From Dorea sp. AF36-15AT (GTDB lineage: Bacteria; Bacillota; Clostridia; Lachnospirales; Lachnospiraceae): 64,000 bases of DNA. The stretch lies in the NCBI RefSeq assembly GCF_003477705.1, contig NZ_QUDV01000003.1:247473-311472 (forward strand). Direction: 5' to 3'. The number at the start of each line of letters is the position of its first letter. Position 1 is the first letter of the stretch. The position numbers and the translations under genes were made by a program. Below the pieces are notes generated by a model that saw only the letters and a list, made by a program, of their open reading frames with translations, made no database searches and was not told the DNA's origin. Shown here piece after piece: positions 1-64,000 of this stretch.

Positions 1-413
1 AACATTCCCTGAACAATGCGTACATAGTTTGGACTGAATTGTTTTGCCAACTTGAGCTGCCAGGTCTGTACATTTATCGCTTCTATTTCGGACACTTTCT
101 TCTTGTAGAAATAGGCAAAGTGTTTTTGAATGGTCGAGTAACGATTCTTGTAGGTACTTTCTTTCACCTGAGTTTTGTACCACGGAAGATAGATTTCTTC
201 AATAAACTTTTTGAAGGTAATGTCTTCCTTCTTATCAGCTAATTCTTCCGTTGATGCAAGAATCAATTTGGAATACTCGGCACGGGCTTCTTTTTTTGTT
301 GAGAATCCGCTGCGGTATTTTTGAATCTGTTTTCCGGTTACAGGATGATATCCGAGGTTGGCTCGAAAATAATAAGTGCCGTTTTCTGCTTTTTTAATTG
401 GATCTTTTGCCAT
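1..413 (-). CDS. int: Tyrosine recombinase integrase, N-terminal part (cut by window edge)
   Basis: Expected to insert and excise the element at its attachment site. The visible 137 residues begin MAKDPIKKAENGTYYFRANL, an arm-type DNA-binding domain of the Tn916/phage integrase class, followed by a SAM-like core-binding domain (about residues 60-137, FIEEIYLPWYKTQVKESTYK). The catalytic domain and tyrosine lie outside the window, so activity cannot be judged. AAGGAG sits 8 nt before the ATG. It is followed upstream by a DUF3173 gene in the same direction, the usual integration module of Firmicute ICEs. Its position implies that one ICE end lies just left of base 1. Confidence 0.9.
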   Translation of the reverse strand, partial: MAKDPIKKAENGTYYFRANLGYHPVTGKQIQKYRSGFSTKKEARAEYSKLILASTEELADKKEDITFKKFIEEIYLPWYKTQVKESTYKNRYSTIQKHFAYFYKKKVSEIEAINVQTWQLKLAKQFSPNYVRIVQGM

Positions 414-447
414 GATTTCACTCCTTACTAAAATGCAAAAAGCACGA

Positions 448-642
448 TCATTCTTGCTTATCGGGCAAAGTAATCCCTAATAATTCTTCAACGGCTTCTT
501 TTGGAACCCTGTCTAATTTTCTGGATTGATAATAGGTATGCCCCTTTTCTACCATAAGTTCCTTTGCTTTTTTGATAATATCAGCAGCAAAGGAAGGACC
601 GTAGCCTAATTCAATCAAATCCCTTTTTGTTACAGTTATCAT
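448..642 (-). CDS. DUF3173 family protein, probable excisionase-like helper of the integrase
   Basis: A 64-residue protein beginning MITVTKRDLIELGYGPSFAA and ending with ELLGITLPDKQE. It matches the DUF3173 family, small helix-turn-helix-like proteins encoded just before ICE integrases. An excisionase or directionality role is inferred from that position, not from a motif. I chose the internal ATG at 642 because an AAGGAG site precedes it and the family starts there. It is 34 nt upstream of the integrase and probably cotranscribed with it. A short inverted repeat GACAGG/CCTGTC at 659-684 lies just upstream and may be an operator. Confidence 0.75.
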   Translation of the reverse strand: MITVTKRDLIELGYGPSFAADIIKKAKELMVEKGHTYYQSRKLDRVPKEAVEELLGITLPDKQE

Positions 643-659
643 GAATCTCCTTTCCACAG

Positions 660-994
660 ACAGGGAATCAACTTGATACCTGTCTATTATTATATCAAAT
701 TTTGAGTAAAAGTTCTCTAATAAAAGCGCTATAAGCTAAAATCCCAAAAGTCTATGTTATTCTTTCAGAAGCCAGTTCCTATGCCCGTTCCGGCCACGTA
801 AAACGGTGTTACTTTGTAACTATTAAGCTGCAGGCGTGCGAAGATGCAAACTATCTGCAGTCACCTATATCAATCTCCCGAAAGATTTCTTTTGTTTTCA
901 AGGTACGGCGAATGGATATATTACCCATTCAATTAAGGAATAGGGGGCTTTTCTTTAAGATTGAAAAATTTTAAGAAAAAATGATAAAAATAAA
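660..994. other. Gene-free structured intergenic region
   Basis: No coding frame is convincing. It contains a GACAGG/CCTGTC dyad (659-684), a TATAAT-like -10 on the minus strand near 692 for the integrase module, and between about 775 and 905 a dense set of short dyads: GTTAC/GTAAC around a 3-nt loop near 810-825 and CTGCAG repeated about 30 nt apart near 828-860. This may be a structured RNA or a recombination/replication site. I could not assign it to a known family. Confidence 0.4.
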
Positions 995-1015
995 AGCTGC
1001 CTTGATTTGGCAGCC
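995..1015 (-). terminator. Intrinsic terminator of the XRE gene
   Basis: On the minus strand GGCTGCC, a 7-nt loop and GGCAGC are followed by TTTTATTTTT. It lies 9 nt after the stop codon of the XRE regulator at 1024. Confidence 0.8.
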
Positions 1016-1023
1016 ACGGAAAT

Positions 1024-1341
1024 CTATTTGCGTTTTAGAGCCAGACGATTCAGCATGGAAATGAGCGCAAGCATATCCTCGTCATCGAGTTGTTTCATCA
1101 GATCAGTTGCTTTGTCAATCAGAGGAAGATTGTGCAGCTCTGAATCGAAGAACTGTTGAGGAGTGACTTCCAGATAGTCACAGATATCCAGAAAGCTCTG
1201 CATGGTAGGCAGAGAACGTCCGGAAGTGAGGGACTGGATGTAGCTTTTATTTTTGCCAAGATCCAGACTCATCTGATATTCAGATACATTTTTCTTTAAA
1301 CGCAGTTCGCTGATGCGTTCTCCAATAAAGTTTTTATCCAT
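1024..1341 (-). CDS. XRE-family helix-turn-helix transcriptional regulator
   Basis: A 105-residue DNA-binding protein with an N-terminal HTH of the Cro/CI type (about residues 4-60: IGERISELRLKKNVSEYQMS then NKSYIQSLTSGRSLPTMQSF) and a helical C-terminal tail (DEDMLALISMLNRLALKRK). Start MDKNF is preferred over an upstream in-frame ATG because AGAGGTG lies 6-12 nt before it. It is probably a repressor controlling the integration module or the divergent operon at 1.5-10 kb. Its target operator was not identified. Confidence 0.85.
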   Translation of the reverse strand: MDKNFIGERISELRLKKNVSEYQMSLDLGKNKSYIQSLTSGRSLPTMQSFLDICDYLEVTPQQFFDSELHNLPLIDKATDLMKQLDDEDMLALISMLNRLALKRK

Positions 1342-1527
1342 ACATTTACACCTCTCTTCCACATTTTAAACTATTTACTTACAGCAAATTACGGAATAAA
1401 ATAGAGATATATTTGAAATATAGTGATTATTCCGTAATATAACCGTAATTTACTAAAATGATACAAAAAAAGAAATTATGGATGATAGAAAATGGATTTT
1501 GGGGTATGATGATAGCAAAGGAAGTGG

Positions 1528-1722
1528 ATGTCTGTGCGGATTATAGGAAATGAGCAGGAAATTGAATGGGCGAAGGAAGCACTGCGGAATCAATGTAACG
1601 ATTGTCCCTACTTGGACTGCTGTAATGAAAAGGCGAAAGAGGAGTCAAAGCAGTGTGGAACGGTTCGGTTTGGCTGCCGGGAGTATCTGAAAGAGAAGAT
1701 TGAATTCGTAGTAGAAAAATAG
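1528..1722 (+). CDS. Small cysteine-rich protein of unknown function
   Basis: A 64-residue protein with five cysteines in its middle (CNDCPYLDCCNEK and a later QCGTVRFGC), suggesting a small metal-binding or disulfide-bonded fold. Start ATG at 1528 follows AAAGGAAGTGG. It is transcribed away from the XRE gene and sits before the attenuator leader of the main operon. No family was recognised. The Cys spacing resembles small zinc-binding ICE proteins, but that is only an impression. Confidence 0.6.
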   Translation: MSVRIIGNEQEIEWAKEALRNQCNDCPYLDCCNEKAKEESKQCGTVRFGCREYLKEKIEFVVEK

Positions 1723-1771
1723 ATGTAGTATTTTGAACAAATATAAACACCATATATAGTATAAGCCTGAA

Positions 1772-1800
1772 TTGACATGAGGAATATCTTGTGCTAGTAT
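1772..1800 (+). promoter_or_regulatory. Sigma-A promoter of the DNA-processing operon
   Basis: TTGACA (1772-1777), a 17-nt spacer and TAGTAT (1795-1800). The downstream half of the spacer and the -10 (ATCTTGTGCTAGTAT) closely match two other promoters on the minus strand at 26048-26076 and 41227-41255, which suggests a shared regulator or common descent. Confidence 0.8.
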
Positions 1801-1869
1801 ACTGATATAGTTTATTTTATGCACACCCTTTTTGGGGAGTTTCGGGATTCATAAGAATCTCCAAACTTA

Positions 1870-2027
1870 CAGGAAACAGCAGGAGCTGATTCCTGGCATA
1901 AGTAGTTTATGTTTGTAGTGAGTGTCACGGTATGCCTTTTTTGGCTGCGTGGCACTTTTGTTTTTTCAGGAAGAAACCAGACTTTTAAGAATGAACAGAG
2001 AAAAGACTCTCTTTTCATTCTTTTTTT
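1870..2027 (+). promoter_or_regulatory. Attenuator leader: hairpin, conserved box and two tandem terminators
   Basis: In order: a hairpin CAGGAA..TTCCTG with an inner CAGC/GCTG stem and AGGA loop (1870-1895); the box GTAGTTTATGTTTG (1902-1915); terminator 1, GTGTCACG/CGTGGCAC with an inner GCC/GGC and a T-rich run (1922-1966); terminator 2, GAATGA/TCATTC followed by seven T (1989-2027). A UUCG-capped hairpin follows at about 2066-2082. The layout is repeated before the ligase gene (minus, about 26 kb) and the SSB gene (minus, about 41 kb). Transcription of the operon should therefore depend on readthrough. A trans-acting antiterminator is an inference. Confidence 0.7.
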
Positions 2028-2120
2028 GTGCTTACATTTAGGTTTCGGCATAGTTGCATGCCACAACCAGCTTCGGCTGTTGATGGATAAATATTATTTT
2101 AAGAAAGGTGGAATAAGAAC

Positions 2121-3260
2121 ATGAATGAAGCAAGAGTGTATGCAGATGGATTTGAGAGATCCTTTGCAGAAGTAAAAGATCTGCTGGAGTTTCTGGCAGA
2201 GAGAGGAAGAAATGCCAAATGGATCAGAAAGCCAACGAATACGTTACGGCTGGCACCACTGGAAAAGGAGGCTCAAAATCTGGATGCGGCAGATGCATCC
2301 ATGGAAGAAATTTTGGAGGATACAGAGAAGAATACGCAGCTTGTACTGAAAATGAGAGGAGAATCCTATCCGGTACGTGACTGTGCCATCCGCACCATTT
2401 TAAGCCGCGCAGGTGTCAATGGAGACGGGCTTCGCAAGCTGGATAAGGCAACATATGCGAAGGTAGTCAATTACTGCCTGCGGGTTGCAAAAGGGGATGC
2501 CCTGATTAAGATTGCGGACGGAAAGGTTTCCGCAGTACATGGCGGGGATAAACATGATTATTGCATCCTTGATATGAAAGCCATGTTTGAGACAACCTGC
2601 GAATATCTGAATCTGAATTTCAAAGGCAGTGTTTACATGGAGGGCTCTGGTATCTATGACCATTCCATTGTATCTGCCATGTGGAAGCTCGGAGGAAGTC
2701 AGGAACTTCTGGATACTTACCGAAAAGCACTGGATGCACACGGAATGGATGAGAAGATCCTGTCACCGGCACTTCGTTTTACCACATCTGACGTGGCAGC
2801 GAGCGGTGCAAATCTGTATCCGATGCTTTTGACAGACGGACCAAACGGCGTTATCAGTCTGGGAAGTCCAATCAAGCTGGCTCACGATAAAGGGGCAACG
2901 ATTCTGGACTTCCGGAAAAATCTGGAGCAGGTATGCGCCCGCTATGTGGATGCGATGAAGAATCTTACTCAGCTTATGGACATTGAGATCCGTAATCCGG
3001 TGAACTGCCTGAAGCTGCTGATGAAGGAACTTGGCATTAAACAGAAGATCCGGAATGAGGTGGTGGAGCTATTTGTATCCCAGAACGGGGAAGGTGCCTG
3101 TACGGCACATGATCTTTATTATGCCATGAATGAAGCCTCCTTTTTTGCAGCCTGTGAAGGAATGTCCGGACAGGGCATCCTGAAGCTGGAGGAGGATATT
3201 ACGAAGGCGCTTATAAAAGACTGGAAAAAATATGACGTTTATGGAGCAGTCAAATGTTAG
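2121..3260 (+). CDS. Conserved ICE protein of unknown function (tentatively DUF932-like)
   Basis: A 379-residue soluble protein, first gene of the 2.1-10.2 kb operon, with AAAGGTGG 9-14 nt before the ATG. No catalytic motif was identified. Recognisable stretches are VHGGDKHDYCILDMKAMFET in the middle and a helical C-terminal half. The size, position before a YqaJ nuclease, and general look resemble the DUF932-type proteins of phages and plasmids, but this is tentative. It overlaps nothing and is followed within 11 nt by the YqaJ gene, so a linked role in DNA processing or in protecting incoming DNA is plausible. Confidence 0.6.
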   Translation: MNEARVYADGFERSFAEVKDLLEFLAERGRNAKWIRKPTNTLRLAPLEKEAQNLDAADASMEEILEDTEKNTQLVLKMRGESYPVRDCAIRTILSRAGVNGDGLRKLDKATYAKVVNYCLRVAKGDALIKIADGKVSAVHGGDKHDYCILDMKAMFETTCEYLNLNFKGSVYMEGSGIYDHSIVSAMWKLGGSQELLDTYRKALDAHGMDEKILSPALRFTTSDVAASGANLYPMLLTDGPNGVISLGSPIKLAHDKGATILDFRKNLEQVCARYVDAMKNLTQLMDIEIRNPVNCLKLLMKELGIKQKIRNEVVELFVSQNGEGACTAHDLYYAMNEASFFAACEGMSGQGILKLEEDITKALIKDWKKYDVYGAVKC

Positions 3261-3271
3261 GAGGAATTGGA

Positions 3272-4312
3272 ATGAATAACAAAGCAGAGTATACACCGGA
3301 AAAGGTTGTGGATATCAGTAACCTGTCAAGAGAAGACTGGTTGGAATACCGCAAAAAAGGAATCGGCGGCAGTGATGTAGCGGCAATCATGGGGATCTCT
3401 CCATTTGCCACTATCCGGGATCTGTTTTACAACAAAACAGGTGTGCAGCCGGTCATTCAGGAGGAAGAGGAAAGCAACTGGGTTGCCAAGGAAGTCGGAC
3501 ACCGGCTGGAAGATCTGGTGGCAGAAATCTTTTCCAAAAAGACCGGACTGGAAGTATTTCCGGTACGTGTCATGTTCCGGCATCCATTATATCCGTTCAT
3601 GCTTGCAGATGTGGATTTTTTTGTTCGTATGCCGGATGGGACATTTGCGATTCTGGAATGTAAAACCTGCAATTATAATGCGAAAGATAAGTGGGCTGAT
3701 GAGGGTATTCCAGCTCATTATGTGCTGCAGGTAAGGCATTATCTGTCTGTGATGAATATGCAGAAAGCCTTTATCGCATGCCTGTATGGAAATAACGAGA
3801 ATGAGTTTGTGTATCGCACCATTGAGCGTGATCTGATTGAGGAAGAAGACATCATTGATCAGGAAACGTATTTCTGGCAGGAACATGTATTGAAAAATGT
3901 AGTACCGCCGCATAACGGGAATTCCGATCTGGTTCTGGCAAATATCCGTAATTATGGTGGTTTTGCAGACAAATCTATTCCGGAAATTGTGCTTTCCGGT
4001 CTGGAATCAAAAAATCTTGAGAAGTATCTTACCCTTTCGGAGGAAAAGTCACAGTTGGAAAAACGGAAAAAGGAAATCGAAGCAGAACAGCGGGCAATCA
4101 GTGTTCCTTTTGTGGAACAGCTGGGGCAGGGCTGCAAGGCAGTGCTGGAGGACGGTACGAACCGTTACCGTATTACCTATAATCCGACCAGACGTACTTC
4201 GGTTGGGAAAGACCAGATGGAGAAGCTGAAAAACCAGCATCCGGATATCTATGAGGAATATACAAAAACAACGGAGAGCCGTACTTTCCGAATTAAGAAG
4301 GAGGCGGCGTAA
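3272..4312 (+). CDS. YqaJ-family viral-type recombinase (PD-(D/E)XK exonuclease)
   Basis: A 346-residue nuclease of the YqaJ/lambda-exonuclease fold. The family signature WLEYRKKGIGGSDVAAIMGI is near residue 25, the metal-binding core is LADVDFF ... AILECKT (about residues 110-135), and the QVRHYL motif follows. A coiled segment is near residues 255-290. The start at 3272 has GGAGG 8 nt upstream; an earlier in-frame ATG lacks one. Such enzymes resect double-stranded ends for single-strand annealing recombination. Here the gene is in an operon with a helicase and a candidate annealing protein. Its TAA overlaps the next small ATG. Confidence 0.9.
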   Translation: MNNKAEYTPEKVVDISNLSREDWLEYRKKGIGGSDVAAIMGISPFATIRDLFYNKTGVQPVIQEEEESNWVAKEVGHRLEDLVAEIFSKKTGLEVFPVRVMFRHPLYPFMLADVDFFVRMPDGTFAILECKTCNYNAKDKWADEGIPAHYVLQVRHYLSVMNMQKAFIACLYGNNENEFVYRTIERDLIEEEDIIDQETYFWQEHVLKNVVPPHNGNSDLVLANIRNYGGFADKSIPEIVLSGLESKNLEKYLTLSEEKSQLEKRKKEIEAEQRAISVPFVEQLGQGCKAVLEDGTNRYRITYNPTRRTSVGKDQMEKLKNQHPDIYEEYTKTTESRTFRIKKEAA

Positions 4313-4380
4313 TGAGAAAACCAAATGAACGGATGCGGATAAAAAGCTGGAGGGATATAAACAATGAGGTGCAGATTTAA
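4312..4380 (+). CDS. Tiny ORF (22 aa) coupling YqaJ to the helicase
   Basis: The ATG overlaps the stop of the YqaJ gene (TAATG) and the frame (MRKPNERMRIKSW...) ends 17 nt inside the helicase gene. Its own ribosome site would be GGAGGCGG before 4310. It may serve translational coupling rather than encode a functional peptide. There is no homology to judge by. Confidence 0.3.
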   Translation: MRKPNERMRIKSWRDINNEVQI

Positions 4381-6601
4381 ACATAAGATTTTCCAGAATG
4401 AGGAGAATGGGTATACGATTGCCATATTCACCACACAGGATACGTCTGTCCCCCTGTCAGCCAGAGACAAATATCTGGCATCCCGGAATATCATCGGCTT
4501 CTCAGCGATTGGATTCGGTCTTCCGCTTACAGACGAGATTGAGCTTGAGATGGAAGGCAGATGGGAGAGCGGAGAGCATGGAACTCAGTATCAGGTGGAA
4601 AATTTCATGGAGGTTGTACCACGGACAAAGGAGGGTATCTTAGGATACCTTTCTTCCGGTGCAATCAAAGGTATCGGTCCCAAGATGGCAGATACTATTT
4701 TCCGGAAGTTTGGGCTTCAGACACTGGAAATCATGGAAAACAACCCGCAGGAACTCTTGAAGATCCGTGGAATTTCCGAGAAGAAGCTGGCTGCTATTGT
4801 GGAGTCCTATGGAAAAAACCAGGTGTTCCGGGAACTGATGACGTTTCTGGCGCCTTTTAAGGTAACACCCAAAAAAGTGAATATGATTCTGAAGAAATTC
4901 GGAAATGAATCGGTGGATATTATCCGGCACCGCCCTTACATGCTGAGTGCAGTCAAAGGCTTCGGGTTTCTGACTGTGGATGCGATCGGAAGACAGTGCT
5001 GCTGTGCACTCAATGATCCCATGCGGATATCCGGGTGCATCGGACATATCATGAATCAGGCAATGAAAGAAGGACATCTGTTTAAGCAGCGTCAGGAGGT
5101 TATCAGGGAAGCACTGGAAATACTGAACCGGGATCTGCAGGTCATGGCAGTATCGGAGCAGGATGTCAGTCAGGTGCTTTACCGGCTGGTGCTGCAAAAA
5201 AGCATTGTTGTGGAGGAAGAACGGATCTATTCTATCCGGCAGTATGAAGAAGAAACACAGACCGCTTCCATGATAGCCAGACGGCTTTTGGAGAAGCCGG
5301 TTTTGCTGTCCATTGAACCGGAGCTGGAAAAGGCACAGAAGACACTGGGGATCACGCTGTCAGAAACACAGAAACAGGCAGTGCGGATGGTGTTTGCACA
5401 TCCCATCAGTATTATTACCGGAGGTCCCGGAACCGGAAAGACAACGGTTCTCAAGGTGATTCTCTATATCCATCAGGCGTTATGCAGGTCAGAGGTACAG
5501 CTTATGGCTCCGACCGGACGTGCGGCAAGACGTATGGTGGAGAGTACCGGCTGTGAAAATGCATCCACGATGCATCTGGCCCTGGGGCTTTTGGGAGATG
5601 ATACGGATTTTGAACCGGATTTTGAGTACCTGTCTGCCGGATTTCTAAATGTAGATGAGGTGTCCATGGTGGACATGCATCTTGCCTATGAATTTTTCCG
5701 GCGGGTTAGCAGACATGCCAGAGTCCTTTTAGTCGGGGATAAGAACCAGCTTCCATCCGTAGGAGCCGGGGATGTGTTCCGGCAACTGATTGCCTGCGGG
5801 CTGATTCCGGTCACGGTACTGGATCTGGTTTACCGGCAGGGCGCTTTGAGCAGCATACCTTATAATGCAAAACTGATGCAGGAGAATAAGACTAATCTGA
5901 GCTTTGGGGAGGATTTTCAGTTCATTGCCTGTAAAGGAGCAGATGAAGCGGCAGAGATTGTCCGGAGGATTTATCTGGACGAGATTGCAAAAAACGGCAT
6001 GGATCAGGTACAGATCCTGACTCCGTATCGGAAACGCAGTGCTGCCGGAGTGGATGAATTGAACAAATCTCTGGAGGATTTTGTAAATCCGCCAATCGCA
6101 GGGAAGAAGGAACTGCATATCGGCAGTCAGGTGTTCCGGGTTGGCGATAAGATTTTACAGAATAAAAATACCGAGATGGCGAGTAACGGCGATCTGGGCA
6201 GGATACTGGACTGTATCACGGATGAGGATGGAAATGCCAGGGCAGTGATCGGATTCCCGGATGGGCGGCAGGTGCAATATGAAGCTGACCAGATGGAAAT
6301 GATCGAACATGCTAACGCAACAACCATCCATAAGGCACAGGGTTCCGAATGTCCGGTTGTCATCATCCCTTGGGTAAAAGCCTTTTATATGATGCTGAAG
6401 CGCAATATTCTCTATACCGGAGTGACCAGAGCGAAAAGCAAGGTTTATCTGGTAGGGGAATGGGCTGCAGTCTGTCAGGCAATCCATACGGATGACAGCG
6501 GGACAAGGAACACCATTCTGAGTGAGCGGATCGTACAGTATTACGATCAGTATCAGAGTGAACAGAAACCGGAAATGGAGCAGTTAAAACTTGTTGTTTA
6601 A
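4364..6601 (+). CDS. recD2: RecD2-like ATP-dependent DNA helicase (SF1B)
   Basis: A 745-residue helicase of the RecD/RecD2 family. The N-terminal OB-like part is followed by helix-hairpin-helix segments (IKGIGPKMADTIFRKFG and ELLKIRGISEKKLAAI, about residues 95-150). Walker A is ITGGPGTGKTTVLK (about 350), Walker B is NVDEVSMVD (about 430), then VYRQ, and the C-terminal motifs TIHKAQGSE and YTGVTRAK. These are the SF1B set with a complete ATPase. It probably unwinds DNA during element replication or recombination. GGAGGG lies 9 nt before the ATG. It follows YqaJ in the same operon. Confidence 0.9.
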   Translation: MRCRFKHKIFQNEENGYTIAIFTTQDTSVPLSARDKYLASRNIIGFSAIGFGLPLTDEIELEMEGRWESGEHGTQYQVENFMEVVPRTKEGILGYLSSGAIKGIGPKMADTIFRKFGLQTLEIMENNPQELLKIRGISEKKLAAIVESYGKNQVFRELMTFLAPFKVTPKKVNMILKKFGNESVDIIRHRPYMLSAVKGFGFLTVDAIGRQCCCALNDPMRISGCIGHIMNQAMKEGHLFKQRQEVIREALEILNRDLQVMAVSEQDVSQVLYRLVLQKSIVVEEERIYSIRQYEEETQTASMIARRLLEKPVLLSIEPELEKAQKTLGITLSETQKQAVRMVFAHPISIITGGPGTGKTTVLKVILYIHQALCRSEVQLMAPTGRAARRMVESTGCENASTMHLALGLLGDDTDFEPDFEYLSAGFLNVDEVSMVDMHLAYEFFRRVSRHARVLLVGDKNQLPSVGAGDVFRQLIACGLIPVTVLDLVYRQGALSSIPYNAKLMQENKTNLSFGEDFQFIACKGADEAAEIVRRIYLDEIAKNGMDQVQILTPYRKRSAAGVDELNKSLEDFVNPPIAGKKELHIGSQVFRVGDKILQNKNTEMASNGDLGRILDCITDEDGNARAVIGFPDGRQVQYEADQMEMIEHANATTIHKAQGSECPVVIIPWVKAFYMMLKRNILYTGVTRAKSKVYLVGEWAAVCQAIHTDDSGTRNTILSERIVQYYDQYQSEQKPEMEQLKLVV

Positions 6602-6684
6602 AAATATTTTTCAATTTTTGAAATAAGCGGACTATTACTCTTATATAGGGGAACGTCTGCTTTTCTAAATGAAAGGAGCAGAGA

Positions 6685-7632
6685 ATGAAAGAATTATTGT
6701 ATAAGAAATCAGAGGCAGTTGCCGCTTTGAACCGTGTGGATGGCTTCCATCCGATGGAACTGGCAAGAAAGATTGGAGAAGAAGGGCAGGAGGAGCAGCT
6801 TTATCTGGATGTGAAATACCGGAAGCTATGGTTTCGTCTGGTCAATCCGGCAGGAAAGATCATCAGCCGGATTATCACTTTCACAGAGAACATGGCAGTT
6901 GTGGAAGCACGTATCTATCTGGATAAATGTGATCAGGAAGACAATTATGTAGCCAATTCCTTTTCGCAGAAATTCCGGAGCGATGACCCGAAGTTTGGAG
7001 ACAAATTTCTGGAAATGGCAGAAACAGCAGCCGTAGGAAGGGCATTATCGGATGCCGGATATGGTGTGCAGTTTGCGGATGTGGGAGAGGAAAATGATCC
7101 TGCACAGGTAGATGCCGGAATTCCATATCAGAATCCACAGATGCCGGATTCAGGTGCCATGGAAAATGCAGCCATGCCGGATTCGGGTGTCATGCCAAAT
7201 GCCCCTATGCCAACTTATGGAGAGATGCCAGGTCAGCCGGAATATGCAGGCCAGCAGATGATGAATCAGTTCTATCAGCAGGCACAGGCGGCGGGAAGCA
7301 CCATTTACCATGGCAGTGGACAAATGCCTGGCTACGGTTCCGCTCCGGCTGCCTCTACGCCGCCAAAGACCGGACAGATGCTGCAGGGAGCATTACAGAA
7401 TCTGGATACGTCCCTTCCGGTAGAAGAACTGATGAAACACATGAACTATGAAATGGCAGTCGGGACTGTGATTCCGGGAAAGGGAAAATACGGCGGAAAG
7501 ACCATGGGACAGGTGGCAGTTGAAAGCCCGTCAACGATCCAGTGGTTTGCCGAGCAATATTCCGGACCGAACAATCTGGTTCCGGCGGCAGCAAAGGTAA
7601 TTTTACAAAAAGCAATGCCGATGGCTGGTTAA
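6685..7632 (+). CDS. Candidate single-strand annealing protein with disordered tail
   Basis: A 315-residue protein. The N-terminal 130 residues have the pattern of Rad52/Erf-like annealing proteins: aromatic-rich strands (YRKLWFRLVNPAGKIISRII), then MAVVEARIYLD, then the helix EMAETAAVGRALSDAGYG, which resembles the AET.AIGRAL signature of phage annealing proteins. The middle (about 140-245) is low complexity, rich in Met, Pro, Gly and Gln. The C-terminal 60 residues form a short folded segment (GKGKYGGKTMGQVAVESPST). Position after a YqaJ nuclease supports the exonuclease/annealase pairing known from phages. Family assignment is an inference from motif shape. Confidence 0.55.
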   Translation: MKELLYKKSEAVAALNRVDGFHPMELARKIGEEGQEEQLYLDVKYRKLWFRLVNPAGKIISRIITFTENMAVVEARIYLDKCDQEDNYVANSFSQKFRSDDPKFGDKFLEMAETAAVGRALSDAGYGVQFADVGEENDPAQVDAGIPYQNPQMPDSGAMENAAMPDSGVMPNAPMPTYGEMPGQPEYAGQQMMNQFYQQAQAAGSTIYHGSGQMPGYGSAPAASTPPKTGQMLQGALQNLDTSLPVEELMKHMNYEMAVGTVIPGKGKYGGKTMGQVAVESPSTIQWFAEQYSGPNNLVPAAAKVILQKAMPMAG

Positions 7633-7637
7633 GGAAG

Positions 7638-7666
7638 AACCCCGCAGAGAGCTTTTTTCTGCGGGG
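7638..7666 (+). repeat. GC-rich inverted repeat before the primase gene
   Basis: CCCCGCAGA and TCTGCGGGG flank a short T-rich loop, directly before the AAAGGAGG ribosome site of the primase gene. There is no T tract after it on the plus strand, so it is more likely an mRNA stability or processing hairpin than a terminator. Confidence 0.55.
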
Positions 7667-7686
7667 GAAAGGAGGAAGAGACCGGG

Positions 7687-8907
7687 ATGTATTATGATAT
7701 GTCTGGGTTTGATTATGGAATACTGGATGTGGTGCAGGTGCTGCATCTCAGAAAGCGGCGGGGAAACTATTATGACTGCCCGTTTTGTGGAGAGACGCAT
7801 GGAAAACTGAATATCAATGTGGAAAAGAATGTATTCCGGTGCAACCGCTGTGATGCGTCCGGGGGGATGCTGAAGCTTTATGCGGATTTGCACAATGTTA
7901 CACTCTCCGAAGCAAATCAGCAGATCCGGGAAGCATTAGGAAAAGGAGAATACCGGACGGATTATATCAAAGCAACGCCGGTACAGGAAGAAAAGGCAAC
8001 GGCAGAGCTTGCACCCATAGAGGAAATCCACCGGACGTATCAGAGAATGCTGTCCATGCTCACGCTTAACAGGAAGCATCAGGAGGATCTGCAAAGACGA
8101 GGATTAAAACCGGAACAGATCGAAGCACAGCGTTACCGGAGTGTCCCGCTGTTTGGAATGAAGAAGCTGGTCAAAAGGCTGGCAGAAGAAGGATATATGG
8201 TGAAAGGCGTGCCGGGATTCTACCGGGATACAGACGGAAACTGGACGATTAACTTCAAAGCAGAAAACTCAGGAATCCTGATTCCCATAGTTTCTTTGGA
8301 CGGGTTCATCCAGGGTTTTCAGATCCGGGTAGATCATGTGACTGACACGAAAAAATATATCTGGCTGTCCAGTGTCAATTATGACCAGGGAGTTTCCTCC
8401 GGAAGTCCGGTACATGTGATCGGTGATCTTGCCGCAGAACGTGTCTATCTGACCGAAGGAGCCTTAAAAGGGACCATAGCCCATTATCTGTCCGGCGCTA
8501 CCTTTGTGTGCGTTGCCGGAGTGAACCAGTACCGGAATCTGAAACCGGTGCTGGAGCGGATGAAAGGATATGGGATGAAACAGCTTTTGGAGGCGTATGA
8601 CATGGATAAGAAGATGAAAGTAGCCTGCAATAAGCATGACAGTAAGTGTGCGGTCTGTTTTGAGCGTTCCCCTGTTATCTGCCAGCATAAGGCGGAGAAA
8701 CGGAGGATTATCCAGAACGGCTGCAATAAGGTCTATGAAATCTGCCGGGAGCTTTCCCTGCCGATGAACCGGATGGTCTGGGATATGGACGAGAGCGGGG
8801 AGTGGAACGGGAAACACAAGGGGATTGATGACTATTTAGCCGCCATCAAACAGAAGGAAGGAACCGGGGCACAGACTTCGGCTCTTCCGAAAGGAGAACA
8901 ATCATGA
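7687..8907 (+). CDS. Primase-like protein with CHC2 zinc finger and Toprim-like (DUF3854) domain
   Basis: A 406-residue protein. The zinc finger uses C31, C34, C52 and C55 (DCPFCGETHGKL and FRCNRCDASGG), as in DnaG-type primases. The second half has a Toprim-like core (RVYLTEGALKGTIAHYLSG ... LLEAYDMDKKMK), where the Glu and Asp-x-Asp would bind metal. A second Cys/His cluster follows (CNKHDSKCAVCFERSPVICQH). It probably makes primers for element replication after transfer, when the DNA enters as a single strand. It overlaps the sortase gene by 4 nt and so is translationally coupled to it. Confidence 0.85.
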   Translation: MYYDMSGFDYGILDVVQVLHLRKRRGNYYDCPFCGETHGKLNINVEKNVFRCNRCDASGGMLKLYADLHNVTLSEANQQIREALGKGEYRTDYIKATPVQEEKATAELAPIEEIHRTYQRMLSMLTLNRKHQEDLQRRGLKPEQIEAQRYRSVPLFGMKKLVKRLAEEGYMVKGVPGFYRDTDGNWTINFKAENSGILIPIVSLDGFIQGFQIRVDHVTDTKKYIWLSSVNYDQGVSSGSPVHVIGDLAAERVYLTEGALKGTIAHYLSGATFVCVAGVNQYRNLKPVLERMKGYGMKQLLEAYDMDKKMKVACNKHDSKCAVCFERSPVICQHKAEKRRIIQNGCNKVYEICRELSLPMNRMVWDMDESGEWNGKHKGIDDYLAAIKQKEGTGAQTSALPKGEQS

Positions 8908-9686
8908 GAAAAAAAGGAAATACGGTTCTTGCAGGACTCATTATCTGCCTGTTGCTTGTTTTTCTCGCAGCGGCAGGAAAACTCTTTGGTGCTTATCTGA
9001 AGTATCAGAAAGGGGACGTAAGTTACGAGAAACTGCAGGAATATGTTCAGGAACCAGAGGAAGAAGAATCACCGGAGTCTGAGAAAGAAAAGGAGGAACC
9101 TAAGAATAGGTATCTAGAAATTGATTTTGCAGGTTTAAAAGCGGTTAATCCGGATGTCATAGCGTGGATTCAGATTCCGGCACTGGATATTAGTTATCCG
9201 GTGGTACAGGGGAAAGATAATGCATATTATCTTCATCACCTTTTTTCGGGAGAATCCAATATCAACGGGAGCATCTTTGTGGACTGCCATAATCAGCCGG
9301 ACTTTACGGATCAGAATACGATCGTGTACGGGCATAATATGAAAAACGGGAGCATGTTCGGAACTCTGGATAAGTACCAAGACAAAGAGCTATTTGAACA
9401 ACATCCGGAGTTTTATCTCTATTTGCCGGACAAGATCCTCAAGTATCGTATCTTTTCCTGCTATGCGGGAAGAACCGGAAGTGAGGGATATAGGTATCAT
9501 TTCCCGGAAGCGGAAGATTTTCAGACGTTTCTGGATACGGTGTCTTCTTATAGGGATTATGATACCGGCACCGAGCTGTCGGCAACGGATCGGATAGTTA
9601 CGCTGTCTACCTGTGTCAATTCCAGACGGAATTATCGCTATCTGGTACATGGAAAATTAAGCAGTGAGATCATCACAGAGGAATAA
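8904..9686 (+). CDS. srtB: Class B sortase
   Basis: A 260-residue membrane-anchored transpeptidase. The N-terminal membrane segment is at residues 8-25, an acidic linker at 48-66, and the sortase domain from about 70. The catalytic His144 lies in VYGHNMKNG, Cys237 in TLSTC, and an Arg in SRRNYRY. It cleaves sorting signals and joins surface proteins to the peptidoglycan cross-bridge. The likely substrate is the 1210-residue adhesin at 51021-54653, the only protein with a wall-sorting tail in the window. A sortase within a DNA-processing operon suggests coordinated expression with transfer. Confidence 0.92.
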   Translation: MRKKGNTVLAGLIICLLLVFLAAAGKLFGAYLKYQKGDVSYEKLQEYVQEPEEEESPESEKEKEEPKNRYLEIDFAGLKAVNPDVIAWIQIPALDISYPVVQGKDNAYYLHHLFSGESNINGSIFVDCHNQPDFTDQNTIVYGHNMKNGSMFGTLDKYQDKELFEQHPEFYLYLPDKILKYRIFSCYAGRTGSEGYRYHFPEAEDFQTFLDTVSSYRDYDTGTELSATDRIVTLSTCVNSRRNYRYLVHGKLSSEIITEE

Positions 9687-9748
9687 AAGAATCGTGCTGG
9701 TGTGAGAAGAAATTTCTTATGCCAGCTTTTATTATGGGAGGAAATGTA

Positions 9749-10165
9749 ATGGGAACAGCATTGGTTATGGAACATGCAAACGCACTGGCACAGATGATAG
9801 TCAGTGAAAAGGACAAGTTATTTGATGAAAGAGTGGAGGCTCTTGTAAAACTTTATAGAAGGGCGGAATTTTATCTGAAGCAGGGATTTCTGGAGAGCAT
9901 CGTCTGCGAGTTCCATCGGAAGAAAGTGGAAATGATTATGCAGGCGGAAACAAAAGGAGAGATTACGGAAATACTGAAGTTATCAAAACCGCATTTTGAC
10001 GGGAAAAAATTTGTCTATACCTCTCCGTATGCTGTGGAAGAGGAAGAGCTTCTCCTTTGGTCTCTGACATCACTGCAAGGTCCACTCCGGGATGAAGGGT
10101 ATCGAAGATATCGGGAATTATTTGAGAAGTGCCTGCCGGAGATGGCAGAAAAGATTCCGGCGTAG
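9749..10165 (+). CDS. Conserved ICE protein of unknown function
   Basis: A 138-residue, mainly helical, soluble protein; start ATG 9749 follows GGGAGGAA, better than the in-frame ATG at 9719. Recognisable stretch: EEELLLWSLTSLQGPLRDEG. There is no signal peptide or catalytic motif. It is the last gene of the operon, 62 nt after the sortase gene, and the plus-strand gene block ends here. Confidence 0.6.
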   Translation: MGTALVMEHANALAQMIVSEKDKLFDERVEALVKLYRRAEFYLKQGFLESIVCEFHRKKVEMIMQAETKGEITEILKLSKPHFDGKKFVYTSPYAVEEEELLLWSLTSLQGPLRDEGYRRYRELFEKCLPEMAEKIPA

Positions 10166-10217
10166 AACAATGGCATAACAAAGGAACGAAAAAACTATCT
10201 TTTATTTTACTGTAATT

Positions 10218-10358
10218 TCACTCTTTATTGAATCTGCAATACTTTACAAAGTTTTTTACGGAAAAATGCTTCGGATTAATATACTTAACACCAGTATCTA
10301 TCAGCTTAAATTTTGAATAACCAAACACCAGTGTTTCATTATTCACAAAAATCGTCAT
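10218..10358 (-). CDS. Small ORF (46 aa), possible gene remnant
   Basis: The frame starts MTIFVNNETLVFGYSKFKLI and runs to a TGA at 10218. It has protein-like composition and overlaps the end of a longer upstream frame on the same strand. There is no clear ribosome site and no family was recognised. It could be the tail of a decayed cargo gene. Confidence 0.35.
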   Translation of the reverse strand: MTIFVNNETLVFGYSKFKLIDTGVKYINPKHFSVKNFVKYCRFNKE

Positions 10359-10617
10359 CTATCCAGAAAGCAGGTAAAATATGTTCACAATAATCAGAGT
10401 ATTTTCTGCATTCAATACATTCTTCATCTAAAGAATCTACGCCGACATAATGAATATGATAATCTACAGTATCGTTTACAAATCTTTCAAGGAAGATGTT
10501 CAAAACAAAGGCTACTCTATCATCACAATAAACATAACCAATTAAATTCTTATGAATGATACAGTAAACGAGATAAACACAGCGTGTATCAACGATGCAG
10601 TTGAAATTGTATCCAGA
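10339..10617 (-). pseudogene. Truncated coding remnant without a start codon
   Basis: An uninterrupted frame of about 90 codons between stops encodes a protein-like sequence with several Cys and acidic residues (…GVDSLDEECIECRKYSDYC…WIDDDFCE). No ATG or GTG with a ribosome site exists in frame, so the 5' end appears lost. The AT-rich base use matches the adjacent sigma/anti-sigma cargo and not the 2-10 kb operon. The family is unknown. Confidence 0.4.
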
Positions 10618-10742
10618 TTAAAGCCTATTTATACTTTAAAGCATGCACGGAGACAGCAAGAAGACCTATTCCTGTACGGAAGAGGTCTTCCCGTCCTTAT
10701 ACTAAAGTTAATTGGTATGCTGAAGTCCCGCAAAAGCAACAT

Positions 10743-11549
10743 TTAATTTACCTCCAGATTACCGCTTTTAAGAGATAGATAATCGGAACTTCCGCTAAGC
10801 AGATAGAAAAAATATTCCCCTTTTTCATCTGGTGAGAAACTATATTTTCCACTCAGTTCATCGAACACTTCTCCTTCATACATTATCCCGTCTTTTACAT
10901 AACCGATAATCAAATCTTGGGATACTGTAATGTCTGATTTATATTTATCAAACGAAATGACTATATTATCTTTATCAGTTAGTTCCCATCCCTTTCCATT
11001 GTCTTGTGTAAGTACACAAAGTGAATTGTTGATTAGAATTATTTCTGGAATGATATACATTTCATCTGATTTATCAGTAGGAATCTCTACTATTGATGAT
11101 GGTATGAAATTAGGCATCAGACTGCTTTTAACAATTCTGCTTTCAGGAAATTCTGATGAAGATTTGGCTAATTCCTCAATATCAACAACTTTCCCATTTT
11201 CATTGGTATATACACCGTCTTTTAATATGATGTAGCTTCTATCATTGGTTTCTGTCCCGATTAAATGTCGATTGCTGTCATCAATTAAAGCCGATGTTAA
11301 CAGATGACTGATTGCAGCATATACAGGCATACACAAAAACACTGAAACCACAGTTACAATAATTGCAGTTCTATAAGTGAACTTTAAAGGCTTATGTTTT
11401 GAAGCTGTTTTACAAAATACATTTTGACGTATCTTTTGTTTGGAATATTTTTTCAGTATTTTATTGCAATCATGAAAATACACTTCCTCAATAAAAGATT
11501 CATCAATTTCACTCATTAACTCATTCAAAGAAAATTTTACAGTCTTCAT
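10743..11549 (-). CDS. Anti-sigma factor, membrane-anchored (DUF4179-like)
   Basis: A 268-residue protein with a cytoplasmic N-terminal region (residues 1-58), one membrane segment (about 60-82, TAIIVTVVSVFLCMPVYAAI) and an extracytoplasmic sensor domain of about 185 residues. Its start overlaps the end of the sigma-factor gene by 29 nt, the usual layout of an ECF sigma and its anti-sigma partner. It would hold the sigma factor at the membrane until a signal arrives. The nature of the signal is unknown. The gene is AT-rich compared with the ICE backbone. Confidence 0.75.
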   Translation of the reverse strand: MKTVKFSLNELMSEIDESFIEEVYFHDCNKILKKYSKQKIRQNVFCKTASKHKPLKFTYRTAIIVTVVSVFLCMPVYAAISHLLTSALIDDSNRHLIGTETNDRSYIILKDGVYTNENGKVVDIEELAKSSSEFPESRIVKSSLMPNFIPSSIVEIPTDKSDEMYIIPEIILINNSLCVLTQDNGKGWELTDKDNIVISFDKYKSDITVSQDLIIGYVKDGIMYEGEVFDELSGKYSFSPDEKGEYFFYLLSGSSDYLSLKSGNLEVN

Positions 11550-12114
11550 ATCTAAATCCCTTCTTTTCCATTTTTAGTTTTAATTTTTTACGTCCGCGTA
11601 ACAGTTTGGATTTTACTGTAGATTCTTTTAATCCGGTTTCTTCTGCTATTACAGCGATTGTCTTAGTGTAATAGTAGTACGAGATAAAACATTTTCTTTC
11701 GTCAACTGATAGTTCATATATGCTTTCTTTTAAGCATTTGATTACTTCTTCTTTTAACGGCCCGTATTCAATATGTTCGTTCGTTCCAACCTGAAACGCA
11801 TCTTCGTAATTTTCAAAATGCATCTTAGAGGTTTTTCGTAATGCGTTTTTTGCCATGTTTCTTGCGATTGTTCCTAAATAGGGTTTGAATGTGCTGTAGT
11901 TATCTGTATCTAAATCTGCACTGTAATTCCATAGAGCTACAAAAACATTAGACACGACCTCCTCCTTGTCTTCATATGGCAAAGCACTTCCAATAATATT
12001 CTCGACTATGTATACAACATATCTGTAGTATTTGTTCATACATATTTTTAAAGCGCGCTCATCTTTATTTTTTAGTTCGAGCATCAGTTGTTTCTCATCT
12101 ATGTTAAATAACAT
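11521..12114 (-). CDS. ECF-type RNA polymerase sigma factor
   Basis: A 197-residue sigma-70-family protein. Region 2 lies at about residues 8-90 (MNKYYRYVVYIVENIIG ... YLGTIARNMAKNALRKTSK) and region 4 at about 125-185 (ISYYYYTKTIAVIAEETGLKESTVKSKLLRGRKKLK). It lacks regions 1 and 3, as in the ECF class. It overlaps the anti-sigma gene downstream. The secreted protein gene 150 nt upstream, same strand, is a candidate target. Base composition suggests recent cargo. Confidence 0.85.
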   Translation of the reverse strand: MLFNIDEKQLMLELKNKDERALKICMNKYYRYVVYIVENIIGSALPYEDKEEVVSNVFVALWNYSADLDTDNYSTFKPYLGTIARNMAKNALRKTSKMHFENYEDAFQVGTNEHIEYGPLKEEVIKCLKESIYELSVDERKCFISYYYYTKTIAVIAEETGLKESTVKSKLLRGRKKLKLKMEKKGFRYEDCKIFFE

Positions 12115-12263
12115 GCTTCTATCTCATAAATTCAGTGAATACTATAGCAGTGGTTTAATAATGGGAATGTGTATTTTCAAAAAAGGGAACCGAGAAACCA
12201 AGTTAAAAAGCTTCAATTAAAATCAGGATAAGTACTCACCAGCACTTGAAATATTTTCCACTA

Positions 12264-12764
12264 TTAAAATGTAATAGAAAATGATTTGATTGTAAAGGCA
12301 TCAGAGGACAGATTAGTTACCATGCCGTAATAGTAATCTGTTGCCTGTGTCGTAAATCCTGAACGCAAACCACTTGCTGTAATCTCACGCACAAATTCTG
12401 ATGAAGGTCCAGCTACGTATGCGCGTACTCTTGAACGATGAAAAGCAGAACGGCTCAAAGTGTAATTTATAGTTATGTATCTGCCGCTATTACAATAAAG
12501 TCCCATACTGTTATTTGATGGTGTTAATATGGCGACTTCGCCATTTTTCAATGTGATTCCGCGCCAAGTATATCGGGCATATGCATTTGGAATAACACCT
12601 TCTTCAACAACTTTCTGCAGGCTTTCGTCAGCAAACACAGTGTACTTCCATTCAATCATATTAGGGTCATCTGTAAGCGGCTCTGCTGCAAAAACATTAA
12701 CACTTAGCGACAGCATCATAACGAGTGTTAGGATAAAACTGATTATTTTTTTATAAGCCTTCAT
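12264..12764 (-). CDS. Small secreted protein of unknown function
   Basis: A 166-residue protein with a clear signal peptide (MKAYKKIISFILTLVMMLSL then SVNVFAAEP, cleavage after AEP or AFA-type site near residue 27). The mature part of about 140 residues is rich in Ser, Tyr and Arg, with a C-terminal beta-rich stretch (YYYGMVTNLSSDAFTIKSFS). The start at 12764 follows AAAGGAG; longer in-frame starts have none. It precedes the sigma/anti-sigma pair and may belong to their regulon. No family was recognised; an extracellular role is inferred from the signal peptide alone. Confidence 0.6.
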   Translation of the reverse strand: MKAYKKIISFILTLVMMLSLSVNVFAAEPLTDDPNMIEWKYTVFADESLQKVVEEGVIPNAYARYTWRGITLKNGEVAILTPSNNSMGLYCNSGRYITINYTLSRSAFHRSRVRAYVAGPSSEFVREITASGLRSGFTTQATDYYYGMVTNLSSDAFTIKSFSITF

Positions 12765-12981
12765 ATATGTACACGACTCCTTTCCAAGGTTCCCTTTGTA
12801 ATAAGATACACAGTAAATATTGTAACGGTTGCATTTATTTAAAAAATTAAAAAAGATAATTTTTAATTTTTGTTTTTTGAATTTTTTGATTGGTAAAATA
12901 AGAAAATGGATTATAAAGAGTTGCACTCTAGGTACCTCCTACGTACAGAATAAGTATCAAATACAAAGGAGTGAAATCATT

Positions 12982-13920
12982 ATGATTAAAAAATTAAGAG
13001 TAGCCGTGGATCACGGGAACCGGAACATGAAAACCTGTCATTTTATCTTTACCACAGGACTGACGGAACAGGATAAAAAGCCTGCCAGGGGAGAGAAGTA
13101 TCTGAAATATCAGGGAAAGTATTATACCCTTAGTGAGAAGCGGATTCCGTACCAGAGGGACAAGACGCAGGACAGCCGGAACCGATTCTGGATTCTGACC
13201 TTATTTGCCATTGCAATGGAGCTGGAGCAGAAAAGCCAGATCCAGCCGGAGGATGTCATTCAGGTGGAACTTCCGATTGGGCTTCCGCCGAAGCATTTTG
13301 CAGAGCTTTGTGAGAGATATGAACGCTATTTCAAAGGGGACGGGAAGGTGCAGGAACTGTGCTTCAACGATAAAGTCTATCACCTCTGTATACAGAATGT
13401 AATGGCGTTTCCGCAGGATTATGCAGCCATGATGACGAGGATGATGGAAATCCGTGAGATTCCGAAAGTCGTAGGGATTGATATTGGCGGATTTACTTCT
13501 GATTATCTTCTGATGAGAAGTGGCAGACCGGATATGGATTATTGTGATTCTCTGGAAAAAGGTGTGATTACCATGTATAACGATATCATTTCCAGTATTA
13601 ACAGTGAATATGACATGCTTCTGGAGGAGGCAGATATCGACAGTATCATCAAGGGAAAAACGCAGTATTATGAGGAAGCTGTTGTACAGGCAGTAGAAAC
13701 CATGGTTCAGAATTTTGTTACCGATCTTCTGAACAGCATCCGAGAGCGGGGCATTGATACAAAATCTACTTATACGGTGTTTATCGGCGGCGGAGCAGTG
13801 CTTCTGGAACGATTTCTGGAGCAGGCAGACCGGTTGGGAAAACATACCTTTATCCGGGATATGAAAGCAAATGCCGATGGATATGATCTTTTGTATCGCA
13901 TGACACAGGCTGGAGTGTGA
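12982..13920 (+). CDS. parM: ParM/StbA-like actin-type DNA segregation ATPase
   Basis: A 312-residue actin-fold protein. Phosphate-1 loop region VAVDHGNRNMK is at the N terminus, phosphate-2 VGIDIGGFTSDYLL at about residue 155, and the adenosine motif VFIGGGAVLLERF at about 270. Such proteins form filaments that push sister plasmids apart. ATG 12982 follows AAGGAG, whereas longer in-frame starts are AT-rich noise. It is followed 4 nt later by a ParR-like gene. On an ICE this suggests partition of the excised, replicating circle. Confidence 0.88.
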   Translation: MIKKLRVAVDHGNRNMKTCHFIFTTGLTEQDKKPARGEKYLKYQGKYYTLSEKRIPYQRDKTQDSRNRFWILTLFAIAMELEQKSQIQPEDVIQVELPIGLPPKHFAELCERYERYFKGDGKVQELCFNDKVYHLCIQNVMAFPQDYAAMMTRMMEIREIPKVVGIDIGGFTSDYLLMRSGRPDMDYCDSLEKGVITMYNDIISSINSEYDMLLEEADIDSIIKGKTQYYEEAVVQAVETMVQNFVTDLLNSIRERGIDTKSTYTVFIGGGAVLLERFLEQADRLGKHTFIRDMKANADGYDLLYRMTQAGV

Positions 13921-13924
13921 TTTT

Positions 13925-14296
13925 ATGGGAAAGAAAAATCCGTTTGTATTCACTATTGGTTTTGATAAGTCGGATCCAGATCACGTGTATGTGACAGAAC
14001 TTCTGAATACGACAGAGAAAAAAGCAAAACTGATCGTTGCGGCAATTCTGGCATATACGGGAAGAACGGATGAGACAGGTAATGGCAGTATAAGCATGGA
14101 ACCGGATATGCTCCGGCCAATGATGCAGCAAATCATCCGGGAAGAAGTAAGAAAGGTATTGGAAGGGCAGGACGTTTCTAAGATAAATAGAGAAATGCCC
14201 ACAGAAGTTGATTTGATGGAAGAAGAACCGCTGCGGATGGATCAGACTATGAGACAGAATGTAGTGGATGCTATCAGTGCATTTCGCAGGGCATAA
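13925..14296 (+). CDS. parR: ParR-like segregation adaptor
   Basis: A 123-residue protein directly after parM. The N-terminal part (FVFTIGFDKSDPDHVYVTEL then KKAKLIVAAILAYTG) has the ribbon-helix-helix-like shape of ParR proteins, which bind the centromere and cap ParM filaments. The acidic C-terminal half (about 75-123) would contact ParM. The assignment rests on gene order and N-terminal pattern. Three 11-bp iterons lie 77 nt downstream and are a candidate binding site. Confidence 0.7.
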   Translation: MGKKNPFVFTIGFDKSDPDHVYVTELLNTTEKKAKLIVAAILAYTGRTDETGNGSISMEPDMLRPMMQQIIREEVRKVLEGQDVSKINREMPTEVDLMEEEPLRMDQTMRQNVVDAISAFRRA

Positions 14297-14298
14297 AA

Positions 14299-14343
14299 AA
14301 GCAGGAGAGATACACATGCTTATGGCAGTGTACTCTCCTGTTC
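14299..14343 (+). terminator. Terminator after parMR
   Basis: GCAGGAGAG pairs with CTCTCCTGT around an inner ACAC/GTGT, followed by TCTTTG. It starts 3 nt after the parR stop. The T run is weak. Confidence 0.6.
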
Positions 14344-14361
14344 TTTGTATCAGAATGGGAA

Positions 14362-14405
14362 TAGACAGAAAACTCACAGACTATTCACAGATTACTCACA
14401 GATTG
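14362..14405. repeat. 11-bp iterons, candidate parC centromere
   Basis: Three contiguous 11-bp repeats, CTCACAGACTA, TTCACAGATTA and CTCACAGATTG (14373-14405), with a degenerate fourth unit in the same phase upstream (TAGACAGAAAA, 14362-14372). The 11-bp period keeps the repeats on one DNA face. Plasmid R1 parC also uses 11-bp iterons. The repeats occupy the -35 position of a TATAAT at 14412-14417, so a protein bound here would also control that promoter. Confidence 0.55.
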
Positions 14406-14411
14406 TCTTTG

Positions 14412-14417
14412 TATAAT
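14412..14417 (+). promoter_or_regulatory. TATAAT -10 element behind the iterons
   Basis: A perfect -10 without a recognisable -35; the expected position holds iteron sequence. A transcript from here would run antisense to the XRE gene at 14447-14776 toward the terminator at 15056. The function is unclear. Confidence 0.4.
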
Positions 14418-14446
14418 GTGTAGATGATGAAGGATACGGGAGAGCC

Positions 14447-14776
14447 TTAACTTAGGTTCTTGAATCCATCCAGAAGTCCACGCAGTGTAGAAAGGGCAAG
14501 CTGTTTCTGCTCCTCCGGGCAGGAATTTAGTTCTGCCATGATTTGCTGCATGGTAGAATCCGGGTTCGTTTTCTGGTTAGAAAATATAGCATCTATGGAA
14601 ATATGTAAGTAAGTTGCCAAGGCATAAAGTGTTTCCAACTGTGGATTGCCAATATAGTTTTCAATATCAGAGACAGTCCGTAAAGAAATCTTTGCCTGTT
14701 CCGCAAGGCTGTTTTGCGAAAGATTGCGGCGGAGACGTTCTTCCCTGACTGCATCTCCCAATAATTTTTTCACCAT
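14447..14776 (-). CDS. XRE-family transcriptional regulator
   Basis: A 109-residue protein: HTH domain at residues 6-62 (GDAVREERLRRNLSQNSLAE, SLRTVSDIENYIGNPQLETL) and a helical C-terminal tail (CPEEQKQLALSTLRGLLDGF). It is probably an autorepressor of the divergent plus-strand genes (14884, 15190). Two TGCGTTA copies 10 bp apart upstream (14831-14847) are a likely operator. Confidence 0.85.
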   Translation of the reverse strand: MVKKLLGDAVREERLRRNLSQNSLAEQAKISLRTVSDIENYIGNPQLETLYALATYLHISIDAIFSNQKTNPDSTMQQIMAELNSCPEEQKQLALSTLRGLLDGFKNLS

Positions 14777-14830
14777 CTATATCACCTCACTTAATGCATA
14801 TATTTTATCGTAGATTAACACTATACGAAA

Positions 14831-14847
14831 TGCGTTAAAGTGCGTTA
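14831..14847. promoter_or_regulatory. Direct-repeat operator upstream of the XRE gene
   Basis: TGCGTTA at 14831-14837 and again at 14841-14847, one helical turn apart, between the XRE start and the small plus-strand ORF. Probably bound by the XRE protein itself. Confidence 0.45.
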
Positions 14848-14883
14848 TGATAAGCAGGATAACACATGCACAAATAGAGAAAC

Positions 14884-14991
14884 ATGGAAGTAAGTACGAC
14901 AGACATGAATGGACAGCATAAGATAAAAGCCAAAGAGGAACTGAATCTGTTAAAAAAATCTTATCCATACAATGTGTCGGAGAGAAGTTAG
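14884..14991 (+). CDS. Small ORF (35 aa), divergent from the XRE gene
   Basis: The frame MEVSTTDMNGQHKIKAKEEL... is polar and Lys/Glu-rich with a good stop context but only a weak AGAG ribosome site. It sits where small regulators often lie opposite XRE repressors. It is followed by a strong terminator at 15056. Coding status is uncertain. Confidence 0.3.
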   Translation: MEVSTTDMNGQHKIKAKEELNLLKKSYPYNVSERS

Positions 14992-15055
14992 AATATGCAG
15001 TATATGAGATACTATCATCGCATATCCTACACAATTACATAGAAAGAGAAGTATC

Positions 15056-15095
15056 GGCTGGACTACGAATAGAGTGGTCCAGCCTTTCTTTTTTT
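15056..15095 (+). terminator. Strong intrinsic terminator
   Basis: GGCTGGAC pairs perfectly with GTCCAGCC around a 13-nt loop, followed by TTTCTTTTTTT. It would stop plus-strand transcription arising in the 14.4-15.0 kb gap, just before the orf7-type gene. Confidence 0.85.
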
Positions 15096-15189
15096 CGAAA
15101 AAATGAAGGCAGTGTCACGTTTTGTTGCCGCTCACCGCCATCCTCGGAATTTTTTGGAACGTGATAAAAAATTTCGGAGGATAAAACAA

Positions 15190-15630
15190 ATGAACAAAAA
15201 AACATATACAGGATCAAAGATACAAAATCACTTTACAGCATATCTGATACAGTTTGTCCGTGGAAAACGACATGATTATCTGGAGAAGAAAATCCAGATG
15301 GCTGATGCAGAAGAACTGTTGGAGGATATTGGACAGATGGAGGCAAGAATTGTAATCGAAGAATTGCTGGAGAACCAAACGAGGGAGCAGCTTTTATTGC
15401 AGGAGGCACAGGGGAAATATCCAGAATGGAATAAGATGTCAGATGAAAGACTGATGAAAGCGCTTCATACGCTGCGGGATGAAGAACGGAAGCTGATTTA
15501 CCAGCATGTGTTTGAAGAACGTACTTTTGAGGAAATGAGCAGGCTAAACGGGTTATCAGAGGAGCGATGCAAGGGTATTTATTATTATGCAATCCGGAAG
15601 ATCCGCAAGGTGATGGGAGGTGAAAACTAA
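15190..15630 (+). CDS. Sigma-70-like regulator (Tn916 Orf7 type)
   Basis: A 146-residue protein starting MNKKTYTGSKIQNHFTAYLI with GGAGG 9 nt upstream. Its C-terminal third is a sigma region-4-like HTH (DEERKLIYQHVFEERTFEEM, then LNGLSEERCKGIYYYAIRKI). The pairing with an orf8-type gene that overlaps it by one base matches the Tn916 orf7-orf8 regulatory cassette, which activates the integration/transfer genes. Whether it acts as a sigma factor is not established by the sequence. Confidence 0.8.
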   Translation: MNKKTYTGSKIQNHFTAYLIQFVRGKRHDYLEKKIQMADAEELLEDIGQMEARIVIEELLENQTREQLLLQEAQGKYPEWNKMSDERLMKALHTLRDEERKLIYQHVFEERTFEEMSRLNGLSEERCKGIYYYAIRKIRKVMGGEN

Positions 15631-15818
15631 TGAATTTTGAACGATTACTTTTAAAGGCAAAAGAAGGAAATGCAGATGCGGTACTGAAGATTTTAGAGAT
15701 ATATAAGCCGCTTTTAATTAAGAATGCGATTGTGAATGGCAGATTTGATGAAGATCTGTATCAGGAACTGGTAAGTACATTGCTTCAGTGTATCCAGAGA
15801 TTCCAGATAATTGAGTAA
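15630..15818 (+). CDS. Helix-turn-helix protein (Tn916 Orf8 type)
   Basis: A 62-residue protein, MNFERLLLKAKEGNADAVLK ... FDEDLYQELVSTLLQC, very similar in pattern to Tn916 Orf8. It overlaps the stop of the orf7-type gene (TAATG), so the two are translationally coupled. It resembles region 2 of a sigma factor, so the pair may act as a split sigma; that is an inference. Confidence 0.8.
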   Translation: MNFERLLLKAKEGNADAVLKILEIYKPLLIKNAIVNGRFDEDLYQELVSTLLQCIQRFQIIE

Positions 15819-15838
15819 GTTATCTTAAACAAAGGCTG

Positions 15839-15884
15839 CAATCACTCTCAGGGGAGTAACATCCTCTGGGAGTGATTGTTTTTT
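15839..15884 (+). terminator. Terminator after the orf7/orf8 pair, first copy of a 31-bp repeat
   Basis: CAATCACTC and GAGTGATTG frame a long hairpin followed by TTTTTT. Bases 15843-15873 are repeated without change at 19083-19113, so the same terminator core borders both sides of the MATE/PadR block. Confidence 0.85.
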
Positions 15885-15948
15885 GAAGGGTGATATTGCC
15901 TCAGTTCGAAGCGGCAGACGGTGTTGATCTATTATGTTGCCTGATGCT

Positions 15949-17304
15949 TTAATGCTCTTTTGTTGTTGCCAGTTCTTTATGAAGATGTAGAGCCATAAAC
16001 ACAGTAACAATAGCAGAAATTACATCGGCAATCGGTTGTGCATATAGTATTCCATTTATGCCCCAGAATGATGGGAGCAACAGAATGATCGGAACAAAGC
16101 AAATACCTTGTCGGCAAGCCCCAAGAACGAATCCGGCGGTGCCTTTTCCAAGTGCAAGAAACAGAGAAGAATACACTGTGTAAAATCCAAATACGAAGAA
16201 GGAAAATCCATTTGCCATTAGCGATTTTTGACCTACAGAAATCATCTCTGTATTGCCTTCTGTAAATTGCGAAATAATCTGTGTGGAAAATAGGGCTATT
16301 GTCAATCCCACAACTACACAAAATATTGTTGACCATAAGATAGAAGTTTTAATTGCTTCCCTGAGCCGATCAAACTTTTTGGCACCATAGCTAAAGCCGG
16401 CAATTGGTTGGAAACCTTTTAAGAAGCCGAACACAACCAGAGTTCCCATTGAAGTGATTCTTGTAACAGCGCCCATTCCGGCGATAACAGCATCTCCATA
16501 GATATTAGCTTCCCGGTTTATGAATGCGATAGAAAGGCTTGTAAGAAGCTGGAAAGTCAATGTGGGTATACCGATTTTCAGAATTTCAGTTATGATCTGC
16601 TTAGAAGGACAAAATTCCTTAATGGAAAATGTAAAAGCGCTTTTTTTCTGTAATGCATAAATTAAATATACAAGAGTAGAAGCCATTTGAGAAATTGCTG
16701 TAGCGATTGCCGCACCAGCAACCCCCATGTCGAGAGTATAGATGAAAATAGGATCTAAACCAATATTCAATACAGCTCCTAATAATAATGCACACATAGT
16801 TGTTTTTGCGGCGCCTTCACTTGCAACGATATTGTTCATCGTTACATTAAATACATTGAAAATACATGAAATAACATAGATTCTTCCATAAGAAAGGGCG
16901 TATGGCATAATCGTGTCTGTTGCACCTAACATGGTTAAAATAGGTTTCAAAAAAATTGCAGTTCCGATAATAATAACTGCGCCAATACAAACACTGCTGT
17001 ATAATGCAGTACTGGCGACTTTACTTGCAGCTTCCCTATCTCCTCGCCCTAAAAGTCTTGATAAGTAGGAGGCGGCACCATTGCCAAACATCAGACCTAA
17101 ACCAACAACTACTTGTCCTAAAGGAAACGCAATGGAAATTGCACCCATTTGACTCTCGCCAAGTCCTCCTATGAAATAAGCATCCACCAAATTGTAGAGA
17201 GCGTTAATAAGCATACCAATCATTATCGGTATACCAAGAGCCATTAGTGCTTGGGGAACAGGTGCATTTCCTAATAAATCCATTTTGTTGTTATTCTTGT
17301 TCAT
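15949..17304 (-). CDS. MATE-family multidrug efflux transporter
   Basis: A 451-residue integral membrane protein with about 12 membrane segments in two halves, the MATE signature region near the N terminus (PVPQALMALGIPIMIGMLIN, LVDAYFIGGLGESQMGAI) and the repeat in the second half. It should export cationic drugs or metabolites using a sodium or proton gradient. The ATG at 17304 has AAAGGAG 8 nt upstream. It is divergent from a PadR repressor gene and its promoter is overlapped by PadR-type palindromes, so drug-induced derepression is likely. This is probably cargo giving a resistance or detoxification trait. Confidence 0.9.
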   Translation of the reverse strand: MNKNNNKMDLLGNAPVPQALMALGIPIMIGMLINALYNLVDAYFIGGLGESQMGAISIAFPLGQVVVGLGLMFGNGAASYLSRLLGRGDREAASKVASTALYSSVCIGAVIIIGTAIFLKPILTMLGATDTIMPYALSYGRIYVISCIFNVFNVTMNNIVASEGAAKTTMCALLLGAVLNIGLDPIFIYTLDMGVAGAAIATAISQMASTLVYLIYALQKKSAFTFSIKEFCPSKQIITEILKIGIPTLTFQLLTSLSIAFINREANIYGDAVIAGMGAVTRITSMGTLVVFGFLKGFQPIAGFSYGAKKFDRLREAIKTSILWSTIFCVVVGLTIALFSTQIISQFTEGNTEMISVGQKSLMANGFSFFVFGFYTVYSSLFLALGKGTAGFVLGACRQGICFVPIILLLPSFWGINGILYAQPIADVISAIVTVFMALHLHKELATTKEH

Positions 17305-17372
17305 TTCAAATACTCCTTTCAATTAAGAATATAAATTATAGTAGTATAAATTATAGTATACTACGTGAGAGA

Positions 17373-17401
17373 ATACTACTATAATTTATAGTAGTTGTCA
17401 A
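17373..17401 (-). promoter_or_regulatory. Promoter of the MATE gene
   Basis: On the minus strand TTGACA (17396-17401), a 17-nt spacer and TAGTAT (17373-17378). The palindrome at 17375-17395 fills the spacer and touches the -10, so bound PadR would block it. Confidence 0.75.
17375..17395. promoter_or_regulatory. PadR operator palindrome
   Basis: TACTACTATAATTTATAGTA is a near-perfect palindrome. Related half or full sites (ATAAATTATAGTA) recur at 17331-17360, and TACTATAAATTACAGTA at 17445-17461 overlaps the padR -10. The cluster indicates joint control of both divergent genes. Confidence 0.7.
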
Positions 17402-17421
17402 GCGTGTATCCTGCAATTTCC

Positions 17422-17450
17422 TTGACAAGAGGTATAAAATCAAATACTAT
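17422..17450 (+). promoter_or_regulatory. Promoter of padR
   Basis: TTGACA (17422-17427), 17-nt spacer, TACTAT (17445-17450). The -10 is inside a palindromic PadR-type site, consistent with autorepression. Confidence 0.75.
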
Positions 17451-17514
17451 AAATTACAGTATATATAACCGTAAGTATTTTATAGCTTTCGTGGATATAG
17501 AAAGTGGGTGAACT

Positions 17515-18039
17515 ATGGCTACAATAGATTTAATTGTGTTAGGAATATTGAAAAAGGAACCGATGGGAGCCTATGATATTCAAAAATTAGTGGAATATCG
17601 TAATATATCAAAATGGGTAAAAATCAGTACACCATCCATTTACAAAAAAGCAATTCAGTTGGAGGAAAAAGGCTTCATTAAAGGAGAAATTGTGAAAGAA
17701 GGTAAGATGCCTGAAAAAGCAGTTTATTCATTAACAGATGAAGGCGAAAAAGAATTTGTAAAGCTTATGATGGAAACAGCCTCTAAACCCATTCACTTTT
17801 TTTTAGATTTTAATGCAGTAATTGTAAATTTGGATAAGTTACCGCCTGAAAGTCAACAATCATGTATTGCCAGTATTGAGGAAAATATTGAAATATTAAA
17901 AACTTATCTGGAGGAAAATCTTCGAGAGAAAGAGAATGATCCGGAAATCCCTAAGACTGGTATGGCAGTATTGCAACAGCAGATAGTTTTGGCGGATGCT
18001 ATTGAAAAATGGATTATTTCTCTAAAAAAAGACTTTTGA
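17515..18039 (+). CDS. PadR-family transcriptional repressor
   Basis: A 174-residue protein with an N-terminal winged helix typical of PadR (IDLIVLGILKKEPMGAYDIQ ... STPSIYKKAIQLEEKGFIKG, then YSLTDEGEKEF) and a C-terminal dimerisation helix bundle (Vir_C-like, residues 95-174). It faces the MATE gene across an operator cluster and probably represses it and itself until a ligand binds. Confidence 0.9.
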   Translation: MATIDLIVLGILKKEPMGAYDIQKLVEYRNISKWVKISTPSIYKKAIQLEEKGFIKGEIVKEGKMPEKAVYSLTDEGEKEFVKLMMETASKPIHFFLDFNAVIVNLDKLPPESQQSCIASIEENIEILKTYLEENLREKENDPEIPKTGMAVLQQQIVLADAIEKWIISLKKDF

Positions 18040-18107
18040 TGAAGAAGTCACTAGCTGATTTCTTATTAGGTCTGCAGGATTGGGAAGAAACAGGGATGGA
18101 TGCCGAC

Positions 18108-18137
18108 CTATGTTCCGGCTTTGTAGCCAGAACATAG
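18108..18137. repeat. Inverted repeat downstream of padR
   Basis: CTATGTTCCGGCT and AGCCAGAACATAG pair around a TTGT loop, followed by AAATTTTC. It may be a weak terminator or part of a junction between inserted blocks. The 18.04-18.19 kb gap holds nothing else recognisable. Confidence 0.5.
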
Positions 18138-18192
18138 AAATTTTCTTAGTGGGGAATCTCCCTCAAACCCGGTGCTCCTTATATCCTGCAGA

Positions 18193-18537
18193 TTAAACTT
18201 CAAATTTATACCCATATCCAACTACTGTTTTTATGTAATTCTTGTCGCTGGAATACTTTTTTATCTTCTTGCGTATTTGAAAAATAGTGTTTTCCACGGC
18301 GTGGAAATAACCATTTGCTTTTTCATGCCAAACTGCTTCATAAATCTGTTGTTTAGTAAAAGCCATCCCTGGATTAGAATATAGCATATAAAGTACATCA
18401 AATTCTTTTACAGAAAAGTTAATGTCTTTTCGTACTATTAAGCCGTAGGTCGTAAAGGTCTGCGACTTTAACTTTACCCGGAAAGGAGCTGCCACATATA
18501 TAGGCAGTGCTGTAATTTTAACAGTAACGGTCACCAA
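18193..18537 (-). CDS. Orphan OmpR-type winged-helix protein, N terminus degraded
   Basis: A 114-residue frame whose last 75 residues form an OmpR/PhoB DNA-binding winged helix (FSVKEFDVLYMLYSNPGMAF, TKQQIYEAVW, IFQIRKKIKKYSSDKNYIKT, VVGYGYKFEV). No receiver domain is present, and the first 35 residues do not look like the normal N-terminal strands. It is related to the genes at 18788, 26398 and 31333. It may be a vestigial regulator. Confidence 0.6.
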   Translation of the reverse strand: MVTVTVKITALPIYVAAPFRVKLKSQTFTTYGLIVRKDINFSVKEFDVLYMLYSNPGMAFTKQQIYEAVWHEKANGYFHAVENTIFQIRKKIKKYSSDKNYIKTVVGYGYKFEV

Positions 18538-18690
18538 TCTATGGGGATGGATTGTATATCCGGCTGAAATGCTAAAAAATCAGTGGTTCTTATTTATCAC
18601 TTCACTCTGCCCCGGTAATTATGTGTTTGCCGTTTCTGGCTCTTGCAGCTATTGCGATTCTACTGGTCTATTACCAGACTATTTGCAGGT
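18448..18690 (+). pseudogene. Possible frameshifted membrane-protein remnant
   Basis: Two plus-strand frames together read like one membrane protein: first …KGAATYIGSAVILTVTVTNL…EMLKNQWFLFITSLC, then after a shift near 18615 MCLPFLALAAIAILLVYYQT. Each carries one convincing hydrophobic segment. There is no intact gene, the family is unknown, and it overlaps the minus-strand winged-helix frame. Treat as a weak observation. Confidence 0.25.
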
Positions 18691-18787
18691 AAAGCATTGC
18701 TCTGGTTTTGAATTTGAGTTTTGGCAGTCTAATAATAGCATTTTAGATTAGCTGTGATAAGGTGAAACAGATTAGGAGGAAAGTAAA

Positions 18788-19099
18788 TTGCATTACAAAG
18801 ACAAAAACCTACAGATAGATATTCGCTGTCATACTGTTTTTATGAATGATCAAAAGATTGAATTGAGTCTGAAAGAATTTACGGTACTAAAATATCTAAC
18901 AGAACATCCTGGCTGGGTATTCTCTCACGAGGAGATTTATCGTAATGTCTGGAAGGAAGAACCGATTGACTGTGCTAATGCGGTTATGTGCTGCATTAGC
19001 CAGCTTCGTAAAAAGTTAAAAGTAGATTCACGGAACTGGAATTACATCCGCACCGTCCGAGGTGTGGGCTATAAGTTTCAACCACTCTCAGGGGAGTAA
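18788..19099 (+). CDS. Orphan OmpR-type winged-helix regulator
   Basis: A 103-residue protein consisting almost only of an OmpR/PhoB DNA-binding domain (IELSLKEFTVLKYLTEHPGW, VFSHEEIYRNVW, ISQLRKKLKVDSRNWNYIRT, VRGVGYKF). The start is TTG at 18788 after a strong GGAGGAAAG site. Its last codons and stop lie inside the second copy of the 31-bp terminator repeat, so the C-terminal residues LSGE come from the repeat. It may bind DNA constitutively or interfere with two-component regulators. Confidence 0.7.
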   Translation: MHYKDKNLQIDIRCHTVFMNDQKIELSLKEFTVLKYLTEHPGWVFSHEEIYRNVWKEEPIDCANAVMCCISQLRKKLKVDSRNWNYIRTVRGVGYKFQPLSGE

Positions 19100-19119
19100 C
19101 ATCCTCTGGGAGTTTTTTG
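19083..19119 (+). terminator. Second copy of the 31-bp terminator repeat
   Basis: Bases 19083-19113 are identical to 15843-15873; here the outer stem is lost but the core hairpin CTCTCAGGGG/CCTCTGGGAG is followed by TTTTTTG. It overlaps the 3' end of the winged-helix gene. Confidence 0.75.
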
Positions 19120-19171
19120 TCATATTTGTTGCACTTTTCGGCTCTGGTACGTACAGAAATAGAAAAGAAAC

Positions 19172-19284
19172 ATATCCCAAAATGTATACATTTTAGAAGT
19201 ACGTTCCGGAAAGAGGGATTATATTTCAAAAAGGTTACACACACAGTTTTGAAATATACCAATAAAAGTGTGGATATTTTGGGA
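19172..19284. promoter_or_regulatory. Nested dyads upstream of the serine recombinase, candidate res site
   Basis: Three symmetric elements: a perfect 16-bp palindrome AAAATGTATACATTTT (19179-19194); ATATTTCAAAA (19221-19231) inverted as TTTTGAAATAT (19247-19257); and TCCCAAAAT near 19175-19183 inverted as ATTTTGGGA (19276-19284). Resolvases bind several imperfect dyads beside their own gene, which fits this layout. The dyads could equally be operators. Confidence 0.45.
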
Positions 19285-19304
19285 CATGGAAAGGAGAAAT
19301 GTGG

Positions 19305-19964
19305 ATGCAGATATATGGATATCACCGTACCAGTACAAAGGAGCAGCATCTTGACCGTGGCATACAGGAAATTGAGCGGTACTGTAACGAGCATGAGATG
19401 GCACTTACGAATATTTTTACGGATCAGGAGACAGGGAAGAATTTTAATCGTCCGAGATATACCGTTTTAGTGGAGGATGTCCTGCGGCCGGGAGATATTT
19501 TGATTGTTACAGAATTGGACAGACTGGGAAGAAACAAGTATGACACCATGCAACAGATCCAGCGGATTAAGAACATGGGAGTGCGGCTTATGGTTCTGGA
19601 ACTGCCGACTACGCTTATGGATTTATCTGTGATGGATAATGCGATGGCAAGGATGATGCTGGAAACAATCAATAACATGATGCTGGAGCTTTATGCTTCT
19701 ATGGCGCAGGCAGAGCTGGAGAAAAAGGAGAAGCGACAGCGGGAAGGGATAGAAGCGAAGAAATTGCGGGGCGAATGGGATGATTATGGAAGACCAAGTG
19801 TGATGAAGCAGGAAACTTTTGATGAGAACTTTCAAAGCGTAGTTTCTGGAGAAACGACACCTACACAGCTTCGTAAAAATTTGGGAATGACGCACTCAAC
19901 TTTTTATCGCTATCGAAAAACTTTTTATGAAAAATACCCGGAACTTTCAAATTCTGCAAATTAA
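19305..19964 (+). CDS. Serine recombinase (resolvase/invertase family)
   Basis: A 219-residue enzyme. The catalytic domain begins MQIYGYHRTSTKEQHLDRGI, with the nucleophile Ser in YHRTSTKEQ, and continues with TELDRLGRN (conserved Asp-Arg-Leu-Gly-Arg), then the long helix E and a C-terminal HTH (TPTQLRKNLGMTHSTFYRYR). It should resolve cointegrates or invert DNA. ATG 19305 is chosen over 19299 for spacing to AAAGGAG. It heads a plus-strand group that includes DUF5348 and HicAB. Confidence 0.88.
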   Translation: MQIYGYHRTSTKEQHLDRGIQEIERYCNEHEMALTNIFTDQETGKNFNRPRYTVLVEDVLRPGDILIVTELDRLGRNKYDTMQQIQRIKNMGVRLMVLELPTTLMDLSVMDNAMARMMLETINNMMLELYASMAQAELEKKEKRQREGIEAKKLRGEWDDYGRPSVMKQETFDENFQSVVSGETTPTQLRKNLGMTHSTFYRYRKTFYEKYPELSNSAN

Positions 19965-20010
19965 AGTCCTATTACTTATATAGACCAAAGAATTTCAGGA
20001 GGAAAGAAAT

Positions 20011-20232
20011 ATGAGTGAAAAGAGAATAGGTACTTTAATTTATGATCCATCAATGGGAAGATTTGATATCCGGTTTGGGATTGAATCTTATTATGGAGGT
20101 CTTCATTGCGGAGAATGTTTTGATGTGAAGGTAAAGGATGCATGGATTCCGGTTCGGATTGAAATGGATGAAGACTGGTATCTGGTAGGGCTTCCTAAGA
20201 CGAGTCTCAGTGGACTGACGGTTCGAATGTAG
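20011..20232 (+). CDS. DUF5348 family protein
   Basis: A 73-residue protein, RIGTLIYDPSMGRFDIRFGI ... LHCGECFDV ... WYLVGL, matching the DUF5348 pattern common on Firmicute mobile elements. The function is unknown; a small beta-rich fold is likely. AGGAGG precedes the ATG by 8 nt. It lies 46 nt after the recombinase gene and 12 nt before the next gene. Confidence 0.8.
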   Translation: MSEKRIGTLIYDPSMGRFDIRFGIESYYGGLHCGECFDVKVKDAWIPVRIEMDEDWYLVGLPKTSLSGLTVRM

Positions 20233-20244
20233 GAGGAGCATATG

Positions 20245-20598
20245 ATGGAAGCTAAAAAGAAATATGAAAAGCCGGCATTCCGATTGGTGACAGATTTGGG
20301 GAGTATTTTGGAATGTCTGTATGAGGTATATGGAACGGATGGAACGATGTTGATTGCTGGGAACAAGTTATCGGATACGGTAATCTATCCGTTTATCCGC
20401 ATGATTAAAAAGAAATGCAAAGCAGTGGATGCGGAAAAGCTGAATCTGATGCTCTGGAAGATTTATATGGTAAGTTCGAGAAAAGAAGAATTTGTGACGG
20501 CTGCTAAGAAAGAGCTGCAGCCTTATTTGACCAAGAAAGATGAAAAACAGATTGACACCACATATGGCACCACATATACTATAGATAGGAGGCATTAA
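20245..20598 (+). CDS. Unknown small ICE protein
   Basis: A 117-residue Lys-rich, mostly helical protein with no recognised family. Two adjacent ATGs (20242, 20245) follow AGGAGG; the second has the better spacing. It sits between DUF5348 and HicA and is probably cotranscribed with them. Confidence 0.55.
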   Translation: MEAKKKYEKPAFRLVTDLGSILECLYEVYGTDGTMLIAGNKLSDTVIYPFIRMIKKKCKAVDAEKLNLMLWKIYMVSSRKEEFVTAAKKELQPYLTKKDEKQIDTTYGTTYTIDRRH

Positions 20599-20600
20599 AG

Positions 20601-20858
20601 ATGTCGAAATGGGATAAACTATTGACAAGAATTTGCTCATTATCGAAAGACCTTCGTTTTGATGAACTAAGAAAAGTATTAGAAAGTTATGGATATGAGA
20701 TAAATGCTCCGAGAAGTGGGAGCAGCCATTATACATTCCGTAAAGCGGGATGCCAGCCGATAACAATACCGAAACACGAACCAATCAAGAAAATTTATGT
20801 TGAAATGGTAAAGCAGATTGTAGAAAGTGAGGCGAAAAACGATGAAGACACTGAATGA
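20601..20858 (+). CDS. hicA: HicA-family toxin (mRNA interferase)
   Basis: An 85-residue protein with the HicA double-stranded-RNA-binding-like fold: LRFDELRKVLESYGYEINAP then SGSSHYTFRK, where the His of GSSHYTF is the catalytic residue in the family, and ITIPKHEPIKKIYVEMVKQI. HicA cleaves mRNA to arrest growth. It overlaps its antitoxin by 17 nt. It may stabilise the element by post-segregational killing. Confidence 0.88.
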   Translation: MSKWDKLLTRICSLSKDLRFDELRKVLESYGYEINAPRSGSSHYTFRKAGCQPITIPKHEPIKKIYVEMVKQIVESEAKNDEDTE

Positions 20859-21204
20859 TTATTTGGCAATGTCCTATCGCATGGAAATTGTGGAAGATAA
20901 GGATGAAGGTGGATTTGTGGTTTCTTATCCGGAACTGCCGGGATGCATCACCTGTGGAGAGACGATAGAAAGGGCAGTTGAAAATGCAGCGGATGCAAAA
21001 AAAGCATGGTTAGAAGCTGCACTGGAAGAAGGGATTGAGATTCACGAACCGGGAAGCCTGGAAGAGTATTCGGGACAGTTTAAAATAAGGATGCCACGCA
21101 GCTTACACCGGGATCTGGCGGAACACTCAAAAAAAGAAGGCATCAGTATGAATCAATACTGTATATATCTTCTTTCAAAGAATGATGCGCTGTTAGTAAA
21201 ATAA
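20842..21204 (+). CDS. hicB: HicB-family antitoxin
   Basis: A 120-residue protein with the partial RNase H-like HicB domain (EDKDEGGFVVSYPELPGCIT, GETIERAVENAADAKKAWLE) and a C-terminal ribbon-helix-helix (FKIRMPRSLHRDLAEHSKKE, ISMNQYCIYLLS) that binds the operon promoter. Start ATG 20842 is used because GAGGCG precedes it inside hicA and the family begins MKTLNDY. It neutralises HicA. Confidence 0.88.
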   Translation: MKTLNDYLAMSYRMEIVEDKDEGGFVVSYPELPGCITCGETIERAVENAADAKKAWLEAALEEGIEIHEPGSLEEYSGQFKIRMPRSLHRDLAEHSKKEGISMNQYCIYLLSKNDALLVK

Positions 21205-21226
21205 ATATACAAGAATATAGATGAAA

Positions 21227-21249
21227 AGAGCCGTCCGGATGGGCGGCTC
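21227..21249. terminator. Bidirectional terminator, copy 1 of a repeated hairpin
   Basis: GAGCCGTCC and GGGCGGCTC pair around GGAT or so; T-rich runs lie on both sides (TTTTC on the minus strand, TTCTTTCTTT on the plus). It ends hicAB and the facing AAA ATPase gene. Near-identical hairpins recur at 26650-26675 and 31735-31760. Confidence 0.8.
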
Positions 21250-21267
21250 GAAGTATTCTTTCTTTGA

Positions 21268-22632
21268 TTAAAAATGATATTGTTCTAGCAGATAGATAGG
21301 AAGTGTTTGTACGTTTCCAACGGTTCCGCCTTTGGTATCACCTTTCAGATATAGTAGTTTATTGGCCTTCCCCTGTTCCAATGCCTTCAAGGCAGTAGAT
21401 GCAGTTCCCTTACCGGCTTTAACTTCAATCAGATAGCGGATGTGAGTTTTCAATGTCTGAGCTACAAAATCAATTTCACCACCTTTATAAGTAGCAAAAG
21501 CCGGTGTCTCAAAGATAATTTCTTCCGGGAATTCCTGGCGTTTGGACAAGTTAATGTAAACATAGTTTTCGTTCAATGAGCCATCCATAGTTGATACAGT
21601 AGCACCAGTTCTGGAGAGATAATAATATGCAACTCCAAGATCCATGAAGAAGCAGCGGCTTCCCGGTTTGAAATTCAAGATGTCCAGTTCTGTGATTTTG
21701 CCACAGAAACCGATGATTCCAGAATGGTAAAGCCAGTTGATAGCACGATAGCAGGTTGCTTTAGAAAGATTACTGGAGTAATTCTTTGTAACGAGCTTTT
21801 GCAGTTCTTCACTTATACTGTCCTCATCTAATCCTTTCTTTTCACGAAGCAGAATACGGCAGATGCTTAAAAAGATGTTGGTAAAAACACTAATATCTGT
21901 GATGTCATCAAAGTACCGCATAGATTCGTTTAAGAAAATGCGGATGATTCTAACAAGCTCTTTTTGAGCTGCTTCCACGTCTTTTGTGTTAAGGTATGTT
22001 TCCACAACCTTTGGATAGCCGCCAATCTGTCTATAGATGTCGTAAACATTCTTTAATTCGTCATATAGTTCCGGTACGGTGTCATCTGCATGATCCAGTG
22101 GAAGTGATAGATACTTCTGAAAAAGCTGGTCATCCAATGCTTCCAAAAACTCTTTAAAGGAAAGGGTATAAATACGGATACTGGTAATATCTCCACTGGA
22201 GAATTTGAATTCCGGTTCCAGTACACGTCCCAGATAACTTCCAGTTACAATGAAATGCGCTTGAAAATAGCGGGTAAATTCTCGGATACGGTTGAATATC
22301 TCTGAGGATTCCTGAATTTCATCAATAATGATGACTGTATCGTTGGTATCTTCAAAATCCGGATCGAAGAGTTTAAAAGCATCGTGAAGCGGCTGCTCCG
22401 GTCGTTTTGTACCGGGAGTCCAGTCTGTGGCTTTTTTGTAACATTCCATAAATTGTTTGCCGGACAAATCAAACAGGTTAATGTAGATCTTGTGCCTGAA
22501 GTTCTCATCCGCAAATTTATTGATAATATATGTTTTTCCGACCTGTCTGGCACCATTCACTTCCAAGGTGCTGTGGACGGTATCGTTTTTCCAATCCAGA
22601 AGCTGATCGTAAACTTTTCTTTTCAGATACAT
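21268..22632 (-). CDS. AAA+ ATPase with DUF4143 (nuclease-fold) domain
   Basis: A 454-residue protein. The N-terminal ATPase has a variant Walker A EVNGARQVGKTYIINKF (about residues 25-38) and Walker B TVIIIDEIQES (about 98); the sensor region is FIVTGSYLGRVL. The C-terminal DUF4143 region ends in a PD-(D/E)XK-like motif (GGEIDFVAQ ... YLIEVKAGK). Proteins of this class are widespread on mobile and accessory DNA; their substrate is not established. It has its own TATAAT at 22663-22668 and AAAGGAG 8 nt before the ATG. Confidence 0.85.
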   Translation of the reverse strand: MYLKRKVYDQLLDWKNDTVHSTLEVNGARQVGKTYIINKFADENFRHKIYINLFDLSGKQFMECYKKATDWTPGTKRPEQPLHDAFKLFDPDFEDTNDTVIIIDEIQESSEIFNRIREFTRYFQAHFIVTGSYLGRVLEPEFKFSSGDITSIRIYTLSFKEFLEALDDQLFQKYLSLPLDHADDTVPELYDELKNVYDIYRQIGGYPKVVETYLNTKDVEAAQKELVRIIRIFLNESMRYFDDITDISVFTNIFLSICRILLREKKGLDEDSISEELQKLVTKNYSSNLSKATCYRAINWLYHSGIIGFCGKITELDILNFKPGSRCFFMDLGVAYYYLSRTGATVSTMDGSLNENYVYINLSKRQEFPEEIIFETPAFATYKGGEIDFVAQTLKTHIRYLIEVKAGKGTASTALKALEQGKANKLLYLKGDTKGGTVGNVQTLPIYLLEQYHF

Positions 22633-22721
22633 GGGAAATGCTCCTTTCTTTCAACTGTTCCTATTATATCAAAATATGAATGGATAATATAGAGGGTAAT
22701 TTCTGATAAATGATGAATTGT

Positions 22722-23195
22722 CTAGTCTGAGCAGTTCTTCACGGGTATTCCGGTTTCTGTCATTACTTTTTCGTACTGAAGAAGCTGTTCCCAGGTCAGC
22801 CATTCCGGTTTCTGATCTGTGGGAAAACCATTCCATAATTCTTTCATACGGGCAATATGGTTTTGAACGCTATGATTGCATAGGATAGACGGACTGCGAT
22901 TTCCGTAGCCCAGATAGTATTCACAGTCAGACTGTAATTTACTTAACATCCGGTACTCGAATTCATAGGAACTTCTTTGATACGGAGCCGGATGAAATGT
23001 GTACTCCTGCTGTATGGGATGGGAAGGTTCTCCATCAATATGGTTAAAAGATAAAGAATAAAGATTCGGTTCAGGCTCTTTGCCAAGGTCAATATCCTTC
23101 CACAACTTTCCGAATTGGTCCTTATATACCGGACAGGAAAAATCATCCATGCCAGTATACTCAAGCACTAATTTTGTTTTTGCATTTTCATTCAT
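22722..23195 (-). CDS. LPD11-domain protein of unknown function
   Basis: A 157-residue protein. The C-terminal half (FEYRMLSKLQSDCEYYLGYG, then HIARMKELWNGFP..QKPEWLTWEQL) matches the large polyvalent protein-associated domain 11 found fused to or near DNA-modifying proteins of conjugative elements. The N-terminal half (about 1-75) resembles a small beta domain of unknown role. It is 21 nt after the NADAR gene in the same transcription unit. Confidence 0.7.
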   Translation of the reverse strand: MNENAKTKLVLEYTGMDDFSCPVYKDQFGKLWKDIDLGKEPEPNLYSLSFNHIDGEPSHPIQQEYTFHPAPYQRSSYEFEYRMLSKLQSDCEYYLGYGNRSPSILCNHSVQNHIARMKELWNGFPTDQKPEWLTWEQLLQYEKVMTETGIPVKNCSD

Positions 23196-23216
23196 TCTAT
23201 TAGACCATCCTTTCCT

Positions 23217-23720
23217 TTATTGCAGACATTGAGGTATATTATTGGGCGCTGTTTCTGCATTCCACTGCAGCTTCGCACGTACATCCATCAGGATGATTCC
23301 TAACTGGTTTTCTCCGCAGTTATTGACTTTGCCCCAGAAATAGTCACCCCAGTTGTTTCCTTCAATAAGTGTGGACTCTCCGGTTGCAAGAAGTTTATCC
23401 CGGAGTTCCGGGTTCTGCATGAATTTGCACATGCAGATTTCATACATGAGCCGGACTTTCACTTTTTCCCAGTCCGGGCGTAATGTAAGATCTCTGCCGA
23501 GTTTCTTTGCATCAGAAGGATTATGCATCCGAAAAATACAGAATTTGCGTTGCTCTCTCGCAGAGAGTGTTTTCTGCGCTTGAAAAGCAGCTTCATTATT
23601 TGCATAGGTTTGTCCCATGTAAGAGACCGGTGCCGGATAGAAATTGCTTAGAAAAGCATAATCTCCCCGAAATTCATTGATCTGTGTAGGTATGCGCTTG
23701 CTTGTATTTGTTTGATTCAT
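23217..23720 (-). CDS. NADAR-family protein (YbiA-like, ADP-ribose-processing fold)
   Basis: A 167-residue protein with the NADAR signature: FLSNFYPAPVSYMGQTYANN, EAAFQAQK, DAKKLGRDLTLRPDWEKVKV, MYEICMCKF, LLATGESTLIEGNNWGDYFW and LGIILMDVRAKL. Members act on ADP-ribose-type glycosidic bonds; some reverse ADP-ribosylation by paired toxins and some process riboflavin intermediates. No DarT-like toxin is next to it. ATG 23720 follows AGGAGG. Lying after an NAD-dependent ligase gene, it may remove ADP-ribose marks placed by host defences; that is an inference. Confidence 0.88.
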   Translation of the reverse strand: MNQTNTSKRIPTQINEFRGDYAFLSNFYPAPVSYMGQTYANNEAAFQAQKTLSAREQRKFCIFRMHNPSDAKKLGRDLTLRPDWEKVKVRLMYEICMCKFMQNPELRDKLLATGESTLIEGNNWGDYFWGKVNNCGENQLGIILMDVRAKLQWNAETAPNNIPQCLQ

Positions 23721-23742
23721 TATAAATTCCTCCTTTGTAAAA

Positions 23743-23768
23743 GAGGTGCGGCCTTTCAGCCACACCTC
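23743..23768 (-). terminator. Hairpin between the ligase and NADAR genes
   Basis: On the minus strand GAGGTGTGGC and GCCGCACCTC pair, followed by TTTTACAAAGGAGG. It would partly terminate transcription after the ligase gene, or control NADAR translation, since the ribosome site follows directly. Confidence 0.6.
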
Positions 23769-23797
23769 AAAATAATTCTCATCTATTGCAGAGATGG

Positions 23798-25792
23798 TTA
23801 TGCAATCATCTCCAAAAATTCAGCTTCTGTAAGAATTGGAATACCAAGGCTCTGGGCTTTTGCCAGTTTGCTGCCGGCTTTTTCCCCGCAGATCAGGTAA
23901 TCGGTTTTCTTTGTTACAGAGCTGCCAGGTTTGGCACCAAGCTCCAGAATCTTATCGTTGATACCGTCTCTGGTAAAATGCTCCAGTTTCCCTGTTGCTA
24001 CGATGGTACATCCTGTAAATTTGTTTTCTTTTGTCATAATGGTCTCTTCCTTTCTTTGTTCAAATGTGAATTCGTTCTGTAAGTTTTTCCATAAATCAAG
24101 ATTTGCTTCATCTGCAAACCAGGAATGGATGTTGTGATTTAAGATTTCGCCAAAATCCTCTAACTGAGTGAAGTCGTAATCTCCGACAGCCGCCTGTTCA
24201 AATGCAGTTAAATTTCCGGAAAATACGGTGTCCAGAATCCGGCTTTTGGTTCTGCCGATCATAGGAATATCCATGGAAACCAGATAGCGGACAAAGCTGG
24301 TCCTCCGGCTGGCGTTGATGGATTCCCACAAGCGGTCGAAAGATTTCTCACCATATCCGTCCAGTGCCACAATATCTTCCCGGTGTTCCTCCAGATGATA
24401 GATGTCCTGAAAAGAGTGCAGATAGCCCAGATTCAGGAATTTTTCTAAAGTGGCTTCTGACAGTCCTTCGATGTTCATTGCCTTCTTGCTGGCAAAATGG
24501 ACAAACCTTCTTGTGATCTGGCTGTCGCACTGCGGATTATCACAATGCAGAGTTTCTACGGTGCGACCGTCGCTGGTCTTACGGCTGTAGGTTCTGGTTT
24601 TGTAACCACAGCAAGGGCAGACCGGAGGCGTGATGTCGGTATACCTTCCACGATCCAGATTATCCTCTATATGTGGGATGATCATGTTTCGTTTGGAAAC
24701 AAGAATCCGGCATCCGGGTACAAGCTCCAGATTTTTGATAAAGGTCAGATTATGAAGGGAAGCTCTGGAAACATCACAGCCGTCAATCTCCACGGTATCG
24801 AAGATGCCGACCGGAGCAATCTCTCCGAATCTGGTCGGTGTCCATTCAATTTCACGCAAGAAAGTTTCGTAGGTATCATCCTCAAACTTATAGGCGAGGC
24901 CGTCCTTATAGTGGTGTCCGGTTTTTCCGCAGCTTTTGGAGTAGCTGAGACTGTCAAAAATCATGACAATGCCATCGATAGGAAGATGTAAATTTGCTGC
25001 TGTGGATACCAATTCCTGAATGAATTTCTCCGCATATTCTTTTGAAAGTCCGGTTCCTGAAATTGAGAAAAACGGGCAGTAACCAAAGCCCAGGTGTGTT
25101 AAACCTTCTAATTTGCAGGCTCTGCTGTCCGGGAAGGGAACATCCTCCATTCCTTCTAATACATTGAACGGAAGAAAGCGAACACAACGTCCGATACAGT
25201 TCTTCGGATCAAGACTTCGTACTGATCCGGAAGCAAAATTACGTCCGTTTTTATAAGGTTTTCCATTTCCATCACGCAGAGTATCTTTCAGACGTTCAAA
25301 ATCATTGGTTGGTATAAAAGACTCACCGGTAATGACCAGACGTTCTTTGTGTGGAATGGTAAGCGGTACATTTAAAAATGCCGGGATATTGTGTGTAATA
25401 TCTTCCCCCACTTCACCATCTCCACGGGTAGAAGCCTGAATCAGTCTGCCATCTTCGTAAATGAGTTTGGTAGTCAAACCGTCCAGTTTCAGCATAAAGA
25501 GAACTTCCTGTCCTTTCATGAAATCTAAAAGCTCTGAAATCAGTTTTGTTTTCTCAAGCGAGAGCAGTGGAATCGGATGGGTGACTTTGGCAAGTTCACT
25601 GACCGGATAATATCCAACCGTCTGTGTCGGAGAATTTGACAGGATGAAACCAGTCTGTTCCTCCAGTTCCTTCAGTTCGTCAAAGAGTCGGTCATACTCG
25701 GCATCAGATACCAGAGGGGCATCCTGATTGTAGTAGGCATGACGGTATTCATTGAGTTGTTTTACAAGATTCTTAATTCTTTTGACTGACAT
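23798..25792 (-). CDS. ligA: NAD-dependent DNA ligase, full length, element-encoded
   Basis: A 664-residue enzyme, close to the usual 670. Domain Ia is at the N terminus (YYNQDAPLVSDAEYDRLFDE); the adenylation motif KLDG has catalytic Lys102 (MLKLDGLTTKL), followed by ASTRGDGEVGEDIT. The OB fold follows, then a four-Cys zinc finger (CPCCGYKT ... CDNPQCDSQ), HhH repeats and a C-terminal BRCT domain (GCTIVATGKLEHFTRDGI). ATG 25792 follows AAAGGAG. It seals nicks using NAD. The host must have its own copy, so this one is an extra ligase under element control, behind an attenuator leader. Confidence 0.92.
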   Translation of the reverse strand: MSVKRIKNLVKQLNEYRHAYYNQDAPLVSDAEYDRLFDELKELEEQTGFILSNSPTQTVGYYPVSELAKVTHPIPLLSLEKTKLISELLDFMKGQEVLFMLKLDGLTTKLIYEDGRLIQASTRGDGEVGEDITHNIPAFLNVPLTIPHKERLVITGESFIPTNDFERLKDTLRDGNGKPYKNGRNFASGSVRSLDPKNCIGRCVRFLPFNVLEGMEDVPFPDSRACKLEGLTHLGFGYCPFFSISGTGLSKEYAEKFIQELVSTAANLHLPIDGIVMIFDSLSYSKSCGKTGHHYKDGLAYKFEDDTYETFLREIEWTPTRFGEIAPVGIFDTVEIDGCDVSRASLHNLTFIKNLELVPGCRILVSKRNMIIPHIEDNLDRGRYTDITPPVCPCCGYKTRTYSRKTSDGRTVETLHCDNPQCDSQITRRFVHFASKKAMNIEGLSEATLEKFLNLGYLHSFQDIYHLEEHREDIVALDGYGEKSFDRLWESINASRRTSFVRYLVSMDIPMIGRTKSRILDTVFSGNLTAFEQAAVGDYDFTQLEDFGEILNHNIHSWFADEANLDLWKNLQNEFTFEQRKEETIMTKENKFTGCTIVATGKLEHFTRDGINDKILELGAKPGSSVTKKTDYLICGEKAGSKLAKAQSLGIPILTEAEFLEMIA

Positions 25793-25870
25793 AGAGTCTC
25801 CTTTCTTTTGTGGCGTGCCAGTTCCGGAATCATTTGTTTCCGTAATCCTCCTTTCCCTGCGTTCAGGCAT

Positions 25871-26029
25871 AAAAAAAGAGAATGACGCTTATGTTCATTC
25901 TCAAAATAGATGCAGTTTCCTGCAAAATAAAAAAAGCCAGAAGTCCCTGCTGCTTGTTGGGCATAGGAAAACTCCTGACTACGTTTCAAACCTAAACTGC
26001 GTGTGATAAATCCTTTCCGGATTGACACA
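25871..26029 (-). promoter_or_regulatory. Attenuator leader of the ligase operon
   Basis: In transcription order: hairpin TGTG..CACA with inner AATCC/GGATT (26029-26002); box GCAGTTTAGGTTTG (26000-25987); terminator 1, AGTCAGGAG/CTTCTGGCT then TTTTTTTATTTT (25980-25925); terminator 2, GAGAATGA/TCATTCTC then TTTTTTT (25902-25871). Terminator 2 shares GAATGAACA with terminator 2 of the leader at 1870-2027. The start codon of ligA comes 79 nt later. Confidence 0.7.
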
Positions 26030-26047
26030 AATAATTGATATAAGAAC

Positions 26048-26076
26048 AGTATAACACTAGATGTAGTATATGTCAA
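26048..26076 (-). promoter_or_regulatory. Sigma-A promoter of the ligase-NADAR operon
   Basis: On the minus strand TTGACA (26071-26076), 17-nt spacer and TATACT (26048-26053). The spacer end and -10 (ATCTAGTGTTATACT) match the promoters at 1772 and 41255. Confidence 0.8.
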
Positions 26077-26397
26077 ATGAAATAGATTCCTCAATGAAGC
26101 TTTTGCCTTATGTTGATGACAAATTTGTCGGCTACAGGAATAAAAGCGTTCAGGATTTCAGATTTGCCCTAAGCGAAGGAATTCGTAGCCAGGTATTTTT
26201 TGCCACTTTCGTGGAGAAAGTCGAAAACCAGATAAAATCAATCTCTGTCATAAATGCCTCTAAACTGTTTTTACATCGTAGTGGTTATGCAAGTTCTAAA
26301 TTTAAAAATAATTTTCACGAATAACTAACTTTTCTATATGCTGAATTGTCATAAAATATAGATTATTAAATTTGAAAGCAGATTGAAGGTGATAAAC

Positions 26398-26646
26398 ATG
26401 AGAAGTTATAAACGGTATACCAGGCGAAAGAGACTTTTGAAGCAAATCGCTGTGGTTGCTTTATCTCCTAATCGGGTATTCACGAAAGAACAGATCTATC
26501 AGCATATCTATGAGGAAGCGGAGTCAGAAGTGAATAACCGAATTTACGGTCTGATTAAGAACTTTAGAAAGAAAATAGAAGAAAATCCGGAAACACCGCA
26601 CTACATAGAAACGATACGTGGTGTTGGTTATCGCTTTCGGGCATAA
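26398..26646 (+). CDS. Orphan winged-helix protein, N-terminally shortened copy
   Basis: An 82-residue frame. Residues from about 25 on (LSPNRVFTKEQIYQHIYEEA, NNRIYGLIKNFRKKIEENPE, YIETIRGVGYRFRA) are an OmpR-type winged helix nearly identical to the C terminus of the gene at 31333-31734. The N-terminal residues (RSYKRYTRRKRLLKQIAVVA) replace the strands expected there and look like decayed sequence in a shifted frame. Probably a degenerate duplicate. The two copies flank the whole two-component/ABC module. Confidence 0.55.
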   Translation: MRSYKRYTRRKRLLKQIAVVALSPNRVFTKEQIYQHIYEEAESEVNNRIYGLIKNFRKKIEENPETPHYIETIRGVGYRFRA

Positions 26647-26649
26647 AAG

Positions 26650-26675
26650 GAGCCGTCCGGCAATGGGCGGCTCGA
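26650..26675 (+). terminator. Terminator, copy 2 of the repeated hairpin
   Basis: GGAGCCGTCC and GGGCGGCTC around a short loop, then GAAGTGTTTCTC. Follows the shortened winged-helix gene by 4 nt and resembles the hairpins at 21227 and 31735. Confidence 0.75.
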
Positions 26676-26740
26676 AGTGTTTCTCTTGTTGTTTATTTAT
26701 TGTTTTTTTCGTTGTATACTGATAAAACGAGGTGATAAAA

Positions 26741-27415
26741 GTGGCATATAGAATTTTGATCGTGGATGATGACATCGAATTATTAAAGATGTTAAAGAAC
26801 TATTTTGAAATCAAACGATATGATGTAATGATGGCAGAAGATGGCACAGATGCTTTGGAAAAAATCCATAAGAAACCGGATATTATCTTGCTGGACATCA
26901 ATATGCCTAAAATAGACGGATTAGAAGTATGCAGACGTATCCGGGGCAAAGTAACTTGTCCCATTATCTTCCTGACGGCAAAAGTGGAGGAGCAGGACAG
27001 GGTAAACGGGCTTTTATCCGGTGGGGATGACTATATACTGAAGCCGTTTAGTCTGAAAGAACTGGATGCTCGTATTATTGCACATTTGAAGCGTGAGGAG
27101 CGTCATAAAGGGAAGTCTGAATACAGATTCCACGGAGACCTCAGTATTGATTATGGAGCAAAGAGGGTTCAGATCGGTGAAAATGATTTGGAGCTTACGA
27201 AGCTGGAATATGCAATCATTGAGTTTTTGTCCATGAATCCAGGACAGGTTTTTGACAGGGAGCGGATATACGAAAAGGTGTGTGGTTATGATGCGGAAGG
27301 TGACAGCCGTGTTGTTACGGAACTGATCCGGAGAGTGAGAAAGAAACTGGCGGAATATACGCAGACAGAATACATTGAGACAGTATGGGGGATGGGGTAT
27401 CGATGGAAAAGATAA
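26741..27415 (+). CDS. OmpR-family response regulator
   Basis: A 224-residue regulator. Receiver domain at residues 1-115: acidic pocket VDDD, phosphoacceptor Asp in IILLDINMP, conserved Thr in FLTAK and Lys in LKPF. The winged helix is at about 130-224 (LELTKLEYAIIEFLSMNPGQ ... ETVWGMGYRWKR). Start GTG 26741 follows GAGGTGAT. It overlaps the kinase gene by 13 nt. It probably controls the ABC transporter downstream. Confidence 0.92.
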   Translation: MAYRILIVDDDIELLKMLKNYFEIKRYDVMMAEDGTDALEKIHKKPDIILLDINMPKIDGLEVCRRIRGKVTCPIIFLTAKVEEQDRVNGLLSGGDDYILKPFSLKELDARIIAHLKREERHKGKSEYRFHGDLSIDYGAKRVQIGENDLELTKLEYAIIEFLSMNPGQVFDRERIYEKVCGYDAEGDSRVVTELIRRVRKKLAEYTQTEYIETVWGMGYRWKR

Positions 27416-28605
27416 GAAATTTATCCTTGAAAAAGACAATGGTTTTATATACGATACTCAGCTTGATTGTCACTTTTTTTCTTTCTGTGTCAATTATTGA
27501 GATTGCCGGGCAGATACAGGAGGAGGTCTGGTGGAAGTACGTGGATCAGGACGAGTATTATCAGGCAATGAATGACCGCAATGAAAATTTTGAGGTAGTG
27601 GTACCGAGACCGAATCAGAGTAAAATGAGCAGAATGGACTGGCATATTTCAGAAACCTGTGATTTCCTTCAGACGTACGGAGTATTGCTTTTTTCTTTTG
27701 CCGGATGTGGAATTGCGGTCAGCCTGTTTTACAAAAATAAATTAAAGAGACCGATTCAGGAACTGAAGATGGCATCACAGATGATTGCGGAGGAAGATCT
27801 GGATTTTCATATGGCTTATGAGAACGAGGACGAGATGGGGATGCTGTGCAGGGAATTTGAAAGGATGCGTGGGCAGTTGGAAGAAAATAACCGTAGACTT
27901 TGGCAGATGATCGAAGATGAGCGGGTACTGCGTGCAGCGATTGCCCATGATATCCGCTCGCCGCTTGCAATCATGCGGGGATATCAGGAAATGCTTTTGG
28001 AATTTGTTCCGGAAGATATGCTTGATCAAGAGAAAATGATGGAGATGTTAAGGGGCGGTATGCTTCAGATTGAACGGATGAACCATTTTATTGATAGTAT
28101 GAGGAAGATGACGAAATTGGAAGAACGGGAATTAAACTGTTCCGTGGTAGATATCCGGCAGTTGATAAACCAGATAGAAGCTCTGGCAGAAGTCGTGGTG
28201 GAAAAATCAGAAAAGAATTTTACAGTGACGACAGTGAGAGAATCTGAAATACTGACTGCGGATGAGGAAATCATCATGGAAGTAGCGGATAATCTGTTGG
28301 CTAACGCATTCCGCTATGCCAATCAGGAAGTTAGGCTGAAGCTGACAGTGACACCCCAATATCTGAAAATGAGTATCAGGGATGACGGAATTGGATTTCA
28401 GGAAAATATCGACAGGGTGACACAGGCGTTTTATCATGAGAATCCACAGGATGACTTAAAGCATTTTGGAATGGGTATGTATATCAGCCGTATCTACTGC
28501 GAACGGCATGGTGGGAAACTGCTGATAAAAAATGTAGCAGATGGCGGTGCGGAAGTTGAGGCAGTGTTTAAAAATTATGTATTAGAAGAACAACAGCAGA
28601 AATAA
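27403..28605 (+). CDS. Sensor histidine kinase
   Basis: A 400-residue kinase. Membrane segments lie at about residues 11-34 and 88-110 with a short extracellular loop of about 55 residues, then HAMP (KRPIQELKMASQMIAEEDLD), dimerisation/phosphoacceptor box AIAHDIRSPLAIM, N box EVADNLLANAFRYA, and G box RDDGIGF ... GMGMYISRIYC. It pairs with the overlapping response regulator. The small loop and the ABC neighbours fit a peptide-antibiotic sensor, which is an inference. Confidence 0.9.
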   Translation: MEKIRNLSLKKTMVLYTILSLIVTFFLSVSIIEIAGQIQEEVWWKYVDQDEYYQAMNDRNENFEVVVPRPNQSKMSRMDWHISETCDFLQTYGVLLFSFAGCGIAVSLFYKNKLKRPIQELKMASQMIAEEDLDFHMAYENEDEMGMLCREFERMRGQLEENNRRLWQMIEDERVLRAAIAHDIRSPLAIMRGYQEMLLEFVPEDMLDQEKMMEMLRGGMLQIERMNHFIDSMRKMTKLEERELNCSVVDIRQLINQIEALAEVVVEKSEKNFTVTTVRESEILTADEEIIMEVADNLLANAFRYANQEVRLKLTVTPQYLKMSIRDDGIGFQENIDRVTQAFYHENPQDDLKHFGMGMYISRIYCERHGGKLLIKNVADGGAEVEAVFKNYVLEEQQQK

Positions 28606-28675
28606 ATGGCTGTTGTTTTTTTGTTGTGATTTGTAGGCTATGCTGTTTGTAGAAAAAAGAAAGGCGGGATGACTT

Positions 28676-29740
28676 ATGAAAGCAATCATAAAAAGGAATC
28701 TGAAAAATTATCTTAAAAATCCGATATTCTGGATCGGTTTGATTGTTGTTTTAATCAGTATGTACCAGACACTTGCACCCTATCTGTCCATTCATTACGT
28801 GAAGTCGGATGAAACCTTCAGGAAGGTAAAAATGGCCTCCGATGGGGATGTTATGGAGGGATGTATTCCGGCAACACCGGATAAGGAGAGAGAACTGTGG
28901 GAGAAAGAGATTGTAAAGATACTTCAGGACACAGAGAATGGGTTTGGCATGTCGGAAGTAGAGGCGGAGGCAGTGATATCTGAGATGAAACAGATGAAGA
29001 TTACGGAGGCGTGTCAGTATCTGAAAACGGAATACCACTTTAATGGTGCCAATTATGTGTATGAGGACGTTTCATGGTATCAGGGAAGCCCGGAGGAAGT
29101 CAACCGGTATATCAGAGAAAATCTTGAGAAACATCCATTCTCCTATTATTTCGGAAGAAAATTTACAGATTTTGCAAGCCTGCATATGGCATTCTTTGCA
29201 ACGGTTCTGCTGGCGTTTTTATTTTTCCAGGATATGAGGAAAAATACTTATGAATTGCTGCACACCAAACCGATGACGGCTTTTCAATATATTGCCGGGA
29301 AAATAAGCAGTGGATTTCTCATTATGACGGCGGCACTGGTCATTATGAATATCGTATTTATCATTTTGTGTTACGCCACGGCAGTAAAATCAGGATTTGC
29401 TATGAACATACTGGATTTTGTTCAGAATTCGATCCTGTATGTCCTGCCGAACATCCTGATGATCTGCTGTGTGTATGCGGTTACAGCGCTGCTGTTTAAG
29501 AATCCGCTTCCAGCGGTTCCGGCGCTGGTTCTTTATATCATTTATTCTAATATGCTGACATGGGATAGCAAAGGACAGTGTCATGCAAGACCATTCTCTA
29601 TTATGGTTCGATTTCCGGGGAATTTTTTTGAAACGGAATTGCCACATCAGGTATATCTCAATCAACTGCTTCTTGTGGCAGCATCCATACTGCTCATGTT
29701 TATAGCGGTGTGGATGTGGAAAAGGAGGAGAGTATATTGA
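28676..29740 (+). CDS. ABC transporter permease
   Basis: A 354-residue membrane protein: one membrane segment near residue 15-32, an extracellular domain of about 130 residues rich in charged residues, then about five segments (residues 165-350). This is the layout of ABC-2-type permeases of export or immunity systems. AAAGGCGG is the ribosome site. It overlaps the next permease gene by 4 nt. Confidence 0.8.
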   Translation: MKAIIKRNLKNYLKNPIFWIGLIVVLISMYQTLAPYLSIHYVKSDETFRKVKMASDGDVMEGCIPATPDKERELWEKEIVKILQDTENGFGMSEVEAEAVISEMKQMKITEACQYLKTEYHFNGANYVYEDVSWYQGSPEEVNRYIRENLEKHPFSYYFGRKFTDFASLHMAFFATVLLAFLFFQDMRKNTYELLHTKPMTAFQYIAGKISSGFLIMTAALVIMNIVFIILCYATAVKSGFAMNILDFVQNSILYVLPNILMICCVYAVTALLFKNPLPAVPALVLYIIYSNMLTWDSKGQCHARPFSIMVRFPGNFFETELPHQVYLNQLLLVAASILLMFIAVWMWKRRRVY

Positions 29741-30393
29741 AGAAAGAAGTAAAAATATGTATGCCATATTATAAAATTGCATATTCAATCGCTTTTGTTG
29801 TGATATTGAGTGCAATCCAGCCTGTTGTATATGCGAATGAAATCGGGCAGGCAGTAGAAAGAGCTGTTTCGCTTCTGGCAGTCGTTTTCTGTGCAGATAC
29901 TTATCTGGTGGAAGTGCAGAGCAAACGCTCGGAAGTATTCTGCCTTTATAATCTAAAAAAGCAGGCAGGGGTAGTTTATAAAAGACTATTTGTGCAGGTA
30001 GCTTATCTGATTGGAATCAGTTTGTTGGCATATGGACTCTTTTATTGGCAGAAACCGGTGAATCTGACAGAAGAATTAGATGGCGGTGCCTTGTTTGGAA
30101 TTTATTGTATTGCGATTCCCGGAACTGTTTTGTTTTGGAGTGTGCTTTCCGTAACTGTCAGCAATCTGGTTCGAAACAGATGGATTGGTATGGGTGTCGT
30201 GCTGCTTTTCTGGTTTTTCTCTATTTCCGGAAAGGCAACTCAGTTTTTGAAAAACTGGGGACCATTTTCCTACGGAACTTGTGATTTCGGTAAGCTGACA
30301 GAGTGGAGATGGCTTGGCGGGAAGGTGCTGTGCGTGGTATTTGCGGGGATGATGCTTGCATTTGTTCCTAAGATATTAAAGAAGAGAGGGTAA
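29737..30393 (+). CDS. Second ABC transporter membrane subunit
   Basis: A 218-residue membrane protein with about six hydrophobic segments and no large loop. Start TTG 29737 overlaps the stop of the previous gene (ATTGA) and has AAAGGAGGAG 7 nt upstream. Gene order and size fit the second membrane subunit of the transporter. Confidence 0.7.
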   Translation: MKKEVKICMPYYKIAYSIAFVVILSAIQPVVYANEIGQAVERAVSLLAVVFCADTYLVEVQSKRSEVFCLYNLKKQAGVVYKRLFVQVAYLIGISLLAYGLFYWQKPVNLTEELDGGALFGIYCIAIPGTVLFWSVLSVTVSNLVRNRWIGMGVVLLFWFFSISGKATQFLKNWGPFSYGTCDFGKLTEWRWLGGKVLCVVFAGMMLAFVPKILKKRG

Positions 30394-30397
30394 GATT

Positions 30398-31270
30398 ATG
30401 AGTATAAGAATAGACGATTTAACAGTAACATTTAAAAATGGAGTGACAGCGGTAGATCATGTGGATCTGGAAATCCCACATGGGATATTTGGTCTGTTAG
30501 GTGAAAATGGTGCAGGAAAAACAACGTTGATGCGGGTGCTTACAACGGTGCTTGCACCCACAAGTGGAAAAGTTCTGTTAGATGGTACGCTATATTGCGA
30601 AGCAAATTACGAAAAGATACAGAAAAAGATTGGGTATCTGCCACAGGAAATTGATCTGTATCCGTCTTTGACTGTTCGAGAATGTCTGGAGTATATGGGA
30701 GATCTGGCTGGAATTGAGAAAAGAGAAAGCAAGAAAAGGATTGATTACTATCTGGAGAAGACCAGTCTTGCAGACCATCAGAAAAAGAAAATGCGGCAGC
30801 TTTCAGGTGGAATGAAGCGAAGAGTTGGATTAGTGCAGGCATTACTCCATGAGCCGGATTTTTTAATTGTGGATGAACCAACAACAGGGCTCGATCCGGA
30901 GGAACGCATCCGTATCCGTAATTTACTGGTAGATTTTGCAGAAGAACGCACCGTATTATTTTCAACGCATGTGGTGGAGGATCTGATGGCAACCTGTAAT
31001 CAGCTTGCGGTTATGAAAAAAGGTAGATTCCTTTATACAGGAACAATGAGGGAATTATTGAATAAGGCAAGAGGGCATGTATGGGAATGCTGTACAGAGG
31101 ACGAAAGCCTTGCAAGAGAATTAGAAAGAAAATATCATATTTCCAGTAAGCAGTATACGGAGGAAGGAATTAGATTAAGACTGTTAGGGGAGAATATGCC
31201 GTCAGAAAGTGGATGTATAGCTTGTGACGTAACTTTGGAAGATGCATATATCTATGTAACCAATCGATAA
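30398..31270 (+). CDS. ABC transporter ATP-binding protein
   Basis: A 290-residue ATPase. Walker A GENGAGKTTLM (about residue 38), Q-loop in YLPQEID, signature LSGGMKRRVG (about 135), Walker B FLIVDEPTTGLD, and switch His in STHVVED. The C-terminal 70 residues are a substrate-specific extension. It is the last gene of the RR-HK-permease-permease-ATPase unit, probably for export of or immunity to a peptide antibiotic. Confidence 0.9.
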   Translation: MSIRIDDLTVTFKNGVTAVDHVDLEIPHGIFGLLGENGAGKTTLMRVLTTVLAPTSGKVLLDGTLYCEANYEKIQKKIGYLPQEIDLYPSLTVRECLEYMGDLAGIEKRESKKRIDYYLEKTSLADHQKKKMRQLSGGMKRRVGLVQALLHEPDFLIVDEPTTGLDPEERIRIRNLLVDFAEERTVLFSTHVVEDLMATCNQLAVMKKGRFLYTGTMRELLNKARGHVWECCTEDESLARELERKYHISSKQYTEEGIRLRLLGENMPSESGCIACDVTLEDAYIYVTNR

Positions 31271-31332
31271 ACATTGTTAATGAGGAGTGAAAGCTAAATG
31301 CTAAGAAAAGCAGGTGATGTTATGGGAAAGTG

Positions 31333-31734
31333 ATGATTCTTACCATTTCTGATTCCGAAGAGGGAATCCTGAATAAAATTAAATCAGTTCTAGCCTGCGA
31401 AAGTACGTTAGAAGTTATGGAGATTACAAATTCTGAAAAGTTGACATTCCAAGGTTTGGAAATAGACCAGCTTCAGCGGAGCGTAATCAAAGATGGTAAG
31501 GTTGTGGAACTTACCAGACATGAATATGACCTGCTTTTTTATCTGGCCTTATCCCCCAATCGGGTATTTACAAAAGAACAGATTTACCAGCATATTTATG
31601 AGGATGTGGAGTCAGAAGTGGATAACCGTGTCTATGGGTTAGTCAAGAATCTGAGAAAGAAAATAGAAGAAAATCCGGAAGAACCGCACTACATAGAAAC
31701 GATACGTGGTGTAGGCTACCGTTTTCGGGCATAA
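31333..31734 (+). CDS. Orphan OmpR-type winged-helix regulator
   Basis: A 133-residue protein: about 40 residues of short N-terminal sequence (not a full receiver, no phosphoacceptor Asp), then a complete winged helix (VVELTRHEYDLLFYLALSPN, VFTKEQIYQHIYEDVESEVD, IETIRGVGYRFRA). GTG 31330 or ATG 31333 may start it. An 11-codon ORF at 31298-31333 with GAGGAG upstream ends on its start and may couple translation. It is the intact counterpart of the copy at 26398. Confidence 0.7.
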   Translation: MILTISDSEEGILNKIKSVLACESTLEVMEITNSEKLTFQGLEIDQLQRSVIKDGKVVELTRHEYDLLFYLALSPNRVFTKEQIYQHIYEDVESEVDNRVYGLVKNLRKKIEENPEEPHYIETIRGVGYRFRA

Positions 31735-31760
31735 AAAGAGCCGTCCGATTGGGCGGCTCG
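31735..31760. terminator. Bidirectional terminator, copy 3 of the repeated hairpin
   Basis: GAGCCGTCC and GGGCGGCTC; T5 on the minus strand. It ends both the winged-helix gene and the long minus-strand operon whose last gene stops at 31767. Confidence 0.8.
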
Positions 31761-31766
31761 AAGTAT

Positions 31767-32051
31767 TTAAACAGCAGTTTTCTTCACTGCCTGTTTATAG
31801 TTACCGGTAGCATCGTAATCTCCAGAGAGGAGCAGATTCTGGCGAAATTGCTCCAGTTTGATCTTGAAGCGTTTCCCATCCTCAACAGTCGTAAGCATGG
31901 TAAGAGCTTCTAGCATTCCCTGAATATATCCGGTTAGCAGGTAATATCTGCAGGGTTCTTCCGATGGTGAGATATTGGACAGGGTTTCTTCCAGATGTTC
32001 CTGACGTTCCCTGAGCCATGCATCCCAGACATCCAGTTCCAAATCAGTCAT
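31767..32051 (-). CDS. Unknown small ICE protein
   Basis: A 94-residue, acidic, helical protein (LELDVWDAWLRERQEHLEET, LLTGYIQGMLEALTMLTTVE) with no recognised family. GGAGGAA precedes the ATG. Last gene of the SSB-MoxR-VWA operon. Confidence 0.6.
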   Translation of the reverse strand: MTDLELDVWDAWLRERQEHLEETLSNISPSEEPCRYYLLTGYIQGMLEALTMLTTVEDGKRFKIKLEQFRQNLLLSGDYDATGNYKQAVKKTAV

Positions 32052-32106
32052 GGTGTTCCTCCTTTAAATCTGATGATAATCGTCTTTGGTGTGGAGGGGA
32101 GAAGTT

Positions 32107-32715
32107 TCATGCACAAGCATTTTTCTGCTCCAGATCCAAATATGGATTTGTAAATTCAAAAATAATAAGTTCATCCGCATCGAACATGAGCTCCAACTCT
32201 TTTAGTGTAGCTGCTGGATATCCGCAATCTCTGAATCGTTCTAATACGTCTGTTTCCGTTTCAAATGGTTCACCGTCTTCCAGCTTTTCTCCGATTATTA
32301 AGCCACATGGAGTCAATAGGCTTTCTTCATATAAGCGGACACAATATCGGTCAGGGAAAAATAGGTGTGCTTCATCCGTGTTATAATAAATTCGTTCTCC
32401 AGGTTCTATGCTTTGCATCACAAAGGGAACATGATATGCAGCGGCTATCGCCTGATATGCTTCATAAAGTGGAGTCCATGCTGTCTCTAAAGAAAGTAGA
32501 ATATACGTATCATTCCATTCCATGTAGCTGACATTTCCACGAAGAGATATTCCGGTGGAATCTATTTTCTTGTGGGAAAATAAATTGCCAATCCAGCATA
32601 AATCAGGATTCTGGTTCAGAATGATGTAGGTTTCCAGGTCCTCCCACAAGTCATATAGTCCTTCCGGATTTCCTTCTGTATAAAAGATCACATCATCACA
32701 GCAGATATTTGCCAT
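32107..32715 (-). CDS. Api92-like (DUF1281-type) ferredoxin-fold protein
   Basis: A 202-residue protein: MANICCDDVIFYTEGNPEGL at the N terminus, RGNVSYMEWNDTYILLSLET, AWTPLYEAYQAIAAAYHVPF and EPGERIYYNTD. This is the pattern of the Api92-like family found on phages and conjugative elements, whose function is unknown. Its start overlaps the stop of the upstream gene by one base. Confidence 0.7.
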   Translation of the reverse strand: MANICCDDVIFYTEGNPEGLYDLWEDLETYIILNQNPDLCWIGNLFSHKKIDSTGISLRGNVSYMEWNDTYILLSLETAWTPLYEAYQAIAAAYHVPFVMQSIEPGERIYYNTDEAHLFFPDRYCVRLYEESLLTPCGLIIGEKLEDGEPFETETDVLERFRDCGYPAATLKELELMFDADELIIFEFTNPYLDLEQKNACA

Positions 32716-33092
32716 TACACATCCACCTCCGTTCCAAAAGTTTCACCCATATTCTGGTTGGAAACCGTAAGGTTTACAGGGGATAAGGTGCCAGAGGCAA
32801 GCCATTGTTCGATTGCATCAATTACCTGCTCCAGCGTGTCGTTATAAGCCACATTGCAGTCTTCCAGTCGGAGAAACTGCAGGTATGCTTCATGAAGAAG
32901 GCTTGGATCATCACGCAGCGTTTCATATGGAAGGTTGCAGAGTCCGATTCTTTCCTCCAGACGTTCCATGGAGCGGCGGATGAAGTCGCAGGAAATAAAT
33001 TGTTCCCGGTAGATGTTATAAGCAGCTTCAAGCTGGTCATAGGTCAAAATAAATGAGACTTTCTCGCAAGGATTAGATGGTTGTTCTTTCAT
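32715..33092 (-). CDS. Unknown ICE operon protein
   Basis: A 125-residue acidic helical protein with no recognised family. Start MKEQPSNP at 33092 follows GGAGG and overlaps the end of the upstream gene by 20 nt, which indicates tight coupling. Confidence 0.6.
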   Translation of the reverse strand: MKEQPSNPCEKVSFILTYDQLEAAYNIYREQFISCDFIRRSMERLEERIGLCNLPYETLRDDPSLLHEAYLQFLRLEDCNVAYNDTLEQVIDAIEQWLASGTLSPVNLTVSNQNMGETFGTEVDV

Positions 33093-33651
33093 GGTAAATT
33101 CCTCCATTCATACTATGATTGGCTGGTGGTACGGATTCTCTTTGTTCGGGAGTAAGATGTACCAGTAGTTTCCAGCGCAGGTCGATTTCTCGGTGAATCC
33201 AGGTATCATTTTCATAAACTTCATGTGTCAAAAAATTGTAAATTGTCGGTTCTTTTTCTATATCATCCAGATCTGCGACCAGACAAGTTGCCTGATTCAC
33301 ATAGGGCCAGAGTGCCTGTTCGACCATATGGCGTAGTTCCAGTATCAGAGGATATATCTGTCCTACATCATAGGTTTTGGACATGCAGGAGCTGATTTTC
33401 TTCAGCATCCCGGAAGTTTGTATCATCTGGTTGATGACGGTACATTGTTCCTCCACATCTGCATCCGGATTCAGGACCAGCCGGTGGAGCAGCACAGATT
33501 TTGCATAGGCAGAAGCGGTCAGGTTGATGTTTCTGACCAGTTCTTCATACGGCTGCTTATACTGTGTCTTCAGCACTTCCAGAGGCACATGTTCCCGGTT
33601 CTTCTTTAAGGTGGAGAGGAGCCCCGAAAGGCAGCTCTCCAGTTCTTCCAT
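33073..33651 (-). CDS. Unknown ICE operon protein
   Basis: A 192-residue helical protein (MEELESCLSGLLSTLKKNRE at the N terminus, EQALWPYVNQATCLVADLDD in the middle). No motif suggests an activity. It lies 5 nt after the upstream gene. Confidence 0.6.
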   Translation of the reverse strand: MEELESCLSGLLSTLKKNREHVPLEVLKTQYKQPYEELVRNINLTASAYAKSVLLHRLVLNPDADVEEQCTVINQMIQTSGMLKKISSCMSKTYDVGQIYPLILELRHMVEQALWPYVNQATCLVADLDDIEKEPTIYNFLTHEVYENDTWIHREIDLRWKLLVHLTPEQRESVPPANHSMNGGIYHERTTI

Positions 33652-33656
33652 TCTTG

Positions 33657-33905
33657 TCAAGCACACATCGCCTCCAGCTCCATCGGAACACGGGTGTAGC
33701 TGAGACGGTAAATACTGTTGCAGGTCTCAAATACCACACCGTTTTCGGATACTTCCAGAATACTCTGCACCGGACTGGTAGCAAAGGTCTGGTTATAACT
33801 ATAGATCCACGCCCGTTCTCCCAGATGGAGGGGCAGGGACAGGATTCCGGTGAGGACATATTCTTTCTTTTGGGTGGTGTGTAAGGTTATATTTGTATTC
33901 TTCAT
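33657..33905 (-). CDS. Unknown small ICE operon protein
   Basis: An 82-residue, probably beta-rich protein starting MKNTNITLHTTQKKEYVLTG, with AAGGAGCG before the ATG. No family was recognised. Confidence 0.55.
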   Translation of the reverse strand: MKNTNITLHTTQKKEYVLTGILSLPLHLGERAWIYSYNQTFATSPVQSILEVSENGVVFETCNSIYRLSYTRVPMELEAMCA

Positions 33906-33924
33906 TGATTTCACGCTCCTTTCC

Positions 33925-34443
33925 TTACTTAATTTTGTTTGCAATTACGGCAGCGACCAGTTTAGCGCATCCCAATTCCATCTCGGATAAATGCTGTCCG
34001 GTTCTGGAACAGAGAAGAAGTGCCAGCGGCTCTCTGTCTTCCCTTAAAATCGGGAAAAAAGCACAAACCGGTTGACGGGTGTTGGATACCGGGTAGACAG
34101 GGCAGTTCTCAGCAGAGATCAGTTCCTGGCCGTCCGCAACCAATTCGGCGAGTTCTTCTGTAACGGGAGTGCCTTCCGGAAGATAGATGCCCGCAGATAC
34201 GAGTATGTGAGCCTCACTGCAAATTGCGATACCACAGTGGATGACACTGTAGAGGACGGAAAGATAGGAAGCCATTTCCTCTTTTCCGTTTAAGTGGGTA
34301 GGGCATTTGCGTAAAAGCAGCTCCATTCCCACATTTTCCAGTTCCAGTGCATCTCCGTCTGAGAGCTTCATTTGTTTCCGGATTTCTGCAGGGATGACGA
34401 TACGCCCCTGAGAGTCCATGGTCCGGATGAGTGCAATATTCAT
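33925..34443 (-). CDS. SpoVT/AbrB-like transcriptional regulator with GAF-type sensor domain
   Basis: A 172-residue protein. Residues 1-50 are an AbrB/SpoVT swapped-hairpin DNA-binding domain (IRTMDSQGRIVIPAEIRKQM, DGDALELE). The rest is a GAF-like domain as in SpoVT (LSVLYSVIHCGIAICSEAHI ... CPVYPVSN..QPVCAFFPIL). It may sense a metabolite and regulate the operon. Confidence 0.85.
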   Translation of the reverse strand: MNIALIRTMDSQGRIVIPAEIRKQMKLSDGDALELENVGMELLLRKCPTHLNGKEEMASYLSVLYSVIHCGIAICSEAHILVSAGIYLPEGTPVTEELAELVADGQELISAENCPVYPVSNTRQPVCAFFPILREDREPLALLLCSRTGQHLSEMELGCAKLVAAVIANKIK

Positions 34444-34505
34444 AACTAAAGTCTCCTTTCTTAAAAAGAGGAGAAGCAGTAAAGTACCGCTTCTCTTCTG
34501 AAAAT

Positions 34506-35192
34506 TTAGGCAGCGTAAGGCGGAGCCTGTGCTGTCTGTTGCATTTGACTGTTCTGCTGGTCTGCCAGCATCCGTTTTCCGTTATTGATCAGTGATGCAG
34601 CAATCACCGTTTCCCAGTTGGAAATATAGGAATCCGTCCGCTTCAGAAGCGTGAACAGATCCATGTCGGTAAGCTGGATGGCTGTCGTCTTTTCGGACTG
34701 GAAGCTGCGTGGCTGCATGTAGGAACCACCGTTCTTATTCTGTGCTTTGATGCCTTTCCCATTTACAATCTGGATTTTCCATGGGCTTTTCATAGGCTGC
34801 CCTTTGGAATCATAGGGATGTCTGGAGATATAAAACATCTGGGCTGTGGAATAACCGTTCTGATCGGGATTGCCGTAGATCTTGCTCTGGCTCCATTCAA
34901 ATTCCTGAAAACCGGAAGTGATCCGGGTTAAGAGGAACTGGATCTGTTCCGGTGCCAGGTTGAAACGGGTGATGATATTCCGGTCTCCGGTACCGTTGGA
35001 ATAATCCTGAATGGTGATGCAGATTAAAGAATGTACTTTATGCCCGTTTTCCTGATATTCCCCTTTGGCATGTAGCTGTGCATAGTTGCCGAGTGGTGCG
35101 TAGCGGAGCCGGTCATAAAAGGCAATGAGTGCCCGGTCATTCTGGATCTTGCAGATCTGGTCGGTAATCCGGTTTTGATAAGTTTCATTCAT
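34506..35192 (-). CDS. Unknown ICE operon protein
   Basis: A 228-residue soluble protein (ITDQICKIQNDRALIAFYDR at the N terminus) with a Gln-rich, probably disordered tail (QQNSQMQQTAQAPPYAA). The tail resembles those of the SSB and the candidate annealing protein, hinting at DNA or SSB contact. No family was recognised. Confidence 0.6.
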   Translation of the reverse strand: MNETYQNRITDQICKIQNDRALIAFYDRLRYAPLGNYAQLHAKGEYQENGHKVHSLICITIQDYSNGTGDRNIITRFNLAPEQIQFLLTRITSGFQEFEWSQSKIYGNPDQNGYSTAQMFYISRHPYDSKGQPMKSPWKIQIVNGKGIKAQNKNGGSYMQPRSFQSEKTTAIQLTDMDLFTLLKRTDSYISNWETVIAASLINNGKRMLADQQNSQMQQTAQAPPYAA

Positions 35193-35208
35193 GAGTATTC
35201 ACCTTCCT

Positions 35209-37326
35209 TTATTTGAGATGCTGTTTGACAAGCTGTGCCATATTCTTTGGAAGCTCTTCCAGTTTCGTGATATCCAGGAATCCGTCCTTGTAAATCCTGC
35301 GGATATTTTCCTTATCGTCACCAATGGCAGCCGCAAACAGGATGACATCCCGTTTTTCGTATTCTTTCTTGATGCCCCGCAGATCTGCCTCTGCTTCCGT
35401 TCCGCTGTAGCCGTAATCGGCTGGCTGACCGTCAGAAATCAGGATCAGCAGCTTCTGAAGCTCCGGGCGTGTGCACAAATGCTCTGCTACGAAGCGGAGA
35501 GCTGCGCCGTCCCGGTTCCCGTTGCGGTCGCACATATCCATCAGCCGGTAACAGTCCTCATTGTCCACAGAATCAAATTCTGCATAGGAGTAAAGAGCAA
35601 CGCCGCCTGCATCCGTGGAATGCCCGTAAATGGTGATAGGGATACCGAGGCTTTTACAGAAATCATAAAGGACAATGGCAGTCTTTCTTGCATGTGTCAT
35701 CCGGTCACCCCAACCCATCGAACCACTCTCGTCAATCAGGAGGGCAACAGCCAGACGTTTTTCCTCTCCTGGAAGTCTGGTTCTGGTAAAGATGGTTCCG
35801 TCTGTCTTATAGAGAGCATGGGAGTCCAGACGTTTTCCAAACAGGAGATTCTTCTGCTTTCCGCCTTGCTGTTCTTCTTTCAAAAGCGGCAGGATGGTGC
35901 TTTGCAGCTTTTTGGAAGCCCGCAGGAGCGGGGTAGCAACTGTCTGGTATTCATTCTTCAGGTAATCGGAAACACTGGTCAGGCGATGGATGGTAACATG
36001 GATGCCTGCATGGGCATTGCCGTAATGAATATCATTGGCTGTTTTCTGCAGTTCCTCGGTCAGTTCCGTCTGACAGTCTTCCTGCACCTTTTCTGCAGCC
36101 ACATCGTTCAAGATCCGGAACAGATCCTCTGCAGCATGCTCATAGCCGCTGCCCTGATACTGACTGACATAAGTGACGCCGGGGTTGTTTTCATCCAGAA
36201 TGGTATTGGTCTTTGTAAGAGCGATGCGCCCGCCTTCTTCCGAAAGCACCTGTTTGGCTTCCTCTATAGCATCCTCTTTGGTACGTGGACCGGAAGGAGC
36301 ATTGCCCTCATCATTCCCGCTTCCTTTTGGGGAAGCTGGTTTGATATTCTTTGGAATGGCACCGCTTTTTCCGGTCGGAAGAGGAGCGCCGCTGCTGACT
36401 TCATCCCCTAGAAGATCTTCCAGAGCATCGGCAGCGGAATCCTCGCCATGCATTTCCAATTCCTCCCGTGTTTTTTCGATGAGCGGCTGGATATAGTTCC
36501 AGGTCAGGGCTAAGAGCGCATTGGAAACCAGCATCCGGTCAGTGCCTTTTTCCGATTCCATTGCCGTATCCAGAAGATCGGTACAATCGGAAATGGTATC
36601 CAGATAATCCCCCTGATAGCCGGTGGGATTGTTGATGTTTCCGGTCCGGCAATAGGAAAGGATCAGGTTGGCAATGATGGAAAATGGCTGGTATTCTTTG
36701 TCAATTTGTTCCTGTATGGAAGGAATCTGTTCGGACATACGCAGGTTATTGAGTTCAATCCCCTGTCGGAAGGTGCCGTGGAATTCCTCACACATACGGT
36801 CTTCAATATGGATGTCTTCCAGAATGTTTTGAAAAGTTGCGGCGCATCGTGCCAGTGTCAGGCATCCGGCTTTGTCCTTTTCTTCTAACACTTCTTTGAT
36901 CTCCTCCAGTGCTGTCTGATAAGCTGGAAGGGATAGCTCCGGCTCCTTCGGATAGAAGGAACCGTTTTCCAGACTCCTCAGATGAACAGCGTGGGCTGTG
37001 AAATCAGAATAGAGTAAGTGCCCCACTTCATGCCCGGTGAGCCCTGTCAGGCTCTGGGAACGTAAGAAACGGGTGGGGAAAGACTGGGTGATCGGGTTCG
37101 CTGCGTTGAGATGTACCTTATAATTGTCGGTATATGCAACGCCTGCCTGTTCGGAAATGTCCCAGTCCAGCAGTACCTGCAGTCCATACCGGTAACGTCC
37201 GGTAACGGCTCTGGCAAGGGAGGTCTGGTACTTCTGATAGGCAGCGGAGAGGAATAACTCCTCATCCGCAATGGAATCCTCTTTTGCCCGGATTAGTTTC
37301 TTTAAATTTCTTTGGCTGTGATTCAC
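35209..37326 (-). CDS. VWA-domain protein with N-terminal HExxH metallopeptidase-like motif
   Basis: A 705-residue protein. Near residue 99 it has GLTGHEVGHLLYSDF, a canonical HExxH zinc motif. The middle (about 300-370) is low-complexity and acidic. The C-terminal VWA domain (about 520-705) carries an intact MIDAS site DESGS (LLIDESGSMGWGDRM) with later Thr/Asp positions (ISDGQPADYG). The combination resembles DUF2201-type metallopeptidase/VWA proteins that work with a MoxR-like ATPase; a MoxR-like gene is two genes upstream. Its role on an ICE is not known. It overlaps the XRE gene by 4 nt. Confidence 0.85.
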   Translation of the reverse strand: MNHSQRNLKKLIRAKEDSIADEELFLSAAYQKYQTSLARAVTGRYRYGLQVLLDWDISEQAGVAYTDNYKVHLNAANPITQSFPTRFLRSQSLTGLTGHEVGHLLYSDFTAHAVHLRSLENGSFYPKEPELSLPAYQTALEEIKEVLEEKDKAGCLTLARCAATFQNILEDIHIEDRMCEEFHGTFRQGIELNNLRMSEQIPSIQEQIDKEYQPFSIIANLILSYCRTGNINNPTGYQGDYLDTISDCTDLLDTAMESEKGTDRMLVSNALLALTWNYIQPLIEKTREELEMHGEDSAADALEDLLGDEVSSGAPLPTGKSGAIPKNIKPASPKGSGNDEGNAPSGPRTKEDAIEEAKQVLSEEGGRIALTKTNTILDENNPGVTYVSQYQGSGYEHAAEDLFRILNDVAAEKVQEDCQTELTEELQKTANDIHYGNAHAGIHVTIHRLTSVSDYLKNEYQTVATPLLRASKKLQSTILPLLKEEQQGGKQKNLLFGKRLDSHALYKTDGTIFTRTRLPGEEKRLAVALLIDESGSMGWGDRMTHARKTAIVLYDFCKSLGIPITIYGHSTDAGGVALYSYAEFDSVDNEDCYRLMDMCDRNGNRDGAALRFVAEHLCTRPELQKLLILISDGQPADYGYSGTEAEADLRGIKKEYEKRDVILFAAAIGDDKENIRRIYKDGFLDITKLEELPKNMAQLVKQHLK

Positions 37327-37589
37327 GTGATATTCTTCCTTTCTTTTCTTAGATTTTTTGTCAGCAGTTCCTCCATCGTGCAGCCGTAATACACAGCAAG
37401 GCGAAGGACGGCATAAGCCATCGGGGAGGAGTTTGCATTTTCATAATTCATAATGGTTTTCGGGGGAAGATTTAAGATTCTGGCAACTGCCTTTTGTGAT
37501 AACTTCGGTGTTTTGGCTTGCCGGAGATAAGACAGATTATCTGCCAGATGCTTTCGGATCTGGGCTTCTGTGAGTGCTGCTTTTCTCAT
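37323..37589 (-). CDS. XRE-family HTH protein inside the MoxR-VWA operon
   Basis: An 88-residue protein with a Cro/CI HTH (LSQKAVARILNLPPKTIMNY, ENANSSPMAYAVLRLAVYYG). It lies between the ATPase and VWA genes and overlaps the latter, so it may autoregulate the operon or act with the complex. Confidence 0.8.
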   Translation of the reverse strand: MRKAALTEAQIRKHLADNLSYLRQAKTPKLSQKAVARILNLPPKTIMNYENANSSPMAYAVLRLAVYYGCTMEELLTKNLRKERKNIT

Positions 37590-37598
37590 AGGCGTGTC

Positions 37599-39410
37599 CT
37601 ACGCAGCAAGCACAGTATCCAGACAGCTTTCTTCCACTTCCGTACGGTTCTCAGCATCGGCAGAGGCAGAGGCAAGCACCGTGTAACGGGCCGCTTCCCG
37701 GATATCCCCGCAGACCATGTAGGACTGCACCCAGGAAATCAGCTCCCTCATGCCACAGCAGCCATCTGTAATGAGATTTTCCCGGCAGTAGACAGCCATG
37801 GATTTGACAATGCGTGTCATCAGACGTACCGTTTTTGCATCCTTGCATCCGGTAACAGCCATGGCACGTTCTACCTGTGTATCCTCATCCGGTTCATCCA
37901 GATCAATCACAAGGTTCATTCGGGAAATGACAGACTGGTTCATCTGTTTACAGCCTGCATAGTCATTGTTTGTGGTGATTACGATGGTCGTATCCGGATG
38001 ACGGTGGATGGTTTCTCCGTTTGGAAGATATACGCTGTTACAGCGGTCTAAAAGGGAGTTAAGTCCAACCAGTACACCGGGATTAGCAATGACCGTAGGC
38101 TCCTGTATCTCAAGAATATACCCATAGCGGATGGCTTCGACTAGAGGCGTATCCACATACTGGAAGTTCTGTCCGGAGGTGTGTTCCTTATAATAGCTGT
38201 GCATTTCATCAAAAATCGTATCGATCAGCTTCTGGTAGGTGTCCTCGGCAGAAATTTCTTCATCATAGTTTCCGGTCAGCTTCTGATAGGCACCGGAGGG
38301 ATCTAACTGGATTTCCTGAAAAGACGGGTACTGCCGCTGAAGCCGGGTGCGTTTTCCGTCCACATCCGGAAGAATCTGACCTAAAAGGTCGAATACCTCT
38401 GTATTTGCGGAACAGGTAATGCAGCGGTAAGGAAGGTGAAGTGCGGAAGCAATGGCTTTGGCTCCTTCGGTCTTTCCGGTACCTGCCGGTCCCCGTAAAA
38501 GAAAATTCCGCATCGGCTGTGTGGTATCCGTTGTCAGTTTTGCGTGTTCGCAGATCCGTTTGATTTCCGGAGGGATGATGTACCACTCTGCCAATGTCGG
38601 AACAGATACCTCCTCTTCCGGAGACAGCCTTCGGGATGCGGTCAGGATAAATTTCCCAACAAAATCATCTCTGGAAATGGCTGCCTGTGCTTTCTTAAAT
38701 CCACTTCCTGGACGTAACACCTGAAAGTCTCCATGGAGCACTTCGGTTGGTGCATAGACCCCCTTCTGGATATTTAACGGTTTGATCAGCGACAATACGC
38801 CGTTTGCCGGAAGGTCAATCTTAACACCACCGGTCGGGAGACCTGATGCATAGCGGGTTCTCCGGTAAATGTTGTCGCAGAGAACGGCTGCTGTTTCCGC
38901 AGCGGCGTCCAGATCGGGATAACCGTTGTCCCGGTGCGCTTTTAATTCCTGATACTTTTCATTACACTCTTCATCTGCCAGAAAAACCGGCATCAGTGCG
39001 AACAGCAGAGCCGCACCGGACTGTTTGGAGTCTTTAAATTCGTATTTTTCCGGTGTGCTTTCCACATCCGGCGGAGGAGTATAGCAGCCTCCGTAAAACT
39101 TTCCGTTTAGCTGGTTGTAGACAACCACCTGAAGATCACCGGTTTTGCTCGGATATTCCGCCACAACAAAATTGTTGGATTGGGTACCGACCGCCCCAAG
39201 CTTTTCCGGCGGGGTACTGCCAACCGGGTTTTCCAGCTCCAGATAAGCAAGGACTGCCCGCAGGGTAGCTGCATGAAGCGTGGATTTTTTCCGTGGCTGA
39301 GTACAGTATTTGGATGCAATGTCATCAAAGATTGCATGGTCCGTATAATCCTCAAATGGTTCCGGGAGTTTGCGTTTGAACCCCCAGGTTGCTACGATGT
39401 TATTTGCCAT
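37599..39410 (-). CDS. MoxR-like AAA+ ATPase
   Basis: A 603-residue ATPase. About 280 N-terminal residues are element-specific. Walker A GPAGTGKTEGAKAIA is near residue 305, a Walker B-like YILEIQEPTVI near 430, sensor 1 IVITTNNDYAGCKQMNQSV near 480, and the arginine finger region ISRMNLVIDLD follows. MoxR ATPases remodel or load metal centres of partner proteins together with VWA proteins; the VWA gene two positions downstream is the obvious partner. GGAGGAA precedes the ATG. Confidence 0.88.
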   Translation of the reverse strand: MANNIVATWGFKRKLPEPFEDYTDHAIFDDIASKYCTQPRKKSTLHAATLRAVLAYLELENPVGSTPPEKLGAVGTQSNNFVVAEYPSKTGDLQVVVYNQLNGKFYGGCYTPPPDVESTPEKYEFKDSKQSGAALLFALMPVFLADEECNEKYQELKAHRDNGYPDLDAAAETAAVLCDNIYRRTRYASGLPTGGVKIDLPANGVLSLIKPLNIQKGVYAPTEVLHGDFQVLRPGSGFKKAQAAISRDDFVGKFILTASRRLSPEEEVSVPTLAEWYIIPPEIKRICEHAKLTTDTTQPMRNFLLRGPAGTGKTEGAKAIASALHLPYRCITCSANTEVFDLLGQILPDVDGKRTRLQRQYPSFQEIQLDPSGAYQKLTGNYDEEISAEDTYQKLIDTIFDEMHSYYKEHTSGQNFQYVDTPLVEAIRYGYILEIQEPTVIANPGVLVGLNSLLDRCNSVYLPNGETIHRHPDTTIVITTNNDYAGCKQMNQSVISRMNLVIDLDEPDEDTQVERAMAVTGCKDAKTVRLMTRIVKSMAVYCRENLITDGCCGMRELISWVQSYMVCGDIREAARYTVLASASADAENRTEVEESCLDTVLAA

Positions 39411-39426
39411 GATTCGTTCCTCCTTC

Positions 39427-40164
39427 TTATGAGATCCAGGACAGTTCCAGTGCCTGCTCGGTCTCTTCTGTGGTCAATTCATCTTCAGTAAAAATCTCCG
39501 TCAATTCGCCCCAGTAATCTTTGGGCGGGAAATGTTCCAGCTTTCCCCGGACTTCCGGTTCAGTGCCGTTCAGAATATAGACATCTCCCTGCTCGTTGAT
39601 AAACAGCTTTTCATAGCCCCTTGCCTGTAAGTCACCGACCAATTCCATCAGTAGCGGTTTCCCAATCAGGGAATACCATGATTTGGGATTAACGGCTGGT
39701 CTGGAATCCGGATTTCCTTCTGACGGTTCCTTTTTATGTAAGGATTCAATGGTCATCATCTGAAGCGTCAGACTGCCACGGGCATCCATGAGAATTTCCG
39801 CAAAATTATAACTTCCGGTATTCCGTGTGCGAATCCGTAATGGTTCCCCATCCAGTATCTGGGAGAGCGGTGGTTCTTTCACAAAATCCCATGTGGCATC
39901 CGGGAAGGCTTCCTTGAGCTTTCCGGTAATCTGGAATTTGATCTGTCTCCAGAGAATGGTTTCCAGATCAGGTGTTCCTTCCAGATGACGAGTTCTTTCT
40001 GGGCGTTTTCGTAGCTTATGCTCCCTGTTTTTCAGGCGTTCCGTGAAAAGCGGGAGAAGATAACTGAACAGCGTGACTCCGATACCGATCAGGGCAATGC
40101 CTGCAATCAGAAGCCGGTTGGCATCCTGTGGTACGAAAAGTGCTGCAAGAAACAGTACAAGCAC
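39427..40164 (-). CDS. Membrane-anchored protein of the SSB-MoxR operon, start region frameshifted
   Basis: A 245-residue frame beginning VLVLFLAALFVPQDANRLLI: two N-terminal membrane segments, then a soluble domain of about 180 residues. The natural start is probably ATG 40200-40202, which has GAAAGGA 8 nt upstream, but that ATG is one base out of frame: with seven A instead of six after the ATG it would read MKKIKSKKFLQFV straight into this frame. Either the A tract has slipped (phase variation, slippage or sequencing error) or a weak GTG at 40164 is used. Function unknown. Confidence 0.65.
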   Translation of the reverse strand: MLVLFLAALFVPQDANRLLIAGIALIGIGVTLFSYLLPLFTERLKNREHKLRKRPERTRHLEGTPDLETILWRQIKFQITGKLKEAFPDATWDFVKEPPLSQILDGEPLRIRTRNTGSYNFAEILMDARGSLTLQMMTIESLHKKEPSEGNPDSRPAVNPKSWYSLIGKPLLMELVGDLQARGYEKLFINEQGDVYILNGTEPEVRGKLEHFPPKDYWGELTEIFTEDELTTEETEQALELSWIS

Positions 40165-40282
40165 GACAAACTGTAAGAATTTTTTCGATTTGATTTTTTC
40201 ATGAGCTGATTCCTTTCTGATTCATGATTCTTAGACAAGCCCGGAAGCTGGATGGGAAATCGCCGCTTCCGGATATGAAAAA

Positions 40283-40325
40283 GAGGAACTGCATCATCAC
40301 AAAGATGATAAATGCAATTCCTCAA
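40283..40325 (-). terminator. Strong terminator between the SSB gene and the rest of its operon
   Basis: On the minus strand GAGGAATTGCAT and ATGCAGTTCCTC pair with an inner ATCA stem, then TTTTTC. It lies 19 nt after the SSB stop and should limit readthrough into the MoxR/VWA genes, giving more SSB than downstream product unless antitermination occurs. Confidence 0.8.
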
Positions 40326-40343
40326 CATAGGGTTCCTTGAGAG

Positions 40344-41045
40344 TTAATAGGGCAACTGGGATGCCATCTGTTCCGGCACATTTTGAAAGCCGTCAGTTGG
40401 CTGACTGCCCGGCATACCTCCGTAATTTGGCATTCCGGTATAACTGCCCTGCGGCGGGTAGCTGCTCTGTGGCTGACCGGTTCCGTTTGGCGGAGCCTGA
40501 TACTGTCCGCCATTTGCAGGAGGCGTGTAGGCACCGTTAGCAGGAGCCATTCCCTGCTGTGGATAGCCGCCAGGCATTGCCTGATTCTGGTAGCTGCCAT
40601 TGGGATTTCCCTGCATTGGGTAGCTGCCATTGCCGGCTGCACCGGACGTTGCCGCACCACCATTCGGCTGGCTGTTCTGGTTTGCACCCGGATGTCCGGT
40701 ATTGCTGTCAGAACGGTTGGATGGTACAAAGTGCCAGTCCTTGACATTGATCCTCGGACCGGCATTTGCCTGCCCCGCATTCTTTCCTTTCTGATAAATG
40801 AACGGATGAAGCTCCAGATCACCATAGATCATCAGCCCGGTTCCTTTCTTTACGCCTGCTTTTGCTAAGCGTTCTGCAAGGAACTTGTTAAAATAGCACT
40901 GATAGTAAATGGTTTCTTCCTTTCCATCCTGGCCTCGCTGTGAAACTGCAATGTCCAGAGAAACATATTCCGTACCGGAATTTTTTCCTTGCTGCATCTC
41001 AGGATCTCTTGTGGCCCTCCCTAAAATTGTTAAAATTGCTGACAT
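40344..41045 (-). CDS. ssb: Single-stranded DNA-binding protein with long disordered tail
   Basis: A 233-residue protein. OB fold at residues 1-115 (MSAILTILGRATRDPEMQQG, YVSLDIAVSQRGQDGKEETI, YYQCYFNKFLAERLAKAGVK). From about 120 it is a Gly/Pro/Gln/Asn-rich tail ending ASQLPY, not the usual acidic DDDLPF tip, so contacts with host repair proteins may differ. It probably coats the transferred strand. The gene is first in the operon, behind an attenuator leader. Confidence 0.88.
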   Translation of the reverse strand: MSAILTILGRATRDPEMQQGKNSGTEYVSLDIAVSQRGQDGKEETIYYQCYFNKFLAERLAKAGVKKGTGLMIYGDLELHPFIYQKGKNAGQANAGPRINVKDWHFVPSNRSDSNTGHPGANQNSQPNGGAATSGAAGNGSYPMQGNPNGSYQNQAMPGGYPQQGMAPANGAYTPPANGGQYQAPPNGTGQPQSSYPPQGSYTGMPNYGGMPGSQPTDGFQNVPEQMASQLPY

Positions 41046-41091
41046 AAAAATTCTCCTTTCTGCCTCTTTGGGCGTTAAAATAGATTAAAAT

Positions 41092-41186
41092 AAAAAAAGT
41101 GCCATTATAGCACCGTATAAAACGGCAGTATAATGACACGATTTTCCAAACTTAAACTGCATATGCTTCTGGATGAATGGTCCAGA
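41092..41186 (-). promoter_or_regulatory. Attenuator leader of the SSB operon
   Basis: In transcription order: hairpin TCTGGA..TCCAGA (41186-41168); box GCAGTTTAAGTTTG (41160-41147); terminator with the 11-bp stem GTGTCATTATA/TATAATGGCAC and TTTTTTT (41139-41092). The box lies 7 nt before the terminator stem, as in the leaders at 1870 and 26029. The terminator arm GTGTCA is shared with the first. Confidence 0.72.
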
Positions 41187-41226
41187 CTCCCATGACGGGA
41201 CAGCACAAAAACTTAAATACAAGATT

Positions 41227-41255
41227 ATATTAACACAAGATATAGCATATGTCAA
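41227..41255 (-). promoter_or_regulatory. Sigma-A promoter of the SSB operon
   Basis: On the minus strand TTGACA (41250-41255), 17-nt spacer and TAATAT (41227-41232). The spacer end ATCTTGTGTTA matches the promoters at 1772 and 26076. TATAGCATATGT, overlapping the -35 (41241-41252), is repeated at 41272-41283 and may be an operator. Confidence 0.8.
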
Positions 41256-41315
41256 AAGAATTAGAACTATATATAGCATATGTAGACGAGGTGGAAGGAT
41301 AATATCAAAAGAATT

Positions 41316-41345
41316 TTGGACATAGTTATAAAAGTGCAATATAAT
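41316..41345 (+). promoter_or_regulatory. Promoter of the second two-component/ABC unit
   Basis: TTGGAC (41316-41321), 18-nt spacer, TATAAT (41340-41345), 35 nt before the response-regulator start. Confidence 0.6.
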
Positions 41346-41379
41346 ATTGTTTAAATCGGAAAATGGAAGGATGAGAAAA

Positions 41380-42069
41380 ATGGAGCAGAAAAACAGAATT
41401 CTGATTGTAGAAGACGATACGGATATCAATAATCTTTTATATACGGCATTACAGAAAGCAGGGTATGAGACGGTACAGGCTTTTTCCGGGACGGAAGCGA
41501 GGATGCTGTTCCAGATGGATAAGGCGGGCTTTTCTTTGATTCTATTGGATCTGATGCTTCCGGGAATTTCAGGAGAAGAGGTGCTTGCCCAGATTCGGAA
41601 ACAGGGCAATACGCCGGTTATTGTCCTGACAGCCAAAGACGGATTGGATGAAAAAATCGGGCTTCTTACCAGTGGGGCAGATGATTACATTACAAAACCG
41701 TTTGAGATACAGGAGGTGCTTGCCCGGATTCAGGTTCAGCTCCGCCATATGCAGCAGGAGCCGGAACATAAAAGCGTGTCATATAAAAACCTGGAACTGG
41801 ACCGTGAGCGCTTTGAAGTCCGGATTGCCGGAGTGCTGCTTCCCAAAATTACAAAGCAGGAATTTGCAATTCTGGAGCTTTTACTGGAGCATCCGAAACA
41901 GGTCTTCAGCAAAGAAGAGATTTTTGAATATGCGTGGGATGAACACTATATGGGAGAGACAAAGACACTGGATGTACATATCAGCAATATCCGGAAAAAG
42001 ATAAAAGCAGTAACGCAGGAGGAATATATTGATACCGTATGGGGAATCGGCTACCGTCTGCATTCTTAA
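41380..42069 (+). CDS. OmpR-family response regulator
   Basis: A 229-residue regulator starting MEQKNRILIVEDDTDINNLL. Phosphoacceptor Asp in LILLDLMLPG, Thr in VLTAKDG, Lys in TKPFEI; winged helix in the last 95 residues (ITKQEFAILELLLEHPKQVF ... VWGIGYRLHS). The start has GGAAGGA 8 nt upstream; earlier in-frame ATGs lack spacing. It begins an RR-ATPase-permease-kinase unit typical of lantibiotic or bacitracin-type resistance. Confidence 0.92.
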   Translation: MEQKNRILIVEDDTDINNLLYTALQKAGYETVQAFSGTEARMLFQMDKAGFSLILLDLMLPGISGEEVLAQIRKQGNTPVIVLTAKDGLDEKIGLLTSGADDYITKPFEIQEVLARIQVQLRHMQQEPEHKSVSYKNLELDRERFEVRIAGVLLPKITKQEFAILELLLEHPKQVFSKEEIFEYAWDEHYMGETKTLDVHISNIRKKIKAVTQEEYIDTVWGIGYRLHS

Positions 42070-42155
42070 TCTTTACTCTTTTTTTACTATTTATTTGCGT
42101 TTGATTAGGATTTATCCGATATGATAACAGCAGATAAGAAAAGGAGATGAAAGCA

Positions 42156-43073
42156 TTGAGTGAATTGTTATTAAGTACAAATGGATTGACGAAGCAGTAT
42201 GGTCATCATAAGGCAGTGGATAAAGTAAACCTTCACATAAAAAAGGGTGCTATCTATGGATTTATCGGACGGAACGGTGCGGGAAAGACGACTTGCCTGA
42301 AGATGATCAGTGGACTTGCAAGACCGACAGCCGGAGAGATTGAGATGTTCGGGTGTAAAGGAAAAGAACTGGAGAGGATTCGTTCTCGTGTGGGGTGTCT
42401 GATTGAAGCACCGGGGCTGTATGGCAACATGAATGCATATACAAACCTGAAAATAAAATGTGAATTGTTTGGTATTCGGAAAAAGGGATACATCGAAGAT
42501 ATCTTAGAGACGGTCGGACTGGAAGGTGTCGGAAAGAAAAAAACGAAACATTTTTCCCTTGGAATGAAGCAGCGTCTCGGAATCGGGCTGGCACTGGTCG
42601 GGGAGCCGGATCTCCTGGTCCTTGATGAACCGATCAATGGGCTTGATCCCCAGGGAATTGCAGAGGTGCGTGATACCATACAGAGACTGCGAGATGAACG
42701 GAATATGACGATTTTGATATCCAGTCATATTTTAGAGGAATTATCTAAGATTGCAACGGATTATGGAATTATCCATAATGGAAGTCTTCTGCAGGAGCTG
42801 ACAAGCGAAGAACTGATGAAACGCTGCAGTGAACGGATTGAAATAGAGTTAATCCATCCGGAGCAGGCAGTCCCGATTCTGGACAGAATGGGATTTACCA
42901 ACTATCAGGTTACAGATAAGAGCCATATCCATATATTTGAACGATTGAATGAAAGCGCCAATGTCAATATGGAACTGGCAAAAGCAGGAATTTTGGTCAA
43001 TGGAATTTCCATTACCAGTGAAGAACTGGAAACCTATTTCTTGAATCTGACAGGAGGGAATCAAAATGCTTAA
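42156..43073 (+). CDS. ABC transporter ATPase (BcrA/lantibiotic immunity type)
   Basis: A 305-residue ATPase. Walker A GRNGAGKTTCLK, signature FSLGMKQRLGIG (the Gly-Met-Lys variant common in BcrA-type ATPases), Walker B LLVLDEPINGLD, switch His in SSHILEE. Start TTG 42156 has AAAGGAG at proper distance; the in-frame ATG at 42147 is too close to it. It overlaps the permease gene by 8 nt. Confidence 0.88.
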   Translation: MSELLLSTNGLTKQYGHHKAVDKVNLHIKKGAIYGFIGRNGAGKTTCLKMISGLARPTAGEIEMFGCKGKELERIRSRVGCLIEAPGLYGNMNAYTNLKIKCELFGIRKKGYIEDILETVGLEGVGKKKTKHFSLGMKQRLGIGLALVGEPDLLVLDEPINGLDPQGIAEVRDTIQRLRDERNMTILISSHILEELSKIATDYGIIHNGSLLQELTSEELMKRCSERIEIELIHPEQAVPILDRMGFTNYQVTDKSHIHIFERLNESANVNMELAKAGILVNGISITSEELETYFLNLTGGNQNA

Positions 43074-43917
43074 TATGATAAAAATGGATCTGTACCGGAT
43101 GGTCCGGACAAAAAGTATGTATGTGGTATGGATTGTGATGGCGGCAGCTATATTCTTCTCCACATCCATGTCGAAACTGGATATTGATACGATGAACAAG
43201 GAAGCGGAACAACAGCAGACAGAAAGCATTGCAGAAACAGTGAAACCAGAAACCATCAATATGGGAATGTCCGTATTCCTGCCGACACAGCCGGGAGAAA
43301 AAGTAACGGTCTTTGATCAGGTATATGCAAACCTGCAGGCGAAGTTTGTGGCGTTGTTTCTGGTGATTTTTACAGTGCTGTTTTCCAGTGCAGATATAGG
43401 AAGCGGTTATATTAAAAATATCGGCGGGCAGGTAAGGAGCCGGAGAAACCTGATCTTTTCCAAAGCTTCCGTGTTGTTTGTGTATACGACTGTTACCATG
43501 CTGCTTTATTTCATCATTCAGATTATTGCACAGCAGATGTACTTCGGATATCTGGAGTGGGGGAATGGAAGCGAGTTGCTGAGATACTTTGGTATTCAGA
43601 TTTTGCTTCATTATGCACTGGTACTAATCAGTATGGCGATTGCGGTGGTTTTGAACAGCAACGTGTTCAGCATGACGATTGTTATCTGCCTGTGCATGAA
43701 TACCATGATTGTCTTATACGGAGTGATCAATCATTTGATCCAGAAGGCAGGTGTGGAGAATTTCCAGATTTTGAAATATACAGTGACAGGAAAGATTGCA
43801 CTTTTATCCATGTCACCGACCAATAAGGAATGCCTGACGGCAGTTGTGATTGCGGCGGCGTTCGGAATCGTGGTTACATTACTGACAGCATGGGTATTCA
43901 GAAAGAGAGATATCTAA
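43066..43917 (+). CDS. ABC transporter permease (ABC-2 type)
   Basis: A 283-residue membrane protein: first segment at about residues 18-35, an extracellular loop of about 60 residues, then five segments. The size and order fit single-permease immunity transporters. The stop is followed directly by the kinase ATG. Confidence 0.82.
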   Translation: MLNMIKMDLYRMVRTKSMYVVWIVMAAAIFFSTSMSKLDIDTMNKEAEQQQTESIAETVKPETINMGMSVFLPTQPGEKVTVFDQVYANLQAKFVALFLVIFTVLFSSADIGSGYIKNIGGQVRSRRNLIFSKASVLFVYTTVTMLLYFIIQIIAQQMYFGYLEWGNGSELLRYFGIQILLHYALVLISMAIAVVLNSNVFSMTIVICLCMNTMIVLYGVINHLIQKAGVENFQILKYTVTGKIALLSMSPTNKECLTAVVIAAAFGIVVTLLTAWVFRKRDI

Positions 43918-44814
43918 ATGATAAAACTAGGGTTCGTGCTATTGATAGCAGTGATACTGGTACAAGGAATGTTATTTTGGAAATACCAGCGGCAGGTGAA
44001 AGACATCTGCCGCCAGTTGTCGTTTCTGATGAAGCACGACAGCAACATGCTGATTACCAGAGAAATGGATTTTGGAGGCATTGGTGAGTTGGCAGATGTT
44101 TTAAACGAATGGCTGGAACTGAAGCGAAGGGAAAAGAAGGAATACTTGAAGAAAGAGGAGATGATTTCGGATACATATACAAATCTCTCACATGATATCC
44201 GTACTCCTTTGACATCCCTTGACGGATATTTTCAGTTAATGGAAACCTGTGAAGACCAGGAAGAGCAGAGACGGTATATGAAGATCATACAGGAGAGAAT
44301 CGGCAGCCTGAAAGAAATGCTGGAAGAATTATTTACTTTTACAAAACTTAAAAACGATTCTTTTCATCTGGAAATGTCATCCTGCTGTATCAACAAGATT
44401 TTGAAAGATACCATATTTTCCTACTACGATGAATGGACGGGCAGAGGAATTGAACCGGAGATACAGATTACAGATAAACTGCTGTTTATGAACGGAAATG
44501 AACAGGGAATCCAGAGAATTTTTCAGAATATCATAAAAAACGGACTGGATCACGGGGAGAAGAAAATCAGTATTTCACTGGAAGAAGTTGAAAACAACAT
44601 CCGGATACAGATAAAAAATCAAGTATGTCATGTGGAAAAAATAAATGTAGATCAGGTGTTTGAACGGTTTTATAAAGCGGATGAAGCACGCAGTAAGACT
44701 TCCAGCGGTCTCGGCTTATCAATTGCGAAAGAGCTGGTACTTCGTATGGATGGGAAAATCAGCGCCCGGATAGAAGGGAATGAGTTCTGTGTGGAGATTG
44801 TGTTTCCAAAATAA
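43918..44814 (+). CDS. Sensor histidine kinase with minimal input region
   Basis: A 298-residue kinase with one clear N-terminal membrane segment (residues 4-22) and almost no extracellular part. Phosphoacceptor box NLSHDIRTPLTSL, N box RIFQNIIKNGLDHG, G2 box SSGLGLSIAKEL. The lack of a sensor loop suggests it reads transporter activity, as in Bce-type systems; that is an inference. Confidence 0.88.
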   Translation: MIKLGFVLLIAVILVQGMLFWKYQRQVKDICRQLSFLMKHDSNMLITREMDFGGIGELADVLNEWLELKRREKKEYLKKEEMISDTYTNLSHDIRTPLTSLDGYFQLMETCEDQEEQRRYMKIIQERIGSLKEMLEELFTFTKLKNDSFHLEMSSCCINKILKDTIFSYYDEWTGRGIEPEIQITDKLLFMNGNEQGIQRIFQNIIKNGLDHGEKKISISLEEVENNIRIQIKNQVCHVEKINVDQVFERFYKADEARSKTSSGLGLSIAKELVLRMDGKISARIEGNEFCVEIVFPK

Positions 44815-44935
44815 AAGGAAAAATTTATATTAAAGCAAGTGAAAATGGGGAATGACTTTATATAGGTTTCATGGTAGAATTACAGTAGAAAGAGAAGAGT
44901 CACTCAGTCATTTGTTGTATGAAAGGATGAGTATA

Positions 44936-45226
44936 ATGTATAAAGTAGAACTTAAATTTGATACAAGCAAGCTCGCTCCGGAAACGGTAAATCAGATGTG
45001 TGAACAGGCAGATCAGATTTTTGAGCAGGAGGATTTAAGCTGTGCAGTCAAAGCCCTTGGAAGCAGGATTTATCTTGACCGGGGACGCAAGCAGGACTAT
45101 GGAAGATTCTGGGCAGCAATCTTTCAGTTGAAAAACTCCGTAGGAATTGCAGAGAATTTGTTAGAGTGTTTCTGGTATAACGGAACAGAAAAGGAGAACC
45201 TGATTACAGACTTTATAAGGAACTAA
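44936..45226 (+). CDS. Possible partner (antitoxin-like) of the VapD-like protein
   Basis: A 96-residue protein (MYKVELKFDTSKLAPETVNQ ... SIYLDRG-like strand RIYLDRGRKQDYGRFWAAIF). ATG 44936 follows GAAAGGA. It lies 3 nt before the VapD-like gene. Small upstream partners of VapD (VapX type) act as antitoxins; similarity was not established here. Confidence 0.5.
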   Translation: MYKVELKFDTSKLAPETVNQMCEQADQIFEQEDLSCAVKALGSRIYLDRGRKQDYGRFWAAIFQLKNSVGIAENLLECFWYNGTEKENLITDFIRN

Positions 45227-45229
45227 CAG

Positions 45230-45562
45230 ATGGATAGCTTACAGAGGAAAGGCATCAATTTTGACCTGAATACACAAGCACTAAAGGAATATTATCCGAA
45301 AGGTGACTGGCATAATGCATATGCGGATGTAAGGGACTTTTTTGAAGCAAACGGATTTGAGCATATTCAGGGATCGGGATATCATTCGGTGGAAGCAATG
45401 TCAGAAGCAAAAGCCATGGCAGTTATTTATCAGATGACAAAAGAATTTCCATGGCTCAATTATTGTGTGAATGTGTGTACCATATCAGATGTACCGGAAC
45501 TGTTTGATATCTCGCATGTATTTGCCAGAGAAGCGGAACGGTTGGAAAAGAAAAATGCATGA
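45230..45562 (+). CDS. VapD-like protein (Cas2-fold endoribonuclease family)
   Basis: A 110-residue protein: GINFDLNTQALKEYYPKGDW, YADVRDFFEANGFEHIQGSG, then MTKEFPWLNYC. This follows the VapD pattern (FDL-T at strand 1, helix with R-F-E-GF, QGSGY, and the terminal strand VPELFDISHVF). VapD proteins are ribonucleases of toxin-antitoxin or virulence loci with a Cas2-like fold. The pair may aid element maintenance. Confidence 0.7.
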   Translation: MDSLQRKGINFDLNTQALKEYYPKGDWHNAYADVRDFFEANGFEHIQGSGYHSVEAMSEAKAMAVIYQMTKEFPWLNYCVNVCTISDVPELFDISHVFAREAERLEKKNA

Positions 45563-45563
45563 T

Positions 45564-45592
45564 TTGACAAATTATTTCCAATATGTTATATT
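45564..45592 (+). promoter_or_regulatory. Consensus promoter of the manganese-riboswitch operon
   Basis: TTGACA (45564-45569), exactly 17 nt, TATATT (45587-45592). The predicted start at about 45599 is just before the riboswitch aptamer. The -35 overlaps the stop region of the VapD-like gene. Confidence 0.85.
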
Positions 45593-45601
45593 CATCTCAA
45601 G

Positions 45602-45699
45602 CAAAAAAGGGAGTAGCTGAACGCCTTGAAAGAGGTGGTTTTGTAACCGACAACCGGTATCGAGAGATACCCGTAGCAAATGAGATAGCAAGACTTTTA
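45602..45699 (+). ncRNA. yybP-ykoY-type manganese riboswitch
   Basis: The 5' motif AAAAAGGGAGUAGC and the 3' motif UAGCAAGACUUUU are the two signature strands of the yybP-ykoY aptamer; they pair as P1 (AAAAG with CUUUU) and bring GGAGUAG and GCAAGA together. Between them are a stem near 45625-45647, the CGACAA segment and a GGUAUC/GAUACC hairpin (45656-45670). The 3' strand also forms the left arm of the terminator, so metal binding should switch transcription on, as for known members. Downstream genes are of unknown function instead of the usual exporters. Confidence 0.8.
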
Positions 45700-45732
45700 T
45701 TGTGGCAGAGGTCATGATAGGAGTCTTTTTTT
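45690..45732 (+). terminator. Riboswitch expression-platform terminator
   Basis: AAGACUUUU pairs with AGGAGUCUU (with G-U pairs), followed by seven T. The left arm is the same AAGACUUUU that closes aptamer helix P1, so the two structures exclude each other. Confidence 0.8.
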
Positions 45733-45791
45733 ATTATGAAATATAGAAAATCTGCCGCAATAGTCTGCTAAAAAGAAAGAGAGGATAAACG

Positions 45792-46226
45792 ATGAGTAAC
45801 GAAATGATGAAACGGGAAATGCAGGAAGCAGTACAGGCAGGGGAGCGGGCGCTTCAGAGCCTTTACGCAGCAAGGGATAAGTTGGGAAGTGCGAGAAACT
45901 GGGGCATTTTTGATATGCTTGGAGGAGGCTTTATCAGTGACTTTGTGAAGCATTCTAAAATGAATGACGCAGCTGCGTTGATGGAACAGGCGAAAAGCGA
46001 TATTCAGCGTTTTCAGAGAGAATTAAGAGATGTGCAGGTTTCCTTGGATCTGCGCATGGAAATCGGCAGCTTCCTTTCCTTTGCGGATTTCTTTCTGGAC
46101 GGGCTGGTGGCAGATTATATGGTGCAGAGCAAGATTGCAGATGCAAGAGAACAGGTGGATGATGCCATCAACCGGATAGAAAAGATACTTGCTGATGTGA
46201 AAAATCGGATGAATGGGGAGGTGTAG
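45792..46226 (+). CDS. Unknown coiled-coil protein under the manganese riboswitch
   Basis: A 144-residue helical protein (MKREMQEAVQAGERALQSLY ... ADAREQVDDAINRIEKILAD) with two short Gly/Phe-rich internal segments (IFDMLGGGFISDFVKHS and FADFFLDGLVADYMVQS) that are repeats of one another and could touch the membrane. GAGAGG lies before the ATG. It is the first gene after the riboswitch terminator, followed 3 nt later by the YccF gene. No function is known. Confidence 0.7.
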   Translation: MSNEMMKREMQEAVQAGERALQSLYAARDKLGSARNWGIFDMLGGGFISDFVKHSKMNDAAALMEQAKSDIQRFQRELRDVQVSLDLRMEIGSFLSFADFFLDGLVADYMVQSKIADAREQVDDAINRIEKILADVKNRMNGEV

Positions 46227-46229
46227 CAT

Positions 46230-46589
46230 ATGGGATGCCTGGGAAATGTGTTGTGGTTTGTGTTTGGCGGCGCAGTCAGTGGGCTGAGCTGGTGTCTGGC
46301 AGGTTGTCTCTGGTGTATTACCGTTGTGGGGATTCCGGTGGGGATGCAGTGTTTTAAATTTGCGGCGCTTAGTTTTTTCCCCTTTGGAAAAGAGGTGCAG
46401 TATGGTGGCGGAGCTGGTTCGTTCCTTTTGAATATCATCTGGCTGATTGTATCCGGTCTGCCTCTTGCACTGGAGCATCTGGCGTTGGGTACAGCTTTAT
46501 GTGTGACGATTATCGGAATCCCGTTTGGTTTACAGCAGTTTAAACTGGCGAAACTGGCATTGATGCCGTTTGGTGCGGAGGTGTATTAA
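46230..46589 (+). CDS. yccF: YccF-domain inner-membrane protein
   Basis: A 119-residue membrane protein with two YccF repeats: LGNVLWFVFGGAVSGLSWCL ... ITVVGIPVGMQCFKFAALSF, then LLNIIWLIVSGLPLALEHLA ... CVTIIGIPFGLQQFKLAKLA. Each has two hydrophobic segments. The family function is unknown. It is cotranscribed with an unknown gene and EcsC under a manganese riboswitch. Confidence 0.88.
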   Translation: MGCLGNVLWFVFGGAVSGLSWCLAGCLWCITVVGIPVGMQCFKFAALSFFPFGKEVQYGGGAGSFLLNIIWLIVSGLPLALEHLALGTALCVTIIGIPFGLQQFKLAKLALMPFGAEVY

Positions 46590-46590
46590 G

Positions 46591-47427
46591 ATGCGATTAT
46601 TTGATAAAAGGACACCGCTTCAGAAGGAGTGGGAAAAGCTGGAAGTACAGGAGCAGAGATTCCTTCAGAAGCGTTCAGAGAAAAGGGAGAGCATTCTGAA
46701 TCAGAAACTGGAGGAAAAGATACCGCCGAAACTTCAGAAAACATTGGATACCGCTTTTGCGAAGGCATTTGCTCTGATTTTCGAGAAAGGAACCGGGGTT
46801 ATTGAAAAGACGTATCAGCGGACAAAACTGGAGCAGGATTATCAGGTGCGGCAGTATATGGCGGATGTAAAGCAGAATTCCAAATCCCTCCGCTCTTTTT
46901 CTAAAAAGGCAAGAGATACGGGAACAAAGAATTTACTGCTATCCGGTGTGTCTGGAATCGGGATGGGCGTATTGGGAATCGGTCTGCCGGATATTCCGGT
47001 ATTTACAGGGATGATTTTAAAGAATATTTATGAGACTGCTCTGCAGTATGGATACAGCTATGAAAGCAGGGAAGAAAAATATTTTATCTTATTATTGATC
47101 CGGGGAGCAGTATCCTATGGGGATACACTTTGTGAGATTGACGGGAAAGTAAATGAATTTATCAGAAACGGAATACTGCCGGAAGAGTATCAGGATAAGG
47201 AGCAGATCGAACAAACGGCGGGAGCTTTGTCAAAAGAGCTTCTGTATATGAAGTTCTTACAGGGAATTCCGGTGGTTGGTGCTGTAGGCGGAGCTTATGA
47301 TGCAGTCTACATGAAACGGATCACAGAGTATGCAGAGCTGAAATACCGGCACAGGTATCTGGCGGGGCGGAAAAAGGCAGAGAATGGACAATTATGTAAA
47401 AGGTGTAAAAGTTATAGAGATATATGA
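46591..47427 (+). CDS. EcsC-family protein
   Basis: A 278-residue protein with the EcsC pattern: helical N terminus (EKIPPKLQKTLDTAFAKAFA), the glycine-rich hydrophobic core GIGMGVLGIGLPDIPVFTGM, and LLLIRGAVSYGD. Start ATG 46591 is one base after the yccF stop. The last 14 residues (NGQLCKRCKSYRDI) are unlike the family and overlap the start of the next gene, suggesting the original 3' end was replaced. Confidence 0.82.
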   Translation: MRLFDKRTPLQKEWEKLEVQEQRFLQKRSEKRESILNQKLEEKIPPKLQKTLDTAFAKAFALIFEKGTGVIEKTYQRTKLEQDYQVRQYMADVKQNSKSLRSFSKKARDTGTKNLLLSGVSGIGMGVLGIGLPDIPVFTGMILKNIYETALQYGYSYESREEKYFILLLIRGAVSYGDTLCEIDGKVNEFIRNGILPEEYQDKEQIEQTAGALSKELLYMKFLQGIPVVGAVGGAYDAVYMKRITEYAELKYRHRYLAGRKKAENGQLCKRCKSYRDI

Positions 47428-47716
47428 TGCCGCAAATAAGGAATTGCTGGTAAAGTATGATGATAAGCATAATATAGACAAGGTTATTTCTGATTTAAAT
47501 ATAAAATCATGGAAAGAGACAGAAAAAAGCATAGGTATGAACCCTAAATATACCATAAAATTTTATTGCGATACTACGAACCAAGATGAAGAAAAAGATA
47601 TAAAAGAAATTACCCTTTATGAAAATGGGGAATATGCTACGATTTTTATTACTTCTCCTGGCGGAGTAAAACAAAACTATAAAACGAGCATTGATATTTC
47701 TGAATTGGTTATCTAA
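47384..47716 (+). CDS. Unknown small protein, AT-rich
   Basis: A 110-residue protein (VKVIEIYDAANKELLVKYDD at the N terminus, TIKFYCDTTNQDEEKDIKEI in the middle) that is probably a beta-rich soluble domain. It overlaps the 3' end of the EcsC gene by 44 nt and has lower GC than its neighbours, suggesting later insertion. There is only a weak GCAGAG ribosome site. No family was recognised. Confidence 0.55.
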   Translation: MDNYVKGVKVIEIYDAANKELLVKYDDKHNIDKVISDLNIKSWKETEKSIGMNPKYTIKFYCDTTNQDEEKDIKEITLYENGEYATIFITSPGGVKQNYKTSIDISELVI

Positions 47717-47854
47717 TAATATTTGTGTAATGAGAATGAAAATCTAATTCTTTCAAGTTTAACTAAGACATTCCCGGAGCAAATGCTCATGGCATTGAAG
47801 CGGATACAAACACTATTGTTTGATAGAAATAAGAGAGGTTATTTATAATAAAAT

Positions 47855-47895
47855 GAGCCGCCAGAACTGTAGGGGTGATGCAGTACGGGCGGCTC
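47855..47895. terminator. Bidirectional terminator
   Basis: GAGCCGCC pairs with GGCGGCTC, with an inner ACTG/CAGT stem; ATTTTC follows on the plus strand and ATTTTATT on the minus. It separates the riboswitch operon from the convergent minus-strand operon. The 47717-47854 gap holds nothing else clear. Confidence 0.8.
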
Positions 47896-47904
47896 ATTTT
47901 CTAT

Positions 47905-48351
47905 CTAAACGGATGTATCCGGAAGTTCCGGCAGTTGATCGGTGAGTTCTTCATATCCGAGAATATCTCCGGCACATGGCATCGATTGCCCTGTTCCCTG
48001 CTGTGGTTTCCGGAAGTACAGCCGATACCGATGTCCCTCTAGGAGTTTGATATTCTTTTCCAGTGAGAAGGCGTATTCCTTTCCGTTATCACTGGCAAAC
48101 CAATATTGCTGGTTTTTCCCGAAGAGTGTCTGTTCCCGTTTCGTGCAGCTTACGTCCAGTGACAGATAAGCATGTGTATGGATCAGGTGGTAGAAACTGA
48201 GTGCACGCAAGATGCTGCAGATTCCGATGAGGAGGCTCATGAGGATAAAGAGCCGGTCATGGGTGGCGATCCCGAAGATGCACCCAAAAAGTACACAGAA
48301 AAAGCCGATTGCACTGATGGCAACCAGCTTTGTGAAAAATGGTTTTGGCAT
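47905..48351 (-). CDS. Unknown membrane protein
   Basis: A 148-residue protein with two N-terminal membrane segments (about 8-28 and 35-52), then a cytoplasmic or external beta-rich domain (FASDNGKEYAFSLEKNIKLL, HRYRLYFRKP). No family was recognised. It ends the sigma-factor operon. Confidence 0.6.
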   Translation of the reverse strand: MPKPFFTKLVAISAIGFFCVLFGCIFGIATHDRLFILMSLLIGICSILRALSFYHLIHTHAYLSLDVSCTKREQTLFGKNQQYWFASDNGKEYAFSLEKNIKLLEGHRYRLYFRKPQQGTGQSMPCAGDILGYEELTDQLPELPDTSV

Positions 48352-48364
48352 AAGGTTCCTTCCT

Positions 48365-49051
48365 TTAACATGTATGAAATGTGATTTGTTTATTCAGGTA
48401 CAAATTAGCAATAGCCTGCATCACTGGATACTGGGTATGGTGAATCTGGACATCATCCACAAGTGTTTGGTAAGTTGTCTCCGGTTCTGTGTATAACTCA
48501 TCCATAATATCCGATTCGTTGTGGATTACTTTTTCCTGCTCCATACTTGTGACAAGCTCAGCGGTCGTGAGGGATACCTTATCAGCCAGCTTCAGAATGG
48601 TATCTTCCATCGGTGAAGAGGGTTTCTTCTTTAAATATCTGCCAAACTCTTTTGCACCAATAGTTCCTTCCAGATAAAGCTGAACGCAGCCAAAGAGCCG
48701 GATGGGAAAGGTATCCTTCAAGGGAATAATGGTCAGACTGCCGAGAAGGCGATATAAGGCATCCACCCCTGTCAGTCCAATTCCGCTTACAACCAGACCG
48801 CGTAAGGAAAGTCGGTTCAGATAGTGTTGGAAGGATAAGCCTTTCGGACCTTCTTTCTGTATCTGGCGCAGGGTATAGGCATCCTGGAGTTCATGGAGCG
48901 TCAGAATCTGGAAGGCAAGACAGCTCCAGAGCAGCAGCTCGTCATCCGATAGTCCATATTCTTGTCCATCGTTGATTACAAGAGGAATGGATTTTCCGCC
49001 TGTCGTTTTTTGAAATTTTAAGGTTCCGACAGCAGTATAAAGTGTCAGCAT
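48365..49051 (-). CDS. Unknown ICE protein
   Basis: A 228-residue soluble protein (MLTLYTAVGTLKFQKTTGGK at the N terminus; helical from about 40; PETTYQTLVDDVQIHHTQYP near the C terminus). ATG 49051 follows GAAGGAGGG. It lies 20 nt after the sigma-factor gene. The C-terminal half resembles a small helical regulator domain, but no family can be named. Confidence 0.6.
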   Translation of the reverse strand: MLTLYTAVGTLKFQKTTGGKSIPLVINDGQEYGLSDDELLLWSCLAFQILTLHELQDAYTLRQIQKEGPKGLSFQHYLNRLSLRGLVVSGIGLTGVDALYRLLGSLTIIPLKDTFPIRLFGCVQLYLEGTIGAKEFGRYLKKKPSSPMEDTILKLADKVSLTTAELVTSMEQEKVIHNESDIMDELYTEPETTYQTLVDDVQIHHTQYPVMQAIANLYLNKQITFHTC

Positions 49052-49071
49052 AAAAGTTCCCTCCTTCAAGG

Positions 49072-49662
49072 TTAAGTCAGAAGTGCATAGAGTGCATCAT
49101 CCTGCTGTAATAGTTTCCGTGCTTTGCTCTGCCATGCCCGTACACGATTGGCTGGTACTTGGTAGTGTTTTGCCAAGTCAAAGCTGGTATATCCCTGCTG
49201 TTGCAGATAGAGGGCTACAATTCCCTTCTGAATAGTTGAGGACTGTCCGGTGCCAAGCTGGGTTAAATGCTCAAGAAGCAAGGTCTGGTTTGTGTCCTTT
49301 TCCGGGTGAGTTGTTTGTGTATCCTCGTAGGAAAACAAATCACGATAATGGAGATGTTCATCTTCAGATGATGCTTCGTCCAGAGAACAGAGCATGGAGC
49401 GGTCACGGGCAATTTTCCGCCAGTAGTCAAAGATGGCATGACGGATGATAGTTTTGGCATAAGGCTGGAATGATCTTCCTTCCTCAAATCCGACAGCCGA
49501 CCGGCACAAAGCCAGATATCCAATCTGACATAATTCCTGTTGTTCTTCCTCAGTTACATAGGCAGCGGTGCGGGTCATGGAACGAATCATGATCGGAACC
49601 AGATCCATGGATTTTTCCACCAGTTGTTTTTGCTTTTTATTTAGTGGTAAGGTCATCATCAA
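49072..49662 (-). CDS. RNA polymerase sigma-70-family factor
   Basis: A 196-residue sigma factor. Region 2 (EEQQELCQIGYLALCRSAVG, FEEGRSFQPYAKTIIRHAIF, DYWRK) is clear. Region 4 (VALYLQQQGYTSFDLAKHYQ, VPANRVRAWQSKARKLLQQ) is at the C terminus. It may direct RNA polymerase to transfer-gene promoters. It lies 10 nt after the DUF3268 gene in the same operon. Confidence 0.85.
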   Translation of the reverse strand: MMMTLPLNKKQKQLVEKSMDLVPIMIRSMTRTAAYVTEEEQQELCQIGYLALCRSAVGFEEGRSFQPYAKTIIRHAIFDYWRKIARDRSMLCSLDEASSEDEHLHYRDLFSYEDTQTTHPEKDTNQTLLLEHLTQLGTGQSSTIQKGIVALYLQQQGYTSFDLAKHYQVPANRVRAWQSKARKLLQQDDALYALLT

Positions 49663-49672
49663 TCACCGCCTT

Positions 49673-50092
49673 TCAGCTGGCTGCCCGGAGGCGGAAGGGA
49701 ATATGGTTGTTCTTTAAAACATCTGCGGATTCCCGAATGAGCTGGTCGCACATATAGTTGCTGAACTGTCCGATGTGAGCCTGCTTATCTGTCAGACAGA
49801 ACTTATCTGCCACCCAGCGATATGCTTCCGGTTTGGAAAGGATGCCCTGTTGCCAGATCTGATCGAAAATTCGATGTGCCTGAATCCGCTTTTGACGAAG
49901 CTCCCGGTTGGCGAGCGTTCCTTTTGGTATCTTGGTTCCCGGATGTACCCCGACATAGGAATTGCAGGATGGATAGTGGGAGCAGACATAAACCTGTCCG
50001 CCATGAGAATGCGTTCCATATACAAAGGATGCATCTCTTAATATTGCTGTTCCGCCGCAGTAAGGGCAGCGGATGATTTTTGGTTTCTTCAT
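49673..50092 (-). CDS. DUF3268 zinc-finger protein
   Basis: A 139-residue protein with an N-terminal zinc ribbon (IRCPYCGGTAILRDASFVYG ... VYVCSHYPSCNSYVGVH) and a helical C-terminal domain (KRIQAHRIFDQIWQQGILSK, EAYRWVADKFCLTDKQAHIG). This matches the DUF3268 family of Firmicute mobile elements. Function unknown; nucleic-acid binding is likely. Confidence 0.82.
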   Translation of the reverse strand: MKKPKIIRCPYCGGTAILRDASFVYGTHSHGGQVYVCSHYPSCNSYVGVHPGTKIPKGTLANRELRQKRIQAHRIFDQIWQQGILSKPEAYRWVADKFCLTDKQAHIGQFSNYMCDQLIRESADVLKNNHIPFRLRAAS

Positions 50093-50114
50093 CTGTTTTC
50101 ACCTCGCTTGTACA

Positions 50115-50134
50115 TACACGATACGTAACGTGTA
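50115..50134. promoter_or_regulatory. Near-perfect 20-bp palindrome in the DUF3268 leader
   Basis: TACACGATACGTAACGTGTA; only the central A/A pair breaks symmetry. A further TACGTAC lies at 50147-50153. It sits 20-40 nt before the DUF3268 start on the minus strand, so a bound repressor would block the sigma-factor operon. Confidence 0.6.
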
Positions 50135-50252
50135 CGTGAATAACCAGTACGTACTGTATACTTATATTGTAAGTAAGCAGGTGATGAATTCCCATAGGAC
50201 GCAAGCGGATACTGATCCCAGATTCGGACTAAATGGCACGAATCCCCATTTT

Positions 50253-50528
50253 TCAGATGCCGGGATAGAAAATTGCTCGGATGAGCGGGAATAAGCCGCT
50301 GTCTGTGAAACGTGGATAATTAACCGGTGTAAAGATGAACTTCTCACAGAAAATCCGTAGCAGGAATAAGCTGATCAGTACCAGACAGAGCAGGTAAGTG
50401 TTCCTGCGCCTTCTGGTCCATGGCTTTTTCGGACGGAATTTCACATACAGGACAAAAATCATGGGAATAAATATCAGGTTCGTAAAGACCTGATCGATAC
50501 ATTGGATGATTGAAATTACGTTTAACAT
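50253..50528 (-). CDS. Small membrane protein
   Basis: A 91-residue protein with two membrane segments (about 5-26 and 43-60) separated by the basic loop KFRPKKPWTRRRRN. AAAGGAGG precedes the ATG. It may be a small accessory subunit of the transfer apparatus, judging by position only. Confidence 0.6.
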   Translation of the reverse strand: MLNVISIIQCIDQVFTNLIFIPMIFVLYVKFRPKKPWTRRRRNTYLLCLVLISLFLLRIFCEKFIFTPVNYPRFTDSGLFPLIRAIFYPGI

Positions 50529-50590
50529 AGGCAGTGCCTCCTTTCTTTACATATCCTGTACGTATAAGAGCCTGAAAGTGCAACTTTTTG

Positions 50591-50953
50591 TTACCAGTCA
50601 TATTGCTGGTTCTCCTGAAGCCGGAGCAGTGCCGGAATGGGACATGGCTTTAAAGGCAGCTTCTGAGCGGCCAGATAGGGCAGATAAAGCTCTGTAAAAG
50701 CAGCAATGCTCATGCTTCCGGTACATTCGGTTGGCTCCGGTATCCGGGGAAACAAAAGCGCTGCATCTGAAAGAGGGAGGATGCAGGGGCTTCCCGTTTC
50801 ATCCGGATGGAATAAAAAGCCAGAGTTCTCACAGCTTTCCTGTGCGTTACAAGTGCGGCACCAGACGTAGATACAGGAGTGCCAGTTCCCTTCACAGAGG
50901 TTCAGAAAATGACGGATGTGCTTGGCATCTGTCTTGCAGTGGGGGTGTTTCAT
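50591..50953 (-). CDS. Unknown Cys/His-rich protein
   Basis: A 120-residue protein whose first half has many Cys and His (MKHPHCKTDAKHIRHFLNLC, CIYVWCRTCNAQESC), suggesting metal binding; the second half is Pro/Leu-rich. Starts at 50953 or 50962. It lies downstream of the adhesin gene in the conjugation operon. Confidence 0.5.
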   Translation of the reverse strand: MKHPHCKTDAKHIRHFLNLCEGNWHSCIYVWCRTCNAQESCENSGFLFHPDETGSPCILPLSDAALLFPRIPEPTECTGSMSIAAFTELYLPYLAAQKLPLKPCPIPALLRLQENQQYDW

Positions 50954-51020
50954 ATTCATCACCTACTAAAGAAGCAGGCAGTTCCATGTGGGAGCTGCCT
51001 GCAGGAGTCTTCGTTATGAG

Positions 51021-54000
51021 TTACTGATGTTTCTTTTTGCGTTTGAAGTAAACGATGCCCAGGACACTTGCACCTGCAAGTGCAGCTATGGCGATTCCGG
51101 CATACAGGAGAAGCGGCGTCTCATCGCCGGTCTTTACAGGCGGAGCTACCGGAGGCGTCTCCGGTTCTTTCGGAAGCTCCGTCATGTGTACGGTCTGACC
51201 TTCATCCTTCAGATCCTCATGGGAAGCAATCTCATGCTCGGTTTTTCCGTCTGTATAGTAGAGCTTTTCAAAGACAACCACATCCTGTCCGGCAAGAGCA
51301 GAAGCGTCGAAGGTAAAGGTAACTTCCACAGAGCCGCCAGCTTTTTCTGCTTTAAATTCTGCCTGAGCGGTAACTGGTTTTCCGTCTTTTAACAAAGCCT
51401 CTCCGGTTTCCTTATTCATCAGGGTTCCGATGACTTTGTACTCAGATCCAGGCATCAGACCATGATAAGTGACCGTATCTACGATAGTCGCTTCCTTGGA
51501 AGCAGAGACATCCTGATCCCCGTCACTGCCGTCTTTGGCTGTGGTTTTGATTTCCGGGAAGTAGATGGTCTGGTTGGCATCTTTGATGTCCGCATGTACC
51601 GCTACTTCGTGATCTTCAAAAGTCATTGTTTCAAATGCCACGAGCGTTTTTCCGGAAAGTGCAGAGGCATCAAAGGTAAAGGAAAGCTCTACGCTGCCGT
51701 TAGCTTCTTCCGGAGTGAAACTTGTTTCTGCAGTCACAGCTTTGCCATCCACATCGAAAGGTTTTTCGGTTTCCGCATCCATGAGTGTTCCTGTCAGCTT
51801 GTACTCTTTGCCTGGGATCAGGTTTTTGTATTCCACAAGGTCTGTAAGCGTCAGTTCTTTTTCCGGTTTTGCATAGTGTGTGCCGGAAGCAGCATCTGTT
51901 GCAGTGGTTTTGATTTCCGGGAAGTAAATAGTCTGTCCTTCATCCGCAATGTCTGTGTGTACGGCAACTTCCTTGTCTTTGTAAGCCAGGGATTCAAAGA
52001 CAACTACTGTTTTCCCTTTTAAGGAGCTGGCATCAAAGGTAAAGGTAACATCTACCGTACCAGCGGATTCTTTTGGCTTGAAGGATGCTTTTGCTGTCAC
52101 CGGTTTTCCGTCTGCTTCGACTGGTTTCTTTGTTTCTTTATCTATCAGAGTTCCAGTCACTTCATATTTCTGGTTAGGAACCAGCCCCTTAAAGGAAACC
52201 GTATCCACCAGCGTGATTTCTTCCTTTGCACAGGAAATATTGGAGTTCGTGTCCGCATCTTTCGCAGTAGTCTTGATTTCCGGGAAATAGATGGTCTGGT
52301 CTTCATCGTTGATGTCGGTATGGACTGCAAGCTGCATCTCATCCTGATATAATTCCTCGAAGACAACGGTTGTTTTTCCCTTTAAGGAAGTTGCATCAAA
52401 GGTAAAGGTTACTTTGACGGAGCCGGAGGATTTCTTTGCAGTAAATTCAGTTTCAGAAATCACCGGTTTTTCATCCACAAGGATTGGTTCCCCGGTTTTT
52501 TTATCCATTAAGGTTCCAGTCAGTTTGTATTTCTGGCCCTTTTTCAGTCCTTCGTATTCCACAACGTCTTCAATGGTCACTTCTTTTGCCGGCTGGCTCA
52601 TGTGTGTACCGGTCTCGGCATCCAGAGCAGTCGTGCCGATCTCAATGGCATCATCGGTCAGAGTTCCAACCTGTATCAGAACAGAATCCTTATAAACCTT
52701 GACTTCAAAGGTTAAAAGATCCATGCCTTTGTTGGAATCACAACGCTGTTCCGCCAGAGTGTAAGTATCGTAAATGAGAGCGCCTTTGGAATCATCCGGT
52801 TTGGAGGTGCCGAACCAGATGCCGTCTTCCGAAGACTCACCCCGGTTGGTATTTGCGGTATGTTTGTTCCATTTGGAGGAAGTGCTGGCATAACCGTTGG
52901 CATCTGTCACAATCACATGGCTTTCGCCTGTTGTTTTGGAAGTGATCTTAAATGGCACATTTGCCAGACGGTTCTGGCTGCCGTCAGCAATCTTGACAAA
53001 TTCCAGATCCCCGCGGATGACCTGATTGGAGATGGAATTGTCTTTTGCAGTCAGTTCCACGATTTTTCCCTGTTCTGTGATGTCAAATTCTACAGAGATC
53101 TTTCCGCTGTTCAGATAACCGGAAGGTGCAGTTGTTTCATCCACACGGTAATGTCCGAATGGGAGAGCATCTTTTGCAGTTGCAGCAGAACCGGATTTAT
53201 CGGCAGTAAGTGTAAGGACAACCTGATCTTTCGTGTAGGATGTTCCGTCTACTAATACCGGATTTTCATTTAACGTAGTGATCGCAAAGACAGTACCTTC
53301 CAAAGTGGCAGAACCCTGCGGTTTTGCTTCTCCGGTCTCGCTGTCACGTTTCTGGATCTTCACTCCGCCACGGATGACAGATTCTTCTATGGTAGAAGAC
53401 TGGTATACCGAAACCATTTCCTGCTTACCGTCACCTGTAATTTTCTGTACGAAGACAGTTGGATTGAGCTGGTATCCGGCAGGGGCTTTGCTTTCCTGTA
53501 CCGTTATGGTACCGAGCGGAAGACAGACGGTCTTGCCATCACTGGTATAGTAAAAGGCATCGCCGCTTACAAAGGAATCTTTGGTAAAATGCATCTTTCC
53601 GGAAACATCTGTTTTTAATACCCAGGTACGTGCCGGTTTCTTTCCAGCTTCCGCAGGATCACTGTCAGACTGCTCGGTATAGAACTTGACTGTAAATTCT
53701 GCGTTTGCAAGGGAAGCTGCTCCCTGTGGGGAGGCTTTCTTTGTTTCGGCATCCAGCTTTTCAAGCACCAGATTCATGGGATTATTCTGCGGAATATCTG
53801 TTACGTTTGCAGCAGAAGTCTGTTCTGCTTTTACGGTGACTTTGTGAGCTTTGGTGTCTACAATGTAGCCTTTGGAAGCAGAGAGCTCTTTTATGGTATA
53901 ATCGCCTTCCTCCAGTTCGCCGGATCTGGCATACCCGTTTTCATCAGTGGTCAGTTTCTGGATGAGCTTCTCACCCTGATAGATCCCATACACAGCACCC

Positions 54001-54653
54001 TTTAAGCTGTAATTCGGATTCCCGTCCGATACGCTTCCGTTGGCAGAAGATTTTTTCAGTTCGATCCAGCCGTTTGGAACCTGATACCAGCTTCCGGCAA
54101 TGGTCTGGCTGCCCTGTCCCGGAACGATGAATGCCCGGAAGCCTTCCGGCGGGTTCGGAAGTCCCTGAATGGCACTGGCTACTTCCAGTGCTTTATCAAT
54201 ATAGGACTGCGGGGCGCCATGGAAAGCTCCGGTGTCAGCGGAATTACCGGCATAGATGTAAGCGACAACCAGATGTCCGATGACATAGCTGTTATCATCA
54301 CTCCAGCCACTGAAATATTTATCCTTGACGACTTTATCGTAGCCGTAACCGCCGTTTAAGTAGTAGAGCGCTTTTCTGAGCGGGGAGTTCTGGCTTAAAA
54401 GGTCATAGGAATAGGAACCAGAGGAAGGTGTTTTCTTCAGTGGTTCCACGCAGTAGGCAGTATTGCTCCCGTCAAAGCTCATGCGGGAGGTAAAATAGCT
54501 GCCGTAAGGGATATTGGCACCTGCCTTATAGCTGATGGTGCCGTCGGCTGCATGAACCGGAAAACTGCCGGAAAACAATGCGCCGACTGCGACAAGGACT
54601 GCCAGCAGCATAGCCAGCGTCCGTCTGGTATAGGATTTGTATGTCTGTAACAT
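51021..54653 (-). CDS. Large wall-anchored adhesin with thioester-type head, Cna_B and four VaFE repeats
   Basis: A 1210-residue surface protein. A signal peptide (residues 1-36, LAMLLAVLVAVGALFSGSFP) is followed by a Cys-containing head (AYCVEPLKKTPSSG, about 65-190) that resembles thioester adhesin domains, Cna_B/SpaA-type domains (about 205-660) and four tandem VaFE repeats (about 672-1165, each with TIYFPEIKTTA, FTFDAS and VVFE motifs). The C-terminal sorting tail is PPVKTGDETP, then a hydrophobic helix and KRKKKHQ. It probably promotes mating-pair contact or host adhesion. Sortase B at 8904 is the likely anchor enzyme. Confidence 0.9.
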   Translation of the reverse strand: MLQTYKSYTRRTLAMLLAVLVAVGALFSGSFPVHAADGTISYKAGANIPYGSYFTSRMSFDGSNTAYCVEPLKKTPSSGSYSYDLLSQNSPLRKALYYLNGGYGYDKVVKDKYFSGWSDDNSYVIGHLVVAYIYAGNSADTGAFHGAPQSYIDKALEVASAIQGLPNPPEGFRAFIVPGQGSQTIAGSWYQVPNGWIELKKSSANGSVSDGNPNYSLKGAVYGIYQGEKLIQKLTTDENGYARSGELEEGDYTIKELSASKGYIVDTKAHKVTVKAEQTSAANVTDIPQNNPMNLVLEKLDAETKKASPQGAASLANAEFTVKFYTEQSDSDPAEAGKKPARTWVLKTDVSGKMHFTKDSFVSGDAFYYTSDGKTVCLPLGTITVQESKAPAGYQLNPTVFVQKITGDGKQEMVSVYQSSTIEESVIRGGVKIQKRDSETGEAKPQGSATLEGTVFAITTLNENPVLVDGTSYTKDQVVLTLTADKSGSAATAKDALPFGHYRVDETTAPSGYLNSGKISVEFDITEQGKIVELTAKDNSISNQVIRGDLEFVKIADGSQNRLANVPFKITSKTTGESHVIVTDANGYASTSSKWNKHTANTNRGESSEDGIWFGTSKPDDSKGALIYDTYTLAEQRCDSNKGMDLLTFEVKVYKDSVLIQVGTLTDDAIEIGTTALDAETGTHMSQPAKEVTIEDVVEYEGLKKGQKYKLTGTLMDKKTGEPILVDEKPVISETEFTAKKSSGSVKVTFTFDATSLKGKTTVVFEELYQDEMQLAVHTDINDEDQTIYFPEIKTTAKDADTNSNISCAKEEITLVDTVSFKGLVPNQKYEVTGTLIDKETKKPVEADGKPVTAKASFKPKESAGTVDVTFTFDASSLKGKTVVVFESLAYKDKEVAVHTDIADEGQTIYFPEIKTTATDAASGTHYAKPEKELTLTDLVEYKNLIPGKEYKLTGTLMDAETEKPFDVDGKAVTAETSFTPEEANGSVELSFTFDASALSGKTLVAFETMTFEDHEVAVHADIKDANQTIYFPEIKTTAKDGSDGDQDVSASKEATIVDTVTYHGLMPGSEYKVIGTLMNKETGEALLKDGKPVTAQAEFKAEKAGGSVEVTFTFDASALAGQDVVVFEKLYYTDGKTEHEIASHEDLKDEGQTVHMTELPKEPETPPVAPPVKTGDETPLLLYAGIAIAALAGASVLGIVYFKRKKKHQ

Positions 54654-54709
54654 AAGTCTCCTCCTTCTTGAAGTTCAAATGAAAAGGGCAGCGTCAGTGC
54701 TGCCAAAAG

Positions 54710-57700
54710 TTACACAGCCTGTTTCTTCTGTTTCGCAAGGATTTCCAGAAGCTCCTGCCGATCTGTGGTAATCAGCTCCTTTTCCAGATTGGAAGCCTTA
54801 AATTCCACAGTGATGTTATTGTTGTTGGTTGAGATCAGACCGTTGCCCCGCTGGAAATGGGTGATGTTCATTACTTCTGTTTCCGATAGATGCAGGATAG
54901 TCTTCACCCGCTGTGCCTCTTCATCCTCCATGTTCAGGATAATCTTGGTCTTGCAGTTATTGATGATACCCTTGCCGTACTTCCCGTCATCCAGAGCAAA
55001 GAAGTCGTTTAAATCCTGTGTGGCAAAGATGCCGGCTCCGGAGTAAGCACGGATGATCTTGGCAATCTCCAGTACGAATTCCGCTGCAAGCCGGTTGCTG
55101 GATGCACCGATGAGCTGCCAGACCTCATCGACAAAGATGGCTTTCTCTTCGGTACGGTTTTCCTTCGCTTTATCCCAGACATAATCCAGGGCAACGAACA
55201 TGCCGACCGTTAAAAGATCGCTGGAACCGGTCAGTTCGGAGATATCCAGTACCGTATATTTATTGGTCAGGTCCACATTGGTCTGCTGGTTAAAGGAAGA
55301 AGCAGAACCGTGAACCAGGCGGTTCAGGATATGAGCCAGACGTTTGGTATCCTCGCTTTCCAGCAGGACATTGTAGACATCCTCCAGAATGGGCATCTTT
55401 TTGTACTGCTCCGGATGCTGCGGATCTGTCAGGGATTCATTTTTATGTGTAATCCCTTTTCTGGCATAGGTTTTGATTAGGGCTTCATCCAGAAGCTGCT
55501 TCTCCTCATGGGACATATCCGGGATCAGCAGACTGAAGAAGATGTGAAGCCTTTGGATCTTGCCTGCCAGTGCGGAGGCATCCAGTGTCGGTCCGTCCAG
55601 CAGTTCATTTACAGAATTGTCTACCTTCCGGATTTCCATGATGTTGATACAGTTCTTACTGGCAGGAGAGATCTGGATAAATTCTCCGCCGACATTCCTT
55701 GCAGCCCGGTAAAATTCGTGTCCCTTTAGCGGAGCGATGATGAACACCTGGATGCCTTTTCTTCGCATCCTTAGTGCCATGGTCTGCATGGTGAAGGTCT
55801 TTCCTGCTCCCGAACAGCCTAAGATACAGATGTTGCTGTTCTTGTACTGCCTGGAATCAAAGATATCCGCAATGACCAGGGAATTGTTATGCTTGTTTAC
55901 CCCAAAGAGGATTCCGTTATCATCGCAGATACTGTAGCTGACGAAGGGATAGCAGCTTGCCGCCCCGGAAGTCAGTACGTTCCGTTTGGACAGCTTAAAA
56001 AGCTTCTTGTCCAGATTTGCCAGCGGCAGAGAGGATAAAAATCCCTGCTCCTGTAAAAAGTAGCAGGAGTGTAAGTTCATATCCTGCGAGATCAGGAGCT
56101 TTTTCATTTCCTGAATCCGCCACTGCAGTTCTTCCAACGTGGAAGCAGTAATGGTGATGAGAAGATTCATGTAATAGAAATCTTCGTTGTTGGCAAGTCC
56201 CTGCTTCAGAAAATATCCGGAGCGGATGGCAGAATCCAGATCGTCATAATCAGTGTTGGTATCGGACGCATCCTTTAATTTGGAACGGTTGATACGGATC
56301 TGCTGACCGAGACGCTGCTGAATCTTGTCCTTTGGCTGTTTCTGGAGAAAGAAATCAATATCAATCCCTTCCCCGGCATTGACAAGGAGTGACAGCCATC
56401 CGGGAGTTACCCGGTTTTTGTAGCCGTCAGACGGCACAAGCAGGTAGGAATGGTAAAGCCCATTGATCTGCACATAATGGGAGTGCTTGAAATCCACACT
56501 TTCCGGTGCGAGAAACTCGTTGATCCGGATGTGATCCAGTTCCTCCATGCGATTTTCCTTTGTATAGGCGGACAGTACAGTGCTGATCCGGTTCGAAAGC
56601 GGAACCTCCGTACAAAGGGTACGGTTTAAAAGGGTGTAGAGAACATCCGTAGTAAATTCATCCTCATTGTCATGGGAGACCACTTCATTCCCGCACTGGT
56701 ATAGAAAGGTTTTGGCGGTCTGGGAGGCTGTCTCAAGAGCAGCAAGGATTTCCCGTTCCTCTTCCTTTCGGTTTGCGTTGAATGGTTCATATTCAAAGAT
56801 CAGAAAGAACCGTCTGGATACTGCTTCTCTGGAACTTAAGTTCTGGACAAACTGGATGTAGTCACGCTGCAGTTCCTGACAGTGGGGATCGGTTTCCCGC
56901 TCCAGCTCCAGCTGGGACTGCTCCAGATGCTTATTGATGTCTGCTTTTTTGGAGATCATCTTGATCTGGAGTTTGACAGGGCTGATCTTTAAGTAACTGA
57001 TAAAGCTGTAGATAATGCCCTGCTGTTCCCTGGCACTTCGAAGCAGAAAGTTGATTGGTTCAATCTCCAGGATCTTCACGTACCGTCCGTCTGTGGTATA
57101 GACGATTCCGTTTGCGATTTTTTCCACCGGAAGATAATCCTCCAAGGTCTGGTCTTTCTTTCGCTTTTTCCGGGAAACGGGTTTTGACGTGGCAGATGAG
57201 GTGTCCTCCTTGGAAACCACCTTTTTTTTCTGCTCTTTTTTTGCAGCCCGCTTTTCGGAAACTGCCCGTTTTTCTTCCTCCTTTCGTCTCCGGGCTTCCG
57301 TTTTTTTCTGTATTTTTATCTGTTTCGCCGCCTCTTTTTTCTGTCGGCTGGCTTCTTTCTGCTCCCACTTCAGATAACGGATATCTTCCTTTGCCTGTTT
57401 TTTGATGCCCCGCTTGGTGGAGGTATCAAACTGCCGGTGTTCTTTTTTTTTACTTTTTGGCGGAGCTGGTGCGTCCGGTTCAGACTGTGGGGGAGCCGAT
57501 GCCATTACTTTGGAAGGCTCTGCCATTTTTTCTGCTTTCCGGTGTTTCTTTGTCTTTGGCTCTTTGAAACGTGGTTTCCTGCGTGGCTTTCCTTCCGGAA
57601 GACTGTCGGACCTCCAGATTACCCTGCGGTTCACTACAAAACGCAGGGCATTCATCAAAAAGGCAGTGATGCTCTCCCCGCCGATTCCAATCAGGGCTAC

Positions 57701-57907
57701 CATTGCCGCTGGAAGTGCGGTCATGCAGAGAATGATGATGCGGGCAGTCAGGGACAGCGGCAGGTGGAAAACAGGGATACCGATTGCCAGGGAAAGAACA
57801 ATGCTTTCTATGGCATTGCGGATGTCAAAAGTTCCGTTTAGGATCTTGCCTTTCTCAATGAAGTTGGAAGGGATAAAGGAAACCGGTGTTTCTTCTGGCT
57901 GTGTCAT
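54710..57907 (-). CDS. virB4: VirB4-like conjugation ATPase with N-terminal PrgI-type membrane domain
   Basis: A 1065-residue ATPase that powers the type IV secretion system. Residues 1-95 hold a PrgI-like region with two to three membrane segments; residues about 105-245 are a highly charged Lys/Glu/Arg linker. The VirB4 core follows, with Walker A LGCSGAGKTFTMQ (about 697) and Walker B AIFVDEVWQLIG (about 925). PrgI and VirB4 are separate in many systems, so the fusion with a long charged linker is notable. It overlaps the previous gene by 4 nt (ATGA). Confidence 0.92.
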   Translation of the reverse strand: MTQPEETPVSFIPSNFIEKGKILNGTFDIRNAIESIVLSLAIGIPVFHLPLSLTARIIILCMTALPAAMVALIGIGGESITAFLMNALRFVVNRRVIWRSDSLPEGKPRRKPRFKEPKTKKHRKAEKMAEPSKVMASAPPQSEPDAPAPPKSKKKEHRQFDTSTKRGIKKQAKEDIRYLKWEQKEASRQKKEAAKQIKIQKKTEARRRKEEEKRAVSEKRAAKKEQKKKVVSKEDTSSATSKPVSRKKRKKDQTLEDYLPVEKIANGIVYTTDGRYVKILEIEPINFLLRSAREQQGIIYSFISYLKISPVKLQIKMISKKADINKHLEQSQLELERETDPHCQELQRDYIQFVQNLSSREAVSRRFFLIFEYEPFNANRKEEEREILAALETASQTAKTFLYQCGNEVVSHDNEDEFTTDVLYTLLNRTLCTEVPLSNRISTVLSAYTKENRMEELDHIRINEFLAPESVDFKHSHYVQINGLYHSYLLVPSDGYKNRVTPGWLSLLVNAGEGIDIDFFLQKQPKDKIQQRLGQQIRINRSKLKDASDTNTDYDDLDSAIRSGYFLKQGLANNEDFYYMNLLITITASTLEELQWRIQEMKKLLISQDMNLHSCYFLQEQGFLSSLPLANLDKKLFKLSKRNVLTSGAASCYPFVSYSICDDNGILFGVNKHNNSLVIADIFDSRQYKNSNICILGCSGAGKTFTMQTMALRMRRKGIQVFIIAPLKGHEFYRAARNVGGEFIQISPASKNCINIMEIRKVDNSVNELLDGPTLDASALAGKIQRLHIFFSLLIPDMSHEEKQLLDEALIKTYARKGITHKNESLTDPQHPEQYKKMPILEDVYNVLLESEDTKRLAHILNRLVHGSASSFNQQTNVDLTNKYTVLDISELTGSSDLLTVGMFVALDYVWDKAKENRTEEKAIFVDEVWQLIGASSNRLAAEFVLEIAKIIRAYSGAGIFATQDLNDFFALDDGKYGKGIINNCKTKIILNMEDEEAQRVKTILHLSETEVMNITHFQRGNGLISTNNNNITVEFKASNLEKELITTDRQELLEILAKQKKQAV

Positions 57908-58524
57908 GGCTGCACCTCCTTTTTCGTATCTTTCGCATCTTCGGAAGGCACAGAGGCACTGCCGGATTCTGTGTCCGGAGCTTCCGGGCTGTCAGAAGTA
58001 TCCGGATACCCGCCTTCCTGCAGGTGTTCAATGTCCTGCGAAGTCAGGGACGGCAGGGAATCATCGGTTTGCTTTTCGTAAACAGTCGTATCTGCAGAGA
58101 CCTGTACCCCGTCTTCTCCAAATAAAAACACACCCGTCGGGGTGTGATAGGTAACCGGAAGCGTATCCTGATCGGAAAGTGAAAACATCAGGCAGACGGT
58201 TGTTTCGGTAGGGTAGCTGGTTTTTTCCGGCAGGAAGGTGATGCTTGTCTGTTCTTTTTTGACATACTCTTTTAGGTAGACAGGAAACTGCCCTTTGAGA
58301 GAAGCAATCTGGCTGTCGGAGAAAAATGCTTTTAAAGCATCAAAATCCAGATATTCCGGCATGGGGGTATCAGAATTTGTTTCTGTTGTTTCCTTTGCCG
58401 GTTCCCTGCCTTTGTTTCCGGAAGCTTCTTTTTTCTGGCTTTTCCAGAAACTGGGGAGAACCAGTCCGGCAAGCAGCAGAAACAGCATCAGAAAAATGGA
58501 AAGAATCACTTTTGTTCTGTTCAT
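57904..58524 (-). CDS. Conjugation-operon membrane-anchored protein, unknown
   Basis: A 206-residue protein. An N-terminal membrane segment (residues 7-25, LSIFLMLFLLLAGLVLPSFW) is followed by a Lys/Glu/Thr-rich linker, a domain of about 110 residues (LDFDALKAFFSDSQIASLKG ... TYHTPTGVFLFGEDGVQV) and an acidic Ser/Pro tail. It probably lies outside the membrane as part of the transfer channel. ATG 58524 follows AGGAGCC. Confidence 0.7.
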   Translation of the reverse strand: MNRTKVILSIFLMLFLLLAGLVLPSFWKSQKKEASGNKGREPAKETTETNSDTPMPEYLDFDALKAFFSDSQIASLKGQFPVYLKEYVKKEQTSITFLPEKTSYPTETTVCLMFSLSDQDTLPVTYHTPTGVFLFGEDGVQVSADTTVYEKQTDDSLPSLTSQDIEHLQEGGYPDTSDSPEAPDTESGSASVPSEDAKDTKKEVQP

Positions 58525-58534
58525 AATGGCTCCT

Positions 58535-60226
58535 TTATTTTTTGTCGAAGATCCAGTAGGCATTTGCCGTAGCATGGATTTCCGACATCATATCAAATTC
58601 ACGGTTAATATAGTTCTTTGCGTCACTGTCATTGGGATCATTGACCAGTACCTTGCCGTTTGCCGTAACACCTCGGAGTACGATGAAGTGTCCGCCGCTG
58701 GTGAAAAGTCCTGCCCGCTGAGAGGAGATGACCGGACAGCCTTCGGAGAGTGCCTGAAGTACCGTATTGGCATTGCTGGTCTGTGTGACGCTGCCACAGC
58801 CGAAATGACTGGCTGCAGCCTGAAAGTAGCTCCAGTAGGTTCCAACTCCCGGCTTGTAATAGGAATTCCCGCACCATGCCACCGCATCCGGAGGGGTAAT
58901 GGTATTCCCGGTCAGGTAGCTGGCGATCATGGCAAAGCTGGTAGGCCCGCAGCCGGAAGATGCGATGGAGCCGCCGCCATAAGGAATGTTCCCGTAATCG
59001 GTCTGGAGATAGTGCGGAATCTGCATTCCGTTTGCCGGATAGCTTCCGCCGGTATTGGTAATCTGATAATACCGGAGAACATGCTCCACATATTCCTTGT
59101 CCCCATACCGGTCATAATGCCAGTTCGGACGGGCACACATCATATCCGAATAAGCAATGGCGTTTTCTTTGGTATAACCGCCGTCACGTTCCATTGCCCA
59201 GTCGATATAGCCGGAGCCGTAATTGTAACCCTGAAGCGCCAGCTTGATGCGGTCCAGGTCGGTAGGTCCGGTACATCCTGCTTTATCCAGTGCATACTTT
59301 AATTCCTGAATCCCACATTCGATGGAATAAGCAGGATCGGTGATGCCGTTGGGGACATGGGGGTATTTCTTATTAAAGCCGCCTTCTGCCGCCTGCATGG
59401 GATCGCTTCCACGCCCGCCGCTTTCCTGCATCATGACTGCCATGAGGAGTTCCACATAAGCTTCCATGCCGTATTTCTGTGCGACCTGCTGGATGGTAGC
59501 CCGGTAAGCCAGCACCTCATCGCTGACACCTACCGCCATGGCAAGACCGGAAGCGGAGCCGCCAAAGAACATGGTCAGGTTTTCCACATAACTGTCTGCC
59601 GTTTTTTTCTGCTTATCGGTCAGATGAAAGACGTGATCTGCAAAGTAGGCATCTCCGGCATAGCTGACCGTGTAGGTATGGCGGGTAAAAGTAACCTTTC
59701 TGGGTGGTGCATTTTCCTCTTCCGCCGGAACTTCCACCGTGGCCGTTTCTGAAGTAACGTCATAAGAAAAAAGCCCGTCCTCGTTTTCCCGGATCAGGCT
59801 TTTGAGTTTGCTGATATTTATATTTTTATAGTCATCCTGGCTGGCACAAAACTGTGCGATGAGCTGGTTCGCATTTACGATGATACTGGAAGCGTAAGGA
59901 TCGCTGATAGAGGCAGTATCTCCTTCCGGGAGTCTGGCAATTTCCGCATTGATCTTAGCAAGCAGTGCATCATGGCTTTCCTGAAGCACCTCCACGATTG
60001 CCTGATTGGAAGCCCGGATATTTTCACTGATTACCGTGTTGCTGGTCAGTGCTCCGGTATTTTCAGAGAGGTCTCCGAAGACGAGTCCCGGAAGCATGAC
60101 AAGGAACAGAATGGGAAGCATCAGTACACCGCCGACGGCTGCTCCAGTTTTCGCAAGGGTGCGCCTGTGCCGGAATACTGTACCGATGACAGCAAGAGGA
60201 CTGCCCATCAAGGCTGTTTTTGGCAT
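58535..60226 (-). CDS. Bifunctional cell-wall hydrolase: lysozyme-like plus C39-type peptidase
   Basis: A 563-residue protein. After an N-terminal membrane segment (about 30-55), residues 60-220 are a spacer. A lysozyme/transglycosylase domain follows (MAVMMQESGGRGSDPMQA with catalytic Glu, LALQGYNYGSGYIDWA), then a C39-like cysteine peptidase (YGGGSIASSGCGPTSFAMIA, SSQRAGLFTSGGHFIVLRGV, VLVNDPNDSD giving Cys-His-Asp). It opens peptidoglycan for the channel, like VirB1/CwlT-type proteins. Start MPKTALM at 60226 is chosen. Confidence 0.9.
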   Translation of the reverse strand: MPKTALMGSPLAVIGTVFRHRRTLAKTGAAVGGVLMLPILFLVMLPGLVFGDLSENTGALTSNTVISENIRASNQAIVEVLQESHDALLAKINAEIARLPEGDTASISDPYASSIIVNANQLIAQFCASQDDYKNINISKLKSLIRENEDGLFSYDVTSETATVEVPAEEENAPPRKVTFTRHTYTVSYAGDAYFADHVFHLTDKQKKTADSYVENLTMFFGGSASGLAMAVGVSDEVLAYRATIQQVAQKYGMEAYVELLMAVMMQESGGRGSDPMQAAEGGFNKKYPHVPNGITDPAYSIECGIQELKYALDKAGCTGPTDLDRIKLALQGYNYGSGYIDWAMERDGGYTKENAIAYSDMMCARPNWHYDRYGDKEYVEHVLRYYQITNTGGSYPANGMQIPHYLQTDYGNIPYGGGSIASSGCGPTSFAMIASYLTGNTITPPDAVAWCGNSYYKPGVGTYWSYFQAAASHFGCGSVTQTSNANTVLQALSEGCPVISSQRAGLFTSGGHFIVLRGVTANGKVLVNDPNDSDAKNYINREFDMMSEIHATANAYWIFDKK

Positions 60227-60227
60227 G

Positions 60228-61136
60228 TTACATACGCTCCTTTCGCTGTGGGGCTGGCGGCAGTTTCTGGACAATGGATTCATTGTAGGCTACTTTGCCG
60301 CTGCCGGAAGTATATGGTGTTTTTTCGACCGTATCCTGTGCATACTGCTTGTACCAGGTGGAACCATCCACGGACTGTACCGTAGAGTAGGAGCCCTGAG
60401 TAGGAGCTGCATACTGGTCGGCATGGTACAGGGCAAAATCCCGGTTTCCGGAGCTTCCGGTTTCGGTACCGGTGATCCTTCCGCCACCGATTTCTACATT
60501 ATCATAGGAAGAACCGCCGCCCGGATTGATGCCCATATAGGAAGTAAAGGCTTTCTGTGCGTCTGCTCCCTTGATGGAACCTACCTGACCGTAATTTCCC
60601 TGTGCAATGTTGCTGATGACCTGATTGGCAAAGTCTCCGCCTTTGTTCAGGGATGACTGGTAGAGCATGTTTCCGATACTGCTGTGTTCGGTATAACCGG
60701 TTGCGGAATTGACCGCTTCTCTTTGTACCTGTCTTCCCACTGCCCCGGCAAGCCCGCCGGATAGGAAGCTTCCTGCGACAGCCGCACTTCCGGGAGAAGA
60801 GGCTTTGTGGTAGCCGCCACCACCATGGGAACGCATGGAACCGGTCAGGCTCCGTCCTGCAATCAGAAGTTCAGCCATCATGTTTCCTCCGGTATTGCCG
60901 ACATTGATGCCAAGCGATGCCAGAAAAGAATCAATTTTCTGGGATACCTTTAAAAAGGCAATGGCACACAGGAACCAGACGAAGACATTTCCGGTTACCG
61001 CTTCCTTTCCCTGACTGGCAACTGCCGCTTCCACGTCTGCTTCCGTAAGCTCCGCTGCAAAGACCGGCATGGAGCAAAACAGTACCAGACAGGCAGTTAG
61101 TACCAGGAATGGTATGAGTTTCTTTCTAAGTTTCAT
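60228..61136 (-). CDS. Conjugation protein with signal peptide and Gly/Ser-rich tail
   Basis: A 302-residue protein. A signal peptide (FLVLTACLVLFCSMPVFAAE) is followed by one membrane segment (about 48-66, VFVWFLCAIAFLKV) and a long Gly/Ser-rich region with repeats of small residues. It is located between VirB6-like and hydrolase genes, as in related ICE operons (CD1107-type family). Probably a structural channel component. Confidence 0.75.
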   Translation of the reverse strand: MKLRKKLIPFLVLTACLVLFCSMPVFAAELTEADVEAAVASQGKEAVTGNVFVWFLCAIAFLKVSQKIDSFLASLGINVGNTGGNMMAELLIAGRSLTGSMRSHGGGGYHKASSPGSAAVAGSFLSGGLAGAVGRQVQREAVNSATGYTEHSSIGNMLYQSSLNKGGDFANQVISNIAQGNYGQVGSIKGADAQKAFTSYMGINPGGGSSYDNVEIGGGRITGTETGSSGNRDFALYHADQYAAPTQGSYSTVQSVDGSTWYKQYAQDTVEKTPYTSGSGKVAYNESIVQKLPPAPQRKERM

Positions 61137-61151
61137 TTTGGTCCTCCTTTC

Positions 61152-61862
61152 TTATAGGGATAACGGATTGGCAAGGAAGGTGCCGACCATAGAAGTAAAC
61201 AGCCGCAGGCACCACGCATTCATCAGAAGCAAAAAGAACTGGCCGCCAAGCATCCGGCACCAGCTTTTGAAGATATTTCCGGTTGACTGGCTGGCACCCA
61301 TGGAAAAAGCTGCCGGGGCTGTGTAGACCAGTACCCCCAGAAGAATATAGCGTTCTGCCGCTTCAAAGAGCAGTTTGATGTAGTTCCACGCCAGAATCAG
61401 TACCAGAATCAGTGCAATGATGGCTACCGCCCCATTTGCACAGACTCCCAGGATGACTGTGACTACGGAGTTAAAATCCGCAAATTTTAAAGGCGGCAGG
61501 TCTTCCGTCAGAATCCAGTTGTACGGTGTTCCTGAAATCTTCAGGAGCAGATCCACAATATCTTTCGCATAGAAGGTGAGAAAGATAAAGAGGAAGGAAC
61601 GGATGGACAGCTTAATGGGATCTTCCGCTTCGATACCGGCTCCCATAAAGTAATTTTTAAAGAGCTGCCATACCCAGTTTAAGAGGATCAGCCCGATGCC
61701 CAGTGCCAGAAAGACCTGATACATGGTCTCGGCAGCAGGAAAGTAGCGAAGAAACGTATCCATGGAACAGCCCAGAGCACCGAGGACTGAAGTGGTGATC
61801 AGATCCAGAATGTTCATGACCTGTTCGGCAATCCATTCCACGATTCCGTCAAGTATTCCCAT
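61152..61862 (-). CDS. VirB6/TrbL-like conjugation membrane protein
   Basis: A 236-residue polytopic protein with about five or six membrane segments (for example YQVFLALGIGLILLNWVWQL, FLFIFLTFYAKDIVDLLL, AIIALILVLILAWNYI). It would form the inner-membrane channel of the transfer apparatus. RBS GGAGAT. 18 nt after the pilin-like gene. Confidence 0.82.
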   Translation of the reverse strand: MGILDGIVEWIAEQVMNILDLITTSVLGALGCSMDTFLRYFPAAETMYQVFLALGIGLILLNWVWQLFKNYFMGAGIEAEDPIKLSIRSFLFIFLTFYAKDIVDLLLKISGTPYNWILTEDLPPLKFADFNSVVTVILGVCANGAVAIIALILVLILAWNYIKLLFEAAERYILLGVLVYTAPAAFSMGASQSTGNIFKSWCRMLGGQFFLLLMNAWCLRLFTSMVGTFLANPLSL

Positions 61863-61880
61863 AGTGGCATCTCCTTTCGT

Positions 61881-62258
61881 CTATCCGTTCCATTTTCCGC
61901 CTGCAAAGAACGGGGTGATGTAAGCCATGATAAAGCCAAGCCCGTTTAAGATCGCCCAGGTAATGACGATACGCTTGAGCCATGCACGTGATTCGTCCAC
62001 GGTTTTTCCGCTTTTGGAAAAATTCATCATCAGAAGGGCAACCGATGCCGTTACGACTGCAGCAATGGTGGAAATGAGGATAATCTGGTTATAGACATCC
62101 TTCATGATCTCATTGGCTTTGGTCCAGATGGTAGCGGCAAAAACCGGCTGTGTGTATCCGCAGAGGACTGTGACAGCCAGAAATGCAGCATACAGGCATC
62201 TGCCATAATTGACATGCCGTTTTGTGTCCGGCGGAGCGTTTTTCAGTTTGTGTTTCAC
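61881..62258 (-). CDS. VirB2/TrbC-like small membrane protein (pilin-like)
   Basis: A 125-residue protein: signal peptide (LYAAFLAVTVLCGYTQPVFA), then two hydrophobic helices (IILISTIAAVVTASVALLMM and IVITWAILNGLGFIMAYITP). This is the two-helix arrangement of VirB2/TrbC subunits. Start GTG after AAAAAGGAGG. First gene of the conjugation operon, behind a leader with three stem-loops. Confidence 0.78.
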   Translation of the reverse strand: MKHKLKNAPPDTKRHVNYGRCLYAAFLAVTVLCGYTQPVFAATIWTKANEIMKDVYNQIILISTIAAVVTASVALLMMNFSKSGKTVDESRAWLKRIVITWAILNGLGFIMAYITPFFAGGKWNG

Positions 62259-62285
62259 GTAAAAGTACCTCCTTTTTATAAGAGC

Positions 62286-62466
62286 GGCAGGAGAATTACC
62301 TCCCCTGCCTTTGCTTATGGTTTTCCTGCCTCAAGAAAGGACGCAGCCCGGTCAATGCAGGCTGCGTCCTAAATCAAAGTATGAAATTGTAAAGATCCTC
62401 CTATCTTACAGAAAAAACGCAGCTTATTTGCCGCAGGAGAGGCTTCCCATACGGCAGTGCTGCGTT
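62286..62466 (-). promoter_or_regulatory. Conjugation-operon leader with three stem-loops
   Basis: In transcription order on the minus strand: AACGCAGC/GCTGCGTT with an inner stem, then TTTTTTC (62466-62411); GGACGCAGCC/GGCTGCGTCC, then TTTCTT (62369-62334); GGCAGG/CCTGCC (62309-62286), close to the GGAGG of the first gene. The first two share the GACGCAGC/AACGCAGC arm and could form alternative pairings. The first resembles a full intrinsic terminator. This suggests attenuation of the transfer genes. Confidence 0.65.
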
Positions 62467-62572
62467 TCGTTCTGCATATAATTTTGACAATATCAATTTT
62501 AACATGGGTAAATTACCGCTACAATCGCAGGACTGTGCCAGTTACAGACGATGGAGTGCCAAAAATGTGACC

Positions 62573-62671
62573 AACGCTAAAAGCGTTATAAATGCAATCC
62601 TTATGGATACTGTAAGCGTGATTTGCAACCAATTATACTGGATTTACATGACTAATGCTTTAAGCGTTAGT
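62573..62671. promoter_or_regulatory. Paired operators of the XRE gene
   Basis: AACGCTAAAAGCGTT (62573-62587) and ACTAATGCTTTAAGCGTTAGT (62651-62671) are related palindromes. A matching half, AAAAGCATTATAAAA, lies at 63134-63148 before the next gene. They flank a TATACT (62634-62639) that probably serves the XRE gene. The first operator also lies near the start of the divergent conjugation leader. Confidence 0.6.
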
Positions 62672-62697
62672 GAATACTGGAAGGAGGAGGTGTGCGT

Positions 62698-63018
62698 GTG
62701 AAAGGAATGGGAAAGGCAATCCGCAGGTACAGGGAAGAGGCAGGAATTACGCAGGAGAGACTGGCTGAACTGGTGGATATCAGTACCAACCATCTGGGTG
62801 CGATTGAGCGGGAAGTGAAAACACCTACGATGGAAACATTTGTAAAGCTGTTGAATGTATTAGGTGCGGAACCGAATGAAGTGCTGAAGGAAGTGATTCC
62901 TCTTACCAGAATGGAACATACTTCTGTAGTGGAAGGAAAGCTGGAAAGGCTCACACCGAAGAAGCAGGAAAGCGTGCTTCGGATGCTGGATGTGATAATT
63001 GAAGAGATGATGAAATAG
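62698..63018 (+). CDS. XRE-family transcriptional regulator
   Basis: A 106-residue protein, HTH at residues 7-62 (IRRYREEAGITQERLAELVD, ISTNHLGAIEREVKTPTMET) with a helical tail (KLERLTPKKQESVLRMLDVI). GTG 62698 is chosen because AAGGAGGAGG ends 7 nt before it. It is divergent from the conjugation operon and flanked by palindromes, so it is a good candidate for the transfer-gene repressor. Confidence 0.88.
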   Translation: MKGMGKAIRRYREEAGITQERLAELVDISTNHLGAIEREVKTPTMETFVKLLNVLGAEPNEVLKEVIPLTRMEHTSVVEGKLERLTPKKQESVLRMLDVIIEEMMK

Positions 63019-63021
63019 AAG

Positions 63022-63053
63022 CTGTCTGCGAAATTGCCGCAGGCAGTTTTTTT
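63022..63053 (+). terminator. Terminator after the XRE gene
   Basis: CTGTCTGCG and CGCAGGCAG pair with a 7-nt loop, followed by seven T. Confidence 0.88.
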
Positions 63054-63173
63054 GAAAGCTGTATATGCAATAAAACACATAAAAATATGCGATTTATGAT
63101 GAAAGTGATTGCAAGATTTGATATAGTAATCCTAAAAGCATTATAAAACTAATTCTTAAAGGATGACTATAAT

Positions 63174-63887
63174 ATGAAAAAGGGATATGTGGGATTATTG
63201 GCATGTGCGTCAGGAATTCTGATCGGACTGGGAATCAGCCGGCTGGATCTGACAGGTTATCTTGAAAAAACACAGGAGCAGGAATATCACCCGGTAGAAA
63301 GAAAGGTGCCTGAATCAGTAGAAAGCAAGCTGAAAGATCCAAAACAGTGCTGGCTGTGTGGAAGCGATGAACGGAGTATGATGGATTATTTCCGGAAGTT
63401 TGACGATCTGGGAGTGATCTGTACCAATCACTGGTATGTGATGGATATGCATATCCGGAATCATGATGAGGACGGGAATCTTACCGGCCCGCAGGGAAAC
63501 GGGCATATGGGTTATACCGGGACAGGAGAAGGCGGCTGCTTTTTCCATACGGAGCAGATGTCGGATTACGGGATTTCCGAAGTATCGGTGGATTACGGGG
63601 AAGATAGTATCTTCGATGTGAAAAAAGTACAGAACCATCTGTGTCAGGAATGCCTGGATAAGCTGGTGGAAAGCATGGAGGTATTCTGTGAGGAAACGCA
63701 AAAACCCAAGCCCCGTGATCTGGTACTGGTGGATTTTCAGACATTGGAGCTGTACGCCATTCAGGAGCATAATGCGGGATACTTTATCCGGGATTATTAT
63801 GTGGAAATTGAGTCGGAGGAAGATGGGGTGGAAGTAAAGGCATTTTACTGCCCGAAGCTTAATAACGGGAAAAAGGATGGAGAATAA
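63174..63887 (+). CDS. Membrane-anchored Cys-rich protein of unknown function
   Basis: A 237-residue protein. The N-terminal hydrophobic segment (residues 5-21, YVGLLACASGILIGLGIS) could be a signal anchor. A CWLCG motif near residue 58 and CQECLD near 160 may bind a metal. The rest is acidic and soluble. AAAGGATG precedes the ATG. The operator half-site at 63134-63148 suggests control by the neighbouring XRE protein. Nothing convincing follows from 63888 to the window end. Confidence 0.6.
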   Translation: MKKGYVGLLACASGILIGLGISRLDLTGYLEKTQEQEYHPVERKVPESVESKLKDPKQCWLCGSDERSMMDYFRKFDDLGVICTNHWYVMDMHIRNHDEDGNLTGPQGNGHMGYTGTGEGGCFFHTEQMSDYGISEVSVDYGEDSIFDVKKVQNHLCQECLDKLVESMEVFCEETQKPKPRDLVLVDFQTLELYAIQEHNAGYFIRDYYVEIESEEDGVEVKAFYCPKLNNGKKDGE

Positions 63888-64000
63888 ATTGAGGTTTGCA
63901 TTGGTGAGGAGTATAATGTAAGTACGTGTTATGTATTGGAAAAACTGTTAAGGAAACAATCGGAGTTGGTGTAAACGAAAAAGCAGCCTTGAGTTCTGAT

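Follow-up and report, generated by a model that had tools for sequence, protein, structure and literature searches.

Conjugative elements of the Lachnospiraceae shuttle genes among common gut genera, and how the DNA-processing genes of such elements are silenced and jointly activated has not, to our knowledge, been worked out. The stretch of Dorea sp. AF36-15AT DNA analysed here (64,000 nucleotides, referred to as the window) raises this question because a box, GYAGTTTANGTTTG, is common to three of its leaders (starting at 1772 on the plus strand and at 26076 and 41255 on the minus strand), which stand ahead of an orf379-YqaJ-RecD2, a LigA and an SSB operon, respectively. Do these leaders form one regulatory device, and at which level would it act?

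Three operons of the window share a leader

Leader 1 and its operon contain the following features:
1750..1761, plus strand: upstream palindrome-type putative operator CCATATATAGTA, 22 bp 5' of the leader 1 -35
1772..1800, plus strand: leader 1 promoter, TTGACA-17-TAGTAT, extended -10
1818..1900, plus strand: leader 1 RNA domain closed by P1 (arms 1818-1822 and 1896-1900), with P2-P4 within
1902..1915, plus strand: leader 1 box GTAGTTTATGTTTG
1922..1959, plus strand: leader 1 terminator T1 with first U run (hairpin part 1922-1955)
about 1987..2027, plus strand: leader 1 terminator T2 with U tract
2121..3260, plus strand: orf379, first gene after leader 1
3254..4312, plus strand: YqaJ-domain protein gene, second gene after leader 1, followed by a RecD2-like helicase

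Leader 2 spans 26076..25871 (minus strand), with the ligA operon behind it:
26048..26076, minus strand: leader 2 promoter, TTGACA-17-TATACT
26002..26029, minus strand: leader 2 P1-P2 hairpin
25987..26000, minus strand: leader 2 box GCAGTTTAGGTTTG
25929..25980, minus strand: leader 2 terminator T1 with U tract
25871..25902, minus strand: leader 2 terminator T2
23798..25792, minus strand: ligA (NAD-dependent DNA ligase), start set by eye at 25792 after AAAGGAG

Leader 3 spans 41255..41092 (minus strand), with the SSB operon behind it:
41265..41276, minus strand: upstream palindrome-type putative operator CTATATATAGTT, 21 bp 5' of the leader 3 -35
41227..41255, minus strand: leader 3 promoter, TTGACA-17-TAATAT
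41162..41207, minus strand: leader 3 RNA domain closed by P1, P1-P3
41147..41160, minus strand: leader 3 box GCAGTTTAAGTTTG
41092..41139, minus strand: leader 3 terminator T1 with U tract
40344..41045, minus strand: SSB gene, first after leader 3
37323..37589, minus strand: HTH_3 protein gene (88 aa), same strand, behind ssb; by inference a candidate operator binder

The original prediction had placed a promoter, a box, a 6-nt gap and two terminators in leader 1, and all of these were found in that order and at those positions, as was the same order of parts, with a box-to-terminator gap of 6-7 nt, ahead of the ligase and SSB operons. The ssb leader of the window departs from the leader 1 plan in having one terminator, not two, and no feature of leader 1 speaks for its having been called the founding copy. 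A hairpin does precede the box as described, but its stem is P1, which closes a multi-arm domain whose arms differ by leader (P1-P4 in leader 1, P1-P3 in the ssb leader and P1-P2 in the ligA leader). The three leaders face both directions, making a single-stranded-DNA promoter unlikely for all of them, and we rejected it as a common explanation.

Three side observations concern the genes around the leaders. No Pfam or NCBIfam match was found for orf379. The mechanical ligA ORF begins at 25870, in the U tract of T2, and the ATG at 25792 after AAAGGAG looks like the real start (25790-25870, minus strand). Directly upstream of the ligA and ssb leaders, and reading away from them, are response-regulator genes (26732-31270 and 41347-44814, plus strand), the one at the ssb leader with an ABC transporter gene behind it; both regions look like cargo inserted at the two sites.

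The box, and only in part the promoter, sets the leaders apart

With two mismatches allowed, the box occurs five times in the window against a shuffle mean of 2.9, which is not unusual, so that exact matches are more telling. Of these the nearest genome (G001, 3.2 Mb) has three, each within the same 40 kb of this element, and the reversed box pattern had no match (0) in the whole of that genome. The promoter pattern was found three times where 0.13 matches were expected, a comparison that is circular since the pattern was derived from these three leaders; recurrence in other genomes is non-circular evidence. The promoter spacer motif ATATCTTGTG occurred at the correct spacing in 20 of 397 genomes of the family and at a spacing one base too long in 2 of 397 (reversed control columns, 0), and matches in other genomes also stood ahead of apparent rplU, rpoB and ribonucleotide reductase genes, as judged by eye from translated starts. 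Since some matches precede apparent host genes, we regard the promoter as a strong host-type promoter and discarded the shared promoter, taken alone, as evidence for a regulon. Exact copies of the box in G001 are confined to the element; the promoter is partly of a host type with an extended -10 and is not specific to the element.

These promoter data bear on a reading by shared descent only, in which the operons took a strong promoter and a terminator along when they moved and the box has no regulatory role. It would account for the same spacer motif in strong host-type promoters and for the clear relatedness by descent within each leader type, yet it sits badly with a box and a box-to-T1 spacing that stay fixed while stems and arms vary between leader types and distant elements, and we give it almost no credence.

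Other elements carry the leader before ssb, ligA and yqaJ

In one scan of named genomes, element-type ssb genes (identified by protein similarity) carried the leader at 15 of 15 loci, all of which we take to be from Lachnospiraceae by record title or by genus. The leader was also present at relatives with an SSB identity of only 36-38% (L010, L011), and related elements in genomes G029, G105 and G036 harbour four leaders each: an orf379-YqaJ-type, an ssb-type and a ligA-type leader, plus another that is ligA-like. The gene directly after this fourth leader, as read in G029 and G105, encodes a protein of about 280-300 aa without assignment. The examined loci contained 112 distinct promoter-pattern matches, 47 of them with a box-like string; after two of the 47 (L078, L151) had been dropped as chance, 45 leaders were kept (13 yqaJ-type, 20 ssb-type and 12 ligA-type), a set that is a biased sample because it was collected via the promoter or the ssb gene.

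We also used R1, a covariance model of the box and T1 built from 21 sequences without promoter, operator or gene information. R1 scored the three leaders of the window at 58-68 bits, the next match (17 bits) lying on the opposite strand of one terminator, and in 394 Lachnospiraceae genomes it returned 61 matches in 28 genomes (E up to 0.01), often several per element. Flanks were examined for 29 of the 61 matches, and 24 of the 29 have an upstream promoter although R1 knows no promoter (these include L205, which is cut by a contig end, L206 and L207, with one extra spacer base, and L215, with a weak -35; calls made partly by eye). Two matches in G262 (L226:120-370 and L229:150-410, both plus strand) are leader remnants that retain part of P2-P3, the box and part of T1 and have no promoter. 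Three further matches with E near 0.01 (L230-L232) are probably false and are the sole matches of G055, G146 and G143; since G262 holds remnants only and these three genomes hold probable false matches only, we count 24 of the 28 genomes as convincing. R1 marked 22 of 22 ssb loci of element type, a number of which had served to train it, and 0 of 22 loci with a distant, housekeeping-like ssb, and viral contigs yielded one weak ssb relative at which R1 was negative and the leader absent.

Deeper families carry a box variant, GCACACGCNGTTAAGTTTGTA, and their leaders precede YqaJ genes (by Pfam, 3 of 3 tested), ligA (one gene tested, by Pfam) and, by eye, orf379-like genes. They also precede ssb-like genes; of three tested, one passed the Pfam cut-off and two fell short of it. 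The covariance-model search of other elements thus recovers the leader in other Lachnospiraceae genomes and, consistent with the proposal of a leader common to DNA-processing operons, before ssb, ligA and yqaJ; we consider a shared leader ahead of these operons well supported. In a sample of 291 genomes from the class, R1 matched G001 alone, apart from a weak match (E 4.6e-4) in G483, which belongs to another family; this latter match (L235:1240-1800, plus strand) comes with a terminator and is preceded by a promoter-like TTGACA, and is possibly a distant relative.

No family of Rfam 15 was found at the leaders of the window and of ten loci, and a relaxed search (E up to 10) returned one patAB match of 26 bits, against a gathering score of 92, on the opposite strand over T2. 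Searches of the open-access literature brought up no paper that describes the leader, which may nonetheless be in print.

The leaders are also found in other settings. In deep families, a further operon bears the leader (L167:2700-3074, minus strand; L211:190-600, plus strand; L214:2400-2650, minus strand), and its first long ORF (about 257-411 aa, with EYNxLTKRLLxEGY) gave no Pfam match. At L048:3317-3600 (plus strand), a decayed ssb leader retains promoter and palindrome while its box is broken, ~6.5 kb from an intact copy on the same contig. The SSB proteins of records from Blautia glucerasea, Eubacterium ramulus and [Ruminococcus] faecis (L040, L042, L043) and of the window are 99-100% identical, and this near-identity across genera suggests a recent spread of the element between them.

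The closing stem and terminator covary around a near-invariant box

In the cross-type alignment the most conserved stretch is the box (GTTTA.G.TTG), which is almost unchanged across leader types, and the box-to-T1 gap of 6-7 nt and the order of parts are the same in all leaders examined. The covariation that had been expected of a shared RNA was found in T1, in the ssb-type structure and in P1. Across leader types, 96.8% of T1 cells are paired, with 34 two-sided changes versus 13.3 in shuffles and a covariation score of 0.527 versus 0.206 (sd 0.026), a score reached in 0 of 500 shuffles. The whole ssb-type structure has 96.4% of its cells paired and 26 two-sided cells (11.4 in shuffles). P1 could be scored in 66 of 69 leaders of all types: its pairs 1 and 3 are invariant, pair 2 is G-C in 46, A-U in 14, G-U in 4 and broken in 2, pair 4 is broken in 2, and pair 5 is C-G in 35, U-G in 10, U-A in 8 and broken in 13. 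The closing stem P1 thus covaries at two pairs, in counts that are not independent events because the sequences are related. The yqaJ-type and ligA-type structures barely exceed their shuffles (83.4% versus 82.2% and 89.2% versus 87.6% paired, with the score reached by 52 and 18 of 500 shuffles, respectively). Parts, order, spacing, recurrence, covariation and association with operons are established at the level of the sequence.

The arms diverge between copies within one element, only P1, the box and T1 being kept, and this divergence argues against the terminated leader itself being the product, a family of small RNAs of about 110-160 nt that the element would make to act in trans. Each leader does have its own promoter and terminator, as such a family would need, but leaders whose downstream DNA could be read stand directly before operons, and we consider this reading very unlikely.

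Second terminators were detected in 12 of 12 ligA leaders (with a stem other than the visible one reported in five of these rows), 7 of 13 yqaJ, 6 of 17 ssb and 3 of 24 deep-family leaders, the last count coming from a strict scan that misses long loops; they suggest processive antitermination in some operons without requiring it in all.

Several ways of opening the terminator by RNA pairing or translation found no general support. The 3' strand of P1 can pair with the 5' arm of T1 in some families, but by eye no such pairing exists in the ligA leaders or in the L006/L050 ssb class, in which one T1 pair has been exchanged while P1 stays the same; a hairpin of this kind is unsupported as an antiterminator shared by every leader. 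A pairing of the transcript 5' end with the box (P0) involves 96-97% of cells in the ssb and yqaJ types without two-sided change within a type, and its duplex energies were no better than those of shuffled 5' ends (mean p 0.29, 0.47 and 0.51; the L009 row of this test is faulty, with a 5' segment of only 1 nt). Since 5'-end pairing, the only pairing proposed for the box, did not beat its shuffled controls, we take it that the box stays unpaired and that something recognises it. A leader-peptide attenuator found no backing either, a short ORF having been flagged in 4 of 43 leaders and in two of those (L042, L129) spuriously, at position 0.

A phased palindrome suggests control at the DNA level

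A feature that had not been noted before is the palindrome CTATATATAG, located 20-22 or 31 bp before the -35 in most leader copies. With up to two mismatches it occurs in 33 of 43 leaders versus 9.8% of shuffles, at 20-22 bp in 27 of the 33, at 31 bp, one helical turn further out, in five, and at 46 bp in one (L045). Of the promoters that fit this pattern but lack a box match, 64 in number, four have it (shuffles, 2%), and three of these four are those of the decayed leader L048, a leader of a second class described below (L092) and the deep-family leader L167. In the R1 set, 18 of the 24 matches with a promoter have it at 20-22 bp with up to two mismatches, a count without a shuffle control. 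Leaders 1 and 3 of the window have the palindrome; its ligA leader does not, the best upstream candidate there having five mismatches. The 88-aa HTH_3 protein encoded behind ssb, which recurs at 59-67% identity in all of the related element sets compared (5 of 5), is a candidate palindrome binder.

The earlier reading over-weighted the promoter and missed a likely upstream DNA operator that could coordinate the operons alone. In its pure form such DNA-level coordination would have an element-encoded protein, either repressing or activating, bind promoter and palindrome in the manner of EGeRS2 of p576, and would leave the leader as an insulating, constant damper. The phased palindrome and the conserved HTH_3 gene fit this proposal, which nevertheless leaves the near-invariant box and the covarying closing stem unexplained and meets a ligA leader in the window that lacks the palindrome; on balance we think it quite unlikely.

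A coordinated attenuator cassette as the favoured reading

The reading that we favour, with a probability of roughly 55%, is a coordinated attenuator cassette placed before separate DNA-processing operons, whose default state is off and which antitermination at the P1-box domain would open. RNA polymerase would start at a strong vegetative-type promoter, preceded in most copies by the phased palindromic operator, and the nascent RNA would fold into the P1-closed domain that presents the box. The intrinsic terminator 6-7 nt past the box, in many leaders followed by a second one, would halt transcription by default, until antitermination recognising the P1-box domain, via an element-encoded factor or through the RNA touching RNA polymerase directly, allows readthrough. 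Passage of the terminators would then activate the operons jointly while the element transfers or establishes itself, with DNA-level control acting above the RNA attenuator. We infer default termination, conditional readthrough, the factor and its timing, and place the opening at the box domain because of the fixed box-to-T1 gap, the covarying closing stem, the apparently unpaired, near-invariant box and the terminators before the genes. Against the attenuator cassette stand the yqaJ-type and ligA-type structures that hardly exceed shuffles, the scarcity of second terminators in deep families and the lack of one in the window ssb leader, and the capacity of the operator to coordinate the operons with the leader as a constant damper.

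Known antitermination proteins did not provide the factor. Each of six leader-bearing genomes (6 of 6) has exactly one NusG-family match, and we rejected a NusG paralogue of the RfaH/LoaP type. Host Nus factors acting through boxA were rejected as well: 12 rrn leaders of G001, G105 and G036 show a conserved sequence of CCTTGATAA type, presumably boxA, that by eye is unlike the box.

The single NusG gene is in keeping with a cis-acting RNA of the put kind, in which the P1-box domain would itself modify RNA polymerase without a dedicated protein, T1 and later terminators would always be passed, and the on-off choice would fall to the upstream operator found in 33 of 43 leaders. This reading overlaps with the attenuator cassette, but the RNA would not be the switch. 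A repeated structured RNA right after each promoter, as in putL of HK022, speaks for it; a processive element, however, needs no strict box-to-T1 spacing, and many leaders have no second terminator. We judge it unlikely.

The leader combines features of known systems

In lambda nut sites and rrn boxB-boxA leaders, a stem is followed by a short conserved single-stranded box, and lambda has several copies. The leaders described here resemble both in having a stem and then a box, but the host rrn leader is, by eye, unlike this box.

Conjugative plasmids of the pLS20 family also place copies of one regulatory sequence before several of their operons, as establishment gene regulatory sequences EGeRS1 and EGeRS2 (PMC8708921). 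In the sections of that source covered here, EGeRS1 is highly structured and blocks readthrough, with copies of 420-750 bp that are 62-95% identical and have no sigma-A promoter (PMC8708921), whereas our leaders have a sigma-A-type promoter, measure about 110-170 nt and, between copies of the same element, have little in common except promoter, P1, box and T1, and so differ from EGeRS1 as described there. EGeRS2 has a strong promoter with operators (TTATCCC repeats) beside the -35, and the sections covered mention no attenuator (PMC8708921). The strong promoter with a putative operator beside the -35 recurs here, but the operator sequence differs and the window ligA leader has none; the EGeRS2 repressor, as described there, is an RHH protein inside the regulon; the candidate here is the HTH_3 gene behind ssb.

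As far as its description in PMC11658703 was covered, canT of Tn916 is one element of ~450 nt (452 bp) that acts on several terminators after circularisation. It is likewise a conjugative-element RNA linked to passage of terminators before DNA-processing genes, and its description sets it apart from the three to four short copies, one per operon, seen here. The conAn system of pLS20 has an RNA part, conAn2, at the start of the conjugation operon with terminators downstream, and together with the protein ConAn1 serves one operon of >30 kb (PMC8955417, parts covered); the RNA component at the operon start with terminators behind it is shared, and by that description the system differs from ours in serving one long operon rather than several. 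In HK022, an E. coli phage, the same put RNA (~70 nt, two stem-loops) lies behind the promoters and before the terminators of two early operons (PMC9378689, parts covered). A repeated structured RNA behind promoters is found here too, with a P1-closed domain and an unpaired box instead of two stem-loops, and antitermination here is only predicted. By the features tested, the leader is a mixture of EGeRS, canT, conAn and put features and a member of none of them, canT and conAn having been judged from their descriptions.

A possible second class of leader stands before the same kinds of operon

Four sequences compared by eye (L090 13337, L091 13685, L092 6708 and L111 1529, all minus strand; contigs C8 and C15 of G029, and G263) form a second class, which has the same promoter type, no box, and a hairpin UUCCGG..CCGG plus a terminator. 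L091 stands ahead of ssb-RecD2 and L092, which also has the palindrome, ahead of an orf379-like gene. If borne out, class II would mean that different RNAs occur at the same operons in separate element families, implying that the leader has a function of its own.

We tentatively entertain a broader possibility, that the leaders are a new family of antitermination RNAs: a nut- or put-like site in three to four copies per element, one per operon, that would turn on SSB, the YqaJ set and the ligase together, with the class II element family using its own RNA at the same operons and promoter type. If true, this would be a multi-operon counterpart to the antitermination of single long conjugation operons by conAn and canT. 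The short, findable RNA signature tags operons and offers a handle for regulon annotation, a search for the regulator and tests of antitermination in anaerobes.

The first large ORF after the class II leader of L090 (L090:12514-12954, minus strand) encodes a bacterial RNase A-like (CdiA-CT) domain protein.
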